A stretch of 64,000 nucleotides of DNA. It comes from Chitinophagaceae bacterium DXS. GTDB lineage: Bacteria > Bacteroidota > Bacteroidia > Chitinophagales > Chitinophagaceae. Below the pieces are notes generated by a model. That model saw only the letters and a list, made by a program, of their open reading frames with translations, searched no databases and was not told where the DNA came from. This document shows positions 1 to 64,000 of this stretch, piece by piece. The translations under genes were made by a program, and so were the position numbers. Numbering within the stretch: the first letter of the stretch is position 1; each line of letters starts with the position of its first letter. The stretch covers positions 465,129 through 529,128 of the forward strand of contig CP128386.1 of the NCBI GenBank assembly GCA_030345135.1. The letters are read 5' to 3'.

Positions 1-77
1 GGGGATTTGACGGTTTGAGCTTCGCTCACGGTGACAAAGCAGCATACCCATATTACTACGAATAACAGGTTTCTCAT
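1..77 (-). CDS. Partial secreted protein, N-terminus only
   Basis: A leftward reading frame starts with ATG at 77 and runs open off the left edge. An in-frame TAA lies three codons upstream of the ATG, which fixes the start. The 25 visible residues begin MRNLLFVVIWVCC and continue to SEAQTVKS, a clear signal peptide with a likely cleavage site after AQ. It is divergent from the GH43 gene at 324, with 246 bases between them that must hold both promoters. No catalytic region is visible, so function is unknown; given the neighbourhood another secreted carbohydrate-active enzyme is plausible, but that is inference. Confidence 0.55.
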   Translation of the reverse strand, partial: MRNLLFVVIWVCCFVTVSEAQTVKS

Positions 78-323
78 GATAATGATTTAAATATTCACAG
101 TAATTGCAAAATTAGCTAAACGGTGGAAAGGTTAAAGAAATGAGGACTGGTTCGGGGTTAAAGTTGTTCACAGTTTCGTATGATATTTATCAGCGGATTT
201 TTCCATAAAAAAACAGTTGGTCATTGCATTAAATTATTTCAGTTAAGCAAGCGCACTCTTGAAGGTCCGGTACTCGTTATAACTGCTTTTCTTTAACTTA
301 GCCGCAACTCAAAAATCTACGGC

Positions 324-1310
324 ATGATCAAAAAGATTCTGGCAGGTAATGTTTTCCTGCTATTTGCGTCGCTATTGTCAGCTCAAACCTCAAATACTTC
401 GGGCAAAACATCAGGCAATCCTGTGTTTCCCGGCTGGTATGCAGACCCGGAAGGTGCCGTTTTTAATAAAACTTATTGGATCTACCCTACATATTCTGCC
501 CGTTATGAAGAGCAGGTATTCTTTGATGCTTTTTCCTCACCAGACCTGATCAACTGGACCAAACATCCGCGCATTCTGGATACTGCCGCCGTAAAATGGG
601 CAAAGAAAGCCATGTGGGCGCCGGCGATCGTTGAAAAAGGTGGAAAATATTATTTCTTTTTTGGTGCCAATGACGTGCATGAAGGTGAAATAGGTGGCAT
701 AGGTGTTGCTGTTGCAGATAAGCCGGAAGGACCATACAAGGACCTGCTCGGCAAGCCACTGATAGGAGAGATCCACAATGGCGCTCAGCCAATTGATCAG
801 TTTGTGTTTAAGGATAAAGACGGACAATACTATATGATCTATGGCGGATGGAGCCATTGTAATATTGCTAAACTAAAGGACGATTTTACAGGGTTTGTTC
901 CTTTTGAAGACGGCACAACGTTCAGGTCAATAACGCCGGAAGGGTATGTAGAAGGACCGTTCATGTTCATGAAGGATAATAAGTACTATTTTATGTGGTC
1001 AGAAGGCGGCTGGACAGGCCCAAATTATTCAGTGGCGTATGCCATTGCAGATTCACCGATGGGACCGTTCAAACGCATTGGAAAAATTTTGCAGCAAGAC
1101 CCTAATGTAGCTACAGGTGCGGGGCACCACTCCGTAATACATCTTGCGAAAGAAAATAAATGGTATATTGTATATCACCGCAGACCTCTGGGAGAAACGA
1201 ACGGCAATCATCGCGTAACGTGCATTGATGAAATGCATTTTGATGCCAAAGGATTCATCGAGCCTGTGAAGATTACAAAGGAAGGAGTGAAGAAACAGGT
1301 GATCAAATAA
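324..1310 (+). CDS. Secreted GH43 family glycoside hydrolase
   Basis: This is a 328-residue glycoside hydrolase of the five-bladed beta-propeller GH43 fold, an inverting family that includes arabinofuranosidases, xylosidases, arabinanases and exo-galactanases. A signal peptide covers residues 1-20 (ends LLSAQ). The three expected acidic residues are visible: catalytic base D41 in WYADPE, pKa modulator D158 in PIDQFVF and general acid E210 in YVEGPFM. The length fits a single catalytic domain with no accessory module. It is the first gene of a rightward carbohydrate cluster ending with a GntR-type regulator. The family call is firm; substrate cannot be assigned from the sequence, with arabinan or galactan side chains as the likeliest candidates. 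Confidence 0.88.
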   Translation: MIKKILAGNVFLLFASLLSAQTSNTSGKTSGNPVFPGWYADPEGAVFNKTYWIYPTYSARYEEQVFFDAFSSPDLINWTKHPRILDTAAVKWAKKAMWAPAIVEKGGKYYFFFGANDVHEGEIGGIGVAVADKPEGPYKDLLGKPLIGEIHNGAQPIDQFVFKDKDGQYYMIYGGWSHCNIAKLKDDFTGFVPFEDGTTFRSITPEGYVEGPFMFMKDNKYYFMWSEGGWTGPNYSVAYAIADSPMGPFKRIGKILQQDPNVATGAGHHSVIHLAKENKWYIVYHRRPLGETNGNHRVTCIDEMHFDAKGFIEPVKITKEGVKKQVIK

Positions 1311-1415
1311 ATGTAATTACACCGGGTTGCGCGGAGAAGACACAGCATTGCACACAGAATACCTCCAGGAAAAAGGACATGAAACGAGTATAGTCATATC
1401 AAAAAATAACCAGCC

Positions 1416-2597
1416 ATGAAATATCTGACGGGCTTGCCTTTGCTAAAATACCAAACATCCCTGCTATTTTGTTTGTTCAGCATTGCTATGACATGTTGTA
1501 CTGCGCAGCAATCAAATATTTCATTCAAAAAAACGCTGATCAATAAAACATTTATTGCAGAAGGTGTAGCTGTTGCCGACGTAAATAAAGATGGGAAACC
1601 GGATATTCTTGCCGGTGCATACTGGTTTCAATCATCTCAATGGTACAGCCGCGAATTGGCGAAGCCAGGCATTTATGATGGTAAGTCCGGCTACAGCAAT
1701 TCATTTCTGAATTTTTCAACGGATGTCAACCAGGATGGCTGGCCCGATCTTGTCAGGGTCGACATACCTGGTAAACCCGCAACATGGTATGAAAACAACA
1801 AGAATGAACACGGTTATTGGAAAGAGCACTTTTTATATGGAGCCGTTGGGAACGAATCTCCAATGCTGGTCGATATCGACGGAGACGGATTGAAAGATCT
1901 TGTTTGTAATGACCCGCAGTTAAAGCAGGTGATATGGCTAAAAGCTCCCGCGAAAACGGATACCGGCTGGCAGAAGTTTGTTATCAGTGAAGGAGAAACT
2001 GCTACCAACGTGTATACACACGGCCTTGGTTACGGCGATATAAATAAAGATGGACGAAATGACATTGTAGTAAAGAATGGTTGGTGGGAAGGGCCGGCTG
2101 ATGTAAAGGCTGGTAAATGGCTCTTTCACCCGGGCGATATCAGCGAAGACTGTGCCCAAATGTATGTGCTGGATGTTGATGGCGACGGCGATAACGACGT
2201 GATCAGTTCTTCATCACACAACTACGGAGTCTGGTGGAGTGAACAAACCAAAAATGAAAAAGACAGCATCGTTTGGGTGCACCATGTCATCTTCAAAGAA
2301 TTTTCACAAACACATAACCTGGCACTGGCTGATATCAATGGAGACGGCAATCCCGACCTGGTAACGGGTAAAAGATATTTTGCACACCTGGGAAAAGATC
2401 CCGGCGAGTTTGATCCGGTGGTTCTGTACTGGTTTGAATTCAAGCCAGGTAAGGAACCTCAATGGATCCCTCATAAAATTGATGATGACTCTGGTGCAGG
2501 TCTGAATTTGGTTGTTCAGGACATGAACGGTGATGGCTTGCCGGACATTGTAACCTGCAACAAAAAAGGCTGCTATCTTTTCGAACAACAACGATAA
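1416..2597 (+). CDS. Secreted FG-GAP/VCBS repeat protein
   Basis: The 393-residue product begins with a signal peptide ending near CCTAQQ; the Cys pair could also mark a lipoprotein. About seven repeats of the form D-x-[ND]-x-DG-x-x-D-[IL]-V are visible, for example VADVNKDGKPDILAG, LVDIDGDGLKDLV, LADINGDGNPDLV and VQDMNGDGLPDIV. These are Ca2+-binding FG-GAP/VCBS units that build a beta-propeller, as in integrin alpha chains and many secreted Bacteroidota proteins. No catalytic motif is seen. It lies 105 bases after the GH43 gene and in the same direction, so a role in binding or processing the same carbohydrate is likely but not shown. Confidence 0.85.
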   Translation: MKYLTGLPLLKYQTSLLFCLFSIAMTCCTAQQSNISFKKTLINKTFIAEGVAVADVNKDGKPDILAGAYWFQSSQWYSRELAKPGIYDGKSGYSNSFLNFSTDVNQDGWPDLVRVDIPGKPATWYENNKNEHGYWKEHFLYGAVGNESPMLVDIDGDGLKDLVCNDPQLKQVIWLKAPAKTDTGWQKFVISEGETATNVYTHGLGYGDINKDGRNDIVVKNGWWEGPADVKAGKWLFHPGDISEDCAQMYVLDVDGDGDNDVISSSSHNYGVWWSEQTKNEKDSIVWVHHVIFKEFSQTHNLALADINGDGNPDLVTGKRYFAHLGKDPGEFDPVVLYWFEFKPGKEPQWIPHKIDDDSGAGLNLVVQDMNGDGLPDIVTCNKKGCYLFEQQR

Positions 2598-2612
2598 ACA
2601 AAAGGCAAAATT

Positions 2613-2720
2613 AAAAAGTAAAAAGTCAAAAGGGTGTGATCTCAACGTCAGATGATTACAGATACCCATATTGACAATAAACGGATATGACAATAGACAG
2701 CCTTTTTACTTTTGACTTTT
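2613..2720. repeat. Inverted heptad-repeat arms between genes
   Basis: Immediately after the preceding stop codon the sequence reads AAAAGTA AAAAGTC AAAAGG (7-nt period). Its reverse complement, CCTTTTTACTTTTGACTTTT, occurs at 2701-2720, just before the next gene. The arms are about 65 bases apart. This is one member of the window-wide family of post-stop short tandem repeats. Confidence 0.6.
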
Positions 2721-2738
2721 CCTCCAAAACTGCTCAAC

Positions 2739-3632
2739 ATGAAATCTCTCTTTATCGCTTCTCTCGCGCTTTTTTTCTGCGCTCGTTCATTCTCACAAAA
2801 GGTAATGCCTTTATACGATGGCGACATACCTAACAGTACCAATGTAGCCGACGAAGAAAAAAATGACACCGCCAATATGGTGGTATCTAAAGTTTCCCGT
2901 CCAACCTTAACCGTTTATCTTCCTGCAAAGGAAAAGGCGACTGGAGCGGCTGTAGTTATTTGTCCGGGTGGTGGCTATGGTGTTTTGGTAATTGGGAAAG
3001 AAGGTTACCATATTGCCGAATATCTTGCAGCAAACGGTATTGCCGCAGTAGTGCTAAAATACCGGTTGCCGGACGATAAGTTTATGAAAGATAAAGCAAT
3101 CGGTCCGCTGCAGGATGCGCAACAGGCAATCAGACAGGTTAAGCTGCACGCGAAAGAATGGAACATCGATTCCTCGAGAGTTGGCATCATGGGCTTTTCT
3201 GCTGGAGGCCATCTTGCTTCAACCGAAGGAACGCATTACGATAAAGTGCTAGTTCCTAATAATGAAAACATTTCAGTACGCCCTTCTTTTATGATCCTTG
3301 TATATCCGGTTATCAGCATGAATGATACGCTCGGGCATAGGGGATCAAGGGATAATCTTTTAGGAAAAAATCCTTCTAAAGAGAAGATAAACTTGTATTC
3401 GAACGATCTTCAGGTAAATGCTCAAACCCCGCCGACATTCTTATTTCACACCGGCGATGACAGAGTTGTTGATGTAGACAATAGTATTTATTTCTATGAG
3501 GCGCTGCGTCACAATAAAGTGCCGGCTGAAATGCATTTGTATCCGAAAGGTGATCATGGATTTGTATTGAACTGGCCGGTAGAACAATGGATGAGGCAGT
3601 GTTTGGACTGGATGAAAGCCGGCAATTTATAA
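2739..3632 (+). CDS. Secreted alpha/beta-hydrolase (acetylxylan esterase-like)
   Basis: An alpha/beta-hydrolase of about 297 residues in the BD-FAE/esterase-lipase group often found in xylan and pectin loci. The ATG at 2739 is preferred over a TTG at 2712 because it directly precedes a signal peptide (MKSLFIASLALFF, cleaved near SFSQ) and the TTG would lie inside the upstream inverted repeat. The oxyanion segment CPGGGYG, nucleophile serine in MGFSAGGH, acid Asp in HTGDDRVV and terminal His in GDHGFVLN form the complete triad. It likely removes acetyl or other ester groups from polysaccharide ahead of the neighbouring GH43 and GH30 enzymes; this substrate is inferred from context. Confidence 0.82.
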   Translation: MKSLFIASLALFFCARSFSQKVMPLYDGDIPNSTNVADEEKNDTANMVVSKVSRPTLTVYLPAKEKATGAAVVICPGGGYGVLVIGKEGYHIAEYLAANGIAAVVLKYRLPDDKFMKDKAIGPLQDAQQAIRQVKLHAKEWNIDSSRVGIMGFSAGGHLASTEGTHYDKVLVPNNENISVRPSFMILVYPVISMNDTLGHRGSRDNLLGKNPSKEKINLYSNDLQVNAQTPPTFLFHTGDDRVVDVDNSIYFYEALRHNKVPAEMHLYPKGDHGFVLNWPVEQWMRQCLDWMKAGNL

Positions 3633-3696
3633 TGGCAATAATTTTGAAGCCTGCAATATTTATTTGAGAATTTATCTTTATAACGACTAACTGTAT

Positions 3697-4662
3697 ATGA
3701 TTACCAACAGAGTGCTATTGCTACTAATTGCTTTTTGTAGTGCATTTAACTGTTTTGCAAAAGGGAGCGACAGTGATACTGTTTACTTGTTTTCTTATTT
3801 TAAAGGGAATGGCGAAGACGGCTTGCACCTGGCGTTTAGTGAAGATGGCCTGAAATGGAAAGCGCTGAACAATGATCAGTCATACCTGCAACCGCAGGTA
3901 GCAGCAGATAAATTAATGCGTGATCCATGCGTTATAAAAGGTCCGGATGGCTTATTTCATATGGTATGGACCGTCAGCTGGAAAGACAAAGGAATAGGTT
4001 ATGCGAGCTCCAAAGATTTGAAGCATTGGTCAGAACAACAATTTGTGCCAGTTATGACCAAAGAAGATGCAAAGAATTGCTGGGCGCCTGAAATTATTTA
4101 TGACAATTATGCTAAGCAATACATGATCTTTTGGGCAACAACTATTCCCGGTAGATTTCCTGCCACAGACACACTGGGTGATAATAACCATCGGATCTAT
4201 TACGTAACGACAAAAGATTTTAGAACCTATAGCGACACAAAACTGCTTTATGATAAAGGTTTTAATGTAATAGACGCAACAATCGCACAAACAGGTAACC
4301 GTTATGTAATGTTTTTAAAAGACGAAACCTTGAAGCCTGTGGCAGAGAAAAACATTCGCGTTGCATTCAGCGATAAGCTAACAGGCGGCTACTCTGCTCC
4401 CTCTGCACCAATAACAGGAAAATATTGGGCCGAGGGACCAACAGCCATCAACATCAAAGGACGATGGATCGTGTACTTTGACAAGTATACGCAGCACAAA
4501 TATGGTGCGGTTGCATCCGGTGATCTGCAGCATTGGACTGATATCTCGGATAGTGTAAGTTTCCCCGACGGAACACGTCATGGAACTGTGTTTGCAGTGA
4601 CCAGGAAAGAATTTGAAGCAATGAAGTTGCAGGTGGAGCAGATAAACCCGGCAAAACAATAA
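3697..4662 (+). CDS. Secreted GH43-type beta-propeller glycosidase
   Basis: A 321-residue secreted protein (signal peptide ending near NCFAKG) with the repeating pattern of a GH43/GH62/GH32-superfamily five-bladed propeller: HLAFSEDGLKWKAL, MRDPCVIKGPDGLFHMVWT, GYASSKDLKHWSEQ, CWAPEIIYD and YWAEGPTAINIKGRW. The Asp in MRDPCV and the Glu in WAEGPT are good candidates for catalytic base and acid. The N-terminal strand order differs from the GH43 gene at 324, so it belongs to another subfamily. It follows the esterase by 64 bases and precedes the GH30 gene by 40, consistent with one transcript. Substrate is not assignable. Confidence 0.8.
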   Translation: MITNRVLLLLIAFCSAFNCFAKGSDSDTVYLFSYFKGNGEDGLHLAFSEDGLKWKALNNDQSYLQPQVAADKLMRDPCVIKGPDGLFHMVWTVSWKDKGIGYASSKDLKHWSEQQFVPVMTKEDAKNCWAPEIIYDNYAKQYMIFWATTIPGRFPATDTLGDNNHRIYYVTTKDFRTYSDTKLLYDKGFNVIDATIAQTGNRYVMFLKDETLKPVAEKNIRVAFSDKLTGGYSAPSAPITGKYWAEGPTAINIKGRWIVYFDKYTQHKYGAVASGDLQHWTDISDSVSFPDGTRHGTVFAVTRKEFEAMKLQVEQINPAKQ

Positions 4663-4702
4663 ATTGTCAGTCATAACTTAAATTGCATCTAATTCAACCA
4701 TC

Positions 4703-6262
4703 ATGCAAAAGAATAAAAGACTCCTGCTGTTTTTTATTGCGTATTCAGTCTGTACCCATCTCAGCGCCCAGCAAAATGCAATAAGCTTCACAGTTGATGC
4801 CAACAACAAGGCGCAGGTTATGGATAATATCGGCGCCTCAGGCTGTTGGTTCAGTGAAGGCATTGGAAAAAACTGGCCGGAAAAGAAAAGAGAACGCATC
4901 GCGGAATTGTTGTTCAGCAGAGAAGTCGGCGCAAACGGTAGTCCGTTAGGAATAGGACTTTCTTGCTGGCGCTTCAATATAGGCGGCGGAACAGCTGAAC
5001 AAGGCGATAGCAGTGGTATTAAAGATTTTCGCAGAAGAGTGGAGTGTTTTCTTTCTCCACAGGGAACGTATGACTGGAGCAAACAAGCCGGATACACATG
5101 GTTTGTAAAAAAAGCGAAATCGTATGGGGTAGAAAAGTTGATCGCTTTTTCCAATACACCTCCCGTTCAGTTTACACAAAACGGCCTTGGATATAAAACT
5201 TCAAAAGACTACAAAAGCAATCTTAAGCCTGGCAGCTACAGTGTTTATACCGACTTCCTGGCGGAGGTACTGGACCACTTTAAGAAAGAAGGGCTGGCTT
5301 TTGATTATGTTAGTCCGGTTAACGAACCCCAGTGGGACTGGAGCCATAAGTACATGGAAGCCGACCAGGAAGGAACACCCTGGCGCAACGATGAAATTGC
5401 GCATGTGATAAGGTCGCTCGATGAATCGCTCACGCAAAAAAAACTCTCGACAAAGATATTGCTACCTGAAGCGGGGATGCTTACCTACTTGTATGGTGGC
5501 AAAGGAAATGCAGCAAGCCAGATGCAATCATTCCTCGATCCTGCCGGGAAGAATTATGTAGGTTCGCTAAAGCATGTTCCGTCGTTAGTGGCAGGGCATA
5601 GTTATTTTACAGATGGTCCTGATAGTGTAATGATTACAGTTAGAAAAAAGCTGGCTGACAGTATTCGTAAATACAATCTCTCTTTTTGGCAAAGCGAATA
5701 TTGCATGCTGGCCGATGGATTTAAAGATGGCAATAAAGGTGACCGGTCGGCAATGGATTGCGCTTTGTTTCTTGCCAAAGTTATTCATCACGATATAAGC
5801 GTGGCCAATGCATCTGCATGGCAATACTGGAATTCTTACGAGCCGGGTAAGGCCGATGTTAATACACGTTATTATCTCATCGCGCTGCAACCTAACGAGG
5901 CCTATACTGACGGAGAATTTACCGCCACAAAAAATCTTTGGGCATTGGGCCATTATAGCCTGTTCGTACGGCCCGGTATGCAGCGTATTACATTGGAGGA
6001 AAATAAAAGTGATACGCAAAACGCAGCGCAATGCATGGTTACTGCTTACGAAGGAAACGGATCGCTGGTTGTAGTAGCAATTAATTACAGTTCCGAAGAA
6101 AAACTAATACAGCCCATGCTGAAGAATTTCCAGGCTTTCACAAAATCGACACGTTATGTAACAACTGCATCTCCCGATGATAACATGAAAGCTTATGATC
6201 AGGCATTGAACGATGCCGTAAGGCTGTCGGCGCGTTCCATTTCAACCATTGTATATAAGTAA
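4703..6262 (+). CDS. Secreted GH30 family glycoside hydrolase
   Basis: The 519-residue product has a signal peptide (ends HLSAQQ) and a GH30 clan-A (beta/alpha)8 barrel followed by the small beta-domain usual in this family. The N-terminal motif MDNIGASGCWFSEGIG matches the family's opening GFGAS-type strand. Acid/base E208 lies in SPVNEPQWDW and nucleophile E332 in FWQSEYCM. GH30 includes beta-1,6-galactanases, glucuronoxylanases and beta-1,6-glucanases; with two GH43 proteins and rhamnosidases nearby, a galactanase or xylanase role is plausible but not proven. No dockerin or carbohydrate-binding module is seen. It appears to end the first transcription block, as 580 bases without a gene follow. 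Confidence 0.85.
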   Translation: MQKNKRLLLFFIAYSVCTHLSAQQNAISFTVDANNKAQVMDNIGASGCWFSEGIGKNWPEKKRERIAELLFSREVGANGSPLGIGLSCWRFNIGGGTAEQGDSSGIKDFRRRVECFLSPQGTYDWSKQAGYTWFVKKAKSYGVEKLIAFSNTPPVQFTQNGLGYKTSKDYKSNLKPGSYSVYTDFLAEVLDHFKKEGLAFDYVSPVNEPQWDWSHKYMEADQEGTPWRNDEIAHVIRSLDESLTQKKLSTKILLPEAGMLTYLYGGKGNAASQMQSFLDPAGKNYVGSLKHVPSLVAGHSYFTDGPDSVMITVRKKLADSIRKYNLSFWQSEYCMLADGFKDGNKGDRSAMDCALFLAKVIHHDISVANASAWQYWNSYEPGKADVNTRYYLIALQPNEAYTDGEFTATKNLWALGHYSLFVRPGMQRITLEENKSDTQNAAQCMVTAYEGNGSLVVVAINYSSEEKLIQPMLKNFQAFTKSTRYVTTASPDDNMKAYDQALNDAVRLSARSISTIVYK

Positions 6263-6419
6263 AATGAAGGGAATGCAACATGCCGCGTTTAATGCCGTAA
6301 ATGTTGTCGTGCTTACTTCCTATATTTGACAATTCAATGTCGTTTATATAAGCAGGCGTCATCAACCTTGGGAGATGTCTCCAGCCTTGCCAATGATAGA
6401 TTTCATAACGGTAACAGGT

Positions 6420-6570
6420 TTTCCCGTAGGGAACTAAGCTTAATAGAAATATCCGGGTTGAGAACATCATAGCCCGATACGGCTTTAACCAAATAGAAGG
6501 GTTAATGTCCTACGGACAAGAAAGGCCTTGTATGTTTGGATTTCTATTAAACTTAAAGTCCTACGGACTA
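6420..6570. repeat. MITE-like palindromic intergenic element
   Basis: Within the gene-free stretch 6263-6842 lies a cluster of nested palindromes. AAGCTTAATAGAAATATCC (6436-6454) pairs imperfectly with GGATTTCTATTAAACTT (6538-6554). Between and beside them are two copies of GTCCTACGGAC (6507-6517 and 6558-6568), the palindrome TTCCCGTAGGGAA (6421-6433) and the hairpin TTAACC..GGGTTAA (6485-6503). No protein frame explains it. It could be a degraded non-autonomous element or a REP-like structure. I see no other structure in the rest of this gap. Confidence 0.5.
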
Positions 6571-6842
6571 TCGACGAAAAGTGTACTGTCTTCTCTTTTT
6601 GATTGTGGTTAACTAAATTGCTCGTCAACATGACGGTCCTGGTTATCAGAAAAAAGAGATTGCAGCAACACCAATAACGGGTAGATAATAATAAGGGAAT
6701 CCGCACCTGAATCGTCACCTCGACGATAGGAAAGGTCTCCCGAAAATGAATCTGGTTGTGGAAGTTGATCGGTATTTTAGGATGGAAAATCTTAACTAAA
6801 CGGCATTCATTGATAATCATCCAAACAACACGATTTCGAGAT

Positions 6843-7679
6843 ATGAAAAAAGTATTTATTGCAATTGCTTCACTGGCAATGTATGCAACCACTGCAACTG
6901 CGCAGTCTTCCGGTAAATGGATAAAAATGTTCAACGGAAAGGATCTGAAGGACTGGACAATAAAAATTAAAGATCACAAGTTGAATGAAAATTTTGCGAA
7001 CACTTTCCGCGTAGAAGACGGCTTGCTGAAAGTGCGATATGATGGTTATGACGAATTCAAAGAACAATACGGTCATATTTTTTACAAGAAAAAATTCTCA
7101 GCATACCTGTTGGTTGTAGAATACAGGTTTGTGGGGGACCAGGTGAAAGGCGGTCCGGGTTGGGCATTTAGAAATAGTGGTGCAATGTTGCACGGTCAAT
7201 CCCCGGAATCTATGGCTGTTGAACAGGATTTCCCGATCTCACTGGAAGAGCAGATGCTTGGTGGTAACGGACGGGACGAAAGATCAACCGCCAATTTGTG
7301 CACACCGGGCACCAATGTTATTTACCTGCACAAATTCTTTACGCCACATTGTGTAAACTCTTCTTCCCAAACATTTGCCGGTGATCAATGGGTTCACGTG
7401 GAAGCATTGGTATTAGGAGATTCCATTATCCATCATATCGTTGGAAAAGATACTGTAATTACCTACGAAAAGCCTCAGTACGATGGCAAGGATCCATGGG
7501 TTAAAAGATTAAATCTGAAAGATGGCGGCCTGATCAGCGAAGGAACAATTTCCCTCCAAAGTGAAAGCCATCCTTGTGATTTCAGACGCGTAGAGATCTT
7601 CGATCTTTCTCCCTATGTAAAAGATAAAGCCAAACTGGCAAAAATGGTGAAAGAGCTGCAGGAGAGAAAAACAAATTAA
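6843..7679 (+). CDS. Secreted DUF1080 (3-keto-glycoside hydrolase-like) protein
   Basis: A 278-residue secreted protein starting at the ATG at 6843, which gives a textbook signal peptide (MKKVFIAIASLAMYATTATAQ); the longer frame from 6756 adds 29 residues with no signal character. The opening KMFNGKDLKDWTIK and the segments YGHIFYKKKFSAYLL, GWAFRNSGAMLHGQ and SEGTISLQSESHP mark the DUF1080 family, a concanavalin-like jelly roll. Members of this family have been linked to cleavage of 3-keto-glycosides, others only to sugar binding. It sits in the carbohydrate cluster upstream of a rhamnosidase-like gene. The family call is firm; the reaction is uncertain. Confidence 0.85.
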   Translation: MKKVFIAIASLAMYATTATAQSSGKWIKMFNGKDLKDWTIKIKDHKLNENFANTFRVEDGLLKVRYDGYDEFKEQYGHIFYKKKFSAYLLVVEYRFVGDQVKGGPGWAFRNSGAMLHGQSPESMAVEQDFPISLEEQMLGGNGRDERSTANLCTPGTNVIYLHKFFTPHCVNSSSQTFAGDQWVHVEALVLGDSIIHHIVGKDTVITYEKPQYDGKDPWVKRLNLKDGGLISEGTISLQSESHPCDFRRVEIFDLSPYVKDKAKLAKMVKELQERKTN

Positions 7680-7945
7680 TGTACGATGTACGATTTTAGA
7701 TGTATGATGTTTGGGTGCGACAGTACAACGAAACACTGGCACCCAAATATTGCATGCATCGAATCTAACATCAAGTAAGAATTCGCCCAAATCAGACATC
7801 GGCGATTCTCCTACATCGTACACCGTACATCAAATCGCATACCGTGCATCTAACATCATACATTGTCCCACATCGTACACCGTACATCTAACATCGTACA
7901 TTGTCTCACATCGTACACCGTACATCTAACATCTTACATGGAGGC
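7680..7945. repeat. Post-stop heptad repeats with central hairpin
   Basis: Starting at the base after the stop codon the strand reads TGTACGATGTACG and variants (GATGTAC unit, 7 nt). From 7805 the opposite arm follows, with units TACATCG TACACCG TACATCT AACATC repeated three times with small changes to 7938. Between the arms, TTTGGGTGC and GCACCCAAA (about 7708-7748) form a 9-bp hairpin. The unit recurs after the genes ending at 19307 and 33374. The remainder of this 297-base gap shows nothing else. Confidence 0.7.
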
Positions 7946-7976
7946 ACAGGATGCCCTTTTCCCCTGATTATTTATA

Positions 7977-9773
7977 TTGCGGGTTAAACGTTTTTCAGTG
8001 AAAGGATTTTTAGTTGCTTCAGCCTTTTTTCTTGCAAGTGTTTCTTCGATTGCTCAGCTACCGCCTGTTTTTTCAAAAGAACAAGTCAGCCAGGGAACAG
8101 AAACTGTGCGCCGTTATCTTTCACCTGCAAGAATTGTGTGGCAGACGCCGGGCGCAGATTCGCTTATTGTAAATGCGAAAAGACTCCTGTTGCCCGGAAA
8201 CGGCCAGGCAGATCTCGCTAACAACAATATGTGTGTTATTAAAAGCAAGGGCGCTGTGCATCCCGCATTGCTACTGGACTATGGGCGAGAATTGCATGGC
8301 GGTTTACAGATTGTAACGGGCATGTATCCGGGTAATAAACCGATTAAGTTGCGCGTGCGATTTGGTGAATCTGCGAGCGAAGCAATGAGTGATGTTGAGC
8401 CGGAACACAATGCAACAAACGACCATGCCATGCGTGACATGATCGTTCAGGTGCCATGGCTCGGTAAACTTGAAATGGGTAACAGCGGTTTTCGCTTTGT
8501 GCGTATTGATTTGCTGGATGACAATACAGAACTACAGATAAAGGAAGTTCGAGCCATTTTTACTTTCAGGGATATTCCTTACCTGGGTTCATTTTCCTGC
8601 AGTGATGAATTGCTGAATAAGATCTGGATGACCGGTGCTTACACCGTTCATTTAAATATGCAGGATTACCTGTGGGACGGGATTAAACGTGACAGACTGG
8701 TCTGGATCGGCGACATGCACCCCGAAACCTCCACCATTAGTGCTGTTTTCGGCTATAATGACGTTGTGCCTAAAAGCCTGGATCTGTCGAGAGATATAAC
8801 GCCGTTGCCCAATTGGATGAACGGCATCAGCACTTACTCGATGTGGTGGATCCTGATCCACCGCGACTGGTATTTGCATACCGGCAACAGAAAATATCTG
8901 GATGAACAGAAGGAATACATGATTAAGCTATTGCAGCATCTTTCAAAACAGATAGATGAAAACAATAGCGAAAAACTGGATGGACGCTTTCTTGACTGGC
9001 CATCGTCAGAAAATACAAAAGGCATTCACGCTGGCCTTCAGGCAATGTTAGTATTAGCGTTAAAAGCTGGTGAGGAACTTTGCACTGTTTGGGGCGATAA
9101 AGCAACAATCAAGGTTTGCAATGATGCAATCAGCCGTTTACAAAAGAACATTCCGGATATTAATCGATCCAAACAGGCTGCTGCTTTATTGGCATTGGCC
9201 GGTATGATACCCGCTGAAAAAGCTAACAAAGAAGTGCTTGCGGTTGACCGGGCACACCGTTTCTCTACATTTTATGGGTACTACATGTTGCAGGCAAAAG
9301 CAATGGCCGGCGATTACCAGGGAGCGATTGACGCAATAAGAGAATACTGGGGAGCGATGCTGAAATTAGGCGCCACTACTTTTTGGGAGGATTTCAACCT
9401 GGACTGGTTACCTAACGCATCCCGCATTGACGAACTTCCTTTACCCGGCCAGAAAGATATTCATGGTGATTATGGCGGCTATTGTTATAAAGGATTCAGG
9501 CACAGCCTCGCGCATGGTTGGGCATCTGGTCCAACACCCTGGCTAACAGAACATGTATTGGGTGTAAAAGTGATGGAGCCGGGGTGTAAAGTGATTAAAA
9601 TTGAGCCGCATCTTGGTGATCTTTCCTTTGCAGAAGGTAGCTTTCCAACACCGTTTGGCGTCGTGAAGATCAAGCACACCAAAAAGCCCGGTGGTGGAAT
9701 TTCAACTCAGATCGAGGCTCCGAAAGAAGTGTCGGTTGTAGACGCTAATGGTAAAAAACTTATATTACGCTAG
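7977..9773 (+). CDS. Secreted alpha-L-rhamnosidase-like protein (GH78)
   Basis: A 598-residue protein with an N-terminal signal peptide (ends SSIAQ) and an (alpha/alpha)6-barrel rhamnosidase-type domain. A beta-sandwich region (about 75-200, DYGRELHGGLQ, FRFVRIDLL) is followed by FSCSDELLNKIWMTGAYT and the active-site loop WDGIKRDRLVWIGDMHPE, which corresponds to the D-x-x-x-R-x-x-x-x-W-x-GD region of GH78. It is shorter than classical GH78 enzymes because the extra N-terminal sandwiches are lacking. No ATG fits: the start is TTG at 7977 or GTG at 7998, both leaving a signal peptide. It lies between the DUF1080 gene and the regulator and probably removes terminal rhamnose. Confidence 0.8.
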   Translation: MRVKRFSVKGFLVASAFFLASVSSIAQLPPVFSKEQVSQGTETVRRYLSPARIVWQTPGADSLIVNAKRLLLPGNGQADLANNNMCVIKSKGAVHPALLLDYGRELHGGLQIVTGMYPGNKPIKLRVRFGESASEAMSDVEPEHNATNDHAMRDMIVQVPWLGKLEMGNSGFRFVRIDLLDDNTELQIKEVRAIFTFRDIPYLGSFSCSDELLNKIWMTGAYTVHLNMQDYLWDGIKRDRLVWIGDMHPETSTISAVFGYNDVVPKSLDLSRDITPLPNWMNGISTYSMWWILIHRDWYLHTGNRKYLDEQKEYMIKLLQHLSKQIDENNSEKLDGRFLDWPSSENTKGIHAGLQAMLVLALKAGEELCTVWGDKATIKVCNDAISRLQKNIPDINRSKQAAALLALAGMIPAEKANKEVLAVDRAHRFSTFYGYYMLQAKAMAGDYQGAIDAIREYWGAMLKLGATTFWEDFNLDWLPNASRIDELPLPGQKDIHGDYGGYCYKGFRHSLAHGWASGPTPWLTEHVLGVKVMEPGCKVIKIEPHLGDLSFAEGSFPTPFGVVKIKHTKKPGGGISTQIEAPKEVSVVDANGKKLILR

Positions 9774-9794
9774 TCAATGTAAATAAAATGAGTA

Positions 9795-9875
9795 GTAGAT
9801 TGAAAATGCCTGCATAAACAAGACCTTCTACTCATGGAGTACTTCGTACTTCGTAACTCGTACTTTTATTTTGCC
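9795..9875. repeat. Hairpin and heptad repeat after rhamnosidase
   Basis: ATGAGTAGTAGA (from 9788) pairs with TTCTACTCAT (about 9826-9835), then ACTTCGT ACTTCGT AACTCGT ACTTTT follows (7-nt period) and ends in a T-rich run. It may act as a terminator between the rhamnosidase and the regulator gene; the unit TACGAAG recurs at 33451 and 33677. Confidence 0.45.
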
Positions 9876-9892
9876 AATGAAATCAATATTCC

Positions 9893-10924
9893 ATGCGTTC
9901 TTCAAAAATATTTGACCATATCCACGTTGATGAATTCTCTGCAACACCCAAGTATTTGCAGTTGATCAACTCCATTCTCAGCGCGATCGAAGCGGGAAAA
10001 ATCAAGAAGGAGGATCTGATGCCTTCTATTAATGAGTTGAGCTTTGAGCTGGAGATATCCCGTGATACCGCTGAAAAAGGCTATCGTCATTTAAAGCAGA
10101 TCGGTGTATTGGGTTCAGTTCCTGGAAAAGGGTATTATATTGCTAACGCAGAGTTTCATCAGAAACTCAAGATCGTTTTGTTTTTTAATAAACTAAGCGC
10201 GCATAAAAAGATTATCTACGATGCTTTTGTTCAGGCAATAGGAGAGAATGTTGCTATCGATTTTTATATCTACAACAACGACTTCGCTTTATTTAAGAAA
10301 CTGCTTCAGAACAAACAGGGCGACTATACACATTATGTGATCATTCCGCATTTTATAGAAGGAGGCGAAGATGCACACGAGGTGATCAATACCATTCCGA
10401 AAGAAAAGCTGGTATTGCTGGATAAAAAAGTGCCCGGCGTGGAAGGTGAGTTCACCGCAGTGTATGAGAACTTTGAGAAGGATATTTACAATGCGTTAGA
10501 GGAGGCGAAAAGCTGCCTCGAGAAATATCAGACCCTGAAAATAATTTTTCCCTACAAAAGTTACTATCCAATTGAGATTGTAAAAGGGTTCAAGCGTTTT
10601 TGCCAGGAATATGCGTTTAACTATAAAGTAGTGAATGATATAGCCCTGGAGGAAATTGAAGCAGGAGACGCTTACATTAATCTGATGGAGCCGGATCTGG
10701 TAACGTTGATTGAAAGAATTATTTCGCTCGACTTAAAAGTGGGGCAACAGGTCGGGGTTATCTCCTATAATGAAACGCCGTTAAAGAAGATCATCCTCAA
10801 CGGCATCACTACTGTATCCACAGATTTTCACAAAATGGGAGAGATGGCCGCCCAGCTTATTCTTTGCAGCTCGCGCAGGCATGTTGAGGTGCCGTTTTAC
10901 CTGACACAGCGAAACAGCCTTTAA
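9893..10924 (+). CDS. GntR-family regulator with sugar-binding domain
   Basis: A 343-residue one-component transcription factor. Residues 1-80 form a GntR winged helix-turn-helix (PKYLQLINSILSAIEAGKI, LMPSINELSFELEISRDTAE, GVLGSVPGKGYYI). Residues about 90-340 resemble the periplasmic-binding/LacI-type effector domain (VTLIERIISLDLKVGQQVGV, GITTVSTDFHKMGEMAAQLI). This architecture is common in Bacteroidota sugar loci and is known from AraR-type regulators. It ends the rightward cluster, so it probably controls those genes in response to a sugar such as arabinose, rhamnose or galactose; the ligand is inferred. No signal peptide: cytoplasmic. Confidence 0.85.
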   Translation: MRSSKIFDHIHVDEFSATPKYLQLINSILSAIEAGKIKKEDLMPSINELSFELEISRDTAEKGYRHLKQIGVLGSVPGKGYYIANAEFHQKLKIVLFFNKLSAHKKIIYDAFVQAIGENVAIDFYIYNNDFALFKKLLQNKQGDYTHYVIIPHFIEGGEDAHEVINTIPKEKLVLLDKKVPGVEGEFTAVYENFEKDIYNALEEAKSCLEKYQTLKIIFPYKSYYPIEIVKGFKRFCQEYAFNYKVVNDIALEEIEAGDAYINLMEPDLVTLIERIISLDLKVGQQVGVISYNETPLKKIILNGITTVSTDFHKMGEMAAQLILCSSRRHVEVPFYLTQRNSL

Positions 10925-10929
10925 ATAAT

Positions 10930-11097
10930 GGAGAATGGAGAATTGAAAATTGACAATGACCTGAATGTGCGAATGGGGAAATGTGCAGATGTGCAAATGT
11001 GCGGATGTGCAAATGTGCGAGTGTGCAAATGGGCAGATATGCGAATGTGCAGATATGCGAATGTGCAGATATGCGAATGTGCAAATGTGTAAATACG
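10930..11097. repeat. Octamer tandem repeats after stop codon
   Basis: After the regulator stop comes GGAGAATT GAAAATT GACAATG, then about thirteen 8-nt units of the type GTGCAAAT / GTGCGGAT / ATGCGAAT to 11097. There are no spacers, so this is not a CRISPR. The complementary array lies at 11235-11310. Confidence 0.75.
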
Positions 11098-11138
11098 AAA
11101 ACGTTCCAGTCAATTTTGATTTCTACCTTTCAAAATAA

Positions 11139-11176
11139 AAAAGCCGCCATGGATGTTGATTCGCGGCTTTTATTTA
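11139..11176. terminator. Bidirectional intrinsic terminator
   Basis: AAAAGCCGC (11139-11147) pairs with GCGGCTTTT (11163-11171), flanked by A-rich and T-rich runs, between the convergent regulator and chitinase genes. Confidence 0.75.
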
Positions 11177-11234
11177 TCATTTGATGTGATAATTATCTTA
11201 CGTGCCAATTGTGTTAACACATAGAGGCGCCTCA

Positions 11235-11310
11235 TTAAATTCGCACATTTGCATATTTGCACATTCGCATATTCACTCATTCGCACATTTTCCCTCATTG
11301 TCAACTGTCA
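11235..11310. repeat. Inverse arm of the octamer array
   Basis: Units CGCACATTT GCATATTT GCACATTC GCATATTC, then TTGTCAACTGTCAATT. It is the reverse complement of the array at 10930-11097 and lies directly after the stop codon of the leftward chitinase gene, so it is sense-oriented for that gene. Confidence 0.7.
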
Positions 11311-11317
11311 ATTAAAA

Positions 11318-12427
11318 TTACTCTCCCATTTTGGTCTTGTACATTTCATCCACCAGTCCGTCCTTTCCTTTGTCATCGCCAAGTTGCCAGAACATGATTC
11401 CGTTTAAGCCTTTATCGATGGCGTATTGGGTTTTCAGACGAATTGATTTTTTGTCATCATAAGAAGCCAGTTGCTTTTTCTCTGCGTTGAATAAATAAGG
11501 TGCCTTAGCGACATCATCCCAATAGTATTTAAATCCGTTCGCCTCAGAAAGCCTGGTGTCAATTTCTTTATAAGAAACGCCATAGTTGAATTTGCCGGGC
11601 TGATACAAGCCATTGTTTTCCGTGCTAAAAGCATCATAAACTCTTGCATAAACTGCAGCACCAATCACTAATTTGTTTTTTGCAACTTTAAGTGTATCGA
11701 TAAGATATGTAACGCAATGGTCGGTCGATTCTGATTGCTGAGGAGAAGAATAAAGCGGCGTGTGATGGCCGGTAACTTTTGTATATCCGTTTACGAGATC
11801 GTAAGTCATCAGGTTTACTTTATCCACCAGCGGCATTACTTCTTTCCATTCGATAGATTCTTTCAGATATTTAATAAATCCGCCTGCAGCAAAGCTGATC
11901 TCTTTGCTCTTGCCCAGTGATTTGCGTAGCTCCTTACAAAGCATGGTGAAGTTATGCCTGTCTTCAGGAAGGAACTGGTGACCGGGATGACCTTCAATTG
12001 CAGGATATTCCCAATCAAGATCAAGTCCATCCGTCTTAAAATAATCAGTCAGTTCTTTTGTTGAAGCCGCAAATTCTTTCCTGCCTGCTTCTGTATTAAA
12101 AACCTCAGAGCAAGGTTTGCAGCCGCCCCAACCGCCAAGGGATAAAATAACTTTTAATGAAGGATTTCTTTTCTTTAGCCCAACCAAATGTTGAATAGTA
12201 GCCGTGTCTTTTGCATCATCAACATTCAGCCTGTTGCCTTTTAAATGGCAAAAGCTGTAAATGATGTGCGTAAGCTTTTCAACCGGGTACTGATCAATGC
12301 GTGAAGCGTCTCCGTCGTAATACGCAATGATGGTAATGCCAGATTGTTTTTTCTGGGCCTGGATCATCATTGCCGTTGTTAGAAGGAAAACTGCCGTTAA
12401 AAGAATTTTTTTGAAAGTAGTGAACAT
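11318..12427 (-). CDS. Secreted GH18 chitinase-type hydrolase
   Basis: A 369-residue GH18 protein with signal peptide (residues 1-24, ends MIQAQ). The SxGG strand is seen as ILSLGGW (residues 94-100) and the catalytic DxxDxDxE motif is complete: D133, D136, D138 and general acid E140 in DGLDLDWEYP. MTYDLVNG and the C-terminal GIMFWQLGDD complete the barrel. This is a single-domain endochitinase/endo-beta-N-acetylglucosaminidase layout with no chitin-binding module. It is convergent with the GntR-type regulator and has no operon partner, as the next gene upstream (12597) diverges from it. Confidence 0.9.
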   Translation of the reverse strand: MFTTFKKILLTAVFLLTTAMMIQAQKKQSGITIIAYYDGDASRIDQYPVEKLTHIIYSFCHLKGNRLNVDDAKDTATIQHLVGLKKRNPSLKVILSLGGWGGCKPCSEVFNTEAGRKEFAASTKELTDYFKTDGLDLDWEYPAIEGHPGHQFLPEDRHNFTMLCKELRKSLGKSKEISFAAGGFIKYLKESIEWKEVMPLVDKVNLMTYDLVNGYTKVTGHHTPLYSSPQQSESTDHCVTYLIDTLKVAKNKLVIGAAVYARVYDAFSTENNGLYQPGKFNYGVSYKEIDTRLSEANGFKYYWDDVAKAPYLFNAEKKQLASYDDKKSIRLKTQYAIDKGLNGIMFWQLGDDKGKDGLVDEMYKTKMGE

Positions 12428-12596
12428 GAGTAGTGAATTTTGAGTGAAATTAAAGGGAACTGTGAGAAATCACGCGAAAAATGCAAATAATTCCCCTTGT
12501 TACAGGCCTGGCACTTGAGTAATTTGCATCGCTTTTTCAATAGAACCTTATTAACGTAATAATGATAACCCTTCTTTTAAAATTAAAAATTAACTG

Positions 12597-13418
12597 ATGA
12601 AAACAATTGTATGCACAGCGCTCATTCTTGCTTTTGCGCTGTTGTCAGCTCCAGCTTCCCACGCCCAGGGCTTTCTGAAAAAAATAAAAGACAAGGCCAA
12701 CCAGGTGGCAGATAAAGCCGTAGACAAAGCTGTTAACAAAACCATTGAAGACAAGACTGGCGTTCCCATGGACAGCAATGGATCTTCAGGCTCTTCCGGA
12801 AGCTCATCTTCCTCATCTTCTTCCGGCCGCCCTACCAATAAAACCGGCGAGGGGTTAAAGAATGCAACTCCGCCAGATGTTAATGCACAGATCCTGGAAG
12901 CTGAAAAAACACATGATGCCGGCAATTATAGTGATTCACGTTATGCCATTCAACAGGCATTATTGGGAGTGGAAATACAAATAGGCCGTGAAGTGCTGGC
13001 TTCTCTTCCCGCTACTGTAAGTGGTTTAAATAAAGATACCGTTCAGGATAAAGTGGCCGCAACGCAATGGGGTTGGTCAAATATCACCATTCAGCGTGTT
13101 TACACAAAAAGTCCTGACCAGCAAATGACCATTTCCATAGGCAACAATAGTTTCTATTCTGGTCTGGTAAACGTGTATTTCAATAATGCATATGTGCAAG
13201 CCAACGCAGAACAACAGAACGTAAAACAGGTAAAAGTAAAAGGATATCGTGCGATTATCCAGTTCGACAGCAATAAAGGTTATACGCTGTTAGTGCCGCT
13301 CGGACAAACCTCTCTCATCTCCTGGGAGTGCATCAACTTTGCCACTGAGCAGGATGTTATGAATGCCGCCAATGCTTTTGACATTGATGGAATTAAAAAA
13401 ATGCTTGGAGAACAATAA
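12597..13418 (+). CDS. Secreted protein with Ser-rich linker, paralogue 1
   Basis: I do not recognise a named family for this 273-residue protein. Visible features are a signal peptide (ends ASHAQ), a charged amphipathic helix (about residues 25-60, with repeated DKA/DKAV units), a Ser/Gly-rich linker (residues 61-78) and a C-terminal domain from about 95. That last part is clearly homologous to the whole mature protein encoded next door at 13449: both carry AIQQxLxxVEIxIGREVL or the equivalent, a central IxxGNN/IxNNS strand and a VKVxGYxA segment. The pair therefore arose by tandem duplication, the first copy having gained or kept the helix and linker. The gap between them is 30 bases, so they are likely co-transcribed. 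Confidence 0.75.
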   Translation: MKTIVCTALILAFALLSAPASHAQGFLKKIKDKANQVADKAVDKAVNKTIEDKTGVPMDSNGSSGSSGSSSSSSSSGRPTNKTGEGLKNATPPDVNAQILEAEKTHDAGNYSDSRYAIQQALLGVEIQIGREVLASLPATVSGLNKDTVQDKVAATQWGWSNITIQRVYTKSPDQQMTISIGNNSFYSGLVNVYFNNAYVQANAEQQNVKQVKVKGYRAIIQFDSNKGYTLLVPLGQTSLISWECINFATEQDVMNAANAFDIDGIKKMLGEQ

Positions 13419-13448
13419 CTAAACCAATCAAACTACAAAAGAATTACA

Positions 13449-14036
13449 ATGAAACATCTTACTATATTAATTGCAGCAATGCTTAGCCTGTCTGTGGCCT
13501 TCGGTCAGCAGGATTTCAAAACTTATGTGAGCACAGCTAAAACGTCATATTCAGCGGGAAAACTGGAAGATGCACATTTCGCCCTACAACAAATGTTGCA
13601 GGATGTTGAAATAACCATCGGCAAGGAAGTACTTAAACTCCTCCCGGCGAAAATGGATACATTGGCTTCTGTTGCGCAGGAAGACAACGTAACCGGCAAT
13701 ATTAGCTTTGTAGGAGCCACCGTTCACAGAACTTACGGCAGTGGAGAGAAAAGAGCACAGCTCGATATTATCAATAACTCACCTTTGCTTGGCGCGTTGA
13801 ACGCATTTCTGACTACGCCAATGCTCGGCGGATTAATGAACGACGGAAAGTCAAAAACTGTTAAAGTGCAGGGTTACAAAGCCCGCCTGGAAAAAGAAGA
13901 TGACGGAGGCTATAAACTGGAAATCCCTTTCAACAGCGCCCTGATCACTTACCACGTGGATAAATCCACCGATACGGAAATCCTGGCAATGGCGAACACA
14001 ATTCCATTGCCGCAGATTGCAAAACTTATACAGTAG
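13449..14036 (+). CDS. Secreted protein of unknown function, paralogue 2
   Basis: A 195-residue secreted protein (signal peptide ends VAFGQQ) without a family name I can give. Its body aligns with the C-terminal domain of the upstream protein: SAGKLEDAHFALQQMLQDVE versus DAGNYSDSRYAIQQALLGVE, then EITIGKEVLKLLPAKM, a hydrophobic INNSPLLGALNAF segment and KTVKVQGYKARLEK. It lacks the helix and Ser-rich linker of paralogue 1. A hairpin terminator follows within 25 bases, closing the two-gene unit. The paired arrangement suggests the products act together in the periplasm, which is inference. Confidence 0.75.
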   Translation: MKHLTILIAAMLSLSVAFGQQDFKTYVSTAKTSYSAGKLEDAHFALQQMLQDVEITIGKEVLKLLPAKMDTLASVAQEDNVTGNISFVGATVHRTYGSGEKRAQLDIINNSPLLGALNAFLTTPMLGGLMNDGKSKTVKVQGYKARLEKEDDGGYKLEIPFNSALITYHVDKSTDTEILAMANTIPLPQIAKLIQ

Positions 14037-14058
14037 CACAAATAAAATAGAGGTTCGT

Positions 14059-14088
14059 AAGCCCGGCTTCTCCGGGCTTTATTTTTTT
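14059..14088 (+). terminator. Intrinsic terminator
   Basis: AAGCCCGG (14059-14066) pairs with CCGGGCTT (14072-14079) and is followed by TATTTTTTT. It ends the two-gene paralogue unit. Confidence 0.85.
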
Positions 14089-14316
14089 AACATCTTACTG
14101 ATCTGTTCCAATTTAGTGCTGTAAGAGGCCTCTTGTAAAATTATTTAATGTTTATTTGATAAGGAGATCGGTATTTATGTATAATCTTTTCCAGAAATAA
14201 GAAAACCTGCAACAACCATTTTTAATCTTTTGTGGTGGTACATTAATTTTCGTTCTGTTACCTGCTCTATAATGCCGTCCCTGTATAAATAAAATGCCTA
14301 TTTGCCCTTCGTTCCC

Positions 14317-14324
14317 TACCTTTG
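14317..14324 (+). promoter_or_regulatory. Candidate -7 element for yidC
   Basis: TACCTTTG matches the Bacteroidota -7 consensus TAnnTTTG, 23 bases before the ATG. No good -33 TTTG is found 19 bases upstream. The rest of the 311-base gap 14037-14347 holds only the terminator at 14059. Confidence 0.4.
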
Positions 14325-14347
14325 CCGCTCAATTTTATTACTGAAAT

Positions 14348-16192
14348 ATGAAAATGGATAAGAATACGGTCATCGGTCTGGTACTGTTGGCTGTTTTATT
14401 TTTTGCGTTTTTCTGGTATACGAATAAGCAACAACAGGCTGTTCTTACCCAGAAAAAACACGAACAGGATTCTATAGCAATGGTGGAAGCGGCTAAGAGA
14501 AAATTGATTGATACCGCCGCTGCATTAAGAGATTCAATAGCAAATGACTCAATTTCAAAAACTGCTGCAGCAGGTGGCTTCCAGGCGGCGGCACGTGGCA
14601 CTGAACAACTGGTAACCGTTGAAAACGATGTGTTCAAAGCAACTTTCACAAATAAAGGTGGCCAGCTAAGAAATGTTGAATTAAAGAATTATATATCATC
14701 TTACAACAAAAAGAATGTTGTATTAAATGGCTCTGCAGATGATGCAATCGGGTATACCATTAATACTTCTAACAACAGTTCTGCATCAACTGCCGATCTG
14801 TATTTTACAGCTTCGCCGGTTGTTAAAAATGCAGATGGTTCACAGACAGTTTCATTCAGCATCAATTCTCCCGATGGCAGATCAATTACCCACCAGTACA
14901 TTGTTAAAAAGGACAGCTATGCGATTGACTGGAACGTTGGTTTGACTGGCGCAAACCAGTTGCTGACAAGAGGATTGTTTACAGTTAAGTGGCAGATGCA
15001 CCCGCAGCAACATGAAAAGAATGTTACATATGAGAGACAACAAAGTAATATTTGTTTCAGCGAAGGAAATGACTTTGACTATATTTCTTCTAAAACTGAA
15101 AGGAAATTTGAAAAGCCTGTTCAATGGGTAGGTGTTGTGCAGCAGTTCTTCAATACAACGCTGATCGCGAAAAACGGCTTTAATAAAGGAGGTGATCTTC
15201 GTTGGGCAAGAAAACAAGACAGTTCAACAACCATCAGCGATGTAGAAGCAACCTTACAGGCTGAGCTTCCCGCATCTGCACAGCAATCAGTTGCCATGCA
15301 ATTGTATGTTGGTCCGAATGAATACAAGGTTCTTCACCAACAGGCGGAAGGCATGGATAAAATGGTTAACCTGGGTAGGGATATGTATTCATTTGTTCGT
15401 CCGATAAATAAATACATCATCATGCCGGTGTTTAACTTGTTCTCCAGCCTGGTGAAAAATTACGGATGGGCAATTTTGTTGCTGACATTATTTATCCGTC
15501 TTGTAACCTCTCCGTTAACATACAGCAGCTATTTAAGCGGCGCCAAAATGAAGGTTTTGAAACCTGAAATGGAAGCTTTGAAGAAAAAGCACGGTGACGA
15601 TCAGCAGGCTTACGCTATGGATCAGATGAAACTGTTCCGGGAAGCCGGCGTAAATCCACTTGGCGGTTGTATACCGGCATTATTACAGATCCCGATATTC
15701 TTTGCCCTGTATAGTTTCTTTAACTCGAATATTGAATTACGCGGACAAAGCTTCTTGTGGAGCCATGACCTTTCAGCATACGATTCTATTGTGAATTTTC
15801 CGTTTGAAGTATGGGGATTAGGAAATCACCTGAGTTTGTTTACCATTACAGCGGTGTTAACCAGCTTTTTGATCTCAGTATATAATATGGCAATGACTCC
15901 TACACAGGATAATCCTGCAATGAAGTACATGCCTTACATTTTTCCGTTCATCCTGTTTTTTGTGTTTAACAAATTGCCTTCAGCACTTACCTGGTACTAT
16001 ACTGTGTCTAACCTGATCACGCTAGGTCTTCAGTTCGTTATCCAGAATTACATCATCAATCACGATAAGATCCTGGCAAAAATTGAAGAAAAACGCAAGG
16101 CGCCGAAAACAAAAAGCAAGTGGGCCGAGCGCATGGAACAGATGCAGGAAGCTCAGAAAAAAATGCAGGACGCTAAGCAGAGGAAGAAATAA
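14348..16192 (+). CDS. yidC: Membrane protein insertase YidC
   Basis: A 614-residue YidC/Oxa1-family insertase, the usual size for Gram-negative YidC. It inserts inner-membrane proteins alone or with SecYEG. Residues 5-22 are the N-terminal membrane anchor (TVIGLVLLAVLFFAFFWYT), followed by a long periplasmic beta-sandwich domain (about 80-340). The conserved five-helix core begins near NYGWAILLLTLFIRLVTSPL and contains the characteristic segments MKLFREAGVNPLGGCIPALL and MKYMPYIFPFILFFVFNKLP. The cytoplasmic tail is Lys-rich (EEKRKAPKTKSKWAER), as needed for ribosome contact. It stands alone here. Confidence 0.97.
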   Translation: MKMDKNTVIGLVLLAVLFFAFFWYTNKQQQAVLTQKKHEQDSIAMVEAAKRKLIDTAAALRDSIANDSISKTAAAGGFQAAARGTEQLVTVENDVFKATFTNKGGQLRNVELKNYISSYNKKNVVLNGSADDAIGYTINTSNNSSASTADLYFTASPVVKNADGSQTVSFSINSPDGRSITHQYIVKKDSYAIDWNVGLTGANQLLTRGLFTVKWQMHPQQHEKNVTYERQQSNICFSEGNDFDYISSKTERKFEKPVQWVGVVQQFFNTTLIAKNGFNKGGDLRWARKQDSSTTISDVEATLQAELPASAQQSVAMQLYVGPNEYKVLHQQAEGMDKMVNLGRDMYSFVRPINKYIIMPVFNLFSSLVKNYGWAILLLTLFIRLVTSPLTYSSYLSGAKMKVLKPEMEALKKKHGDDQQAYAMDQMKLFREAGVNPLGGCIPALLQIPIFFALYSFFNSNIELRGQSFLWSHDLSAYDSIVNFPFEVWGLGNHLSLFTITAVLTSFLISVYNMAMTPTQDNPAMKYMPYIFPFILFFVFNKLPSALTWYYTVSNLITLGLQFVIQNYIINHDKILAKIEEKRKAPKTKSKWAERMEQMQEAQKKMQDAKQRKK

Positions 16193-16322
16193 TGGACAAT
16201 TGACAATTGAAAATTGATAATGAAGAAGCGCTTGTGATGTTTGACCATCACAAGCGTTTCTTTTTTGATGGAAAGACATTGCTTTTGTTCCATTTTCAAA
16301 TATCAATTGTCAACTGTCAATT
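16193..16322. repeat. Heptad arms flanking the yidC terminator
   Basis: GACAATT GACAATT GAAAATT GATAATG begins two bases after the yidC stop, and the reverse arm TATCAATTGTCAACTGTCAATT ends near 16321. The hairpin terminator at 16225 sits between them. Confidence 0.75.
16225..16266 (+). terminator. yidC intrinsic terminator
   Basis: GAAGCGCTTGTGATG (16225-16239) pairs with CATCACAAGCGTTTC (16246-16260), with one G-T wobble, followed by a T run. Confidence 0.85.
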
Positions 16323-16399
16323 AGTGGAATTCCGCTCATAAAATAGTGCCCGCTTATGTCAATTAATCCCTTAACTTCCGTTTGTTAAACCCCAGAAGG

Positions 16400-19009
16400 A
16401 TGAGAAATAAACTTGCTATTTTGAGCCTGGCGCTTTTGACGCCGGGTCTTGTTGTTTTCGCCCAGTCGAAAAGTAAAAAAGCGGCGGTTACTGTATCAGC
16501 ACCGGCCGCAGATACAGCTAAGGCGCCACCTGCTAAAAAGCCTGCTATTCCGCCAGTAGCTGAAAAAGTAAAAGGCAGCACAAAAACAGACGGCCTTTTT
16601 ACGTTATACCAGGATACTGCTTCCGGAAGTGTTCAGTTATACATAAAGAAAGATCAGCTGGATAAAGAATTTATCTATCAGAGTTTTTCACTTGATGGAC
16701 CGAATGCACTTTATCTTAACCAAAGCATGCACAGGTCTAATTTCGTGTTCAAAGTAAAAAGATCATTTGATAAGCTGGAATTCCAGGAAGTGAACACAGA
16801 TTTCTATTATGATCCGGCAAATCCGATCAGTAAAACCGCAAATGTTGACAGACCGGTTGCTGTGTTTTACGCTGACAAGATCCAGGGTGAAGATTCATTG
16901 GGTTACCTGGTTACAGCGGACGGTTTGTTCCTGAGTGAAAAAATGGATCCGATTAAGCCCCAGGCTCCGCCAAGTATTTTTTCAGGTTTAACGTTTAATC
17001 TCGGTTCATTGAATACTTCAAAATCGAAGTACGCAGCCATTCATTCCTATCCTGAGAATACAGATATCGTAGTGGATCTCGCTTACGAGAATCCATCTGC
17101 ATTTGTTTCCGGTGGTAAAGACATTACCGATCCGCGTTATGTAAGAATAAAAATGCAGCACACGTTTATCAAGATGCCGGAAAATAATTTCCGTCCGAGA
17201 AAAGACGATCCGCGTGTTGGTTACTTCATGACTGAACGTAATGATCAAACCAGCATCAATGCCACGCCATACAAGGACATGATCCATCGCTGGAACCTGG
17301 TTAAAAAAGATCCTTCAGCGGAGCTAAGTGAACCGGTTGAGCCGATTGTATTCTGGATTGAAAACACAACGCCTTATGAATACAGGCAAACAATCATTGA
17401 CGCAGGTTTAAAATGGAACGACGCGTTTGAAAAAGCAGGATTTAAAAATGCAGTTCAGATGCGCGTAATGCCTGACACTGCAACATGGGATCCGGGAGAT
17501 ATCCGTTATAATGTGATCCGCTGGGTGGCTTCTGCTCAACCTGTATACGGCGCCATCGGGCCAAGTTTTGTAAACCCGCGCACCGGCCAGATATTGGGTG
17601 CTGATATTACTGTTGAATGGTATTCTGCCAGCGCAGTTCCTATCAGCGAACATTTGTATAATGGACTTTCAACAGCAGGCATTCTGCAGGCGAAAAATCC
17701 TTTTGCATTATTTGAGGAAAATAATACCGGCGATAAAGACGGATGTGTTCTTGCACAGGAACTGAAATCTCAGTTTGCAACAGGACAAACCGTTCTTGAA
17801 GCGGACGGTGCTTCAGTAAAAGATATCAGTGAAATGCACAAACAGTTCCTGACCTATCTTATTCTGCATGAAATGGGACATACACTGGGACTTAACCATA
17901 ATATGAAAGCTACACAAATGCTTTCTCCGTTAGATGTAAATAACAAAGAGCTTACACGCAAAATTGGCCTGATGGGATCAGTGATGGATTATCCTGCTAT
18001 TAACGTTGCCCTGGATAGAAACAAACAGGGCGATTACTATACAACAAGAACCGGTCCATACGATCTTTGGGCAATCGAATACGGTTACAAGCCATTCAGT
18101 GAGGCCGGTGAAGAAGATGGTCTTACTAAGATCCTTTCCCGTAGTAATGAGCCTCAGTTAGCTTTCGGAAATGATGGCGACGACATGCGTTCTCCTGGTA
18201 AAGGCATTGACCCAAGGGTGAACATTTTTGATATGAGTAACGATGTGATGGCTTATGCTGAAGATCGTTTTAAACTCGTGAACCAATTGATGGGAAAAAT
18301 GCTGACCAAATATGTTAAGCCAGGTCAGTCCTACGCGGAGTTAAGAGCAAGATACATTACACTGAATGCACAACGCACCAACATGGTGAATGCTGTGAGC
18401 CGTTATGTAGGTGGTGTTTATGTGGATAGAAGTTTCCCCGAACAAAAGTCGGCTGCCAAGCCATATACTCCGGTTCCGCTGGCTCAGCAGAAAAAAGCAA
18501 TCGAGCTGATCAATAAATACATTTTTGCTCCGAATGCTTTTGAAGGAGATTACACTTTGTTGCCTTATATGCAGTGGCAACGCCGCGGTTTCAATCAGCC
18601 GGCAACAGGTGAGGACTTCAAAGAGACAAGTGCTGTACTGGTTACACAAGTTTCAGCTCTTGCGCAAATACTGCATCCAGCAACACTTACGCGTATCACC
18701 AATACAAGATTGTATGGTAATCAATACAGCGCTGCTGATGTAATGAATGACCTGCAAAAAGGAATTTTTGATGCAGATATTAATGGTAATGTAAATGTTC
18801 AGCGTCAATACCTGCAATCAACATTTGTGAAGGGAATGGCCGCAATGCTTGATTCTCCGATGGATGATGTTTCAAAAGCTGCTGCACGCAATACTTTGAA
18901 AAAGATCAGAGCAAGACTGCAAGCCGCAACTTCAACTAACGAAGAAACCAAGGCGCACAGAGCCAATTTGATTTACATGATTGATGAAGCAATGGAGGTG
19001 AAGAAATAA
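16400..19009 (+). CDS. Secreted zincin metalloprotease (DUF5117/DUF5118 type)
   Basis: A large secreted metalloprotease of about 869 residues. ATG at 16400 is preceded by AGAAGG and starts the signal peptide (ends VVFAQ); the TTG at 16382 adds only six residues. After a low-complexity Ala/Lys/Pro stretch comes a long N-terminal domain (DUF5118/DUF5117-like), then the zinc site HEMGHTLGLNHN beginning near residue 490, a metzincin-type HExxHxxGxxH motif, with the later GLMGSVMDYPAI supplying a Met-turn. This family is widespread in Bacteroidota and other Gram-negatives and its substrates are unknown. The gene is monocistronic, ending at a strong hairpin. Confidence 0.88.
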   Translation: MRNKLAILSLALLTPGLVVFAQSKSKKAAVTVSAPAADTAKAPPAKKPAIPPVAEKVKGSTKTDGLFTLYQDTASGSVQLYIKKDQLDKEFIYQSFSLDGPNALYLNQSMHRSNFVFKVKRSFDKLEFQEVNTDFYYDPANPISKTANVDRPVAVFYADKIQGEDSLGYLVTADGLFLSEKMDPIKPQAPPSIFSGLTFNLGSLNTSKSKYAAIHSYPENTDIVVDLAYENPSAFVSGGKDITDPRYVRIKMQHTFIKMPENNFRPRKDDPRVGYFMTERNDQTSINATPYKDMIHRWNLVKKDPSAELSEPVEPIVFWIENTTPYEYRQTIIDAGLKWNDAFEKAGFKNAVQMRVMPDTATWDPGDIRYNVIRWVASAQPVYGAIGPSFVNPRTGQILGADITVEWYSASAVPISEHLYNGLSTAGILQAKNPFALFEENNTGDKDGCVLAQELKSQFATGQTVLEADGASVKDISEMHKQFLTYLILHEMGHTLGLNHNMKATQMLSPLDVNNKELTRKIGLMGSVMDYPAINVALDRNKQGDYYTTRTGPYDLWAIEYGYKPFSEAGEEDGLTKILSRSNEPQLAFGNDGDDMRSPGKGIDPRVNIFDMSNDVMAYAEDRFKLVNQLMGKMLTKYVKPGQSYAELRARYITLNAQRTNMVNAVSRYVGGVYVDRSFPEQKSAAKPYTPVPLAQQKKAIELINKYIFAPNAFEGDYTLLPYMQWQRRGFNQPATGEDFKETSAVLVTQVSALAQILHPATLTRITNTRLYGNQYSAADVMNDLQKGIFDADINGNVNVQRQYLQSTFVKGMAAMLDSPMDDVSKAAARNTLKKIRARLQAATSTNEETKAHRANLIYMIDEAMEVKK

Positions 19010-19011
19010 GA

Positions 19012-19050
19012 AGACGTGTAAGACCGTAAGATAGTAAGACCGTAAGACAG
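19012..19050 (+). repeat. Octamer repeats after stop codon
   Basis: GTAAGACC GTAAGATA GTAAGACC GTAAGACA starts nine bases after the metalloprotease stop. The same unit, sense for the gene, follows the leftward DUF2279 gene at 33850. Confidence 0.7.
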
Positions 19051-19053
19051 TAG

Positions 19054-19106
19054 GAGAGCCGTTATGTTGATAGAATATTTCTAATCAATATAACGGCTCT
19101 CGTTTT
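19054..19106 (+). terminator. Intrinsic terminator after metalloprotease
   Basis: GAGAGCCGTTAT (19054-19065) pairs perfectly with ATAACGGCTCTC (19090-19101), followed by GTTTTG. The loop is 24 bases. Confidence 0.75.
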
Positions 19107-19184
19107 GTGTAAAGAATAGTAAGATTAAGAAAAGATGAATACTGTACATTTCAAAATAAACAGTGGCAGATGCAGAAGGTGCCT

Positions 19185-19306
19185 CTCAAATCAGACATCA
19201 AAAAATCCTACATCAGCGATTTCCATACATCTCACATCGTACATCTAACATCTAACACCGTACACCGTACATCGTACACCGTACATCGTACATCAAACAC
19301 CGTACA
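19185..19306 (-). repeat. Heptad repeats after stop of 19307 gene
   Basis: On the minus strand, directly after the stop codon, the sequence reads TGTACGGTGTTTGATGTACG and continues with 7-nt GATGTAC-type units to about 19185. It is the same unit as at 7680 and 33376. Confidence 0.7.
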
Positions 19307-19681
19307 TTATTTCGTCTTTTTAGCCGGTTTTGCTGCAGTTGAGCCAGCTGCTTTTTTATTAGCTGAATAGCGCAGGTCTGGAGTTCCGTCTTTTTTAGTT
19401 GGTCCGGCTGCGGTTTGTTTTTTAGCGGCTTCCTTGTTTTCCTTGTAGCGCAGGTCTGGAGTTCCGTCTTTTTTTGTTTTAGCAGCGGTAGCTTGTTTTG
19501 CTGCGGCAGCATCTTTTGATTGAGCGGCAGGTTTGGCCGTAGTGGCGGTTTTTGCCTGGGCCGCTGGTTTGGCGGTCGCGGCGTCTTTAGTTTTCGCAGC
19601 GGGTTTCGCAGCAGGAGTTTGGGCAAACATAAATGAGGCAAAAAGCAGCAGGGTAGTTAAAACAGAAACGATTTTTTTCAT
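19307..19681 (-). CDS. Secreted Lys/Ala-rich repeat protein
   Basis: A small secreted or periplasmic protein of 124 residues. The ATG at 19681 gives the signal peptide MKKIVSVLTTLLLFASFMFAQ; a start at 19702 would add seven residues. The mature part is rich in Ala, Lys and Thr (AAKPAAKTKDA and similar) and contains two copies of KKDGTPDLRY followed by ENKEAAKK or SANKKAAG. I cannot name the family, though the KDGTPDxRYxxNK unit recurs in small Bacteroidota proteins. Its basic, disordered character suggests binding to a polyanion such as cell-wall polymer or nucleic acid, which is speculation. Confidence 0.7.
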   Translation of the reverse strand: MKKIVSVLTTLLLFASFMFAQTPAAKPAAKTKDAATAKPAAQAKTATTAKPAAQSKDAAAAKQATAAKTKKDGTPDLRYKENKEAAKKQTAAGPTKKDGTPDLRYSANKKAAGSTAAKPAKKTK

Positions 19682-19800
19682 ATAAAAGAATTTTACAGCC
19701 ATGAAGCTACAGTGAGTTTTGATAATAACAGCGTTAAGAATCAGGATCGTCTGTTTTTTATTAAATTTTAATTATGACAGATGGTAGCGTATTGCATTTA

Positions 19801-19831
19801 TTTGGCTTAACTTTTTGGTGTACTAAAATTG
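19801..19831 (+). promoter_or_regulatory. Promoter of CBS-domain gene
   Basis: TTTG (19801-19804), 19 bases, then TAAAATTG (19824-19831): one mismatch to the Bacteroidota TTTG-N19-TAnnTTTG consensus. It supports the ATG at 19838 and argues against the TTG at 19829, which overlaps the -7 box. Confidence 0.6.
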
Positions 19832-19837
19832 CAGCCA

Positions 19838-20266
19838 ATGAGAAACGTATCACACATGCTTGCGCGTAAGGGTAGTAATGTTACTACGGTTTTGCCTTCA
19901 ACAACTGTTTTGGACGCGCTGAAAATGATGGCCGATCAAAATATCGGTTCGGTTGTAGTAATGGAAGATGATATTTTTCTGGGGATAATGACTGAACGTG
20001 ATTATTCCCGTAAAGTAATACTTAAGGGTAAATCATCAACAGATACAACAGTTGCAGAAATCATGTCCTCCGAATTCCCTTCTATTAAAAAGAATGATAG
20101 TATTGAATACTGCATGGAATTATTGTCTGCACAAAACCTGCGTTATCTGCCGGTAATGGAAAACGGCAGACTGGCCGGGATTATATCTATTAATGATGTA
20201 GTTAAAGAGACCATTATGGAACATGAGGTAACTATATCGCATTTGCAGACATATATTCAATCTTAA
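19838..20266 (+). CDS. CBS domain-pair protein
   Basis: A 142-residue cytoplasmic protein made of two CBS motifs (a Bateman module): residues about 8-65 (TTVLPSTTVLDALKMMADQNIGSV) and about 75-130 (SEFPSIKKNDSIEYCMELLS, LRYLPVMENGRLAGIISIND). There is no catalytic or DNA-binding domain. Stand-alone CBS pairs usually bind adenosine nucleotides and sense energy state, often with an unknown partner. The segment GIMTERDYSRKV is the typical loop between strands. It is preceded by its own promoter and followed by no obvious partner gene. The start was chosen from the promoter position. Confidence 0.9.
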   Translation: MRNVSHMLARKGSNVTTVLPSTTVLDALKMMADQNIGSVVVMEDDIFLGIMTERDYSRKVILKGKSSTDTTVAEIMSSEFPSIKKNDSIEYCMELLSAQNLRYLPVMENGRLAGIISINDVVKETIMEHEVTISHLQTYIQS

Positions 20267-20407
20267 TGGTAGCAATCAAAATAAATTAATAATTGATAGT
20301 AACCTGCTAAAGTAATTGATCCGTACCCCTGATCTGGAATTTGATCGCTCCCCGCTTTCCATTATCCTCATAGTTTTACTGTTCACTTAACAACAGTTGA
20401 ATTTATT

Positions 20408-20515
20408 ACATAAAAAACTCCGTGGTCCTCTGCGTCATCTCCGTGAAACTCAGTGTAATGTTTTTTGTTACACGGAGGAATACAGGAGAAGACACAGAGA
20501 AGCACAGAGCTTTAA
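20408..20515. repeat. CACAGAG-type repeat hairpin
   Basis: CCGTGGTCCTCTGCGTCATCTCCGTG and, after ACTCAGTGTAATG, the partly complementary GTTACACGGAGGA...GAAGACACAGAGAAGCACAGAG form a long imperfect hairpin next to the stop of the leftward rhamnosidase. Related sequence recurs at 23399 and 28552. Confidence 0.55.
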
Positions 20516-20520
20516 AACAA

Positions 20521-23250
20521 TTATTTAATTACAAAATTATAATTACCTGCGGTGAGACTATACCTGCTTAATCCTTTTTCAGTTTTTCCAATTGCACGTA
20601 CTGCTTTGTCAGTCGAACTCACCATCTTTCCATCGTTATACAATGCTTTATTGATGAGATCAAGCGCCAGCGTTGCAGTTGTATTTGCAGGAACAACTAC
20701 GTTGTAAGCAACCTCATTTCGATTTTTCTTCCAGGAAGAAGTAATGCGGCCACCGGGAGCATCATGCGTTGCAGAGAAGCTATCAAGACCGTCCACAAAA
20801 TTTGGTTGTAACAAAACGTTCTTAAAACCAGGCTTGCTTTCGTCTGGAAAGATTCCTCCAAGTCCTTTATACATCCAAGCGCCGATTTCCCCAAACATAA
20901 TGTGGTTGCGGGAAATATCTGATTTAGCATCAATGGGCCAGTTTTCATATAAAGTGGTAGCTCCATTTACGATCCACCAACCCCACGATGGAAAATTTTC
21001 CTGCGCGGCAATTTTGTAAGCTGCGTCAGCATAGCCATTTTCGCTTAATGCATTCAGGATTGTTTTTGTGCCGAGCAAACCTACATCAAGATGAAAACTA
21101 TCCAGCTTAACTCTTTCTGCAAGATTGGCCGCTATTTTAGCTTTTAGTTCAGCTGGAGCCAATCCCCAATGCAGCGGAGCACTCATTTCTGTTTGTGTCC
21201 CTTTACCATAAATACCGGTTTGTTTGTTGAGGTATTTACTGTTAAATGCATTTTTTATTTTTTCCGCCAGCTTGCTGTAAGTATCAAAATCTTCTGTTTT
21301 ATTAAACAGTTTGGCTGCTTTAGCCAGGATGGTTGCATCAACAAAATAATAGACACTGGAAGTAAGTTCTACAGGTGACTGAGATTTTACTGGTACCCAA
21401 TCGCCTAGTCCCCATGTAGTGAGGCCGGTAGGACTCACAGCAGTTATCCTGTCAACATAACGTTTGATATTGTCATAGCAATCGTGAAGCAGTTTCTCGT
21501 CACCATAGAACATGTAAATGTTCCAGGGAATAATCGCTATCGTGCTTGTCCAGTCCGGTCCGTTACCCCATTCATACCCCCATCCGCCTGTTGGTATAAT
21601 AGAAGGCAGCGTACCATTTGGTTGCTGTTCATCCCTGTGATCTGCCAGCCATTTTTCATATACGGTGATGCCGTCAAAGTTGTATAAACCTGTTTCACTG
21701 GCTATATGTGCATCGCCTGTCCAGCCATTTTTTTCGCGTTGCGGACAATCAGTCGGATAACCAAAGAGATTTGACAGGTAAGAGTTGTTAGTTGCCCACC
21801 AAAGCTTATTCATCATTTGGTTGGATGTTGAAACAGAACCGATTGCCGGAACTGCGCTGTGCATGAAATAGCCTTTCAGACTTTGTTGCGATAACGTAAC
21901 CGGCTTGCTGCTGGTTACCTCTACGTATTGAAATCCTTTGTAGTTAAAGCGCGGCTCAAAACTTTCTTCTCCTTTTCCGGATAGGATAAAGATGTCTGTT
22001 TGAAAAGGATCGGTATTGTCTTTAGGACGATAATGAACATCGATATTTGATTGATCAACATGCCCGTTCTCATTCAATCGTTCAGCATGTCTCAGCGATA
22101 TGATTGTCCCGGCTTCACCTTGAACTGTGATATGACTTACGCCTGCGATGTTTCTTCCCAGATCAAACACATAAGTGGTATCATTCAGTTTATTAAGATG
22201 TGCAGTGGGAATTTCCTCAATATGTTTTACCGGATACATCATTTGCGAAACAATGTTTGTAGACGGTGCAGCGCGGTATATTACATCTTTCCATTTGCTG
22301 TCGTTAAATCCGGGCGAATCCCAGCCTTGTTGCTCAAGCCTGGCATCGTAATGTTCTGCAGTGTAAATACTGTTGAAGATAACCGGACTTAAAGACGTTT
22401 TCCAGTCTTTGCCCGATGAAATTGTTTCTGTAGAGCCATCCTCAAAAGTGATCTTTATATCCATGCAAAATGTCGGACGTCCGCGCCACGGTGCTTTATC
22501 AAAGAACCATACAGCTGTTGACTGATGGTTGTACCAGCCATTTCCCATTAACATGCCGATGGCATTTTTGCCTTGTTGTAAACTTGCTGTTACATCATGC
22601 ACAACATACAGTGTTCTTCTGTCGAACCTTGTGTACATTGGGTCTAAATAATGATCACCAAAACGGCGGCCGTTAATGCTTAGTTCAAAGAGACCTGCTG
22701 CCGCAACATAAGCCCGCGCGAATTTTATCTTCTTGCTCAGATTGACTTCTTTCCTGAAGTATGCTGCAGGTTTGAGATTTATATCATCGTTATCGCTGAT
22801 CCAGGCGCCTTTCCAATTTTCAGCCTGCATCATTCCTGTTTCAAATGCATGTGTTGTGCTGCTGCTTTTAACGCCGTCTTTATCCCATACAAAAATCTTC
22901 CAGTAATATCTTGTTTGTGGCTGCAATGGCTTGCCTGCATAAGTCACAAGTGTTACATCGCTATTAATTTTGCCGGACTGCCACGTATTTGCCTGGTCAA
23001 GGGCGATAGAATCTGTTGATACTACAATCTGATATGCCAGTTGTTTGGCGCCCGGGCGGGTATCCTGCAACTGCCAGGAAAATCGTGGATGTACGTTGTC
23101 AATTCCTATCGGATTCCCGAGATGCTCGCATTGCAATTTTACCGGAGTGCATTGCGGCACTGCAAACACGGCACCAGAGATGCCTGTTGTGATCACAAGT
23201 AATAATGAACAAACAAATTGCGAAGGGCGGGCTTTTAAAAAACGTAGCAT
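20521..23250 (-). CDS. Secreted alpha-L-rhamnosidase (GH78)
   Basis: A full-length GH78 alpha-L-rhamnosidase of 909 residues from the ATG at 23250. A signal peptide ends near GAVFAV. An Ig-like N-terminal domain (VHPRFSWQL, YQIVVSTDS, TRYYWKIFVWDKDG) is followed by the rhamnose-binding N domain (ARAYVAAAGLFELSINGRR, YDARLEQQGWDSPGF), a concanavalin-like domain (YVFDLGRNIAGVSHI) and the (alpha/alpha)6 barrel with the catalytic loop DCPQREKNGWTGDAH and WGWWIVNGATTLYENW. It hydrolyses terminal alpha-L-rhamnose from rhamnogalacturonan or rhamnosides. It stands apart from the left cluster, is monocistronic, and has longer N-terminal modules than the rhamnosidase-like gene at 7977. Confidence 0.93.
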   Translation of the reverse strand: MLRFLKARPSQFVCSLLLVITTGISGAVFAVPQCTPVKLQCEHLGNPIGIDNVHPRFSWQLQDTRPGAKQLAYQIVVSTDSIALDQANTWQSGKINSDVTLVTYAGKPLQPQTRYYWKIFVWDKDGVKSSSTTHAFETGMMQAENWKGAWISDNDDINLKPAAYFRKEVNLSKKIKFARAYVAAAGLFELSINGRRFGDHYLDPMYTRFDRRTLYVVHDVTASLQQGKNAIGMLMGNGWYNHQSTAVWFFDKAPWRGRPTFCMDIKITFEDGSTETISSGKDWKTSLSPVIFNSIYTAEHYDARLEQQGWDSPGFNDSKWKDVIYRAAPSTNIVSQMMYPVKHIEEIPTAHLNKLNDTTYVFDLGRNIAGVSHITVQGEAGTIISLRHAERLNENGHVDQSNIDVHYRPKDNTDPFQTDIFILSGKGEESFEPRFNYKGFQYVEVTSSKPVTLSQQSLKGYFMHSAVPAIGSVSTSNQMMNKLWWATNNSYLSNLFGYPTDCPQREKNGWTGDAHIASETGLYNFDGITVYEKWLADHRDEQQPNGTLPSIIPTGGWGYEWGNGPDWTSTIAIIPWNIYMFYGDEKLLHDCYDNIKRYVDRITAVSPTGLTTWGLGDWVPVKSQSPVELTSSVYYFVDATILAKAAKLFNKTEDFDTYSKLAEKIKNAFNSKYLNKQTGIYGKGTQTEMSAPLHWGLAPAELKAKIAANLAERVKLDSFHLDVGLLGTKTILNALSENGYADAAYKIAAQENFPSWGWWIVNGATTLYENWPIDAKSDISRNHIMFGEIGAWMYKGLGGIFPDESKPGFKNVLLQPNFVDGLDSFSATHDAPGGRITSSWKKNRNEVAYNVVVPANTTATLALDLINKALYNDGKMVSSTDKAVRAIGKTEKGLSRYSLTAGNYNFVIK

Positions 23251-23324
23251 GGCCAAGTTGTTAAAGGATTAAATGAAAGCGCGTAATCTACAGAAAAATG
23301 AGTATTTAACCATCCTGTGGTGGG

Positions 23325-23572
23325 GCGGTGGTGAATGGTCAATAGTGAATAGTGAAAAGTGCAAGCAGCTGAGTATTTATTAATACCTTATGTGTGAAAT
23401 ACAGTTATACAGAGTGACACAGAAGACGCGGAGTTGCACAGAGAATATCTCCGTGTAACTCTGTGTCTTCTCTGTATTTTTCTCTGTGTAACAAAAAAAG
23501 CTTCCTCCAAGAGCAGCTCAAAAAAAACAAAGTCTGCTACACCTTTCACTATTCACCATTCACTATTGACCT
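23325..23572. repeat. Nested inverted heptad arms and hairpin
   Basis: Outer arms: GGTGAATGGTCAATAGTGAA (from about 23329) and CACTATTCACCATTCACTAT (about 23547-23566), both of 7-nt GTGAATA units. The inner part, 23399-23495, is a CACAGAG-type hairpin (CACAGAAGACGCGGAGTTGC against ACTCTGTGTCTTCTCTG). The right arm begins directly at the stop codon of the leftward DUF5916 gene. Confidence 0.7.
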
Positions 23573-25750
23573 CTAGATATTCCACCAATAATTGAACTTC
23601 AGCACAAACGCTCGTGTTTTAACGGCAAACGGTCCGGGGTAATAATTATCTGTATAAACCAGGAAGAGGTCAGACGCAGGTTTGTATCTCCATTGAAAAC
23701 GGGAATTGATGTTCAGGTTCTTTTGTTGTTCGTTGTATTGAATGTAGGTGGTAAAAAATAATTTGTTGGTAAACGTAATATCTATTCTTGGGCCGACTAA
23801 TAAAAAGCTTGTATTGCCCCATGGTTGAGGAAGCATTAGCTTGTTATAGCTTGTGCTCATGGTAATGTTCACAAAAGGCTGAAAACGGTACCCGATATCG
23901 CTTGCGGCGGTTAACAGGTTGCCGTCTGCATAATATCCTCCATAACGGAAAGATGCAGTGTAAGTAAATAAGTGCTGTGGCGCCGAAACATAATCAAAGC
24001 CAACGGTGTTCCATTTATGCTGTGTGCCCCGCGCTAATGTGTCTTTTCCTGTATTGGTTGGATCATAAGGATTCAATAACTGAACGTAATCGTTTTGTGT
24101 AACGAGGGATAATGTAGCCTTGCTCCTGAAAGTAAACAGGTAAGACAATACATTACTATGATCCGTTTGTTTGAACCTGGTATTGAAATAATAAATGCTT
24201 GTGAATACCGGCCCGTGCGTAAGAATGTTCCCCCCTTTCGGAAAGAAATAATAGCTGACCTGCGGATTCAATTTGATATAATCCCTACGCGGAACATAGC
24301 CAACTTCAGCTGTGTAATTGTTGCCAACATATTGTGTCTGTCCGTAGATCAACCATTTCTTACTGCTGTATTGCAGGTGGCCTGCATACGTCCAGTCATT
24401 TCCTTTAAGGTTGGGAGCAAAGGATTTGAGTGCCATTGCTTTTCCTGTCCAGATGTTGTTGGAAGATGCAAGATTGTACTCCAACCCAATATTTCTGTTG
24501 TATTGTTGGTAAACGCCTTTTACACTATCAGCAGCAGTTGGATTATAATTCATTGATGCTTTATCTACATAGATAAAAGCAATATTGGATCGCTTAAAAA
24601 CTTTACGCTGCAGGGAGAGCACCGCAAAATTCTGTGCAGGCAATGCCGTTTCGTCCACAGAAGCAGTCCGCATATCCATCACGCCGATGCGCCAGTTTTT
24701 GTCCAGCTTCCCGCTTAAGCGTGCACCGTAATTGATCGGTACGCCCAGCCCGATTCTCCTGGAAAAGAAAGGCCTGATATCGGTATAACCAAAGTTCGCA
24801 AAGATGTCTCCGTTCTCAAGAAAGAACTGCCTTCTTTCCGGAAAGAATAACTCAAAACGGCTAAGGTTTGCGACCTGCTTATCTACTTCAACCTGCGAAA
24901 AATCCGGCCGTACGGTCAGGTCAAGATTTAATGCGGAGGTTACAGCAATTTTAGCATCAGCGCCAAAATCTTTTTTGTATACGGCGTCTTTGTGCGGATC
25001 ATAGCTTTTTGAGACACTTCCAAGAACGTAGGGTATTACAGAAATGTTTGATCGTGGTGCGGGCGGCGGTTCATCCCAAACGAGTGTACCTGTGTAAGCA
25101 AGTGAAGCTGTCGGAAACTGCCTGGGAACAGGCGCCCAGCTTGATTTTTCCGTCGTCTTCAAATCATTGCGGCTAAAATTAATGCCCCACTCTTTTGAAT
25201 CCTTTTTATAGCGGATGGTCTTAAACGGAATGGCTGCTTCGAAGATCCATTTATCATCGTAATTTTTTACAACGGAGGTCCACTTGTTATCCCAGTTCAA
25301 ATCTACTTTTCCACCCTCATACATGGCGCCGTCCCACTGTGCACCGAAGGCATTGGCGCCGAAACTGAAGCCGGTTGTCTGATCTTCAAATGTATCCATG
25401 AAGAAGATGAAATTGTCATTCTTTAAAAAACCAAAATCTCTCCTTAACGATTCAACCATATGCCGGCCCTTTACAAAATTGTGGCAGGTGGCGAGTACAT
25501 AAAGATTGTTGTTGTCGTACGACATGCTTACATCCGTCCGCACATTTGCAAAACTTGTATCCATTGGCAGTACCATCCAGAACTGGCTGGTAGATTCTGC
25601 TGCTTTCCACGCAGAGTCGTCAGCTATTCCATCAATGGTAACCGGGGTAAGTGTTCTGTGAATGCGGAGATTAAAAGAAGCATTCTTTTTTTGAGCGTTT
25701 GCTTCACGCAGGCATAAGCATAATAACAAGCAGATAAGCAGCCTTTTCAA
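23573..25750 (-). CDS. DUF5916 outer-membrane protein with CBM9-like domain
   Basis: A protein of about 725 residues. A TTG at 25750 directly precedes the signal peptide (KRLLICLLLCLCL, ends ANAQ); a further TTG at 25804 would make an unusually long leader. Residues about 25-210 form a carbohydrate-binding family 9-like sandwich (VTIDGIADDSAW, DVSMSYDNNNLYVLATC, WIFEAAIPFKTIRY). The rest is the DUF5916 region with alternating aromatic beta-strands ending in an aromatic-rich FNYWWNI, typical of an outer-membrane beta-barrel. FELFFPERRQFFLENGDIF is a conserved hallmark segment. The function of DUF5916 proteins is unknown; binding or uptake at the outer membrane is inferred. Confidence 0.82.
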   Translation of the reverse strand: MKRLLICLLLCLCLREANAQKKNASFNLRIHRTLTPVTIDGIADDSAWKAAESTSQFWMVLPMDTSFANVRTDVSMSYDNNNLYVLATCHNFVKGRHMVESLRRDFGFLKNDNFIFFMDTFEDQTTGFSFGANAFGAQWDGAMYEGGKVDLNWDNKWTSVVKNYDDKWIFEAAIPFKTIRYKKDSKEWGINFSRNDLKTTEKSSWAPVPRQFPTASLAYTGTLVWDEPPPAPRSNISVIPYVLGSVSKSYDPHKDAVYKKDFGADAKIAVTSALNLDLTVRPDFSQVEVDKQVANLSRFELFFPERRQFFLENGDIFANFGYTDIRPFFSRRIGLGVPINYGARLSGKLDKNWRIGVMDMRTASVDETALPAQNFAVLSLQRKVFKRSNIAFIYVDKASMNYNPTAADSVKGVYQQYNRNIGLEYNLASSNNIWTGKAMALKSFAPNLKGNDWTYAGHLQYSSKKWLIYGQTQYVGNNYTAEVGYVPRRDYIKLNPQVSYYFFPKGGNILTHGPVFTSIYYFNTRFKQTDHSNVLSYLFTFRSKATLSLVTQNDYVQLLNPYDPTNTGKDTLARGTQHKWNTVGFDYVSAPQHLFTYTASFRYGGYYADGNLLTAASDIGYRFQPFVNITMSTSYNKLMLPQPWGNTSFLLVGPRIDITFTNKLFFTTYIQYNEQQKNLNINSRFQWRYKPASDLFLVYTDNYYPGPFAVKTRAFVLKFNYWWNI

Positions 25751-25999
25751 GATCGTTGTTTTAGGTAATTTGAGGGTGAAAGATAGCCAAAAAACGGCGA
25801 TCAAGACCTTAAAATAATCGTTTTAGCAGGCAGATTGAACCTGATACGTCATGCGTTCCCGCTAATTTTTTTCGTAGTATGCAGGCAACGGAAATTATTG
25901 GTTAAATTTAAGAAGGTCTATTTAAAGAATAATATCAAGCAATTACGTTGATGCTCTTGAAACGTGAGAATAGCTCAATTTAAATTTATGTGTGCAGTT

Positions 26000-27514
26000 A
26001 TGAAAAATCTAATGCTTTGCCTGCTTGCAAATTTTTCAGTAATCCTGTCCTACTCACAAAATAGCCCCGGCATTTTTGATGCAGATACAGATGTTGGTAA
26101 TGTACAAAAACATGGTTCTGTAATGTATGATCCATCATCACAGGAATATACCGTTGAAGGCGCCGGAACAAACATGTGGTTCGGCCATGATGAATTTCAT
26201 TTTGTGTACAAGAAAATGAAAGGCGATTTTATCGTTCGCACTACAGCTGCCTTTATTGGAAAAGGAGTGGAACAGCATAGAAAATGGGGTTGGATGGTGA
26301 GAACTTCGTTGGATTCTTCTTCCACACATATCAATGGAGTTGTTCACGGTGATGGCTTGACGTCGTTGCAATTTCGACGCACAACCGGAGCGAACACAGA
26401 AGAAATAAAGATGCCAATTACCGGAGCCGACGTGGTTCAGCTGGAACGTAAAGGGAAAGTCTATACACTATCTGTTGCAAAAAATGGAGATCTGTTTACA
26501 GAGCAACAACTGTCGGATGTTGATCTTGGAGATGATGTTTATGTGGGAATATTTGTTTGTTCTCATAATCCTGCTGTAATTGAAAAAGCTGTTTTCAGAA
26601 ATGTGCGGATTGTAGTTCCTGCGCCAGATACCCTTGTTCCTTACAAACAATATATAGGAAGTCATCTTGAACTAATGGATGTATCCAACGGGTTTAGTAA
26701 GATCATTTACCAGTCGAAGGGTTCTATCCAGGCTCCCAATTGGATGAACGATGGTAACAGGTTATTGTATAACGCGGATGGCTTACTGTACACATTTGAT
26801 CTGAAGACAACAACGCCAACCTTGCTTAACACAGGTTCTGCCAAACAAAATAATAATGACCATGTAATGTCCTTCGATGGAAAAATGCTGGGCATCAGCA
26901 ATTATGATAAAGAACGTAAAGGTTCAATCGTTTATACTTTACCGGTAACGGGAGGCGAGCCTAAAAGAATCACCGAGACTGCACCATCTTATTTGCACGG
27001 CTGGTCGCCGGATGGGAAATTTCTCATCTTCACCGGGCAGCGCAACAATGAATTTGACATCTATAAAATACCATCCTCCGGAGGAAAAGAAATTCAGTTA
27101 ACCACAGCAAAAGGGTTAGACGACGGCAGTGAGTTTACTCCTGACGGACAGTTCATTTATTTTAATTCAGCACGAACCGGAACAATGCAGATCTGGCGTA
27201 TGAAGCCGGATGGAAGCAACCAGGAACAAATTACCAATGATTCGTTGAACAATTGGTTTCCGCATGTTTCTCCCGATGGAAAGTCGATTGTCTATATAAC
27301 TTTTGGAAAAGATGTGTCTGCATCCGATCATCCTTTTTATAAGCATGTGTACATCCGTATGATGCCGGTAAGTGGCGGTCCTTCGAAGGTGATAGCATAC
27401 CTGTATGGCGGACAGGGAACGATCAATACACCATCATGGTCGCCGGATAGTAAAAAGATCGCCTTCATAAGCAATACTAACCTGTTGTTTCCCATATTTC
27501 CGACAGCTAAGTAA
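26000..27514 (+). CDS. Secreted TolB-like beta-propeller protein
   Basis: A secreted protein of about 504 residues. ATG at 26000 begins a clear signal peptide (MKNLMLCLLANFSVILSYSQ); ATG 25988 or GTG 25964 are alternatives. The N-terminal half (about 25-200) is a concanavalin-like sandwich of DUF1349 type (DFIVRTTAAFIGKG, WGWMVRTSLDSSS). The C-terminal half is a WD40-like/PD40 propeller with repeats such as GWSPDGKFLIFTGQ, FTPDGQFIYFNSARTG, VSPDGKSIVYITFG and WSPDSKKIAFIS. It resembles TolB and the propellers of prolyl oligopeptidases but lacks a peptidase domain. Probably binds a glycan or protein in the periplasm; no reaction is predicted. Confidence 0.82.
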   Translation: MKNLMLCLLANFSVILSYSQNSPGIFDADTDVGNVQKHGSVMYDPSSQEYTVEGAGTNMWFGHDEFHFVYKKMKGDFIVRTTAAFIGKGVEQHRKWGWMVRTSLDSSSTHINGVVHGDGLTSLQFRRTTGANTEEIKMPITGADVVQLERKGKVYTLSVAKNGDLFTEQQLSDVDLGDDVYVGIFVCSHNPAVIEKAVFRNVRIVVPAPDTLVPYKQYIGSHLELMDVSNGFSKIIYQSKGSIQAPNWMNDGNRLLYNADGLLYTFDLKTTTPTLLNTGSAKQNNNDHVMSFDGKMLGISNYDKERKGSIVYTLPVTGGEPKRITETAPSYLHGWSPDGKFLIFTGQRNNEFDIYKIPSSGGKEIQLTTAKGLDDGSEFTPDGQFIYFNSARTGTMQIWRMKPDGSNQEQITNDSLNNWFPHVSPDGKSIVYITFGKDVSASDHPFYKHVYIRMMPVSGGPSKVIAYLYGGQGTINTPSWSPDSKKIAFISNTNLLFPIFPTAK

Positions 27515-27537
27515 TTTTTTTTCAGGGCCTCAAAAAC

Positions 27538-27567
27538 AAAAAGCCAGCTACCCTGCTGGCTTTTTAT
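27538..27567. terminator. Bidirectional intrinsic terminator
   Basis: AAAAAGCCAGC (27538-27548) pairs with GCTGGCTTTTT (27555-27565) between the convergent propeller and nuclease genes. Confidence 0.9.
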
Positions 27568-27585
27568 AATAGGTTGAGATGGACA

Positions 27586-28368
27586 TTAGAATAAGCTGTT
27601 TAATACTTCAGCTAAGCGAATACCAGCCTGGCTAAGTCTTTCTTCTGTTGTAGGTGTATACTTCTCGAAATACTGATAAGAAACAGTCGTGCTTTTGGTT
27701 GCATCTGCATAAATTTCACGACTTACTGTATATGACTCATACACCCAGTCTGCTATAGTGGTCTTTTTCCACGCTTTTCTTTGTTCTTTGGTAATTGCTT
27801 TATTGCATTGATTGGCCAGTTCTTTATAAGACAGGTTGGTGTTCTCTATAATGGAACCATCCCACACGCTGTGCAAATTGCTTTCTTTACCACGAACCAT
27901 CATTTTGATCTTATTGCCACCAAGGTCTTCGCCTCTTCCTGCATGCAAGGGCTGATGAATATCGCCAACAAGGTGTACGATATATCTTAGCGCGAAAAGT
28001 TTTTGTTCTCTTGTCGCTGAAGGATTTTTAAAATCAGCGATCATCTTGTTCAGGACGGTATATTCATTCACTGAATCTTTCTGAGAAACATACCTGATAA
28101 ATCCATCATGATCTAAACCATCCGGCGGGTTGATGTAATGCCACGGACCTGTTTGAGCATATTCTTTATCATAACGCATGTCGTCCGGTGTAGCACTTAT
28201 AGAAGCTAATGACTGATTGTTGAGTAATTCATTAATGCCGCGAATGGTGCGTTTGCAAAGATGCATGCGGGCTATTTCTGCAACGGTTTTGTGTCCAACC
28301 ACGCCCCATGCAAATAGGAAATGGGGCAGCGTAAAAAAAATTAGTATCAGTGGTATTTTTCTTTTCAT
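27586..28368 (-). CDS. Secreted S1/P1-type nuclease
   Basis: A 260-residue zinc-dependent single-strand nuclease. The ATG at 28368 gives a signal peptide ending LFA, so the mature protein begins with Trp (WGVVGHKTVAEIA), as S1/P1 nucleases require because the N-terminal Trp ligates zinc. Other zinc ligands are visible: DDMR, HYINPP, the HLVGDIHQPLHAG block and SVWDGSII. The spacing and length match bacterial S1/P1 homologues (about 260). It probably degrades extracellular RNA and single-stranded DNA for nucleotide scavenging. Upstream a methionine at 28386 would hide the mature Trp less neatly. Monocistronic. Confidence 0.93.
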   Translation of the reverse strand: MKRKIPLILIFFTLPHFLFAWGVVGHKTVAEIARMHLCKRTIRGINELLNNQSLASISATPDDMRYDKEYAQTGPWHYINPPDGLDHDGFIRYVSQKDSVNEYTVLNKMIADFKNPSATREQKLFALRYIVHLVGDIHQPLHAGRGEDLGGNKIKMMVRGKESNLHSVWDGSIIENTNLSYKELANQCNKAITKEQRKAWKKTTIADWVYESYTVSREIYADATKSTTVSYQYFEKYTPTTEERLSQAGIRLAEVLNSLF

Positions 28369-28551
28369 GATGCAAAAGAACAACAAAAAAAGTGATTGAA
28401 CGCTACCGCTAAACCCGTCTCAATCGCACCCGATCTGCAAGCGTTGGCAATCAGGGAACATGAGGGATGTTATTTAATTGTAAACTGAGCCTATTGATGG
28501 ACGATAAATCAAAATAGAAAATGATCACGGTAAGCCATAATGTATAATTGT

Positions 28552-28682
28552 TACACAGAGCTTCACAGAGGAGGCACTGAGTTGCACAGAGACCTAACCA
28601 TCTAATCTTCGCTCCAATCAACGTATAACGTAAAACTTATTACTTTACCACTCATTGTCAATTCTCAATTCTCCATTTTCAA
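28552..28682 (-). repeat. CACAGAG repeats and post-stop heptads
   Basis: TTACACAGAG CTTCACAGAG GAGGCACTGAG TTGCACAGAG (10-11-nt period) at 28552-28592, then at 28650-28682 the sequence TTGTCAATTCTCAATTCTCC. On the minus strand the latter is a GAAAATG GAGAATT GAGAATT GACAATG array that starts right at the stop codon of the FadN-like gene. The rest of the 296-base gap 28387-28682 shows no gene. Confidence 0.65.
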
Positions 28683-31061
28683 TTAATTCCTCACCGGTTT
28701 TCCCGTCTTTAACACTCCCTGTATTCTTTCCAGTGATTTTCTTTCACCTGCGAGACTTAAGAACGCTTCTCTTTCCAGGTCGAGCAAATATTGTTCGCTT
28801 ACCAGGCTTTGATCGCTCAGATCACCACCGCACATAACGTAAGCGAGTTTGCGTGCAACAAAGGCGTCATGCTCGGTTGCATAATTTGCACGCCACATAC
28901 CATTGATGCCTGCATATAGAGCACCCAGTGCAGAGCGTCCCAGGACTTTGATATCTTTTCTTTGAACTGGTGTTGTATAACCACTTTCATGCAACTCAAG
29001 TACACTCCGTTTTGCTTCGGCGATACGACGGTTTTGATTAATCACAACCTCATCCAGGCCTTTTCGCAAAATGCCCATCTGGTATGCTTCAGCGGCAGAG
29101 GTTGCAACCCTGGCAGTCGCTATAGTAAGGAACCTGTTTTTTAATGTAATGGTTTCCGGCTCATCTTCGTGCATTTCGTCGGCAGCACGAAGCACAAACT
29201 CTTTTGTTCCGCCGCCGCCAGGAATCAAGCCAACACCCAGTTCCACCAGTCCAATATATGTCTCCGCAGCTGCACAAACTTTGTCTGCATGCAGGTTCAT
29301 TTCACAGCCGCCGCCTAATGAAAGTCCGTGTGGTGCAATGACAACCGGAATACCGGAATAACGCACGCGCATCATCGTATTTTGGAACAGGCGAATGGCC
29401 ATATCCAGCTCATCATATTCCTGTTCAACGGCAAACATGAAGATCATTCCCACATTAGCTCCTGCACTGAAATTGGCGCCGTCATTTGCGATGACCAATC
29501 CTTTAAACTTCTCTTCAGCAATTCCGATGCTTTTATTAACAGCCTCGAGAACTTCACTTCCGATGGTATTCATTTTTGTGTTCCATTGCAGCGCAACAAC
29601 ATCGTCGCCAATATCGTAAAGGGCTGCATTGCTGTTCTTCCAAACAATCTTATCGGAGTAATTATCCAGGATAATAAAAGCCTCCGTTCCCGGAATATTT
29701 TTATAGCTGTGAGAAGCTATATCGTAGTATAACTTTTTCCCGTTTTCTGTTTTATAGAAAGAAGTAAATCCTTTTGCGAGCATTTCATCTACCCATGGAG
29801 CAACTGTATAGCCCGCGGCTTTCATTGCTTCAGTCGTCTTTTGAACACCTAGAACATCCCAGCTTTCAAAGGCGCCGATCTCCCAGCCAAAACCCGCCAT
29901 CATTGCGTCGTCCACGCGATACAGATCATCACTTATTTCAGGAATGCGATGAGATATGTAAGAAAATAGTGCGTAATGAAAATGGCGATAGAATTCTCCG
30001 GCCTTGTCCTTACCGGCAATGAGTGCTTTTAATCTTGTCTTGAGATCATCAATTGGCTTAGCGGTTTCAAGTGTTGCAAATTTCGGTTTGCTGCGTGCTA
30101 TATAATTGGATGAAACCAGATCTAGCACCAATATCTCTTTTTCACCTTTCGTGTTGGTTGTTTTCTTAAAAAAGCCCTGGCCTGTTTTGTCGCCCAGCCA
30201 CTTGTTGCTGACCATTGTTTCCAGCCATGCCGGTATATTAAAAATGGCAGATGCTTCATCTTGCGGACAATTTTTCGCAACGCCTTTTGCAACATTTACC
30301 AATGTGTCAATGCCAACAACATCAGCAGTTCTGAAAGTAGCTGATTTCGGACGGCCAATTACAGGTCCGGTAAGTGCATCCACTTCATCAATAGTCAGAC
30401 CGAGTTTTTCCATACTGTTGAAGATGCTCATGATACCAAACACGCCGATCCTGTTAGCAATAAAAGCGGGCGTGTCTTTAGCAAGCACGGTGGTTTTACC
30501 AAGAAAAACATCGCCATAATTCATCAGAAAGTCAACAACTTCTTTATCGGTATCTTTTGTAGGAATAATTTCCAGTAGACGCAGGTAGCGCGGCGGATTA
30601 AAAAAGTGTGTGCCGCAGAAATGTTTTTTAAAATCATCGCTTCTTCCTTCACTCAGCATGTTGATTGGTATGCCTGATGTGTTGGATGTTATAAGCGTGC
30701 CGGGCTTTCTGTATTGCTCAACCTTCTCGTATACCTGTTGTTTAATGTCCAATCGCTCCACTACTACTTCAATTACCCAATCATAGCTGGCAATGTCTTT
30801 CATGTTATCATCAAAATTGCCTGTGGTTATTCTCTTGATAACGGACTTATCATAAACCGGCGAAGGATTGCTTTTTAATGTTGCCTGTAATGCATCGTTT
30901 ACAATTTTGTTTTTTGCTATTGCGGGCGCATCAGCCGGAAGATCTTTTGGTACTATATCCAACAATAAAACCTGTACACCAATACCTGCAAAATGGCATG
31001 CAATGCGAGAGCCCATAACACCACTTCCTAAAACTGCAACTTTTTTAATGATACGATTCAT
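28683..31061 (-). CDS. 3-hydroxyacyl-CoA dehydrogenase/enoyl-CoA hydratase (FadN-like)
   Basis: A bifunctional beta-oxidation enzyme of 792 residues. The dehydrogenase half is N-terminal: NAD-binding VAVLGSGVMGSRIA (residues 8-21), catalytic region SNTSGIPINML and GTHFFNPPRYLRLLEII, then the C-terminal dehydrogenase domains (GNRIGVFGIM variant: ANRIGVF, KTGQGFF). The hydratase half is C-terminal: NFSAGANVGM, LSLGGGCEM and ELGVGLIPGGGGTKEF, with both catalytic Glu positions present. This order is that of Bacillus FadN, not E. coli FadB where the hydratase comes first. The usual thiolase and acyl-CoA dehydrogenase partners are absent nearby. A palindrome and -7-like box lie upstream. Confidence 0.93.
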   Translation of the reverse strand: MNRIIKKVAVLGSGVMGSRIACHFAGIGVQVLLLDIVPKDLPADAPAIAKNKIVNDALQATLKSNPSPVYDKSVIKRITTGNFDDNMKDIASYDWVIEVVVERLDIKQQVYEKVEQYRKPGTLITSNTSGIPINMLSEGRSDDFKKHFCGTHFFNPPRYLRLLEIIPTKDTDKEVVDFLMNYGDVFLGKTTVLAKDTPAFIANRIGVFGIMSIFNSMEKLGLTIDEVDALTGPVIGRPKSATFRTADVVGIDTLVNVAKGVAKNCPQDEASAIFNIPAWLETMVSNKWLGDKTGQGFFKKTTNTKGEKEILVLDLVSSNYIARSKPKFATLETAKPIDDLKTRLKALIAGKDKAGEFYRHFHYALFSYISHRIPEISDDLYRVDDAMMAGFGWEIGAFESWDVLGVQKTTEAMKAAGYTVAPWVDEMLAKGFTSFYKTENGKKLYYDIASHSYKNIPGTEAFIILDNYSDKIVWKNSNAALYDIGDDVVALQWNTKMNTIGSEVLEAVNKSIGIAEEKFKGLVIANDGANFSAGANVGMIFMFAVEQEYDELDMAIRLFQNTMMRVRYSGIPVVIAPHGLSLGGGCEMNLHADKVCAAAETYIGLVELGVGLIPGGGGTKEFVLRAADEMHEDEPETITLKNRFLTIATARVATSAAEAYQMGILRKGLDEVVINQNRRIAEAKRSVLELHESGYTTPVQRKDIKVLGRSALGALYAGINGMWRANYATEHDAFVARKLAYVMCGGDLSDQSLVSEQYLLDLEREAFLSLAGERKSLERIQGVLKTGKPVRN

Positions 31062-31073
31062 ATGGTTAACATT

Positions 31074-31111
31074 TACAGTGCGGCAAATATAAATAGTTAG
31101 TTATGCAACTA
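31074..31111 (-). promoter_or_regulatory. Promoter and palindromic operator of FadN-like gene
   Basis: On the minus strand TATATTTG (31085-31092) matches the -7 consensus. Directly upstream the palindrome TAGTTATGCAACTA (31098-31111; arms TAGTT/AACTA) overlaps the -33 region, with a further half-site TAGTT at 31094. It has the form of a TetR- or MarR-type operator; which regulator binds is unknown. Confidence 0.5.
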
Positions 31112-31159
31112 TCTGTAACCGAAGATAATGTTTTTTGTAATATTTTGTGAGGAATGACA

Positions 31160-31238
31160 GTTACCAGGTAACAGGTTTCAGGTATCAGGCCGGGTTGCCG
31201 AAAGTAATGATATAAATAAAAACAAAATTAGCAACCCG
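31160..31238. repeat. Heptad repeat and inverted repeat, divergent gap
   Basis: TACCAGG TAACAGG TTTCAGG TATCAGG (7-nt units, from 31162) is followed by CGGGTTGC (31191-31198), 32 bases, and GCAACCCG (31231-31238). Unlike the other arrays it lies between divergent genes rather than after a stop codon. Nothing else is visible in this 303-base gap. Confidence 0.5.
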
Positions 31239-31364
31239 AAAAATATCTTAGCACTGAACGGAGCGATTGCTTCAGGCAATGGAAGGTGTTGGTTAAATAG
31301 TTTTTTAGACGTGAGCATATAAGGCAAATGATGTTGTTGAGATAAAAGTTAATTGAAAGTTATT

Positions 31365-32675
31365 ATGAAGAGACAAGACGCACTGGCAATTTTTGAGGCG
31401 GCGATAAACGCAGTGCAGCCCGCTGTATTAATGCCTTCGGTACTTAAGGTTGTTGATGGTGTATTACAGGTGGAAGAAAAAACTTACAGCGTTGATCGTA
31501 AGAGAATATTCCTGCTTTCTGTAGGAAAAGCGGCCGCAGCTATGGCTGTAGCAGCGGAGAATATTTTAGGGAGTTTTATTGCAGGTGGACTTGTCGTAAC
31601 CAAATATGATCATGCTTTGCCTCTGAAACATTGCCGCATCATTGAAGCCGGACATCCGGTACCTGATGAAAAAAGCAAAGAAGCAGCGGATGAAGTAAAA
31701 TTATTTTTAAGGAAACTTACGGATCATGATTTGCTGATTGTTTGCATAAGCGGTGGCGCGTCAGCTTTGCTGGCAGATGTAGAGGATGGAATCTCATTAG
31801 AGGATCTGCAACATACTTCAAAACTATTATTGAAATCCGGCGCGAGTATCCACGAATTAAATGTTGTCCGAAAAAATATTTCAACGTTAAAAGGTGGCGG
31901 ACTGGTATTGGCTGCTAACGGGGCCGGCATTGTGTCGCTGATTATAAGTGATGTAGCAGGAGATGACCTGAGTAGCATTGCAAGCGGACTGACTGTGCAG
32001 GATAGCTCAACGCCGGAACAGGCTCTTGAAATCCTTCAGCAGTACCGCATCTTAAACAAAGTTCCGGAGTCCGTAAGAAAATGCCTTGATCTCCATAAAG
32101 GAATTTCATCCAAAAGGAGCAATTCGCCTGAAAGATTTAATAAAGTTCTCAACAAGATAATCGGGAGCAATAGTATTGCGTTGCATGCTGCTGCGGCCAG
32201 GGCCTCATCTCTGGGGTATGATGTTGAAATTGTGGATGAAGATCTTAAAGGTGAAGCGTCCGACAGGGCTAAAGAGTTTGTTGATAAGCTTCAATCTGGT
32301 TCCACAAAAAATACATGTTACCTGATGGGAGGGGAGACGACCGTCACTATTTCTGGCAGCGGAAAGGGCGGCCGCAATCAGCACTTTGCACTTGCTGCAC
32401 TATCGGCTTTGCAGAAAAAAAATACGTCTTTAAAAGATTGTCCGGTGATCCTGTCAGGCGGAACAGATGGAACTGATGGACCAACGGATGCAGCCGGCGC
32501 CGTTATAGATAAGGATGTTTTGCAAAAAGCAAATGAACTTAAATTGGATGTTCAGCATTTCCTTGATGATAATGACGCCTGGCACTTTTTCAAACAAACC
32601 GGTGGCCTGGTAATTACGGGGCCAACCCAGACAAATGTGATGGATGTTGTAGTCGGGGGAAGGAGTGAGGAGTGA
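31365..32675 (+). CDS. Glycerate 2-kinase (DUF4147/MOFRL family)
   Basis: A 436-residue glycerate 2-kinase of the GLYCTK/TtuD group, which phosphorylates D-glycerate to 2-phosphoglycerate with ATP. The N-terminal DUF4147 domain shows FLLSVGKAAAAMA, EAGHPVPDEKS, CISGGASALLAD and ELNVVRKNISTLKGG. The C-terminal MOFRL domain shows LMGGETTVTISGSGKGGRNQ, SGGTDGTDGPTDAAGA and TGPTQTNVMDV. ATG at 31365 is chosen over TTG at 31353. The length matches the family (420-450). It probably feeds glyoxylate- or serine-derived glycerate into glycolysis; no related gene adjoins it. Cytoplasmic. Confidence 0.93.
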   Translation: MKRQDALAIFEAAINAVQPAVLMPSVLKVVDGVLQVEEKTYSVDRKRIFLLSVGKAAAAMAVAAENILGSFIAGGLVVTKYDHALPLKHCRIIEAGHPVPDEKSKEAADEVKLFLRKLTDHDLLIVCISGGASALLADVEDGISLEDLQHTSKLLLKSGASIHELNVVRKNISTLKGGGLVLAANGAGIVSLIISDVAGDDLSSIASGLTVQDSSTPEQALEILQQYRILNKVPESVRKCLDLHKGISSKRSNSPERFNKVLNKIIGSNSIALHAAAARASSLGYDVEIVDEDLKGEASDRAKEFVDKLQSGSTKNTCYLMGGETTVTISGSGKGGRNQHFALAALSALQKKNTSLKDCPVILSGGTDGTDGPTDAAGAVIDKDVLQKANELKLDVQHFLDDNDAWHFFKQTGGLVITGPTQTNVMDVVVGGRSEE

Positions 32676-32687
32676 GGAAAAATATAT

Positions 32688-32732
32688 AAGGTATCAGGTT
32701 TCAGGTATCAGGTATCAGTGTCAGGTGACGGC
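32688..32732 (+). repeat. GGTATCA heptad repeats after stop codon
   Basis: Twelve bases after the glycerate kinase stop: GGTATCA GGTTTCA GGTATCA GGTATCA GTGTCA GGTGACG. It is the same unit as at 36757 and, on the minus strand, at 46095. Confidence 0.7.
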
Positions 32733-32870
32733 ATAAAAATGGGGTTTCGGAACTTGTACTTTGTCAAAGGGCAAATGCCGCGAATTCGGGTCAGGCATCG
32801 TCTAATCTCAAATCTGAAATTTCAAATTTCAAATCATAATTTCCTTAATTTGCCCTTCTAATTGTTTACA

Positions 32871-33374
32871 ATGAGTGAGAAAAAATATGTTTTGACGGCT
32901 GAGGAGATTAAATATAAACTGCAAAGAATTGCTTTGGAGATTGCAGAAGCTATTGCTGGAGATGAAGCACCTGTTGTGCTGCTGGGCGTGTTAAGCAGTG
33001 GTACTGTAATCGCTCAGAAAATAGCATCAGCATTAAAAAATTATATCCCCAACCAGGTGGAGGTAGTCACAATTACACTTGATAAAAATCATCCGGCAGA
33101 AGTGACCATTGACGGGAATGTCGATTTTAATGATAAAAATATTGTTATTGTTGACGATGTGTCCAATAGGGGAAAAACGCTTTTATATGCAATGAAGCCG
33201 TTGCTGAACTATCATCCCAAACGCATCCAAACGATGGTATTGGTAGAACGCATGCACAAATTGTTTCCTGTCAAGCCCGATTATGTGGGCCTGTCCCTGG
33301 CTACAACCTCCCAGGATTTCATCCAGGTAGAAACAGTCGGCGACGAAGTAACCGGAGCGTACATTCAGATGTGA
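32871..33374 (+). CDS. PyrR-like phosphoribosyltransferase
   Basis: A 167-residue type I phosphoribosyltransferase. The PRPP loop IVIVDDVSNRGKTLLYAM (about residues 92-109) has the two acidic residues and small residue pattern of the family, and LLGVLSSGTVIAQKIA provides the PPi loop. Size and layout resemble PyrR, which is both a pyr-operon regulator and a uracil phosphoribosyltransferase; in Bacteroidota such proteins are often annotated only as phosphoribosyltransferase. The ATG at 32871 is preferred over 32862 because MSEKKYVL begins the conserved domain. It is monocistronic, with no pyr genes next to it, so its substrate (uracil or another base) is not settled. Confidence 0.88.
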   Translation: MSEKKYVLTAEEIKYKLQRIALEIAEAIAGDEAPVVLLGVLSSGTVIAQKIASALKNYIPNQVEVVTITLDKNHPAEVTIDGNVDFNDKNIVIVDDVSNRGKTLLYAMKPLLNYHPKRIQTMVLVERMHKLFPVKPDYVGLSLATTSQDFIQVETVGDEVTGAYIQM

Positions 33375-33375
33375 T

Positions 33376-33848
33376 AAGATGTACGGTGGTAGATGTATGG
33401 TGTTAGATGTACGATGTACGATGTAGGCGCAATGTGGGGTAAGTACGATTTACGAAGTACTTGATTGTAAAACCCAGTCCTGCGTGCAATCCTCTTTCTG
33501 CAGTAGAGGATACATTTCTCTACTCGCCGCGGTCATCTTTCTTTCACTCTTACCCTCTTGAAATCTTACCCGTCTTACGGGTCTTACGGTCTTACATGTC
33601 TTACATGTCTTCCCGTCTTACGGTCTTACTATCCGGTGTTAGACGATGTAGGCGCAATGTGGGGGAAGTACGATTTACGAAGTACGAAGTACCTGAATGT
33701 AAAACCCAACCTTGTATGCGGTTCTTTTTTTCAGAAGAGGATGCATTTCTCTACTCGCCGCGGTCATCTTTCTTTCACTCTTACCCTCTTGAAATCTTAC
33801 ACGTCTTACGGGTCTTACATGTCTTACGATCTTACTATTTTACTCTCT
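33376..33848. repeat. Post-stop repeats and about 200-bp direct duplication
   Basis: This 475-base gap between convergent genes starts with GATGTAC-type heptads (33378-33420) directly after the phosphoribosyltransferase stop and ends with GTCTTAC-type octamers that are sense for the leftward gene. In between, two imperfect direct copies lie at about 33399-33634 and 33635-33840. Each contains GATGTAGGCGCAATGTGGG, ACGATTTACGAAGTAC and CTCGCCGCGGTCATCTTTCT, and ends in a GTCTTAC array. The frames through it (33461-33853) only repeat the duplicated DNA and do not look like a gene. Confidence 0.8.
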
Positions 33849-33849
33849 T

Positions 33850-34851
33850 CTAAAAAGTGAGCCAGTTCCACTTCACTTTTCCCTGTGAAAACTCAATAGA
33901 TGGCGCCGGGAATTTTAAACAGTTAAGAATAGAAAAGGTTGTTTTTAAGAGTTTGCTTTTTGTTTTGATTTTGGTAAAATCAACATCCGGCGCTATATAA
34001 AATTGCCGGTAACGCGGCATGTCTTGCTCATGGTTGATAACATGCCCATTTGAAGGATCGGTCCATGAATTGTAATATGCGCCAAACATATTGTTTGCTC
34101 CATAGCCTACAGCAACATTCAACCATTTAGGCAGATTGCTGTGTTTAAAAAAAGATTTCAGGTTGGCGCTCAACCAGTAAGTTTGACTGTTATAATCTTT
34201 TAGCATGCGTTCGCGCGTTGTACTGCCGAAAATATCGTCCGCTCTGTCATTCAGCTCCTGGCTACCGTAATCGATCTTGTGAAACGAAAATTTATAAGAA
34301 ATGCGTTGTTCGCCCCAAACAAGTTGTTGTCCAACAAACAAAGCAGCGCCGGCGGTGTTTGCTACATAGTCGCCCCAGCTAAATCCCCAGTTTGCAGAAA
34401 AGCCATCCATCACTTCCACTATTGTCTGGTAGGCCATACCGCTCGCCGCACCAATCCACGTACTCTGTCTTTGACTTAACCCGGCCCATCTCCATGATTC
34501 AGCACTTAACCGGCTCAGCGTGTAGCAGGTGTAGGAATGGCCGAATTTATCAACCTGCAACCATTCGCCATTGTCGTTAAAAAAATGAAAATCCGATTGC
34601 GGATAGGAACTGTACCATGTATTATAAAGACTGATGCCGGTACCAACCAGCACAGCTGCATCAATGGCAGCTACAGTGTATACTCTTTTTTTATTAAGCC
34701 CGGAAGATGGCTTTTGTGCAAAAGTTGAATCGGGCAGAAAATTTGTTATTAATGTATCCTGTTGCGGAATTGAACTTAAAATGGCTAATGAATCCTGACT
34801 TAGCGCTTGGTGAAAAGGCCATAAAAGTAAAAGCCAAAATATCTTCTTCAT
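33850..34851 (-). CDS. DUF2279 family envelope protein
   Basis: A 333-residue secreted protein with signal peptide MKKIFWLLLLWPFHQALSQ. After a linker, residues about 55-190 form the DUF2279 (YfiM-like) region: DKFGHSYTCYTLSRLSAESW, IGAASGMAYQTIVEVMDGFS and SWGDYVANTAGAALFVGQQL, hydrophobic helices with a conserved Asp/His/Gly pattern. The C-terminal part has GVGYGANNMFG and strand-like segments, suggesting a membrane-associated or barrel end. No enzymatic function is known for DUF2279. It is convergent with the phosphoribosyltransferase and divergent from the phosphohexomutase gene, so it is monocistronic. Confidence 0.83.
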   Translation of the reverse strand: MKKIFWLLLLWPFHQALSQDSLAILSSIPQQDTLITNFLPDSTFAQKPSSGLNKKRVYTVAAIDAAVLVGTGISLYNTWYSSYPQSDFHFFNDNGEWLQVDKFGHSYTCYTLSRLSAESWRWAGLSQRQSTWIGAASGMAYQTIVEVMDGFSANWGFSWGDYVANTAGAALFVGQQLVWGEQRISYKFSFHKIDYGSQELNDRADDIFGSTTRERMLKDYNSQTYWLSANLKSFFKHSNLPKWLNVAVGYGANNMFGAYYNSWTDPSNGHVINHEQDMPRYRQFYIAPDVDFTKIKTKSKLLKTTFSILNCLKFPAPSIEFSQGKVKWNWLTF

Positions 34852-34995
34852 CAGCGCAAACGTACGTATTAAATTAATAACAGATGAATTGCGCTAAAAA
34901 ACAGGTATTATTAAATAGCAATAAAAATTTAATTAATAGGTACACATTTAGTAAATATGCTTAAAATTGTTCTTCAATCTTAAAACGGTAAAAAT

Positions 34996-36723
34996 ATGGA
35001 TACTGCAATTCAGGCCAAAGCGGATGCATGGCTTAACGGTAATTACGACCAGGCTACCAAAGATGCGATCAAAAAAATGGAGAAAGAGAATTCCGAGGAG
35101 TTGACAGAAGCTTTTTATCGTAACCTCGAGTTTGGTACAGGTGGTTTGCGTGGTATAATGGGTGTAGGCACCAACCGCATGAATAAGTACACGGTGGGTA
35201 TGGCTACACAAGGGTTTGCCAATTATCTGAAGAAAACATATGGTGATGAGCCGGTTAAAGTGGTTATCGGTCATGATAGCCGCAACAACAGCCGCTTTTT
35301 TGCTGAAACAGTTGCGAATGTTTTTGCAGCAAACGGAATAAAGGTCTACTTGTTTGAGGCATTGCGTCCAACTCCTGAATTGTCTTTTACAATAAGACAT
35401 CTGCAATGTCAGGGTGGCGTAATTTGTACTGCGTCGCACAATCCCAAAGAATATAACGGATATAAAGCTTACTGGAACGATGGCGGTCAGCTTGTTCCTC
35501 CGCATGATAAGAATGTAATCCACGAAGTAGAGGCCATTGCCAGCGTTGACGATGTAAAATGGAGCGGTGGTGAAAGTAATATCACCCTGATCGGAAAAGA
35601 TATTGATGATGCATACATCAGGATGGTGAAAGGGCTGAGCGTTTATCCTGAAGTGATCGAAAAACAGAAAGATCTTAAAATAGTTTACACGCCTATACAC
35701 GGCACAGGTATTATGCTTGTACCGGAAGTGTTGAAACAATTCGGATTTACCAATGTGAACATTGTTGAGGAACAGGCTACGCCGGATGGTAATTTCCCAA
35801 CTGTTGTTTATCCCAATCCGGAAGAAAGTGAAGCGATGAGTATCGGCTTGAAAAAAGCCAAGACAATCGATGCTGATATCCTGGCTGGTACAGACCCTGA
35901 TGCCGACCGTGTGGGGATTGGTGTTAAGAATCACAAAGGGGAGTGGGTGCTGATGAATGGTAATCAGACAGCAGTACTTGCCTGTGCTTATATGATTGAA
36001 GCCCGTAAAGTAAAAGGCATTGCACGCCCGAACGACATGGTGATCAAAACAATTGTAACTACCGAGCTGATCAATGAAATTGCAAAGAAAAATAATGTAG
36101 CTTGTTATGATGTGTTGACCGGCTTTAAATGGATCGCTGAACTGATCAAAGAAAAAGAAGGCAAAGAACATTATATCATTGGTGGTGAAGAAAGTTATGG
36201 TTTAATGATCGGCGATCAATTGAGAGATAAAGATGCTGTGTCTGCAGTTGCTTTGTTGTGCGAAATGGCAGCCTACGAAAAAGAAAACGGTAAAACCCTG
36301 TATGAAAAACTGGTTGAGCTGTATGTTCAGTATGGCTTCTATCTTGAACACCTGATCAGCATTACCAAAAAAGGCATGAGAGGGCAGGAAGAAATTGCTG
36401 AAATGATGCAAAGCTATCGCAACAATCCTCCGGCTACCATCAATGGGTCTAAAGTTGTACACTTGCTGGACTATCAATTACAGGTGGCAAAAAATCTTTC
36501 AACCGGAGAAACGAAAGATATCACGCTTCCAAAAAGCAACGTACTGCAATTTATATTGGAAGACGGATCTAAAATATCTGCACGTCCTTCAGGTACCGAA
36601 CCCAAGATCAAATTCTATTTCAGCGTCAACACCAAACTGAACAGCAAAGAAGAATTTGATGCAACATACACTGTGCTGGAAAACAGGATCAAGGGGATTA
36701 TTGAAGATATGAAGTTGAAGTAG
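34996..36723 (+). CDS. Phosphoglucomutase/phosphomannomutase
   Basis: A 575-residue alpha-D-phosphohexomutase, which interconverts hexose 1- and 6-phosphates through a phosphoserine. The four-domain layout is complete: phosphoserine S147 in CTASHNPKEYNGYK, the Mg2+ loop DPDADRVGIGV near residue 300, the sugar-specificity loop GGEESYGLM near 396 and the C-terminal phosphate-binding RPSGTEPKIKFY. At about 575 residues it belongs to the long PGM2-like group (YbbT/PgcA type) rather than the 450-residue GlmM or ManB types. Upstream are 144 bases to the divergent DUF2279 gene. It links sugar phosphates with nucleotide-sugar synthesis. Confidence 0.93.
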   Translation: MDTAIQAKADAWLNGNYDQATKDAIKKMEKENSEELTEAFYRNLEFGTGGLRGIMGVGTNRMNKYTVGMATQGFANYLKKTYGDEPVKVVIGHDSRNNSRFFAETVANVFAANGIKVYLFEALRPTPELSFTIRHLQCQGGVICTASHNPKEYNGYKAYWNDGGQLVPPHDKNVIHEVEAIASVDDVKWSGGESNITLIGKDIDDAYIRMVKGLSVYPEVIEKQKDLKIVYTPIHGTGIMLVPEVLKQFGFTNVNIVEEQATPDGNFPTVVYPNPEESEAMSIGLKKAKTIDADILAGTDPDADRVGIGVKNHKGEWVLMNGNQTAVLACAYMIEARKVKGIARPNDMVIKTIVTTELINEIAKKNNVACYDVLTGFKWIAELIKEKEGKEHYIIGGEESYGLMIGDQLRDKDAVSAVALLCEMAAYEKENGKTLYEKLVELYVQYGFYLEHLISITKKGMRGQEEIAEMMQSYRNNPPATINGSKVVHLLDYQLQVAKNLSTGETKDITLPKSNVLQFILEDGSKISARPSGTEPKIKFYFSVNTKLNSKEEFDATYTVLENRIKGIIEDMKLK

Positions 36724-36985
36724 CTGTCAGCTATCGGCTATTAGCTATTAGCAATGAGGTATCAGGTATCAGGTATCAGGTATCAGGTATCAGGTTTCTG
36801 GTATCGAGAGGTTGATACCAAGTTTACAGATTTTAATAATAGATATTAAGTATTCAATGCGCAGGAGTTTTTCCTGCGCATTTTTTATGACATAGTTTAA
36901 TAAGCCTGCTTGCCAATAGCCAATAGCTGATAGCTGAAAGCTCATAGCTAAAACCTGATACCTGATACCTGAGACCTCATGCCTC
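36724..36985. repeat. Heptad arrays in inverted orientation around terminator
   Basis: From the stop codon: AGCTGTC AGCTATC GGCTATT AGCTATT AGCAATG, drifting into five copies of GGTATCA (36757-36791). After the terminator the other arm reads GCCAATA GCCAATA GCTGATA GCTGAAA GCTCATA GCTAAAA CCTGATA CCTGATA CCTGAGA CCTCATG (about 36912-36981), with the same order of words in reverse complement. All units are 7 nt. Apart from this, the terminator and a promoter, the 359-base gap holds nothing. Confidence 0.85.
36856..36886. terminator. Intrinsic terminator after phosphohexomutase
   Basis: AATGCGCAGGA (36856-36866) pairs with TCCTGCGCATT (36872-36882) and is followed by a T run. It is nested inside the inverted heptad arrays. 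Confidence 0.9.
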
Positions 36986-37039
36986 TCCCCTGTGAGTAAA
37001 TTTTTCCCATCCCAATTCTTCCCACATTAATTCGTATCT

Positions 37040-37072
37040 TTTGGAAGCGGCTATGTAGTTATAGTACCTTTG
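37040..37072 (+). promoter_or_regulatory. pcm promoter
   Basis: TTTG (37040-37043), 21 bases, TACCTTTG (37065-37072): a Bacteroidota-type promoter with a perfect -7 box ending 10 bases before the ATG, implying a very short leader. Confidence 0.6.
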
Positions 37073-37082
37073 TATTTGCACT

Positions 37083-37739
37083 ATGAGAGAATTTAAAGAT
37101 ACTTACCGGCACAAGGGATTGCGGATGCAATTGGTTAAACTGTTACAACAGAAAGGAATAACGGATGAAAATGTATTGGATGCAATCAAAAACATTCCCC
37201 GTCACTTTTTTTTAGACTCAGCATTTGACAAGATAGCCTATGAAGACAGAGCTTTTCCGATCGGAGAAGACCAGACAATTTCCCAGCCATACACCGTGGC
37301 ATATCAAACCCAGTTATTACAAATAAAACGTTCTGACAAAGTGTTGGAAATTGGTACAGGCAGTGTGTACCAGGCATCTGTACTGGCAGAAATGGGAGCA
37401 AGGGTTTTTACAATCGAGCGGCAGAAGAAATTATTTGAACTGAACAAAAACTTCATTCTAAAAAGCAAATATCCCAATATAAAATTTTTCTATGGCGATG
37501 GTTTTGAAGGACTGCCCACTTTCGCTCCCTTCGATAAAATCATCATTACAGCAGCAGCGCCATTTATTCCTCCCAAACTTATTCAACAACTGAAAGACGG
37601 CGGGCTGATGGTAATCCCCGTAGATGAAGGCAATAATCAGCGCATGTTGCGTATTACAAAAATGGCCGATGGTTCCTTGCAGGAAGAGGCCTTTGATCTG
37701 TTTTCATTTGTACCCATGCTTACCGGAAGAAACGGATAG
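37083..37739 (+). CDS. pcm: Protein-L-isoaspartate O-methyltransferase
   Basis: A 218-residue SAM-dependent methyltransferase that repairs isoaspartyl residues in aged proteins. The family signature is visible: AFPIGEDQTISQPYTVAYQT, motif I VLEIGTGSVYQASVLAEMGA, post-I VFTIERQKKL, and the C-terminal KIIITAAAPFIPPKLIQQL with GGLMVIPV. Length is normal for bacterial Pcm (about 210-220). One oddity is motif I, where the usual GTGSGYQ reads GTGSVYQ; a Val in the glycine-rich SAM loop could alter cofactor binding. The gene has its own promoter and a strong bidirectional terminator after it. Confidence 0.94.
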   Translation: MREFKDTYRHKGLRMQLVKLLQQKGITDENVLDAIKNIPRHFFLDSAFDKIAYEDRAFPIGEDQTISQPYTVAYQTQLLQIKRSDKVLEIGTGSVYQASVLAEMGARVFTIERQKKLFELNKNFILKSKYPNIKFFYGDGFEGLPTFAPFDKIIITAAAPFIPPKLIQQLKDGGLMVIPVDEGNNQRMLRITKMADGSLQEEAFDLFSFVPMLTGRNG

Positions 37740-37985
37740 AAGTTATACGTTGTAAGTCATACGTGATACGTTTTTTACATTGTAGATCGACAGGGAATAA
37801 TCGTTAGCGCACAAAAAATTAGAATAAGAAAAGGTACGTTACATCTGCAACGTACCTTTTCTTATTTTATAATCTTCGCTTCGATAAACGTACTACGTAT
37901 AACCTATAACTTACCACTCCCTTCGCTCTGATAAACGTATTACGTATAACTCACAACTTATAACGTATAACTTACAACGTACCAC
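37740..37985. repeat. Heptad arrays flanking an 18-bp terminator
   Basis: Directly after the pcm stop comes AAGTTATACGTTGTAAGTC ATACGTGATACG. On the other side, 37888-37985 contains ACGTATAACCTATAACTTACC and CGTATAA CTCACAA CTTATAA CGTATAA CTTACAA CGTACC (7-nt units), which is sense-oriented for the leftward TonB receptor and begins at its stop codon. The terminator at 37822 lies between. Confidence 0.8.
37822..37869. terminator. Strong bidirectional terminator
   Basis: AATAAGAAAAGGTACGTT (37822-37839) is perfectly complementary to AACGTACCTTTTCTTATT (37848-37865): 18 bp with an 8-base loop, serving the convergent pcm and receptor genes. Confidence 0.92.
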
Positions 37986-37986
37986 T

Positions 37987-40713
37987 CTACTGATTGCCCA
38001 TCATATCAGAGCCACCACTCTGATCAGCTTTCGTGTTTTTGCGTTTGAAGAGCGATGCATCAAACTTGCCAAAACGGTATGTGATATTCAAACGAAGTAC
38101 TTGCGGGTCTCTCCTTCTTTCAGAATCCTGGATCAGGTAAATGGATTCCGCATGTGTGCTGTAAAGCTGTGTTCTGAATATATCATTCATGCTAAGAATA
38201 AGAGATAACGTATTGCCTCCTTTCCATGCAAAGTCTTTTTTGACAGCCATGTCGAAACCATATCTCGGATTAATATAACCCTGCGATGCACCAAAGTTAC
38301 TACCGCCAAACATGCCGCCACCGCCGCCGCCGCCACGGCCACCTCCGCCACTGCCGCCACTGCCTTGAGGCAGAATTGTTCTGGCTTGATAATCGCCTGA
38401 GAACTGGATAGAAAAGCCTTTTGGCAGTTTGAAGCTGTTGTTCCATTTACCAAACCAGCTGAAACGCTGATTGTTTGCCGGTGCATCTTTAAGGGCCGTA
38501 TTGTTGTTGATCTGGGTATTGTACAAATTCACGTTTAATGTCATGTCCCAAATCTTGACGATCTTAAATCTGTCAGTCAATTCAAGTCCGTACGTAAAGC
38601 TATTGTTTGCATTTACATAAGTACTGTATGTAATCAGGCTATCTGCATTCGGATTATTTTTAAACGCCGGATTTGGTCCCTGGTACAGGTAGTTGGTGAT
38701 CAGGTTGTCGTTGTATTTCAAGTATGCAGTTGCAAGAAAATTTGCGTCTTTTGCATAATTGTTATTGTAAGACAGTTCAAACACATGGGCGAATTCTGGC
38801 TTCAATGCAGGGTTACCTACTGTAGGGTTCTGCGGATCTGTAAAGTTTACGACAGGAAGTAACTGGAAGAAGCTTGGTCTGTTAATTTTGCGGGTCACGT
38901 TCAACTGCAAATCAGATTTGTCATTGAGTTTGTAAGTGATATATGCACTGGGGAAAAAGCTTACGGGATAGCTCACCTTAAAGCTGGTGTCCTGTTTGGC
39001 AATGCCACCGCCGATCAACGTTCCATTGTAGCTGGAACTTTCAACTCTTAGTCCTAACTGGTAAGACCATCTTTGTCCTGATTTAAAACTATAGGTAGCA
39101 TATGCTGCATACACCTGGTCAGTGTATTTATAACGGCTACTGATATTAGGTACCAGTGTGTCATTATAATACTGGTAGTTATCGTTACGGAAGTTACGGA
39201 TGGCCGCCCTGACACCACCTTCCAGTTTTGTGGTTTCACTTATCGGGTTCTCATAATCGCTTTGAATGGTTAGAAACTTGTTGTAGCCGCTACCGTTGTT
39301 AGCTTGCGTCCAGCTATAGTCCTTCGTTCCGTTTGGTATTGTTGTAAACGAATAGATGTCGCTGGTATTGGTATTTTTGCTTGAGTTATAGTTAACATCA
39401 GCAGTGATATCATGGCCATTCTTTTCAAAATTATGTTTGAAGCTCAGTTGGCCTCCGGCATTTTTGAAGTCAGCCTTACTAAGTGAGTTTACGTTGCTGT
39501 TTGAATAGTATGCGGGGCTTGTTTTAAGGATGGTTGAATCTACTGTTTGTGGCTGATCGTTATTGAATGAACCGTGTACATAACTTCCGCTTAAGGTAAG
39601 TGTATTGCGGTTATCAATAAAATAATCAAAACCGCCTCTTAAAAATGCAAACTCACCATTGTTTACGCCGTTGATATTTTGATTGATGATAGATGTAACC
39701 TCAGGAGGAGTAGTTGTTGAAAGATTCTGCCTTGTAGTTGAATTCGTATATTTTGACTTTCTCTGGTTGTAGTTTCCGCTCAGGAACATGTTTATTTTAC
39801 CCTCGCGATAGTTGAAATCTCCACCAAGATTTACTTTAGCACGAGAATCGATTCCAGCCCGTATGCCGCCGTTATATCCCTTTTTCTTGTTTTTCTTCAA
39901 TACGATGTTTAATATACCGCCGCCGCCACTTGATGCATCAAACTTTGCAGAAGGGTTAGTGATCAATTCTACTTTATCAATAATGTCTGCAGGGATCTGA
40001 TCAAGCGTTAGCGTGGTAGGTCTGCCATCTACAAAAAGAATTGGAGCAGCGTTTCTCAGTGTAACGTTTCCATCTATATCAACATTCACAGAAGGAATTT
40101 GCTTCATTACTTCTGTTGCGGTCTGGCCGGAGCTTACAATATTTTTGTCAACGTTAAATATTTTTCTGTCCACGCCCATTTCAAAGAATGGTTTGGTGGC
40201 AGTTACTGTAACATCGGCAAGCGTTGCATCTGTTTGTGCAAGTTTGATGTTGCCAAGATCTTTGTCAATCGCGCTCATCATTTGTTGCATTCTGTCTGCA
40301 CCACCAGTTGCTCCGCTTTGTGCCTGTCCGTTCTGACCACCGGCTCCGGGCATTTTAAGGCCGAATGAAACAGGTTGATCATAGTCTGCATAGCCTATTG
40401 CTGTTATGCGTAAACGCAATTTGCCAAAAACGGGTACATTCTCAAGACTAAAATCGCCGTTAGGCTGGCTTATCACAGTAGCAGCAATTTTGTCTTTTAA
40501 TTGTTTTGTTGCGGTGTCGAATCGTGAAGCGATCAGTTGAACAGAAGTACCTTCTAATCCTTTATTTGTTTTAGAGTCAACTATTTTTCCATAAAGATGC
40601 CCAACATTCATGTTGCGTGCACCTCCCTGTCCTCCTCGCGCTCCCCCGCCCGGCGCCTGTGCCAGGGCACTTGTGATCACCAATAGTAACAGGACTGTAA
40701 AATTGAATTTCAT
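37987..40713 (-). CDS. TonB-dependent outer-membrane receptor
   Basis: A 908-residue outer-membrane protein. A signal peptide (ends TSALAQ) leads into a Gly-rich stretch and a carboxypeptidase-like regulatory domain (about 38-120, GKIVDSKTNKGLEGTSVQL). The plug follows (about 175-270: SSGQTATEVMKQIPSVNVD, ILFVDGRPTTLTLDQIPAD, SAKFDASSGGGGILNIVLK) and then a beta-barrel of the OMP_b-brl_3 type. A Gly-rich insert sits near residues 783-808. There is no SusD partner and no STN domain, so it is not a SusC of a utilisation locus; such receptors may import siderophores, peptides or other ligands. Monocistronic, ending at the strong terminator. Confidence 0.9.
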   Translation of the reverse strand: MKFNFTVLLLLVITSALAQAPGGGARGGQGGARNMNVGHLYGKIVDSKTNKGLEGTSVQLIASRFDTATKQLKDKIAATVISQPNGDFSLENVPVFGKLRLRITAIGYADYDQPVSFGLKMPGAGGQNGQAQSGATGGADRMQQMMSAIDKDLGNIKLAQTDATLADVTVTATKPFFEMGVDRKIFNVDKNIVSSGQTATEVMKQIPSVNVDIDGNVTLRNAAPILFVDGRPTTLTLDQIPADIIDKVELITNPSAKFDASSGGGGILNIVLKKNKKKGYNGGIRAGIDSRAKVNLGGDFNYREGKINMFLSGNYNQRKSKYTNSTTRQNLSTTTPPEVTSIINQNINGVNNGEFAFLRGGFDYFIDNRNTLTLSGSYVHGSFNNDQPQTVDSTILKTSPAYYSNSNVNSLSKADFKNAGGQLSFKHNFEKNGHDITADVNYNSSKNTNTSDIYSFTTIPNGTKDYSWTQANNGSGYNKFLTIQSDYENPISETTKLEGGVRAAIRNFRNDNYQYYNDTLVPNISSRYKYTDQVYAAYATYSFKSGQRWSYQLGLRVESSSYNGTLIGGGIAKQDTSFKVSYPVSFFPSAYITYKLNDKSDLQLNVTRKINRPSFFQLLPVVNFTDPQNPTVGNPALKPEFAHVFELSYNNNYAKDANFLATAYLKYNDNLITNYLYQGPNPAFKNNPNADSLITYSTYVNANNSFTYGLELTDRFKIVKIWDMTLNVNLYNTQINNNTALKDAPANNQRFSWFGKWNNSFKLPKGFSIQFSGDYQARTILPQGSGGSGGGGRGGGGGGGMFGGSNFGASQGYINPRYGFDMAVKKDFAWKGGNTLSLILSMNDIFRTQLYSTHAESIYLIQDSERRRDPQVLRLNITYRFGKFDASLFKRKNTKADQSGGSDMMGNQ

Positions 40714-40822
40714 AAAGATGAGTAATTATATATAAAGCAATAAAAATCGCAATATGAAGCAAGGCTTTTTTGTAGTGTAAAGAAACTACAGCTAATCGTC
40801 ATTCAATTATTTATTCGGCTGC

Positions 40823-41434
40823 CTATCTGAAATTGTAGGCAACCAACATCAGCAAAAGCTGCACTAAACCTATTGTAAATCCAATAATTGTTCCCATCAG
40901 CCTGATAGACCGGATTTTTTCAGTGAGTATTGGAAGAAAGGCTGATGCTAATTTTTCCGGAGGCATTGATGCAATCTTTTTTGAAACTATTTCCGCCGGA
41001 TTGAAATCCTGTTGCAGTTCGCGGGCGTAATTTTTCATTACTTCAGGGAAAAGTGTCTGCAGCTCTTCCATAAAAAGGGCTTTAAGCTGTGCAATTGTTT
41101 TGTCGCCAATAAACATCCCGATCATTGGAATTGCCTCTCCAAGCTTAACCCGTAGAAAATGATCAACATGTTCATCTATAAAAGGCATTATTTTTTGCAG
41201 CGTTTCCGGATCTGCCAGTTTTTTTTCCAGTTCTGAAGATGAAAATAATCCGGCGGCAAAAGTGCCGGCTTCCCGGGCGAGTTGTTGTTGTGTCCGCGAA
41301 ATGATTCCCGGTGTTGTTTGACCGGTGTTTTTTTGTGGCTTTAGAGGGTGAAAAAGATATTTGGCGGCAATTCCGGCTATCAGCCATCCTAAAAGGGCTC
41401 CAGCTACAGGAACACTAAGCAACCAAAGCATCAT
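40823..41434 (-). CDS. DUF445 family membrane protein
   Basis: About 203 residues from the ATG at 41434 (MMLWLLSVPVAGALLGWLI). A longer frame to 41533 would run through the tRNA-His gene and is rejected. Hydrophobic segments at residues about 4-24 and at the C-terminus (MGTIIGFTIGLVQLLLMLVAY) flank a soluble amphipathic-helix region (FIDEHVDHFLRVKLGEAIP, ALFMEELQTLFPEVM). That is the arrangement of DUF445/YheB-like proteins, found in many bacteria with unknown function. It is followed by the TonB receptor in the same direction, but 109 bases separate them. Confidence 0.78.
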   Translation of the reverse strand: MMLWLLSVPVAGALLGWLIAGIAAKYLFHPLKPQKNTGQTTPGIISRTQQQLAREAGTFAAGLFSSSELEKKLADPETLQKIMPFIDEHVDHFLRVKLGEAIPMIGMFIGDKTIAQLKALFMEELQTLFPEVMKNYARELQQDFNPAEIVSKKIASMPPEKLASAFLPILTEKIRSIRLMGTIIGFTIGLVQLLLMLVAYNFR

Positions 41435-41446
41435 AATCAATAATTT

Positions 41447-41480
41447 AAAATAAAAAACCCTGCAGATGTTTCTGCAAGGT
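41447..41480 (-). terminator. Terminator after tRNA-His
   Basis: On the minus strand CCTTGCAG pairs with CTGCAGGG (41458-41479) and is followed by TTTTTTATTTT. It separates the tRNA from the DUF445 gene. Confidence 0.75.
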
Positions 41481-41493
41481 CTTTGTAATGAAG

Positions 41494-41568
41494 GGAGGCT
41501 GATGGGTTTCGAACCCACGGCCTCAAGTGCCACAAACTTGCGCTCTAACCGACTGAGCTACAGCCTCC
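41494..41568 (-). tRNA. tRNA-His (GTG anticodon)
   Basis: The minus strand folds as a tRNA: acceptor GGAGGCTG pairs with CAGCCTCC over 8 bp including the extra G-1:C73 pair that marks tRNA-His. The D arm is AGCTCAGTCGGTTAGAGC, the anticodon stem-loop is CAAGT TTGTGGC ACTTG with anticodon GTG, and the T arm contains GGGTTCGAACCC. CCA is not encoded. It is a single gene with its own promoter and terminator. Confidence 0.97.
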
Positions 41569-41593
41569 GTGTGCTTTATTTTCAAAGCGGGTG

Positions 41594-41624
41594 CGAAAAT
41601 AAGAAAAATCATGAATTGAGCAAA
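41594..41624 (-). promoter_or_regulatory. Promoter of tRNA-His
   Basis: On the minus strand TTTG (41624-41621), exactly 19 bases, TATTTTCG (41601-41594): one mismatch to TAnnTTTG, 26 bases upstream of the tRNA 5' end. Confidence 0.7.
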
Positions 41625-41788
41625 AAAAAGTGTAATTTGTTTAAGTGGTGATGTTATAACTACGAAAATATTTGGTGTTTAGGGTTGTTTATTAGGTAAA
41701 AACTGCTGCATCAACACTGCACAAACCTTTGTTAATTAGAAATAGTTGGTAGATTAGCGTGTATAATATTCAATTATTTTTGGAAGGC

Positions 41789-43948
41789 ATGACAAGCAAA
41801 ATATTTAGAATTATGATGAGTAGAAAAGTATGGCCATTCATTCTTATTATGGTGGTGGGTGGAACTTTTTGGGCTTTTAAGAGTAAAGGCGGTACTGACG
41901 ATAATGTGTTCGCCAAGCAACAAAAACTACTAATAGCGATTGGTAATATCCTGGAGCAAAGGCATTATAGTCCCAAAGTAATTGACGATAGTTTTTCCGT
42001 TAGAGTATTTAAAGACTATCTGTCATCAATGGATCCCGATAAAACAATATTTCTTCAGTCTGATATCGACGTGCTGAAAAAATATGAAACCACGCTGGAT
42101 GATGAGATTCATGGTGCTCCCCTGCAATTCTTCCCCGCTGTTGGTGTGGTTTATGAAAAGAGGATTAATGAAGTAACCAACATTTATAAGGGAATTCTTG
42201 AAAAACCTTTTGATTTTAAAGTAGATGAAACTGCACAGCTTGATGGCGATAAACTTGGCTATCCCGCTACAGAGCAGGCAAGACAGGATTTGTGGAGAAA
42301 GCGTTTGAAGTATATGACACTTGAGCGCTATGTTGATTTGCAGGATCAGCGCGAAAAAAATAAGAAAGTTGACAGCATTGCAAAGAAAACAGATGCAGAT
42401 CTTGAAAAAGAAGCAAGAGATAAAGTGCTGAAAACAATGGATCGCACTTATACCCGTCTTAAAACAAAGCTGGACGAGAACGAACAGTTCAGCCTGTATG
42501 TAAATACCATTACAGGTGAAATGGATCCACATACAAACTATTTTCCTCCTGTTGAAAAAAGAGCTTTTGATGAAGATATGAGCCGCAGGTTCTTTGGAAT
42601 TGGTGCCCAATTGAGAGATGAAGATGGCGGAATAAAAATCGTAAGCCTGATTACAGGTGGCCCGGCATGGAAGAGCGGCCAGGTGCAGGTAAACGATATT
42701 ATCATGAAAGTGGCTCAGGGTTCAGAAGAGCCGGTTGATCTTGGTGGCTTTGCGGTGACAGATGCTGTGAAACTGATTCGTGGTAATAAAGGAACAGAAG
42801 TAAAACTTACGTTGAAAAAGGCTGACGGTACAATTAAAACTGTTTCCCTGATAAGAGATGAAATTGTGGAAGACGAGTTGCTGGTTCGCAGCGCAATTGT
42901 ACACGACAGCGCTGGCAAAAAGATAGGATATATTTACCTGCCTGAATTTTATGCGGACTTTGAAAGACCTGATGGAAACAGGTGCTCAGCAGATGTTGCA
43001 AAAGAAGTAGCTAAGCTTAAAAAAGAAAATGTTGCCGGCATCATCATAGACCTGCGTTTTAACGGCGGTGGCTCTTTGGTTGAAGTTGTGCAAATGGTTG
43101 GCCTGTTTATTAAAAATGGTCCGATCGTACAAGTGAAAGACAGGAATGGTGCACCGGATGTATGGAAAGATACTGATGAGTCTGTTCTTTATGACGGTCC
43201 GCTGGCTGTAATGGTAAATGAACTGAGCGCTTCGGCTTCTGAAATATTTGCAGCAGCGATCCAGGATTATGGAAGAGGCATCATTATCGGTAGTACTTCT
43301 ACTTACGGAAAAGGAACAGTTCAGAAAAATATTCCAATTGGCAAGCCAGTTGACTTTTTAACCGGAGCCACTGAATATGGTGCTTTGAAACTTACTTTCG
43401 AAAAATTCTACCGCATTAACGGTGGATCTACACAGCTGAAAGGTGTAACGCCCGATGTGGTAATTCCCGACAGTTATGAATACCTGAAATTCAGGGAAAA
43501 GGATAATCCTTCAGCATTAACCTGGGATCAGATTCCAAAATCAACTTATGCATTGTGGAACCAGAATGGTTATGCAGATATCGTTAAAAGAGCTGATGAA
43601 AGAATCAATAAAAATGCTTCATTCTCACAGATTAAGAATAATACTCTGTGGCTGAGCAAAAATGTAGATAAAGAATACAACCTCAATATCAACAAGTATA
43701 AAGAGGAACAAAAGCTTATCCGCAATACTGCAAAACAAAATACTGACCTGGCAGCGCTTTCAAAACCAATGAAAATTGAACCTGCAATAGTGGACCATGA
43801 TAAGTTCTATAACAATACAGATAAGGGTAAACAAGACCGTTACCAACAATGGTTAAAAGGTTTGCGTACTGACCTTTATATTGACGAATCAGTAAGAATT
43901 GTTGCAGATATGGCTAACGCGGCAGGAACAACAACGGTAAAGCGATAG
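41789..43948 (+). CDS. prc: Carboxy-terminal processing protease (Prc/Tsp)
   Basis: A tail-specific protease of about 719 residues, which degrades or trims envelope proteins from the C-terminus. ATG 41789 has AAGG seven bases upstream; 41813 and GTG 41759 are alternatives. A membrane anchor or signal (VWPFILIMVVGGTFWAF) is followed by an N-terminal helical domain (SPKVIDDSFSVRVFKDYLSS), a PDZ domain (RFFGIGAQLRDEDGGIKIVS) and the S41 peptidase core. The catalytic Ser lies in LSASASEIFAAA and the Lys in STYGKGTVQ. The C-terminal DUF3340-type tail is present, so this is the long Prc type as in E. coli rather than the short CtpA type. Confidence 0.95.
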   Translation: MTSKIFRIMMSRKVWPFILIMVVGGTFWAFKSKGGTDDNVFAKQQKLLIAIGNILEQRHYSPKVIDDSFSVRVFKDYLSSMDPDKTIFLQSDIDVLKKYETTLDDEIHGAPLQFFPAVGVVYEKRINEVTNIYKGILEKPFDFKVDETAQLDGDKLGYPATEQARQDLWRKRLKYMTLERYVDLQDQREKNKKVDSIAKKTDADLEKEARDKVLKTMDRTYTRLKTKLDENEQFSLYVNTITGEMDPHTNYFPPVEKRAFDEDMSRRFFGIGAQLRDEDGGIKIVSLITGGPAWKSGQVQVNDIIMKVAQGSEEPVDLGGFAVTDAVKLIRGNKGTEVKLTLKKADGTIKTVSLIRDEIVEDELLVRSAIVHDSAGKKIGYIYLPEFYADFERPDGNRCSADVAKEVAKLKKENVAGIIIDLRFNGGGSLVEVVQMVGLFIKNGPIVQVKDRNGAPDVWKDTDESVLYDGPLAVMVNELSASASEIFAAAIQDYGRGIIIGSTSTYGKGTVQKNIPIGKPVDFLTGATEYGALKLTFEKFYRINGGSTQLKGVTPDVVIPDSYEYLKFREKDNPSALTWDQIPKSTYALWNQNGYADIVKRADERINKNASFSQIKNNTLWLSKNVDKEYNLNINKYKEEQKLIRNTAKQNTDLAALSKPMKIEPAIVDHDKFYNNTDKGKQDRYQQWLKGLRTDLYIDESVRIVADMANAAGTTTVKR

Positions 43949-43965
43949 TTAACAAAAAATCATAT

Positions 43966-44001
43966 AAAAAGGGAGCAGCAAGTATGTTTGCTCCCTTTTT
44001 T
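43966..44001 (+). terminator. prc intrinsic terminator
   Basis: AAAAAGGGAGC (43966-43976) pairs with GCTCCCTTTTT (43990-44000) and is followed by T. Confidence 0.9.
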
Positions 44002-44126
44002 GTTGCCAAAAAATAAAGGATTTTTTTAGCACTAAAAATCGATTGAAACGGTTATTATTGCTGTGTATAGCTTCAAAAAGCAGGTGGACCGGTTGCCCGA
44101 TAGTTTACCGGCAAAGTCACATTGAA

Positions 44127-44157
44127 TTGGTAGTTATATCCTTAAAAACTAATTTTA
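44127..44157 (+). promoter_or_regulatory. Candidate promoter of UpxY-like gene
   Basis: TTGG (44127-44130), 19 bases, TAATTTTA (44150-44157): near-consensus -33 and -7 boxes, 22 bases before the ATG at 44180. Confidence 0.4.
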
Positions 44158-44179
44158 CCAGCCTGTAGTGTTGAAAAAT

Positions 44180-44692
44180 ATGAGCGAAGAAAAAAAATGG
44201 TACGCCATTTATACTAAACCCCGTTGGGAAAAAAAGGTCTCCGCACTTCTTGCGCAAAAGAGTCTGGAAGCCTGGTGTCCCGTCCAGAAAATCAGGCGCC
44301 AGTGGAGCGACCGTAAAAAAACTGTCCTGGAACCTTTGTTTAAATCTTATGTTTTTGTTCATGTATCGGAAAAAGAGAAAACCGATGTACTACGCACAGG
44401 CGGCGTGGTTAATTTTGTGTATTATTTGGGTAAGCACGCTGTCATCCGGCAGCGCGAAATAGATACAATTAAGGCTTACCTGTTGGAAGAAGGTGCACAG
44501 ATCTCCGTTGAATCATGGGAATCTTTAGCCGAGAATATCAAAGTACAGGTGACACAGGGTGTTTTTATGAATAGTACAGGTACTGTTGTGCGTTCCAGTC
44601 ATAAAAAAGTATATGTAAGGCTGGAAAGTCTTGGACAGGTAATGATGGTTGAGTTTCCTGTCGCACATGTAGAAAGACTGGCCGAACGGTAG
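44180..44692 (+). CDS. UpxY/NusG-like transcription antiterminator
   Basis: A 170-residue NusG paralogue. The NGN domain spans about residues 1-105 (KKWYAIYTKPRWEKKVSALL, WCPVQKIRRQWSDRKKTVLE, PLFKSYVFVHV) and a KOW-like C-terminal domain follows (VTQGVFMNSTGTVVRSSHKK, VRLESLGQVMMVEF). ATG 44180 is preferred to TTG 44168. In Bacteroides, UpxY proteins are encoded first in capsule operons and let RNA polymerase read through their leaders. Here no polysaccharide gene follows: a terminator lies 27 bases after the stop and the next gene is antisense. It must act in trans or is a relic. The housekeeping nusG would be elsewhere. Confidence 0.88.
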   Translation: MSEEKKWYAIYTKPRWEKKVSALLAQKSLEAWCPVQKIRRQWSDRKKTVLEPLFKSYVFVHVSEKEKTDVLRTGGVVNFVYYLGKHAVIRQREIDTIKAYLLEEGAQISVESWESLAENIKVQVTQGVFMNSTGTVVRSSHKKVYVRLESLGQVMMVEFPVAHVERLAER

Positions 44693-44719
44693 ACAAATTA
44701 ATAAGCAACCAGAAATTAT

Positions 44720-44753
44720 AATGCCGTTCATTTTTGTGAACGGCATTGATTTT
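44720..44753 (+). terminator. Terminator after UpxY-like gene
   Basis: AATGCCGTTCA (44720-44730) pairs with TGAACGGCATT (44737-44747), then GATTTTTT. It also abuts the stop codon of the small leftward gene. Confidence 0.9.
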
Positions 44754-44909
44754 TTATGAACCTCGTTGAGCCCTGCCTGTCACCCGCGTGGTTTTAGCTG
44801 CGGCTTTAGTATTACCTTTCCCTGATTTTGGCGCCGCTAATCCTGTTTTGTTTGCCTGCTGGCTTCCTTTCTTTTTATCCTTGTTTTTACTGGCATCAAA
44901 AAGTGACAT
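44754..44909 (-). CDS. Small basic protein, 51 residues
   Basis: A 51-residue frame from the ATG at 44909 to the TAA at 44754. It starts MSLFDASKNKDKKKG and is rich in Lys, Ala, Gly and Thr, with 14 Lys or Arg and only two Asp (no Glu), and ends TTRVTGRAQRGS. The absence of a signal peptide and the high charge suggest a disordered nucleic-acid-binding protein, for example a ribosome- or DNA-associated one. I cannot name the family. Support for it being real: its stop lies exactly at the terminator end, and it fills an otherwise empty 331-base gap between the UpxY-like and GH18 genes. Confidence 0.6.
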   Translation of the reverse strand: MSLFDASKNKDKKKGSQQANKTGLAAPKSGKGNTKAAAKTTRVTGRAQRGS

Positions 44910-45023
44910 ACGCTTTAATTTAGTGTAGAAAGATAAGAAGATTTACGCTTTTTGTGTGCAGATTTTGATTAACGGAATAAGCGGGATGGTTGGACAAAAA
45001 TGAAGGACCGGATCATCCGGTAT

Positions 45024-45992
45024 TTATTTGCCATGCAATTTTATCTCATCATCAATTGCCCTTAAAAGAGAATTTTCGCCATCGGCATCCTGTAATAACT
45101 GCCAAAACATTACGCCGCCGGCTTTTTTCAGCGCCAGTTTTGTTTTTTCTCTGATAGTTTTCAGCCCGTTGTAATACAATATAGAACTGTCCCGCAAAAC
45201 AAGTTCGTCTTCATTGATCTTTTCCGGAAACTGGCGTGCGATGTCTTGAAATGACATATAGCCGGCGCCCTTCGGGCCAAAACTGTAACCATAAAAAGGA
45301 AGGCCGAGATAAAGTTTTTTCCTGTTGAGTTTGCGTGTTTTGTTCCAATAAAAAAGATCGTCAACCGCCATTTGGTAGGAAGAATGTTGTCCGGGCCTGG
45401 CAGGATCCCACGGGCCGGTTTTGTCGTAAGACATGATGGTGATGTAATCCAGTTGCTTTAATGCTTTATCTGGCAGAACATCTTTGTAAGCAGTTGCAAT
45501 GGCTGCAGTAATTATTTTGTTGCTGGTCTTAAGCGCATTTTTCAAATCGAAAATAAATGCTTCGTAATTGCTGTCAATCCGGGCTCCCTCCAGATCAACA
45601 TCAATTCCTGCAACGTTATATTGCCCGGCAATCTGTGCCAGGGCCTGTACAAAAGCTTTTCTGTAAGGTGCCGACAAGAGTTTTGAGTAATACGCTGGTG
45701 CATTGCCACCGCCGATTGATAAAAGCAGTTTCAGGTTATGCTCCCTGCAAAATGTACTCAGCGAATCAATAAAGGGTTGATAGCTAAAATTGCCATTCGA
45801 ATCCGGATTCACGAATGCATAGTGAATATGTGTGATCCGCTCCACGTCAATCCGTTTAAAAGCTTCAGATGTGCGGCCGGGAAAATAAGCAATCACCGGA
45901 AATCTTAAGTTGCGGTTCGTTGTACTGCTTTGTGTCTTTCCTGTATTTATCGCCAGAAAGAAGAAAATAAAAATAAGGAAGTTGGGTTTCAT
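45024..45992 (-). CDS. Secreted GH18 protein with altered motif
   Basis: A 322-residue GH18-family protein from ATG 45992 (MKPNFLIFIFFFLAINTGKT, signal peptide); an upstream ATG at 46016 adds eight residues. LLLSIGGGNAP supplies the SxGG strand. The catalytic motif reads AGIDVDLEG: D131, D133 and general acid E135 are kept, but the first Asp of DxxDxDxE is Ala128. ITIMSYDKTGPW and GVMFWQLLQDADG complete the barrel. It could be an active endo-N-acetylglucosaminidase-type enzyme or a weakened chitinase. It is only distantly similar to the GH18 gene at 11318. No operon partner; the terminator at 46053 separates it from the cupin gene. Confidence 0.87.
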   Translation of the reverse strand: MKPNFLIFIFFFLAINTGKTQSSTTNRNLRFPVIAYFPGRTSEAFKRIDVERITHIHYAFVNPDSNGNFSYQPFIDSLSTFCREHNLKLLLSIGGGNAPAYYSKLLSAPYRKAFVQALAQIAGQYNVAGIDVDLEGARIDSNYEAFIFDLKNALKTSNKIITAAIATAYKDVLPDKALKQLDYITIMSYDKTGPWDPARPGQHSSYQMAVDDLFYWNKTRKLNRKKLYLGLPFYGYSFGPKGAGYMSFQDIARQFPEKINEDELVLRDSSILYYNGLKTIREKTKLALKKAGGVMFWQLLQDADGENSLLRAIDDEIKLHGK

Positions 45993-46052
45993 CCATCCAA
46001 GATAGACAAAGTTCATCTTTAGAAAACTGCAGAAAGAAAAACATCTCTTTCC

Positions 46053-46090
46053 AAAAAAGAGGTTGCGTTCTTTTTAGAATGCAACCTCTT
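46053..46090 (-). terminator. Terminator after cupin gene
   Basis: On the minus strand AAGAGGTTGCATTC (46090-46077) pairs with GAACGCAACCTCTT (46070-46057) and is followed by TTTTGG. Confidence 0.85.
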
Positions 46091-46091
46091 C

Positions 46092-46126
46092 ACCTGATAC
46101 CTGATACCTGACACCTGATACCTTAA
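46092..46126 (-). repeat. GGTATCA heptads after cupin stop
   Basis: On the minus strand: GGTATCA GGTGTCA GGTATCA GGTATCA GGTG. It starts a few bases after the cupin gene and lies between that gene and its terminator; the same unit follows 32675 and 36723. Confidence 0.75.
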
Positions 46127-46128
46127 AA

Positions 46129-46584
46129 CTATCCGCTGGTTGAAGCCGAAGCCAGGCCAATTACTTTTTCAATTACAGAAGGATCATTAGGAGGAAGACT
46201 GCCTGTGGCTTCTGATCCTATTTCAAAAAAGTACTTTTCCAAACCAGCAGGGGAGAGCATTGTTAGCAATCTGCCTTTTGTTTTGCCTACATTTCTGAAA
46301 GTATGCAATGTACCTTTCGGAATATGGATAAAATGACCAGCCCCGGCTTCAATTTGTTGTTTTCCGCGGACAAAAGAAAACTGCCCGTCTAAAACATAAA
46401 ATGCCTCATCCTCCAAATGGTGGATGTGCCGGGGCGGTGCACTACCAGGCTGTATGCAACCCTCTGTTATCGTAAATGCTCCGCCCGTTTGGTCACCTGT
46501 AATATGAAAAGTATACAGGTCACCAAGTACCCGTAAGGATGTTGATTTTTCTGCAAAGAGCTTAAGCTTATTCAGTAAATGCAT
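46129..46584 (-). CDS. Cupin-domain protein
   Basis: A 151-residue single-domain cupin. The first cupin motif is visible as PPRHIHHLEDEAFYVLDGQF, with metal ligands HIH and E, and the second as FIHIPKGTLHTFRN, with the third His. This resembles cupins of the quercetinase-like or YxaG-related group and sugar-isomerase-like proteins, which bind Fe, Mn or Ni and act as dioxygenases, isomerases or ligand sensors. It starts 35 bases after the methyltransferase gene and shares its direction, so the two are probably one operon acting on the same small aromatic or other metabolite. The reaction cannot be named. Confidence 0.87.
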   Translation of the reverse strand: MHLLNKLKLFAEKSTSLRVLGDLYTFHITGDQTGGAFTITEGCIQPGSAPPRHIHHLEDEAFYVLDGQFSFVRGKQQIEAGAGHFIHIPKGTLHTFRNVGKTKGRLLTMLSPAGLEKYFFEIGSEATGSLPPNDPSVIEKVIGLASASTSG

Positions 46585-46619
46585 GGCTTCGTTTTTTTAA
46601 GAGGAAGAATTTAAATAGC

Positions 46620-47666
46620 TTATTTATAAGCAATCAATGCGCTCGAAGGACCGGTGAGATGCATAATGTCAACCTGTTTAAAGCCTGCTTCCTTTGCCCA
46701 GCCTGTAAAGTCTGCGGCTGTATAATCAAATCCGCCAAATGTTTCAAGCAGCATATTCAGTGACATAAGCAGACCAAATGCATTTTCTTTCCTTTCGTCG
46801 TCAATCACATTTTCAATAACCACAAATGCGCCTCCGTCAGGTAAAGCATCATAGGCCTTTTTGATCAGTATTTTCTTGTCTTCCAAACTCCAGTCATGCA
46901 GAATGTTGCCCATTGTTATAATGTCGGCTTGGGGAAATGGATCTGTAAAAAAGTTACCTGATACTACTTGTACACGGTCGGCCACTTCGTTGTTGTTGAT
47001 ATTGCGTTGAGCGATCGGAGCAACTTCCGGAAGGTCAAAAGTTGTTGAAATTATTTGCGGTTGATGAATGGCGATCTGAATGGAAAGATCACCACCGGCA
47101 CCACCTATATCACAATGTGTATAGTATCCTGAAAAGTTGAACTGGTTGGCAAAAGCGATGAAATTACCAAGCTGAATGCCACCCATTGCATGAATAAATT
47201 CTTCAAGACGTTTTTCATCTGCATATAATGCTGCAAATACTCCGTCGCCGCCATTCTTTACTTCATTTTGGGGAAGACCCGTTTTTAAACCTTCGCCAAG
47301 ATCTCCCCAAAAAGAATAGACACGATTGTTGGCCATGGCAAGAATACCACCCATGTAAGATGGCCGCTTTTTGTTGAGGAAAATATCCGTTTCCAACGAG
47401 TTGGCATATTTAGCTTGTGAGCCCTGGCCACTGCGGCAAAGGAACTTCATCGCAACGAGTGCATCGAGAAAATCTTCAATGCCCCTGCCGTGTAATTGCA
47501 ATGACTCTTTGATTTCGGCTGAAGTTTTACTGTCATCAGAAAGCAATGTAAAAAGGTCAAAACCCACGGCGGTCAGTAATACTTTAGATGACCAGAAGGC
47601 GAAGCCGGTTTGCATAATTCGGGAAGGATTGATTACTACCTGGTTTGAGATTGTTTCAGTTAGCAT
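46620..47666 (-). CDS. SAM-dependent O-methyltransferase (family 2)
   Basis: A 348-residue methyltransferase of the Methyltransf_2 (caffeate/hydroxyindole O-methyltransferase) type. The N-terminal helical dimerisation domain (about 1-100: FWSSKVLLTAVGFDLFTLLS, EIKESLQLHGRGIEDFLDAL) is followed by the Rossmann domain with motif I CDIGGAGGDLSIQIA, TTFDLPEVAP, and ITMGNILHDWSLEDKKILIK. The last contains the HDW whose His is the catalytic base in plant and bacterial members. Substrates of relatives are phenols, antibiotics and quinones. It is first in a two-gene unit with the cupin. No biosynthetic gene cluster surrounds it. Confidence 0.88.
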   Translation of the reverse strand: MLTETISNQVVINPSRIMQTGFAFWSSKVLLTAVGFDLFTLLSDDSKTSAEIKESLQLHGRGIEDFLDALVAMKFLCRSGQGSQAKYANSLETDIFLNKKRPSYMGGILAMANNRVYSFWGDLGEGLKTGLPQNEVKNGGDGVFAALYADEKRLEEFIHAMGGIQLGNFIAFANQFNFSGYYTHCDIGGAGGDLSIQIAIHQPQIISTTFDLPEVAPIAQRNINNNEVADRVQVVSGNFFTDPFPQADIITMGNILHDWSLEDKKILIKKAYDALPDGGAFVVIENVIDDERKENAFGLLMSLNMLLETFGGFDYTAADFTGWAKEAGFKQVDIMHLTGPSSALIAYK

Positions 47667-47824
47667 AAGATTAGTTTTATGAATGAATAATTTGAGACCG
47701 TTTTATAGTGATGTGCTAAAAACGTAAGGCTAAATTATTCATCCACAAAGCGGTAATGGGCGCAATGGCAATCAATGGTGCGGTAGATGGAATGAACGGA
47801 AATAAATAGAGAATAAAAGATTAA

Positions 47825-49123
47825 CTATGAGAGAGGGAGCGTTACACGAACTATTGTTTTCTTATTTAGTACACTATCAACTTCTATATTCCCACCATGC
47901 ATTTTTACGAACTCTTTTGCAACAAGCAGTCCAAGGCCGGTACCTTTTTCGTTTTCCGTTCCGCTGGTATTCTTTTTTTCACCAGCCTCAAATAGGAAAG
48001 AAAGTTTTTCCGGCGCAATTCCTACTCCGTTATCTTCAATTTCAATAACAGCCTGATTATCCTCCAGGTTTGTTCTCAATTTAATTACACTTCCTCTGGA
48101 TGAATATTTAATTGCGTTGCTTAAAAGATTTCTGAATACTGCAGTTAAAAGATCGTAATCTGCGACGACAGGTGTAACAAGAGTATATTCAGTGTGAATT
48201 GTAAGTTCTTTTTGAAGAAGCTGATCGTTATAAATTTCAGTAACATCATTCAGCAGATCTGAAAGGCTTGTGCGTTCCGGGTGATATTGTATTTCTTTCG
48301 TTTGCGCGAGCGCCCAATTCAACAGGTTGTTAAGTAGCGTATTGAGCTTATTAACTGACTGATCAATGCGCTGGGAAAGCAGATCAATTTTCTCGCGTTC
48401 ATTTTGTTTGTTGTAGTGACCTACAAGTTTGGCTATGCTTTGAAAGGAAGTGATCGGGCCTCTCAAATCGTGACTGATGACGGAAAAAAGCCGGTCTTTT
48501 GTTTGATTGCTCTTGCGCAGTTCTTCTGTTCTTTTTGCAATAATATCCTCCATCGAATCGAACAGTACAGAGTTTTGAATAGAGACTGCAATAGCTTGAG
48601 AGAGTGTAATGAGAAAAGCTTCGTCTTCTTTGCTGAATACACTTAGGTTATAGCTTTCAGCCAGCAATACAGCCACAAGTTCGTTATTGGCGATAAGTGG
48701 AATGGCTATCTGGCTTTCGGGATTATCCAGTCCCGGAAGTGTTTGTGCGACCTGTTGCGGAAGACTATTGTTAACTGCCAGGTAATCTTTTTTTCTTCGG
48801 ATGCCTGTAATATTAATAGGCAATCTTTTTACAGCAGCCAATCCCGCAATGCCGGTTCCGAATGGTATGGAAAAGCCCGTATGATCTTTTTCGTAACCAT
48901 AGCTGCATTGTACAACCAGATTTTTCAACGCTTTATCCGGCAACAGAATAAGACTGTAATGAATATAAAACTGATCGTTTAATATTTTCAGAATGTTTTG
49001 CAGTTTATCGGGCAGACTCAAAACTTTGTTCAACTCGAATGTAACCGTTGCCATCAGGTGATTTTTTCGCCTGGCTTCATTCAGTTGTCGTGTGAGTAAT
49101 TGAAGTTGATTATCATCTGTCAT
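47825..49123 (-). CDS. GAF-domain sensor histidine kinase
   Basis: A 432-residue cytoplasmic histidine kinase without transmembrane segments. A coiled stretch (1-25) is followed by a GAF domain (about 30-185, HYSLILLPDKALKNLVVQCS, FGTGIAGLAAVKRLPINITG). The HisKA domain contains the phosphoacceptor H218 in VISHDLRGPITS. The HATPase domain has the N box LLSNAIKYSS and the G boxes EIEDNGVGIAPEK and KGTGLGLLVAKEF. It starts two bases after the upstream PNPOx gene and is last in the four-gene operon with a LytTR regulator, the likely phosphorylation partner. The GAF domain could bind a small ligand, haem or flavin-derived signal. Confidence 0.93.
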   Translation of the reverse strand: MTDDNQLQLLTRQLNEARRKNHLMATVTFELNKVLSLPDKLQNILKILNDQFYIHYSLILLPDKALKNLVVQCSYGYEKDHTGFSIPFGTGIAGLAAVKRLPINITGIRRKKDYLAVNNSLPQQVAQTLPGLDNPESQIAIPLIANNELVAVLLAESYNLSVFSKEDEAFLITLSQAIAVSIQNSVLFDSMEDIIAKRTEELRKSNQTKDRLFSVISHDLRGPITSFQSIAKLVGHYNKQNEREKIDLLSQRIDQSVNKLNTLLNNLLNWALAQTKEIQYHPERTSLSDLLNDVTEIYNDQLLQKELTIHTEYTLVTPVVADYDLLTAVFRNLLSNAIKYSSRGSVIKLRTNLEDNQAVIEIEDNGVGIAPEKLSFLFEAGEKKNTSGTENEKGTGLGLLVAKEFVKMHGGNIEVDSVLNKKTIVRVTLPLS

Positions 49124-49125
49124 AA

Positions 49126-49530
49126 CTACAATGGATAAAGACGGGTTACTTCTATAATTTCAAAAAGATCCGCTGCCAGTAAGTGAAATACATCAGTCAT
49201 GCCTTGAACACCCGCTATTACTTCAAGCTGTAATTTCATTTGGTCATAAATAGAACCTTCCGCCCGGGATTCTTTAAACCTGAGTTGCATTTTGTACAAC
49301 GCATATGTCACTGGTGAGGTAAGCACAACACAAACCATCGGGTTCTCAGTAATGTTCCTTACTGTTTTATTAAAGAATTGCCTGGACAATGCCACGTGTG
49401 TATCATCAACATAAAATACCTGCGATACATATGTAACATTTGGTATGCCATCCGCTGATGCAGTAGAAACGACTGCCGGAATTACGCCCTCAAAAGCGGG
49501 CATCATTTCTTCTAATATCTGCTCATTCAT
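49126..49530 (-). CDS. PNPOx-like flavin-binding protein 2
   Basis: A 134-residue split-barrel protein of the pyridoxamine 5'-phosphate oxidase family (VIPAVVSTASADGIPNVTYV, LSRQFFNKTVRNITENPMVC, VLTSPVTYALYKMQLRF). Such domains bind FMN, F420 or haem. In other bacteria very similar domains are fused in front of GAF-type sensors with kinase or cyclase outputs, which suggests this one is a detached sensor module of the adjacent GAF kinase (recollection of the family, not checked). Its ATG overlaps the end of the preceding gene by four bases (ATGA), so translation is coupled, and it ends two bases before the kinase. Confidence 0.85.
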   Translation of the reverse strand: MNEQILEEMMPAFEGVIPAVVSTASADGIPNVTYVSQVFYVDDTHVALSRQFFNKTVRNITENPMVCVVLTSPVTYALYKMQLRFKESRAEGSIYDQMKLQLEVIAGVQGMTDVFHLLAADLFEIIEVTRLYPL

Positions 49531-50006
49531 TTGTTGTCCTCCAGGTCTATAACCTGCCTCCCTGTGCCTTTGTGCGGTGTCTGTTCATAAATATAGCGTA
49601 CGTTGAATGTCACTGCAAAAGATGGCCGGTGGAAATATGATTGAAAAAGCGGCTCCTTTAAAAATCCAAATGATGTTGTGATGTCTGTAAATGCATCGAA
49701 ATATTTTCGTTGTAATGCTTCCTCTTCCTGTGTACAGGGGCGAATAGACTGGTAGGTGCCTTTATACTGATAACTTTCAAAACTTGGAACACAGGTGGCG
49801 GCAAGTGCAATGTTGGTGTTGAGCTGCAGATTGTGTATGAATTTTTTTCCAAAAACCTCACTGATAAAAAAGGTGATATTTCTAATGTCGTTTACTTCAG
49901 CAATGCCGGCGCAACGGACGATTTCCGGTGCGTTGTTATCGTCGCAATTGGAAGCCCAAAGCGCCGATGGCTCTGTTAAAAGTTGATAATATGGTGTATC
50001 GTTCAT
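49527..50006 (-). CDS. PNPOx-like split-barrel protein 1
   Basis: A 159-residue protein with weaker similarity to the pyridoxamine-phosphate-oxidase split-barrel fold: EIVRCAGIAEVNDIRNITFF, FGKKFIHNLQLNTNIALAAT and YKGTYQSIRPCTQEEEALQR correspond to the sheet that contacts flavin and to the dimer region. The product does not have a clear enzyme signature, so it may be a ligand-binding rather than catalytic member. It starts six bases after the LytTR gene and overlaps the next gene by four bases. Together with PNPOx 2 it could form a hetero-oligomer that senses a flavin, haem or redox state for the kinase; inference. Confidence 0.75.
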   Translation of the reverse strand: MNDTPYYQLLTEPSALWASNCDDNNAPEIVRCAGIAEVNDIRNITFFISEVFGKKFIHNLQLNTNIALAATCVPSFESYQYKGTYQSIRPCTQEEEALQRKYFDAFTDITTSFGFLKEPLFQSYFHRPSFAVTFNVRYIYEQTPHKGTGRQVIDLEDNK

Positions 50007-50012
50007 AAGTAG

Positions 50013-50768
50013 TTAAATCAGTTTAAGCTTGCTAAACAAAGCGTCTTTATATGTTTTTCCGATGGGAATTTCTTTGCCCGCTATTTTAAGAACACTGTCA
50101 TCAAGGTTTACCTCTTCTATTGCTTCTGTTTTTACTGCGAATGATCTGTGTGTCTGAATAAAGCTATTGGCGGGAAGTTGGTCCAACAGGTTTTTCAAAC
50201 GAATGTTAACTGCATAGCGGCGTTCTTTCGTATGTACATAACAGTACTTTTCTTCTACTTCAATAAACAATAGATCTGTTATAGGAATTTTCAAAAGACG
50301 GTTGTTGTATTTAACAAAGAAGGCGTTGTATGAAACATCTATTTTATAGGCCGTATCCTCATCTTTCTTTTCATTGGCCGGATGGTTATTAAAAAGCGCC
50401 AGTTCCATTGCCAGTTGAAGGTTTCTTTCATTGTAAGGCTTAATAATATAAGCAGAAGGATTGGTTTGCCTTGCTTTTGCAAAAGTTTCCGAATCAGAAA
50501 ATGCCGTTACGTAAATAACAGGTGTTTGGCGAATGGCCGATGCAATTTCCACAAATTCAATTCCGTTCAGCGGACCGTTAATTTCTATATCCATCAGCAG
50601 GAGATCCGGCGGCTGTTGTTTAAACAATTTCAGCGCGTCTATCGCATTGTCAACAATTGAAAATTTGGAATAGCCCGATTCCGGCAACAACATTTGCAGG
50701 GTTTCGGCATGTATTGGGTCGTCTTCTACCGCAAGTATGTACAAGTCAGACATGACGTTTGTTTCCAT
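50013..50768 (-). CDS. LytTR-family response regulator
   Basis: A 251-residue two-component regulator. The receiver domain (about 8-125) has the acidic pair in VEDD, phosphoacceptor D60 in LLLMDIEING, the Thr/Ala switch in VTAFSD and the Lys in IIKPY. The LytTR DNA-binding domain occupies about 150-251 (ITDLLFIEVEEKYCYVHTKE, FIQTHRSFAVKTEAIEEVNL). It is first in the operon with two PNPOx proteins and the GAF kinase, an order in which regulator and sensor enclose the putative input proteins. LytTR regulators bind pairs of short direct repeats; none was identified confidently upstream. The ATG at 50753 is an alternative start. Confidence 0.93.
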   Translation of the reverse strand: METNVMSDLYILAVEDDPIHAETLQMLLPESGYSKFSIVDNAIDALKLFKQQPPDLLLMDIEINGPLNGIEFVEIASAIRQTPVIYVTAFSDSETFAKARQTNPSAYIIKPYNERNLQLAMELALFNNHPANEKKDEDTAYKIDVSYNAFFVKYNNRLLKIPITDLLFIEVEEKYCYVHTKERRYAVNIRLKNLLDQLPANSFIQTHRSFAVKTEAIEEVNLDDSVLKIAGKEIPIGKTYKDALFSKLKLI

Positions 50769-50988
50769 GAATTGATCGACTTATGATTTTGCAAGCCAAT
50801 TGATATCTTTTATAGCAGGGTGTGTTTTTTAGGTTTAGTCATCAATGCTGTTTATTCCTTTCATCCGGTCATTTATTCTGTCCACAGTTTATTTCATTGC
50901 AGTCGGCCCCATAGCTTCTTCTTCGGTTACTAGTTTAGCATTGTCTTCAACAATGATAATAAAAATTAGCACGCATAAAAACAGGTTT

Positions 50989-52167
50989 ATGAAAAAAGTA
51001 AAGACTTTCTTTTTGTTGCTTGGTTCAACAGCAACTATTCTTATGTTTTGTTCGTGTACAAAAGAGCAACGTCCTGGCCCGGCTGGTAACGGAGACCAAA
51101 ACAATCCCGGCAGCACCAGCCTTAATGTCAACGTTACAACCGTTGCAGGAAAACGCGGCGAACGGGGCAATGCGGAGGATGGCAACGGTGTATCTGCGCG
51201 TTTTTGGAACCCCGGGAAGATGGTCTTCGACAGCCGTAACAATATGCTGTATATCGCAGATGGAAGCGTGATTAGGAGCATGGACATGCAATACAACGTG
51301 AGTACCTATGTGCCGTTGCGCATGTTGGGAAGTTCATTTAATGATATATTGGATATAGCACTCGCTCCTGGTAACGGTGGAAGCCTTTACGTAACTACAA
51401 AAGAAAATGACCTCTGGAAAATTGAACCGGATGGAGATCAGGCAAGCGCTATTAATATTATCAACAGGGTGTATAGCGGCAATGCAATTGGGTCCATGAA
51501 TTCCGGCGATCATTTTGATTTGGCCAGAGGATTGGCAACAGGCGCAAATGGGGAGATTTATTTCTTCAATCAATCCTGGGCCACTCTTCACCGGATCAGG
51601 CTTTCGTCCTTAACAGAAGGTGTAGTAGAAATATTTGCTGGCAAGGCAGAAAATAAAAGTGGTGGCGATGGTAATCCTTATCCGTTCCTGGACGGAAAAG
51701 GCGAGCTGGCAACTTTTGGCGCCAGGGTTTCGGATATAGCTTCCGATGCGAATGGAAATATTTATGTGGCTGACTTTGACAATAATCTGGTCCGTAAAAT
51801 TACTCCTGATGCAACGGTTACTTCTTTGTTCCCTTTCAAAACTCATGTAGGAGTTGATGTTGATGGGCCGATAGCGAAAGCAGAATCCAACAATGTGTTA
51901 CAAGTGGCAACCACAGATGATGGCAATTTCATTTTCTTTACCACTTACGGTTATGCCGGTAACAACCTCAATGCCCTCCGCATGGTAAGACCGGGAAAAG
52001 ACGTCATCACACTCGCAGGCTATTCCGGTCATGCTTCCTACGGTGATGGTCCCGGAACGACTGCCGGCCTCGGCGAAACCGGCGGCATTGCGGCAACTCC
52101 GGATGGTAAAACAATCTTTGTTTCTGAACCCGGACAAAAGGTGATCCGCAAGGTGACGATTGAGTAG
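50989..52167 (+). CDS. NHL-repeat lipoprotein
   Basis: A secreted protein of 392 residues; ATG 50989 gives a lipoprotein-like signal (KVKTFFLLLGSTATILMFCS followed by Cys), whereas the longer frame from 50845 has an unrelated leader. After a Gly/Asn-rich linker the body is an NHL-type beta-propeller: FWNPGKMVFDSRNNMLYIAD, FDLARGLATGANGEIYFFNQ, GARVSDIASDANGNIYVADF, NNLVRKITPDATVTSLF and GIAATPDGKTIFVSEPGQKV. NHL propellers bind carbohydrate, protein or RNA. It lies between the leftward signalling operon and the rightward utilisation locus but is separated from the latter by 222 bases, so it may not belong to it. Confidence 0.82.
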   Translation: MKKVKTFFLLLGSTATILMFCSCTKEQRPGPAGNGDQNNPGSTSLNVNVTTVAGKRGERGNAEDGNGVSARFWNPGKMVFDSRNNMLYIADGSVIRSMDMQYNVSTYVPLRMLGSSFNDILDIALAPGNGGSLYVTTKENDLWKIEPDGDQASAINIINRVYSGNAIGSMNSGDHFDLARGLATGANGEIYFFNQSWATLHRIRLSSLTEGVVEIFAGKAENKSGGDGNPYPFLDGKGELATFGARVSDIASDANGNIYVADFDNNLVRKITPDATVTSLFPFKTHVGVDVDGPIAKAESNNVLQVATTDDGNFIFFTTYGYAGNNLNALRMVRPGKDVITLAGYSGHASYGDGPGTTAGLGETGGIAATPDGKTIFVSEPGQKVIRKVTIE

Positions 52168-52389
52168 GTCAGGGAATTTTCCCGAAGCATTGGATGGAAA
52201 TTGTGTCCAATTGACATAACAGGTGTAGAAAAATAAGCAAACGTTTGCGTATTTGCCGGTTAGGCTATTTTTATACCTTTCTCTGCAGTTTGATAGTAAA
52301 AGAGTTCGTACCGCCGATTCAATGAATCTTAAGATAAGGATATAATTACTTCTACATGAGAATTATTAACTGCAACTAAGAACAAAAAA

Positions 52390-52995
52390 TTGCCTGCTTT
52401 GACTTTAACTGATAGTTGTGCCGATGAGCCTTTGATGCTGCAAATTTCTAAAGGCGATGAAAATGCGTTCCAGCAATTGTTTTATCAATACAAGGATAAG
52501 CTGTATGCTTTTGCTTTTCGTCTTACAGAATCTAATGAGACAGCTGAAGACATAGTGCACGATACTTTTCTAAAACTGTGGCTCAACAAAGAAAAACTGA
52601 CAGAAGTAAAAAATGTAAATGCCTACATATACAAGGCTGCACATAATAACATCTACAATGCCTTCCGCCGCAAGGCCAAAGAAACACTGATATTGTCTGA
52701 GCTGAAAAAAGAACTAAGTATTGAGGTCGATGATACGGACAACAGGATTTTGCTAAATGAAGCCCAATTACTTATTGACAATGCCATAGATAAGCTCACA
52801 CCGCAACAGCGTGAAGTTTTTAAAATGAGCAGAAAAGAAGGTTTAAAAACAGAAGAAATAGCGCAGCGGCTTAACATCTCACTCTTTACAGTGAAAAAAC
52901 ATTTGACTAATGCAATAAATTATTTGCGGAAAGAAGTGGCCAACTCTTACAGGCTTGAAGTAGTGCTTTTTGCCCTCTACATGTTAAGGCGCTGA
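52390..52995 (+). CDS. ECF sigma factor, Bacteroidota type
   Basis: A 201-residue sigma-70 factor of the extracytoplasmic-function group. Region 2 is seen at about residues 25-95 (FQQLFYQYKDKLYAFAFRLT, AEDIVHDTFLKLWLNKEKL) and region 4 at about 130-185 (LTPQQREVFKMSRKEGLKTE, EIAQRLNISLFTVKKHLTNA). The frame opens with TTG at 52390; the first in-frame ATG, at 52435, would cut into region 2, so TTG is kept but is uncertain. It is followed by a FecR-type anti-sigma gene and then susC with an STN domain, the standard order for a locus controlled by transmembrane signalling. Confidence 0.93.
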   Translation: MPALTLTDSCADEPLMLQISKGDENAFQQLFYQYKDKLYAFAFRLTESNETAEDIVHDTFLKLWLNKEKLTEVKNVNAYIYKAAHNNIYNAFRRKAKETLILSELKKELSIEVDDTDNRILLNEAQLLIDNAIDKLTPQQREVFKMSRKEGLKTEEIAQRLNISLFTVKKHLTNAINYLRKEVANSYRLEVVLFALYMLRR

Positions 52996-53195
52996 TTTTT
53001 TTAAAAAAAGTTTCTTTACAACTACTACCACTTTGCTTTTCATTTGTCTTACTTATATGTGGTTATTTTTTTGCCTGCATCATTGTCTAATTAAACGCAT
53101 AACGTTGGGCTGAAACCAAAATGTATTATTAAAAGATCAGGTTAATTGTTGAATAAGAAGACTCGTTCAACAAAGCTTGTAATAAATGTTGTTGA

Positions 53196-54374
53196 ATGTC
53201 GCCAAGATTAGCCTATCTGCTGGAGAAGTATTTGAACAAAACGCACACGGAACAAGAAATGCAGGAGCTTGCAGAAATTGTTCTCAATTCAGAACACGAT
53301 GAAGCGGTTGCGGAGTTGTTAGAAAAACGCTGGAATGAATCGCAGGCCCCTGAAGTTTTGTCAGAGCCTGTGTCGCAATCAATTGTTCGGTCAATTCTCA
53401 GCGCCGAAATACCCGGATCCAACTCAAAAAACAATAAGATAATCAGCATGATCTCACTGAAACGGCTTTGGGTTGCTGCTTCGGTTGTTTTGATTGTCGG
53501 AGTTGGTCTCTACCAGTTATTTTCCAACAGTGGAAGTGATGCTGATAAAAAACACGTGCCTGCTGTAGCTCAGGATGTTAAAGCTCCCGTGGGTAACAAA
53601 GCTGTGATTGTAATGAATGATGGAAGCAAGATTTCGTTGGATAGCATATCCGGGGCATCGATCTCCATTCAGGGTAATGTGAGCGTAACCAAAACAGGCG
53701 ATGGTCGCGTGGCGTATAGCGGAACTTCAGATGTCATAGTTAATAATACACTCATAAATCCGCGCGGCAGCAAGGTTGTAAATATCACCCTGCAGGATGG
53801 AACAGCCGTTTGGTTAAACAGTGAGAGTTCAATTAAATATCCTATTGCATTTACAGGCAAGGAACGGACTGTAGAGATAACGGGAGAAGCATACTTGGAA
53901 GTGGCAAAAGATCCCTCCAGGAAATTTATTGTAGTTACAAACGGTGCAAGAACAGAAGTGTTAGGAACGCACTTTAATGTAAATGCCTATGGTGATGCTG
54001 GACATACCAATATAACACTGCTTGAAGGAAGTATAAAAGTATTTAATAATGGTTCAGCGGCATTGCTTACGCCAAACCAGCAGGCGCAGTTGTACAGCGA
54101 CAGTAAGATCAATGTGATTGATCATGTTGAAGCAAGCGAAGTTGTTGCATGGAAAAACGGATTGTTTAGTTTCAACAGTCTTCCGTTAAAAAATATCATG
54201 CAGCAGCTGGAACGGTGGTACAATGTAACTGTGGTTTATGAAAATGTAACCAATACCAAACACTTCAGCGGCATCTTCAGCCGCAGCGATAATGTATCGG
54301 AAGTTTTAAAGGTGATGCAGTTGGCTGGCTTAAAGTTCAAAGTAGAAGGTGATAAAATTACTGTAACAGAATAA
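53196..54374 (+). CDS. FecR-type anti-sigma factor
   Basis: A 392-residue inner-membrane anti-sigma factor. The cytoplasmic N-terminal part (1-85, LEKYLNKTHTEQEMQELAEI) binds the sigma factor. A single membrane segment lies at about 90-108 (LWVAASVVLIVGVGLYQLF). The periplasmic FecR domain follows (about 180-300: NPRGSKVVNITLQDGTAVWL, FTGKERTVEITGEAYLEVAK, VLGTHFNVNAYGDAGHTNIT) and a C-terminal DUF4974 domain (NIMQQLERWYNVTVVYEN, FSGIFSRSDNVSEVLKVMQL). It receives the signal from the STN domain of the SusC encoded next and releases the ECF sigma factor. Confidence 0.94.
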   Translation: MSPRLAYLLEKYLNKTHTEQEMQELAEIVLNSEHDEAVAELLEKRWNESQAPEVLSEPVSQSIVRSILSAEIPGSNSKNNKIISMISLKRLWVAASVVLIVGVGLYQLFSNSGSDADKKHVPAVAQDVKAPVGNKAVIVMNDGSKISLDSISGASISIQGNVSVTKTGDGRVAYSGTSDVIVNNTLINPRGSKVVNITLQDGTAVWLNSESSIKYPIAFTGKERTVEITGEAYLEVAKDPSRKFIVVTNGARTEVLGTHFNVNAYGDAGHTNITLLEGSIKVFNNGSAALLTPNQQAQLYSDSKINVIDHVEASEVVAWKNGLFSFNSLPLKNIMQQLERWYNVTVVYENVTNTKHFSGIFSRSDNVSEVLKVMQLAGLKFKVEGDKITVTE

Positions 54375-54491
54375 ACAAAAGCTAAGATTTCAATACTTGT
54401 ATTTCTGCAAAAGAATTTGCGGATAACTCCGGTTTGCGTGTATCAGCTCACTTTTTTAGTATCAATTATTATGTAACCCAAAGGACAAACT

Positions 54492-57400
54492 ATGGATTCA
54501 AAGACGTATTGTTTTCTTCGGTTAGGAAAAAAGAAAACAATCAGCAAAACGCTACTGACTATGAGATTCATGATTTTTTTCTTATTGGCTGTAAGCTTGC
54601 AGGTTAATGCAAAAGGCTACAGTCAGAAAGTTTCAATCAATGAGAAAAATGCTTCTCTGAAACAGATTTTTAAATCAATCAACGTACAGGCTGGCTATCA
54701 TTTTTTTTATGAAGATGAACTCATCAGCAAAGCAGGTAAGATTGATATCAATGTAAAAGATATGCCTGTTGCAGAAGTGTTGAAGACATGTTTTAAAAAC
54801 ATGCCCTTTACTTTCACTATTTCGCAAAACACTATTGTTGTAGTGCCTGTTCCTCAAAAGAAAGAGCAACAAACAAGCGCCGTTCAAATGGTGCCTCAGG
54901 CTGCTTCGGTAATTGTTAAAGGAACAGTGAGAGATGAAAATGGCAAGCCTTTGGAAGGGGCTTCCATCAAGTTGAAGAGTGATGGCAGGGGAGTTGCGGC
55001 AGATGCAAACGGGGATTTTTCTCTTACAGTGCCGGATGCTTCCGCTGTGCTTGAGGTTTCTTATGTTGGATATGAAACTGCTGAAGTAAGCGTATCAGGA
55101 AGCACAACAGTGAACATTATTTTGAAGCAGGTTATTGCAAAAACTGAGGATGTGGTTATTGTTGCTTATGGCACACAAAAGAAAACGAATTTAACAGGAG
55201 CGGTTTCCACTGTGTCGGCAAAAGATTTGACTGACCGTCCTGTTACGAATGTTACAAATGCATTGCAGGGCAAGCTTTCCGGCGTAACTATTACAACCAA
55301 TAATGGCCAGCCGGGAAGAGATGGTGGTACTATTAATATCAGGGGTGTCGGCACGGGCCTTGGTGGTTCTCCTGCCGCTGCCGGTCCGATGGTAGTGGTG
55401 GATGGTGTGGTTGCATCTTTGGGTGAAGTAAATCCAAACGATATTGAAAGTATTACAGTACTTAAAGATGCCTCTTCTGCTGCTATCTACGGAGCAAGAG
55501 CTTCCAATGGTGTAATTCTTGTGACAACTAAAAAAGGTAGGAAAGGAAGTTTACAGATTAGCTATGATGGATATGCAGGTGTACAATCAATTACAAGAAA
55601 ACCCGATTTTTTACCATCATGGCAGCAGGCTCAATTGTACAATGAGGCACTGGTGAATGAAGGTGGTACTGCTAAATGGAGCGACCAGGATATTCAGTTG
55701 TTTAAAGATGGTACTGACCATACAGGTGCACATCCTAATACTGATTGGTTAGATCTGTTTTATTCAGAGCCAGGTTACCAGACAAGCAATAATATAAGCC
55801 TTAACGGAGGAGACGAGAAAACCAGGTACATGTTTTCCCTGGGATATTTTGATCAGAAAGGAAATGTGCCCAAGACAGAGTATGAGAAATACAATGTAAG
55901 ATTCAATATCAATTCACAGGTAACCAAAAAGTTTGCAATTAATGCTAATCTTGCTTATTTGTATGCTCCTTTTAAAGAGCCGGTGAGTACTTATGCAACC
56001 AGCTTTTCTCAAATTATCAGGCAAATCAATCGTGTCTCCAATACCGTTCCTTATAAATGGGAGAATGGAGCTTATGGATATGTTTCTGACGGATCTCCTA
56101 TGGCCTGGCTTGAGTCCGCTTCTTTTAATAAATGGCAGAATTATACGTTAACCGGCAATGTTGGATTAGATTATGCGCCGGTTAAAGGCCTGCATTTAAG
56201 ACCTTCATTTGCCTACAGGCTGGCAACAGGGCAGCAACAACAATTTGTAAGTGATATCCAATATTATCGCGGTGGGCCGGCAGGAACGCCTTTAACATCT
56301 ACAAAATACCAGGGCCCCAATAATTTAACCAACACAACGGACAGAACAACATACACCTTGTTGCAGATGCTTGCTGAATACGAAAAGAATCTTGGTTTGC
56401 ATCACTTCAGATTGTTGGCTGGCGCATCGCAGGAGTATTCTGTTTATAATAATTTCTCAGCCTATCGCCAGGGTTTTTTAAATAACTCCATCACACAGAT
56501 AAATGCGGCCCCGGCAGACGGACAGGTTGCAAAAGGATATGCAAACGATTGGGCATTGCAATCTGTTTTTGGCAGGTTTAACTATGACTTTGCTGATAAG
56601 TATTTGTTTGAAGCAAATGTCAGGTCGGATGGATCTTCACGCTTTGCTCAAGGTAAAAGATGGGGAACATTTCCTTCATTTTCTGCCGGATGGGTTATTT
56701 CGAAAGAGGTATTCTTTGATAACCTGAAAGATAAAATTAACCAGTTAAAGCTAAGGGCTTCATGGGGGCGCCTGGGTAATCAGCAGATCTCCAATTATCC
56801 AACTATCTCTACCGTTGCGCCAGGACAGGTTTATTCTTTCAACCAAAGCCTTGTGTCAGGCATCGCGCCCACAACCGGTGCTAACACCGACATTCAGTGG
56901 GAAACAACCGAGACTTACGGAGCTGGCATTGACGCATCTTTCCTTAGAAACAAACTGGCCGTATCATTCGATGTCTTTAATAAGAATACCGATAACATTT
57001 TAATGGTATTGCCGATTGGCGCGCCTTATGCGCTGAGTGCTCCTTTCCAGAATGCCGGTGCAATGACGAATAAAGGATTTGAACTTAATGTGGGTTGGAC
57101 CGATAATATTGGCAAAGTGAATTATTCACTCAACGGTAATGTGACCTATACAAAGAATACTGTTACCGATCTTAAAGGTGCAGGACCATTCATTGATGGA
57201 GGCACATTTTATGATGTGGGTTATCCTTTCAAATCGTTATTTGGCTTACAGGCAGAAGGAATTTATCAGTCACAGGATGACGTTTCCAAATCCGCAGTGC
57301 TTAATTCAAAAGTAGCTCCTGGTGATTTAAAGTATAAAGATCAAAATAAGGACGGTGTTATAGATGCAAAAGACAGGGTGTACCTGGGTTCCTATTTTCC

Positions 57401-57881
57401 AAAATATACGTTCGGTTTAACCGCTACTGCAGAATATAAAGGCTTCCAGCTTAGCTTGTTTTTCCAGGGAGCTGCAGCGGTTAAAGCCGCCGGAGGCAAT
57501 ATGATTGGAATGGTTGGTCCCGATGTACAAAAGCCAACTTCTGTGTTCCTCGACAGGTGGACTCCTGATCATCCTTCTAACGCTTTTCCAAGAGTCTGGT
57601 ATAAATACACACAAAACGATCCCAACACAAACCCATCTTCATTTTGGGTGAAGGATGCTTCATACATCCGTCTGAAAAATTTGATGCTGTCGTACAGTCT
57701 GCCAAAAAGCTGGATTGCTAAGGCACATTTAAGCAATGTGAAAATTTTCTATAGCGGACAAAACATTCTGACGTTTACAAAATTCTACAAATGGATAGAT
57801 CCTGAAGTTGGTTCTTCAGCCAGCATCTACAGCTATCCGCAGGTAATGGTTAATTCAATTGGTTTAAATGTTGCATTCTAA
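54492..57881 (+). CDS. susC: SusC/RagA TonB-linked transporter with STN domain
   Basis: A 1129-residue outer-membrane glycan transporter. A signal sequence (ends VNAKGYSQ) is followed by an STN domain (about 45-110, KNASLKQIFKSINVQAGYHF), which contacts FecR, then a carboxypeptidase-like domain (about 140-215, VKGTVRDENGKPLEGASIKL) and the TonB box/plug (VVIVAYGTQKKTNLTGAVST, VNPNDIESITVLKDASSAAI). The remainder is a 22-strand barrel ending in VNSIGLNVAF. It works with the SusD lid encoded 11 bases downstream. The STN domain makes it both importer and signal transducer for the local sigma factor. Confidence 0.96.
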   Translation: MDSKTYCFLRLGKKKTISKTLLTMRFMIFFLLAVSLQVNAKGYSQKVSINEKNASLKQIFKSINVQAGYHFFYEDELISKAGKIDINVKDMPVAEVLKTCFKNMPFTFTISQNTIVVVPVPQKKEQQTSAVQMVPQAASVIVKGTVRDENGKPLEGASIKLKSDGRGVAADANGDFSLTVPDASAVLEVSYVGYETAEVSVSGSTTVNIILKQVIAKTEDVVIVAYGTQKKTNLTGAVSTVSAKDLTDRPVTNVTNALQGKLSGVTITTNNGQPGRDGGTINIRGVGTGLGGSPAAAGPMVVVDGVVASLGEVNPNDIESITVLKDASSAAIYGARASNGVILVTTKKGRKGSLQISYDGYAGVQSITRKPDFLPSWQQAQLYNEALVNEGGTAKWSDQDIQLFKDGTDHTGAHPNTDWLDLFYSEPGYQTSNNISLNGGDEKTRYMFSLGYFDQKGNVPKTEYEKYNVRFNINSQVTKKFAINANLAYLYAPFKEPVSTYATSFSQIIRQINRVSNTVPYKWENGAYGYVSDGSPMAWLESASFNKWQNYTLTGNVGLDYAPVKGLHLRPSFAYRLATGQQQQFVSDIQYYRGGPAGTPLTSTKYQGPNNLTNTTDRTTYTLLQMLAEYEKNLGLHHFRLLAGASQEYSVYNNFSAYRQGFLNNSITQINAAPADGQVAKGYANDWALQSVFGRFNYDFADKYLFEANVRSDGSSRFAQGKRWGTFPSFSAGWVISKEVFFDNLKDKINQLKLRASWGRLGNQQISNYPTISTVAPGQVYSFNQSLVSGIAPTTGANTDIQWETTETYGAGIDASFLRNKLAVSFDVFNKNTDNILMVLPIGAPYALSAPFQNAGAMTNKGFELNVGWTDNIGKVNYSLNGNVTYTKNTVTDLKGAGPFIDGGTFYDVGYPFKSLFGLQAEGIYQSQDDVSKSAVLNSKVAPGDLKYKDQNKDGVIDAKDRVYLGSYFPKYTFGLTATAEYKGFQLSLFFQGAAAVKAAGGNMIGMVGPDVQKPTSVFLDRWTPDHPSNAFPRVWYKYTQNDPNTNPSSFWVKDASYIRLKNLMLSYSLPKSWIAKAHLSNVKIFYSGQNILTFTKFYKWIDPEVGSSASIYSYPQVMVNSIGLNVAF

Positions 57882-57891
57882 AATTTGAACG

Positions 57892-59490
57892 ATGAAAAAA
57901 ACAATAATATTTCTTTTGGCATCAGCTGTTTTCATAGGCTGTAAAAAAGACTTTTTAAATACAGCGCCTTTAGATGCATATAGTAACACAACTTTATGGA
58001 AGTCGCAGAATGATGCCCTCGCCGCATTAAATGGCTGTTATAGCGGTTGGGAATATGGCGATAATGTTGTGTACGATGACTGTATTACAGATAACGCTTA
58101 TGATCAGTTTCCCTGGGAAGGATATGAAACATTTGCTTCCGGATTATCTACACCAAGCAACCCGGGAATAAACAAATATGATTACACAACCATTCAAAGG
58201 TGTAATTGGTTCCTCGATAATATTGAGAACGTAACCGCAAATATTGATGCAACGATCAAAGAAAGAATGAAGGCAGAGGCAAGATTTTTGAGAGCCTATC
58301 GGTACTTTATTTTGAGCCAGAATTATGGTGATGTGCCTTTTGTGGAACATGCAATAAGCCCGGCTGAAGCCAACAGCATTAAGCAAACACCAAAAGCTAC
58401 GATCACTGATTTTGTACTTGCAGAATTGCAGGCAATTGCACCTGCGTTGCCGGTAAGCTATACGGGTAGCGATATTGGCAGAATTACACGCGGTGCAGCA
58501 TTGGCATTAAAAGCAAGGATAGAATTGTTCAATGGGAAATATGCTGAGTGTATTGCAACAACGCGACAGTTAATGACATCGCCTTTCTCCTACAGTCTCT
58601 ATCCCAATTATGGCGAAATGTTCCGTCCGCAAAATGCAGACAACCGGGAAGTGATTCTCGATGCGCAGTACCTGGTGAATACCAACAGCGCATGGGTGTT
58701 GATTGTTCTGGCTCCAAATTCATTCGGAGGCTGGAGTTCGGTTGCTCCAACGCAATCATTAATTGATTCATATGAAACGATTAATGGAAAAACAATTCAA
58801 CAGGATCCATCTTACAATCCGGCGCAGCCTTACAGCAATAGGGACCCAAGATTGGAAGCAAGTATTATAAGACCTGCAAGCTTTTATATGAACACTTATT
58901 TCGATCCGCTGAGTTCAGGTTCGCCTGATGCCCGTGGTAATAATAACGCTTCTCCAACAGGCTACAACTTTAAAAAATACATTCAGAATCTGGATGATTT
59001 TAACGGAACAAGTTATGGCTCCGGTGATATTAGCAACACCGGCCAGACATTCATTGTTATCCGTTACGCCGAAGTGCTGTTGACTTATGCTGAAGCCAAG
59101 ATCGAAGCCAACCAAATTGATCAGAGCGTGTACAATGCCATCAATACCGTAAGAAACAGGGTGGGAATGCCATCCGTAACATCTGCAATGTATCCGGATC
59201 AAACATCGCTTCGCACGTTGGTAAGGAGAGAAAGAAGAGTAGAGTTAGCCGGAGAAGGTTTGCGTTGGTATGACGTTCAACGCTGGAAGATTGCGACAAC
59301 AGCTATGTCCGGCAATGTATATGGCTGTCCTGATGGAACAGTGAATACTTCTACCGGAGCGCTTACAATAACACCCAATACGAATATCAATATAGGTAGC
59401 AGGGAATTTAAAGACAAGAATTACCTGTGGCCAATCCCTCAAAAAGAAATTGATATTAATAAAGATCTTATTCAGAATAAAGACTACTAA
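57892..59490 (+). CDS. susD: SusD/RagB glycan-binding lipoprotein
   Basis: A 532-residue surface lipoprotein. Lipobox Cys17 lies in FIGCKKDFL, then the usual NTAP segment. The TPR-rich helical body (RMKAEARFLRAYRYFILSQN, YGDVPFVEHAISPAEANSIK, GAALALKARIELFNGKYAEC) and the C-terminal RREFELAGEG-like block (RRERRVELAGEGLRWYDVQR) with the closing IPQKEIDINKDLIQNKDY are standard for SusD. It caps the SusC barrel and binds the polysaccharide. It starts 11 bases after susC and ends at a strong terminator, so the two genes form a closed unit. Confidence 0.96.
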   Translation: MKKTIIFLLASAVFIGCKKDFLNTAPLDAYSNTTLWKSQNDALAALNGCYSGWEYGDNVVYDDCITDNAYDQFPWEGYETFASGLSTPSNPGINKYDYTTIQRCNWFLDNIENVTANIDATIKERMKAEARFLRAYRYFILSQNYGDVPFVEHAISPAEANSIKQTPKATITDFVLAELQAIAPALPVSYTGSDIGRITRGAALALKARIELFNGKYAECIATTRQLMTSPFSYSLYPNYGEMFRPQNADNREVILDAQYLVNTNSAWVLIVLAPNSFGGWSSVAPTQSLIDSYETINGKTIQQDPSYNPAQPYSNRDPRLEASIIRPASFYMNTYFDPLSSGSPDARGNNNASPTGYNFKKYIQNLDDFNGTSYGSGDISNTGQTFIVIRYAEVLLTYAEAKIEANQIDQSVYNAINTVRNRVGMPSVTSAMYPDQTSLRTLVRRERRVELAGEGLRWYDVQRWKIATTAMSGNVYGCPDGTVNTSTGALTITPNTNINIGSREFKDKNYLWPIPQKEIDINKDLIQNKDY

Positions 59491-59494
59491 TTTT

Positions 59495-59540
59495 AAAGAA
59501 ACCGGCCGAAGTAGTTCATCTCTGGCCGGTTTCTTTATTT
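59495..59540 (+). terminator. susD terminator
   Basis: AAAGAAACCGGCC (59495-59507) pairs perfectly with GGCCGGTTTCTTT (59524-59536), followed by ATTT. Downstream enzymes must be read by read-through or their own promoter. Confidence 0.85.
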
Positions 59541-59704
59541 AGTCATTGCTGTAAAAATGTTCGTTTTAGAACGAATGCTTCAAATCCCAACCCTCAATAA
59601 CTTTGTCAAAAAAAAGCATATCGAAAAGTATTTGCCGGAAATAAAAGGTTAAAAAAAACATTGCAGCCCTATCCCTTATTTATTGAATTTTACACAACTC
59701 CTGT

Positions 59705-61324
59705 ATGTATAAACAACGTATACAAGTAATTGTAATTTTTCTTCTGTGTATTTCATCTCTAAAAACTGTTGCTCAGCAAAAGAGTTTGACTCGAAAATGG
59801 ACACCCGACAACGGCGATGGTACTTACAAAAATCCTATCCTGTGGGGCGATTGGCCCGATCCGGATATTATTCGTGTAGGCGAAGATTTTTACTTTGTTT
59901 CAACCAGCATGCATTATGTACCGGGTTGCCCGATTTTACATTCCAAGGACCTTGTGAACTGGGAGATTTCGGGCTATGCCGTGGACAGATACAATGAAGA
60001 TCCACGCTATGACCTGCATGGAGGAAATATGTATTTGCGTGGTTCATGGGCAGCGACGATCAGGCATCATAACGGTTTGTTTTATGTTGGATTTTGTACG
60101 CCGGCATGGGACAAAGAAAAAGGTAACTTCTCCATTTGTATCTCAAAAGATATCAAAGGTCCGTGGACAAGAACAATATTCCCCGAATACCTTTATGACC
60201 CGGGATTGTTTTTTGATGACGATGGAAAAGTATATGTGGTGCACGGCCAGGGAAAATTGTATGTAACGGAGCTTGCAGCCGACGTTCGTTCAACTGTTGG
60301 GCAGGCTAAGCTTATCTGGAGTGAGCGTATTGAAAAGCCTCAGGGTTCAACTGCTCCTTATAATGCTTATGGTATGGAAGGCTCGCATGTGTATAAGGTA
60401 AATGGCTATTACTATATTACTTGCCCGGCTGGAGGAACGGAAGGCTGGCAAGTGTGTTTGCGCAGTAAGAACATCTACGGGCCTTATGAAAAGAAAGTAA
60501 TTGTTCAGGATGAAAGCTCATACCCGTATAATGGTTTGCATCAGGGCGGCATGGTTCAGTTGAAAGATAGTAGTTGGTGGTTCATGATCATGCAGGATAG
60601 GGGAGCAATAGGGAGAGTTGCGCACCTGGAGCCTGTTGTCTGGAAAGACAACTGGCCAATGATTGGCGAAAATGGAAATGGTAAAGGTGTATTGAATTAC
60701 AAAAAGCCAATTGAAGGAAATAAAACTTCAATAAAAATTCCTGCAACTACTGATGAGTTTAATGTGTCTCAATTGGGACTTCAATGGCAATGGAATCACA
60801 ATCCCGATAATTCCAAATGGTCTCTTACCGAAAGAAAAGGCTATATGCGCCTGCATGCCGGATTTGCGGCTGAGTTAACAACCGCGCGCAACACCCTTAC
60901 ACAAAGAGTGCAAGGGCCATATTCAGAAGCAACGGTAGAAATGGATGTGACAGGTTTGAAAGATGGTAATGTTGCCGGCTTTGGAATTTTTCAATCGCCA
61001 TACGCATACATTGCTATCAAAAAACAAGGTAATTCAAATAGTCTTGTCGTGGTGAATAATGGAACTGTTGTAGATATCATTCCCGGGTTCAATCATAAAA
61101 AAATCTGGATAAAAGCAACCGCTACAGATAAAGGGTTTAAAGGAAATTTCTTCTACAGTATTGACGGAAAGAAATTCATTCCATTTGGCAATACGCTCAA
61201 TATGGGACTGGGATATGATTGGACTGCCAACCGTTTTGCTTTGTTGAATTTTAGCACGACAGAAGATGGTGTGGATGGTTATGCAGATTTTAACTGGTTC
61301 AGATTTCACGGTGTTAATGAATAA
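59705..61324 (+). CDS. Secreted GH43 enzyme with C-terminal beta-sandwich
   Basis: A 539-residue secreted enzyme (signal peptide ends TVAQQ). The GH43 five-bladed propeller (about 40-345) opens with GDWPDPDIIRVGEDFYFVST, where D52 is the likely base, and contains YLYDPGLFFDDDGKVYVVHG and the general-acid segment NAYGMEGSHVYKVNGYYY. Residues about 355-535 form a DUF1349/GH43_C2-type concanavalin-like domain (LGLQWQWNHNPDNSKWSLTE, GPYSEATVEMDVTGLKDGN). This two-domain layout is typical of beta-xylosidases and alpha-L-arabinofuranosidases of GH43 subfamilies 10-12. It is the first enzyme after susD. Confidence 0.92.
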   Translation: MYKQRIQVIVIFLLCISSLKTVAQQKSLTRKWTPDNGDGTYKNPILWGDWPDPDIIRVGEDFYFVSTSMHYVPGCPILHSKDLVNWEISGYAVDRYNEDPRYDLHGGNMYLRGSWAATIRHHNGLFYVGFCTPAWDKEKGNFSICISKDIKGPWTRTIFPEYLYDPGLFFDDDGKVYVVHGQGKLYVTELAADVRSTVGQAKLIWSERIEKPQGSTAPYNAYGMEGSHVYKVNGYYYITCPAGGTEGWQVCLRSKNIYGPYEKKVIVQDESSYPYNGLHQGGMVQLKDSSWWFMIMQDRGAIGRVAHLEPVVWKDNWPMIGENGNGKGVLNYKKPIEGNKTSIKIPATTDEFNVSQLGLQWQWNHNPDNSKWSLTERKGYMRLHAGFAAELTTARNTLTQRVQGPYSEATVEMDVTGLKDGNVAGFGIFQSPYAYIAIKKQGNSNSLVVVNNGTVVDIIPGFNHKKIWIKATATDKGFKGNFFYSIDGKKFIPFGNTLNMGLGYDWTANRFALLNFSTTEDGVDGYADFNWFRFHGVNE

Positions 61325-61335
61325 TATAGTAAATA

Positions 61336-64000
61336 GTGAGACACTACTTTCTTTTAAGCAGAATATTACTTATAGTGCTTTGCACACTCAACTTTGTTTC
61401 TTCTTTTGGACAAGTCAATAACAGCGAAAATAGATTTAGTCAAAATGAAAATTCAGCTGCAAGAAAAGTGTTAAACTTTAATGCTAACTGGGCTTTTTAC
61501 AGAGGCGATCTGCAGCACGCCGAAGCCATTGATTTTAATGATAAAGACTGGTATGCCATATCTGTACCACATGTACTGAGGCTGGAAAAAAAGCACAATG
61601 GCGGTAATGAGGTGTACCAGGGAGTTGGCTGGTATCGCAAATATTTTGTTGTGCCTGCATCGTTCAAAAACAAACGTCTGACAATCTGTTTTGATGGGGT
61701 ACAGATGAATTGCGATGTGTTTTTGAATGGCGAGAAAATATACACGCATTATGGTGGTTACATGGGCTTTGTTGTCGATGTAACCAATAAGATAAAATTT
61801 GATAGAGACAATGTTTTGGCGCTTCGTGTTACCAATGAGAATGATCCGCAAACACCACCCGGAAGAAATCAGGAGAAGCTTGATTTTAATTATTATGGTG
61901 GTATTTATCGCGACGTAAAACTGGTTGCAACAAACAAGCTGTACATATCAGATCCGCTTGAGGCTGGTAAGATTGCCGGCGGTGGTTTGTTCGTTACTTA
62001 TCCTAAAGTGAGCAGGCAATATGCTGAGGTAAATGTAAAAACACATATAGTGAATGAGGTGAGAGAACAGAAGGAAGTTAAGCTTGTTACTGTAATAAAG
62101 GATAACACCAACCGGGAGGTGGCTCGTGCGGTTTCTGCGAATGTTTTTCAAGACGAAAAAGAATTCGTTCAAACCCTTGCTGTAAACAATCCTTCGCTCT
62201 GGCATCCGGATCATCCTTATTTGTACCATCTTGTTTCGCAGGTATATAGTGATAACAAGTTGGTGGATGAAAAAACAACTTCAATCGGGATACGTACGAT
62301 CAGTTTTAAATCTCCTTCAGGAAAAGCAGATGGCTTTTATATCAATGGAGAGAAGCTCTATCTGCGCGGCGCAAACAGGCATCAATGCTATCAAACCATT
62401 GGCGATGCTGCATCCAATTCAATGCAATACCGCGATGCCTTGCAAATAAAAAAAGGAGGATTTAATTCCGTGAGAGCTGCGCACTACCCACAATCACCTG
62501 CATTTTTAAATGCTTGTGATGAATTGGGTTTATTGGTGATAGAATGTGAACCAGGCTGGCAGTTTTTTAATAAAGATTCAATTTTTATCTGCCGCACATT
62601 CCGCGATATAAGAGAGATGATCAGAAGAGACCGGAACAGGCCCTCAGTGTTTTTGTGGGAGACATCGTTGAATGAATCACCAACTCCTGCAGCATGGGCT
62701 AAGCAGGCGGTGGCCATTGCGCATGAAGAAATGCCCAATGATCAGATGTTTACATCAGATGATTTTTTTGCGAATGGTAAAAAGTTTTATGATGTATGTT
62801 ATAAGGTAGTTAATGAAGATGGTTCTGATCCGATGCCGCAAATGCCTTCGATCACACGCGAATGGGGAGATACATGGATTGCCGATCCTGCAAAAGAAAA
62901 TGGTCTGAGGGCTTCGAGAATGTACACTGAAAAAGGACTGATTAATCAATGTATACTCAGACAGAACGCGCTGAACGGAACTCCGCTGGAAAGCGAAGGT
63001 GGTTACTGGGATCATGCAAAGCTGGATGCCAATGAAAGAATAGCCGGTTATTTTTTATGGAGCTTTAATGATGTTACAAGAGGCTCAGATCCCATAACAG
63101 CATTTTGTGGAGTGGTTGATATTGACAGGTATGAAAAATTCGGGTATTACCAATTAAAGGCGATGCAAGACGCCCGTAATCCTGCTTATGGACCGATGGT
63201 TTTTATTGCCAGTTTCAATAACAGACCTGATATAGATTCTTCCGTAATTGTATTTTCAAATTGTGAGAAGGTAAAATTTTACAGGAATAATCACTTCATC
63301 AAAGAAATCACCCGCTCTGAAAATGCAGTTACTGCACCGTTCATCGCAGCCAAAGGGGGAAGTCCTTATTTTAAATTTGATTTGACAACATACGAGACCG
63401 GCGAACTAAAAGCTGAAGGTTATCTTGATGGAAAACTGGTTGCGGTACATACCATAGCTACACCAGGTAAGCCAGATCACCTGGAGATTGAGGTTGATGA
63501 TCAATTAATAAAACCAGTAGGAGATGGGACTGATATGATACCGCTCCACGTTAAGATTTGTGATAAGAACGGTACGCTAATTTCAAATAAGAACGCTCTT
63601 GAATCTTACACTATTCATCTTAATGTGAGTGGTGCCGGGTCACTGATTGGTGCTGATATTGCAAGGGCGAACATTGCGGTGCAACATACGGAAGGTGGTA
63701 TTGGTTATGGCATTATCCGTACAGGTAGCCACGCAGGTAAGATAACGGTAAGTGCAACAGCTGATGCTTTAAGGCCTGCTCAAAAAGTTGTTACAACCGT
63801 TAAAAGTGAAGATCAATTTGTACAGGATGGAAAACATTATGCCTGGCTCATTGAAAAAGAAAATACAGTCTTGAAAGAAGGAAATATGAGTGAAGCCCTG
63901 AATGAAAAAACGCAATTGATAAAACTCCTGCCTTCCATGCTAAAGGTGAATAGTGAAAAGCTTTTACCTGGAATAGAAAAACTAATAGACGAAGACTACT
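61336..64000 (+). CDS. GH2 family glycosidase, cut by window end
   Basis: An open frame from GTG 61336 without stop to base 64000 (888 residues visible). Signal peptide ends SSFGQ. The GH2 sugar-binding sandwich (about 45-210: FNANWAFYRGDLQHAEAIDF, RLTICFDGVQMNCDVFLNGE, NYYGGIYRDVKLV) and Ig-like domain precede the (beta/alpha)8 barrel: LYLRGANRHQCYQTIGDA, GFNSVRAAHYPQSPAFLN, acid/base E447 in TSLNES and probable nucleophile E509 in ITREWGDT. A long C-terminal region begins near residue 600, with Big-type sandwiches as in large GH2 beta-galactosidases. It starts 11 bases after the GH43 gene. Galactosidase, arabinosidase or glucuronidase cannot be told apart here. Confidence 0.9.
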   Translation, partial: MRHYFLLSRILLIVLCTLNFVSSFGQVNNSENRFSQNENSAARKVLNFNANWAFYRGDLQHAEAIDFNDKDWYAISVPHVLRLEKKHNGGNEVYQGVGWYRKYFVVPASFKNKRLTICFDGVQMNCDVFLNGEKIYTHYGGYMGFVVDVTNKIKFDRDNVLALRVTNENDPQTPPGRNQEKLDFNYYGGIYRDVKLVATNKLYISDPLEAGKIAGGGLFVTYPKVSRQYAEVNVKTHIVNEVREQKEVKLVTVIKDNTNREVARAVSANVFQDEKEFVQTLAVNNPSLWHPDHPYLYHLVSQVYSDNKLVDEKTTSIGIRTISFKSPSGKADGFYINGEKLYLRGANRHQCYQTIGDAASNSMQYRDALQIKKGGFNSVRAAHYPQSPAFLNACDELGLLVIECEPGWQFFNKDSIFICRTFRDIREMIRRDRNRPSVFLWETSLNESPTPAAWAKQAVAIAHEEMPNDQMFTSDDFFANGKKFYDVCYKVVNEDGSDPMPQMPSITREWGDTWIADPAKENGLRASRMYTEKGLINQCILRQNALNGTPLESEGGYWDHAKLDANERIAGYFLWSFNDVTRGSDPITAFCGVVDIDRYEKFGYYQLKAMQDARNPAYGPMVFIASFNNRPDIDSSVIVFSNCEKVKFYRNNHFIKEITRSENAVTAPFIAAKGGSPYFKFDLTTYETGELKAEGYLDGKLVAVHTIATPGKPDHLEIEVDDQLIKPVGDGTDMIPLHVKICDKNGTLISNKNALESYTIHLNVSGAGSLIGADIARANIAVQHTEGGIGYGIIRTGSHAGKITVSATADALRPAQKVVTTVKSEDQFVQDGKHYAWLIEKENTVLKEGNMSEALNEKTQLIKLLPSMLKVNSEKLLPGIEKLIDEDY

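Follow-up and report, generated by a model that had tools for sequence, protein, structure and literature searches.

The operon described here from Chitinophagaceae bacterium DXS is best read as a cytoplasmic two-component circuit, in which a three-protein sensor made up of two split-barrel proteins (PNPOx-A and PNPOx-B) and a GAF kinase would act through a LytTR regulator on a methyltransferase gene and on its own operon. We give this reading a probability of roughly 0.57. The gene order, its conservation, the protein families and, as stretches of sequence, the operator-like repeats are established, and the fold of PNPOx-A is taken from a confident model. The window, which is the whole stretch of 64,000 nucleotides that was analysed, contains the following features.

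50850-50900, plus strand: predicted LytTR operator 5' of the regulator (half-sites at 50850, 50871 and 50892, in phase at 21 bp; one mismatch in the third).
50013-50768, minus strand: LytTR response regulator with a receiver and a LytTR DNA-binding domain (251 aa; Pfam Response_reg 6e-19, LytTR 1.1e-19).
49527-50006, minus strand: PNPOx-A, a diverged split-barrel protein (159 aa; QxKG and QTPxxxxG motifs; from a model and a profile match).
49126-49530, minus strand: PNPOx-B, a PNPOx_N split-barrel protein (134 aa; its start codon overlaps the end of PNPOx-A by 4 bases).
47825-49123, minus strand: soluble GAF-HisKA-HATPase histidine kinase (432 aa; Pfam GAF_2 2.1e-7, HisKA 6.8e-7, HATPase_c 6.7e-25).
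47768-47818, minus strand: predicted LytTR operator in the gap between kinase and methyltransferase (three half-sites in a 21-bp phase, one of them with one mismatch; 102-152 bases 5' of the methyltransferase start codon).
46620-47666, minus strand: small-molecule methyltransferase with Methyltransf_2 and Dimerisation domains, the predicted LytTR target.
46129-46584, minus strand: cupin protein (Cupin_2 6.3e-17), 35 bases 3' of the methyltransferase.

The compact four-gene operon of the original prediction is borne out by the ORF coordinates and by Pfam, with the fold of PNPOx-A supplied by the model. All four genes lie on the minus strand in the order LytTR regulator, PNPOx-A, PNPOx-B and kinase, and are separated by gaps of +6, -4 and +2 bases. 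Both domains of the regulator pass the Pfam cut-off, as do HisKA and HATPase_c of the kinase. An SHDLR phosphosite is found at residues 217-221 of the kinase, and an MDIE phosphosite is likewise present. The same kinase-type operon recurs in Niastella vici and in a Daejeonella MAG; the regulator is 79% identical to its Niastella counterpart, which occupies the same place, and 38% identical to that of Daejeonella, and the corresponding values for PNPOx-B are 68% and 47%. AlgZR, AgrCA and YpdAB are examples of LytTR two-component systems. Systems of this type resemble the window in having a receiver-LytTR regulator adjoining a kinase and 9-bp direct repeats 12 bp apart, but the window differs in its soluble GAF kinase with HisKA and in the two PNPOx proteins placed between regulator and kinase.

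Homologous units were collected with PNPOx-B as the query in place of PNPOx-A, as a pattern scan of genome contigs with PNPOx-A alone gave 67 matches, none of them a relative. The conservation counts refer to 80 relatives kept out of 205 found, and these loci are not independent, since several are near-identical and two come from the same record. PNPOx-A lies immediately 5' of PNPOx-B in 77 of the 80, so the grouping of the genes is more than chance, and confinement of the arrangement to one species is excluded. The exact 4-base overlap is present in 59 of the 79 loci having both genes. A related GAF domain is fused to PNPOx-B or adjoins it in 79/80, and PNPOx-B, GAF and a C-terminal domain form a single ORF in 66/80. 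The expectation that PNPOx domains are fused to GAF in other proteins thus held, as did that of a multi-protein cytoplasmic unit. Beyond the 77 loci, one more, L035 from a Planctomycetota MAG, is a natural A-B-GAF-C-terminal fusion, whose linker of about 40 residues is rich in Ala, Pro and Gly; this fusion is found in 1 of the 80 loci and is MAG-derived. When a GAF profile built without any kinase-type row was used to search the DXS genome, the GAF domain of the window kinase was found at 2.2e-36, while the second-ranked GAF scored 6.4e-7. Judged by sequence, the GAF domain of the kinase belongs specifically to the A-B-associated GAF family.

The outputs attached to this core vary. Among the 80 loci, 69 carry an unnamed C-terminal domain, 6 a class III cyclase and 2 a histidine kinase with a LytTR regulator; in 3 the output is unclear. 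The unnamed domain is perhaps a winged helix. This is a guess, and the two pointers to it are the way strands and helices succeed one another in the model of L035 and the position of a conserved helix. Among 21 members searched against Pfam there were three chance-level matches (0.13-0.2), one member each, and no solved relative was found (best 0.24). The hhalign comparison with OmpR-type domains was weak, at a probability of 1.6% and E of 0.031 for a 12-row alignment and 0.5% and 0.11 for one sequence. The 50 structural matches listed for the L035 model align mainly over its GAF part. Proteins with the PNPOx-B-GAF-C-terminal architecture are currently annotated merely as 'GAF domain-containing protein'. 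An example is found on p42e of Rhizobium etli CFN 42 (NC_007765.1), where PNPOx-A and PNPOx-B are homologous to those of the window, overlap by 4 bases and share its GAF family. There, PNPOx-B is fused to GAF and to the unnamed, perhaps winged-helix, domain, and the kinase domain and the LytTR regulator are lacking. In the window the C-terminal output domain is absent from the GAF protein and HisKA-HATPase takes its place; the unit is therefore a split variant and not a member of the B-GAF-C-terminal regulators.

The A-B-GAF core thus stays linked at loci from nine phyla, under three kinds of output. It is about an even chance that this represents a previously undescribed sensory module. In it, two paralogous split barrels of flavin type, of which one would have an intact site and the other a decayed one, would form a heterodimer and signal a small molecule, aromatic or redox-active, to a GAF domain. 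The output plugged into this module would be a DNA-binding domain resembling a winged helix, a nucleotide cyclase of class III, or a histidine kinase with its LytTR regulator. In the open-access literature, searched with narrow terms, no published description was found, in agreement with the proposal that the system is undescribed. The original prediction did not include the near-constant core, the outputs swapped between lineages or the targets readable from the operator-like repeats.

What do the two split-barrel proteins themselves say about the sensor? PNPOx-B matches PNPOx_N at 2.4e-10 (41.3 bits; Pfam cut-off 28.1). PNPOx-A has no match in Pfam or NCBIfam and does not reach the PNPOx_N cut-off; three of four of its relatives score 18.5-23.1 bits, below the cut-off, and one has no match. 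Its model (pLDDT 95.2) is a split barrel with HupZ as the best PDB match (Z 12.5, rmsd 3.1, 121 residues aligned). A profile built from nine A proteins of Pseudomonadota, free of window and Bacteroidota rows, recovers PNPOx-A at 3.7e-16. By hhalign, A is a paralogue of B (probability 96.5, E 1e-9). The S-x-QFF-x-KT-x-x-N motif, which we take to be the flavin-phosphate segment of the PNPOx fold, is kept in PNPOx-B, with the Lys in 85 of 88 alignment rows, a count inflated by the overlap of the KT segment with a pattern used to collect relatives. In the alignment of PNPOx-A neither the KT segment nor any His is conserved. The split barrels of the HupZ, HutZ, F420 and FMN kinds resemble PNPOx-A in fold, but its identity to the solved chains listed by fold is about 6-16%, and to our knowledge these proteins are free enzymes or carriers with no link to GAF domains or kinases.

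In the split-barrel fold the cofactor site sits between subunits, so a PNPOx-A and PNPOx-B pair, if it forms a heterodimer, would have one good site, to which B would contribute the conserved KT segment and A the QxKG and QTPxxxxG motifs. The pair may bind a cofactor of flavin type, a small ligand that is aromatic or redox-active, or both, and its state would be relayed by contact to the kinase's GAF domain. The kinase would phosphorylate the LytTR regulator, which would bind the three 9-bp direct repeats and control the methyltransferase gene, perhaps the cupin gene too, and its own operon, presumably by activation rather than repression. The circuit would form a local sense-and-modify loop.

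It is possible, but unlikely, that A and B stand outside the sensor and work as a flavin-dependent enzyme, a reductase or an oxidase, which produces or consumes the molecule that GAF senses. The PNPOx fold is mostly enzymatic, the nearest solved folds include the F420 reductase MSMEG_3380, PNP oxidases and PhzG, and in the window A, B and the kinase are separate proteins. However, the fusion of B to GAF and the C-terminal domain in 66/80 loci, and of A too in one, is a better fit to a sensor part, and A has neither a conserved KT segment nor a passing Pfam score.

Sensing of haem, or of a diatomic gas (O2, NO or CO) by way of haem carried by the split barrel, appears improbable. HupZ, the best fold match of A, is haem-binding, the PNPOx-B profile has weak sequence kinship to HutZ, a named heme-binding protein (0.0025), as well as to an FMN-binding protein, and 21 of 88 loci, from four phyla, have a hemerythrin-domain gene in their vicinity. 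Against this, A has no conserved His, and the single one of B (82/88 rows) is not at a known ligand position; a GAF alignment of 29 rows has no invariant Cys or His; and no hemerythrin gene lies beside the window operon, the two of the genome being elsewhere. Of the flavin, haem and redox cues put forward originally, haem is the weaker, since A has neither the KT segment nor a conserved His.

That the operon is an ordinary two-component system with the PNPOx genes as passengers is hardly credible. In its favour, kinase and regulator both belong to standard types and the unit is rare, with 4 strong matches in 395 genomes of the phylum, its own included, but this reading was rejected because A-B-GAF is conserved across nine phyla and three outputs. 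Weak matches in genomes of the order and phylum (2.7e-9, 5.8e-9 and 8.8e-9) were not counted as members, and BLAST with PNPOx-B alone against 195 genomes of the family matched the DXS genome only. A second PNPOx-B match in that genome (0.333) was taken as chance; by eye its ORF is a hexosaminidase.

PMC11347149 gives canonical LytTR sites as 9-bp direct repeats 10-13 bp apart, with three repeats used by RcoM and CoxC. In the window and in Niastella, three 9-bp direct repeats with 12-bp spacers lie 5' of the LytTR gene and of the downstream methyltransferase gene, so that at two promoters in two species the candidate operators agree in sequence with this description. The exact two-repeat pattern, which was fitted to these same four sites, occurs at 2 places in the 7.29-Mb DXS genome, both at these two promoters (reversed-pattern control 0). 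A third repeat with one mismatch is in phase at all four promoters, and when the spacing was left free between 20 and 23 the best triple fell at 21 in all four regions. In a shuffle test of the triples the result for the window was modest, with 23 and 7 of 300 shuffles reaching the score, and for Niastella the values were 1 and 0 of 300. With up to 2 mismatches the window contains 7 matches against a shuffle mean of 4.1 (14 of 100 shuffles reach 7), which is not beyond the shuffles. A separate scan for a promoter consensus found 12 sites where 14.1 were expected. When three repeats were required and as many as 3 mismatches allowed, 7 places were found in the DXS genome, with fewer than 3 mismatches at the two promoters only (control 2 in total). 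Niastella has 3 extra exact two-repeat matches (control 2), and its three-repeat search gave 18 places, one of them with 1 mismatch and away from the two promoters, compared with 87 for the control; the loose pattern is therefore uninformative by itself there. The Daejeonella promoters have no RTTNATTSY site, the region before its LytTR gene has no notable triple (223/300 shuffles), and a different 21-bp triple 3' of its kinase is not significant (74/1000). With respect to the two genes the repeats point in opposite directions, and the site on the LytTR side could therefore act on the divergent gene. RcoM and CoxC, the LytTR regulators of CO oxidation, likewise have three evenly spaced direct repeats with 12-13 bp spacing; as described in PMC11347149 they are one-component systems whose regulator carries its own sensor domain, CoxC acts as a repressor, and CO sensing is shown. 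The window operators are candidates by sequence.

The methyltransferase, the predicted target, is 70% identical to a Niastella gene likewise placed after the kinase, and its nearest solved chain is RedM (8tji, 5.8e-84). The cupin gene is perhaps cotranscribed with it. Of nine related cupins compared that are encoded next to the module at other loci, six share 37-44% identity with it, and no cupin was found adjoining the Niastella operon.

The window version offers an easy entry to the system, as the predicted target gene, the operators and the sensor all lie within 5 kb, so that ligand and mechanism are testable with a single reporter. If the proposal is true, a sensory unit with interchangeable outputs would join the known bacterial input domains, drawn from proteins of rhizobia and other bacteria whose present annotation is pyridoxamine oxidase-like or no more than GAF-containing. 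It also suggests a possible reason for the retention of decayed PNPOx copies, which may be kept as signalling partners and not as enzymes.

The four genes lie on the minus strand at the positions given by the original prediction, and its gaps of 6, -4 and 2 bases were confirmed. The operon and its surroundings are as follows.

50845-52167 (as listed), divergent to the LytTR gene: NHL-repeat gene
50850-50900: predicted operator on the LytTR side
50013-50768, minus strand: LytTR regulator
49527-50006, minus strand: PNPOx-A (A)
49126-49530, minus strand: PNPOx-B (B)
47825-49123, minus strand: GAF kinase
47768-47818: predicted operator in the kinase-methyltransferase gap
46620-47666, minus strand: methyltransferase
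46129-46584, minus strand: cupin

Family searches assign Response_reg and LytTR domains to the regulator, PNPOx_N to B, and GAF, HisKA and HATPase_c to the kinase. The phosphosites are SHDLR in the kinase and the MDIE aspartate in the receiver. The 64-kb window is part of a single 7.29-Mb contig, and a search of its genus covered the organism's own genome only. Elsewhere in the window, 44168-44692 encodes a NusG-family protein of 174 aa, possibly a specialised antiterminator. An ECF sigma factor, a likely FecR-type protein and a SusC/TonB-type receptor are consecutive at 52390-57881, an ordinary arrangement for Bacteroidota; the sigma factor alone was family-tested and the other two were assigned by eye.

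A has no match in Pfam or NCBIfam. Its AlphaFold model (mean pLDDT 95.2, 29 aligned sequences) has a split-barrel fold and aligns with HupZ at Z 12.5 (rmsd 3.1, 121 aligned). Judged by title, most of the 50 structure matches listed (lowest Z 9.9) are PNPOx-like split barrels or split barrels that bind FMN, F420 or haem. An alignment of the A profile with the B profile (probability 96.5, E 1e-9) shows the two to be paralogues. In its own genome the A profile finds A (7.7e-47), B (1.7e-4) and nothing else at E up to 0.1, and a profile of nine Pseudomonadota A proteins finds the window's A at 3.7e-16.

With B alone as query, relatives at 35-43% identity turned up on 20 plasmid records, each carrying a Pseudomonadota name. 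Nine of these regions were read: in eight, a GAF protein has B as its N-terminal domain, and all nine have an A homologue as a small gene before B. In the remaining region, L007 (4604-7200, R. leguminosarum plasmid), A is apparently truncated and B and the GAF-C-terminal domain protein are on separate ORFs; an OmpR-type regulator is next (by eye), and the locus is presumably a decayed or newly split copy. When 84,980 species genomes were scanned with an alignment of B, a search in which A had no part, 205 relatives were obtained, and the best 80 were studied. By title these are 52 Pseudomonadota, 8 Acidobacteriota, 5 Bacteroidota, 5 Chloroflexota, 4 Actinomycetota, 2 Myxococcota, one each of Planctomycetota, Spirochaetota and Gemmatimonadota, and one without phylum; they are non-independent, as some are near-identical, two share one record and two duplicate plasmid loci or close kin. 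A is directly upstream of B on the same strand in 77 of the 80. The other three are L035, in which A and B are a single protein, L051, in which A is reduced to its end at an apparently chimeric junction, and L055, in which no A was found. The L035 protein (5398-7356, Planctomycetota MAG, 652 aa) is a natural A-B-GAF-C-terminal domain fusion with an Ala/Pro/Gly-rich linker joining A and B. The 4-base A-B overlap is exactly as in the window in 59 of the 79 loci having both, with start codons set by our own rule. In 79/80 loci B either carries a fused GAF homologue or is followed directly by a gene for one; L015, with no GAF seen after B, is the sole exception. A 29-row GAF profile from which kinase-type members were left out gives E 2.2e-36 for the window kinase and 6.4e-7 for the genome's next GAF. 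Because A, B and GAF recur together in this way and the window GAF matches the profile, the conserved unit is A + B + GAF.

This unit is found with three outputs among the best 80 of 205. In 66, B, GAF and a C-terminal domain form one ORF, and in three the C-terminal domain has its own ORF. This domain has no Pfam family, and its alignment (A10, 21 members) is strongly conserved with 15 invariant columns. The L035 model shows it as strands, helix, strand, helix, helix, hairpin, the order of OmpR-type winged helices. Sequence comparison fails to establish this identity, and the domain is perhaps an undescribed winged-helix-like domain. Six loci encode A, B and GAF separately, with a class III cyclase domain at the C-terminal end of the GAF protein (L016 2.7e-24, L019 2.7e-27, L024 7.6e-31, L039 3.4e-21, L041 6.7e-24, L059 4.9e-25); they come from two Bacteroidota, Paracoccaceae, Spirochaetota, Gemmatimonadota and one source without assignment. 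L103, on the Bacteroidota side, has a seventh cyclase-type order with a cyclase-like C-terminus by eye. The window's order of LytTR, A, B and GAF kinase, whose occurrence beyond one species was at issue in the original prediction, is identical in two loci, Niastella vici (L014) and a Daejeonella MAG (L031). Three loci (L015, L048, L050) are cut or without clear output and fall outside these classes. In a midpoint-rooted B tree of 89 rows and only 137 columns, the split forms are one group (100/99), the kinase forms and L015 are nested within it (97/90), and the window is next to Niastella. The nesting points to an origin of the kinase version inside the split group, itself mostly of cyclase type; this reading depends on the root.

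The distribution of the unit is patchy. Profile searches of the phylum (395 genomes) found strong members in 4, counting the own genome; among the 298 genomes of the order, the own genome alone has one. Judged by length, two of the other three strong phylum matches are the contigs of L015 and L016. Two weaker phylum-level matches and one weaker order-level match were also seen.

The B motif S-x-Q-F-F-x-K-T-x-x-N, part of which was in the search patterns, was counted in 88 rows, taken from the window, 9 plasmid loci and 78 genome loci: S, Q, the first F and N are present in 88/88, the second F and T in 87/88 and K in 85/88. This segment corresponds to the place where the fold binds the flavin phosphate. 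It is lost in A, which keeps, among 86 rows, a Q (85), a K (84), Q-T-P (86, 84, 85) and a G (86). Known split barrels hold their cofactor at the interface of two subunits, so the complementary loss in A and keeping in B fits one composite site.

When the window and Niastella were compared, direct repeats of 9 bp (RTTNATTSY), separated by 12-bp spacers, emerged in front of the LytTR gene. They are also present at the opposite end of the operon, ahead of the methyltransferase gene, which follows the kinase in both species and is 70% identical. The exact two-repeat pattern, written after four sites were seen, occurs in two places in the own genome (50850-50879 and 47768-47797; reversed-pattern control 0) and in five in Niastella, two at equivalent promoters (control 2). 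A third half-site with one mismatch is in phase at all four promoters. A motif-free triple search with spacing free from 20 to 23 returned this motif at spacing 21 as the best triple in 4/4 regions, a score reached by 23 and 7 of 300 shuffles for the window and 1 and 0 of 300 for Niastella. When only the two LytTR-side sites are used to build the pattern, it has one background match in 64 kb at up to two mismatches and still recovers the methyltransferase side in both species. Three repeats with up to three mismatches occur at seven places in the own genome, with fewer than three at these two promoters only; with two mismatches, the window's count for the operator pattern does not stand out from shuffles. 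The Daejeonella promoters have no RTTNATTSY site, and the regulator there is 38% identical.

PMC11347149 describes LytTR sites as paired 9-bp direct repeats with 10-13 bp between them, which the predicted operators resemble in repeat and spacer; for RcoM and CoxC it describes three 8-bp repeats at even spacing, which the operators resemble in having three. According to PMC6193735, 12 bp is the commonest spacer of LytTR regulatory systems, which are autoregulated; PMC4227749, on AgrA repeats, is a further comparison source. CoxC is a repressor, so the predicted LytTR control could be activation or repression. The two predicted sites are oppositely oriented relative to their genes, and the LytTR-side site may therefore serve the divergent NHL-repeat gene, a possible second target. 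The listed start of that gene overlaps the predicted operator, so its true start is probably further in, near 50988.

The neighbour genes hint at small-molecule chemistry; they cluster by lineage and thus represent fewer events than loci. The nearest solved chains to the window methyltransferase are RedM (5.8e-84) and a hydroxyindole O-methyltransferase (3.5e-34). A cupin gene is present in the window, and one lies divergent to A in 13 loci from rhizobia and related bacteria; when nine cupins were compared with the window's, six were 37-44% and three 27-31% identical, and the own genome has one other relative (32%). Upstream of the fused version, genes like arylamine N-acetyltransferase (17 loci) and flavin monooxygenase (9 loci) are recurrent (e.g. 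L006 2885-3730 and L013 2842-4386); Pfam was run on one of each. Hemerythrin-domain genes (four tested) are found in 21/88 loci of Pseudomonadota, Actinomycetota, Acidobacteriota and Bacteroidota (Daejeonella). They either stand divergent to A or follow the module in Alpha-/Betaproteobacteria, Actinomycetota, Acidobacteriota and Daejeonella (e.g. L010 3545-4315; L032 4633-5388; L057 1341-2006; L031 8755-9429). Haem or a gas is the rival ligand; given the chemistry at which the neighbours hint, our guess is an aromatic or redox-active one.

From the established gene order, homology and conservation, the modelled fold of A and the operators as sequence, we infer the remaining mechanism. A and B would pair as a heterodimer with a flavin-type site and control the GAF kinase. 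The kinase would phosphorylate the LytTR regulator, which would act via the triple-repeat operators on the methyltransferase (and cupin) genes and its own operon. No literature on the A-B-GAF unit was found in open-access full text, off-subject matches being judged by title and abstract start. The parts are of known kinds and the sensor arrangement is new; the A-B-GAF unit has a fair chance of meriting a class to itself.
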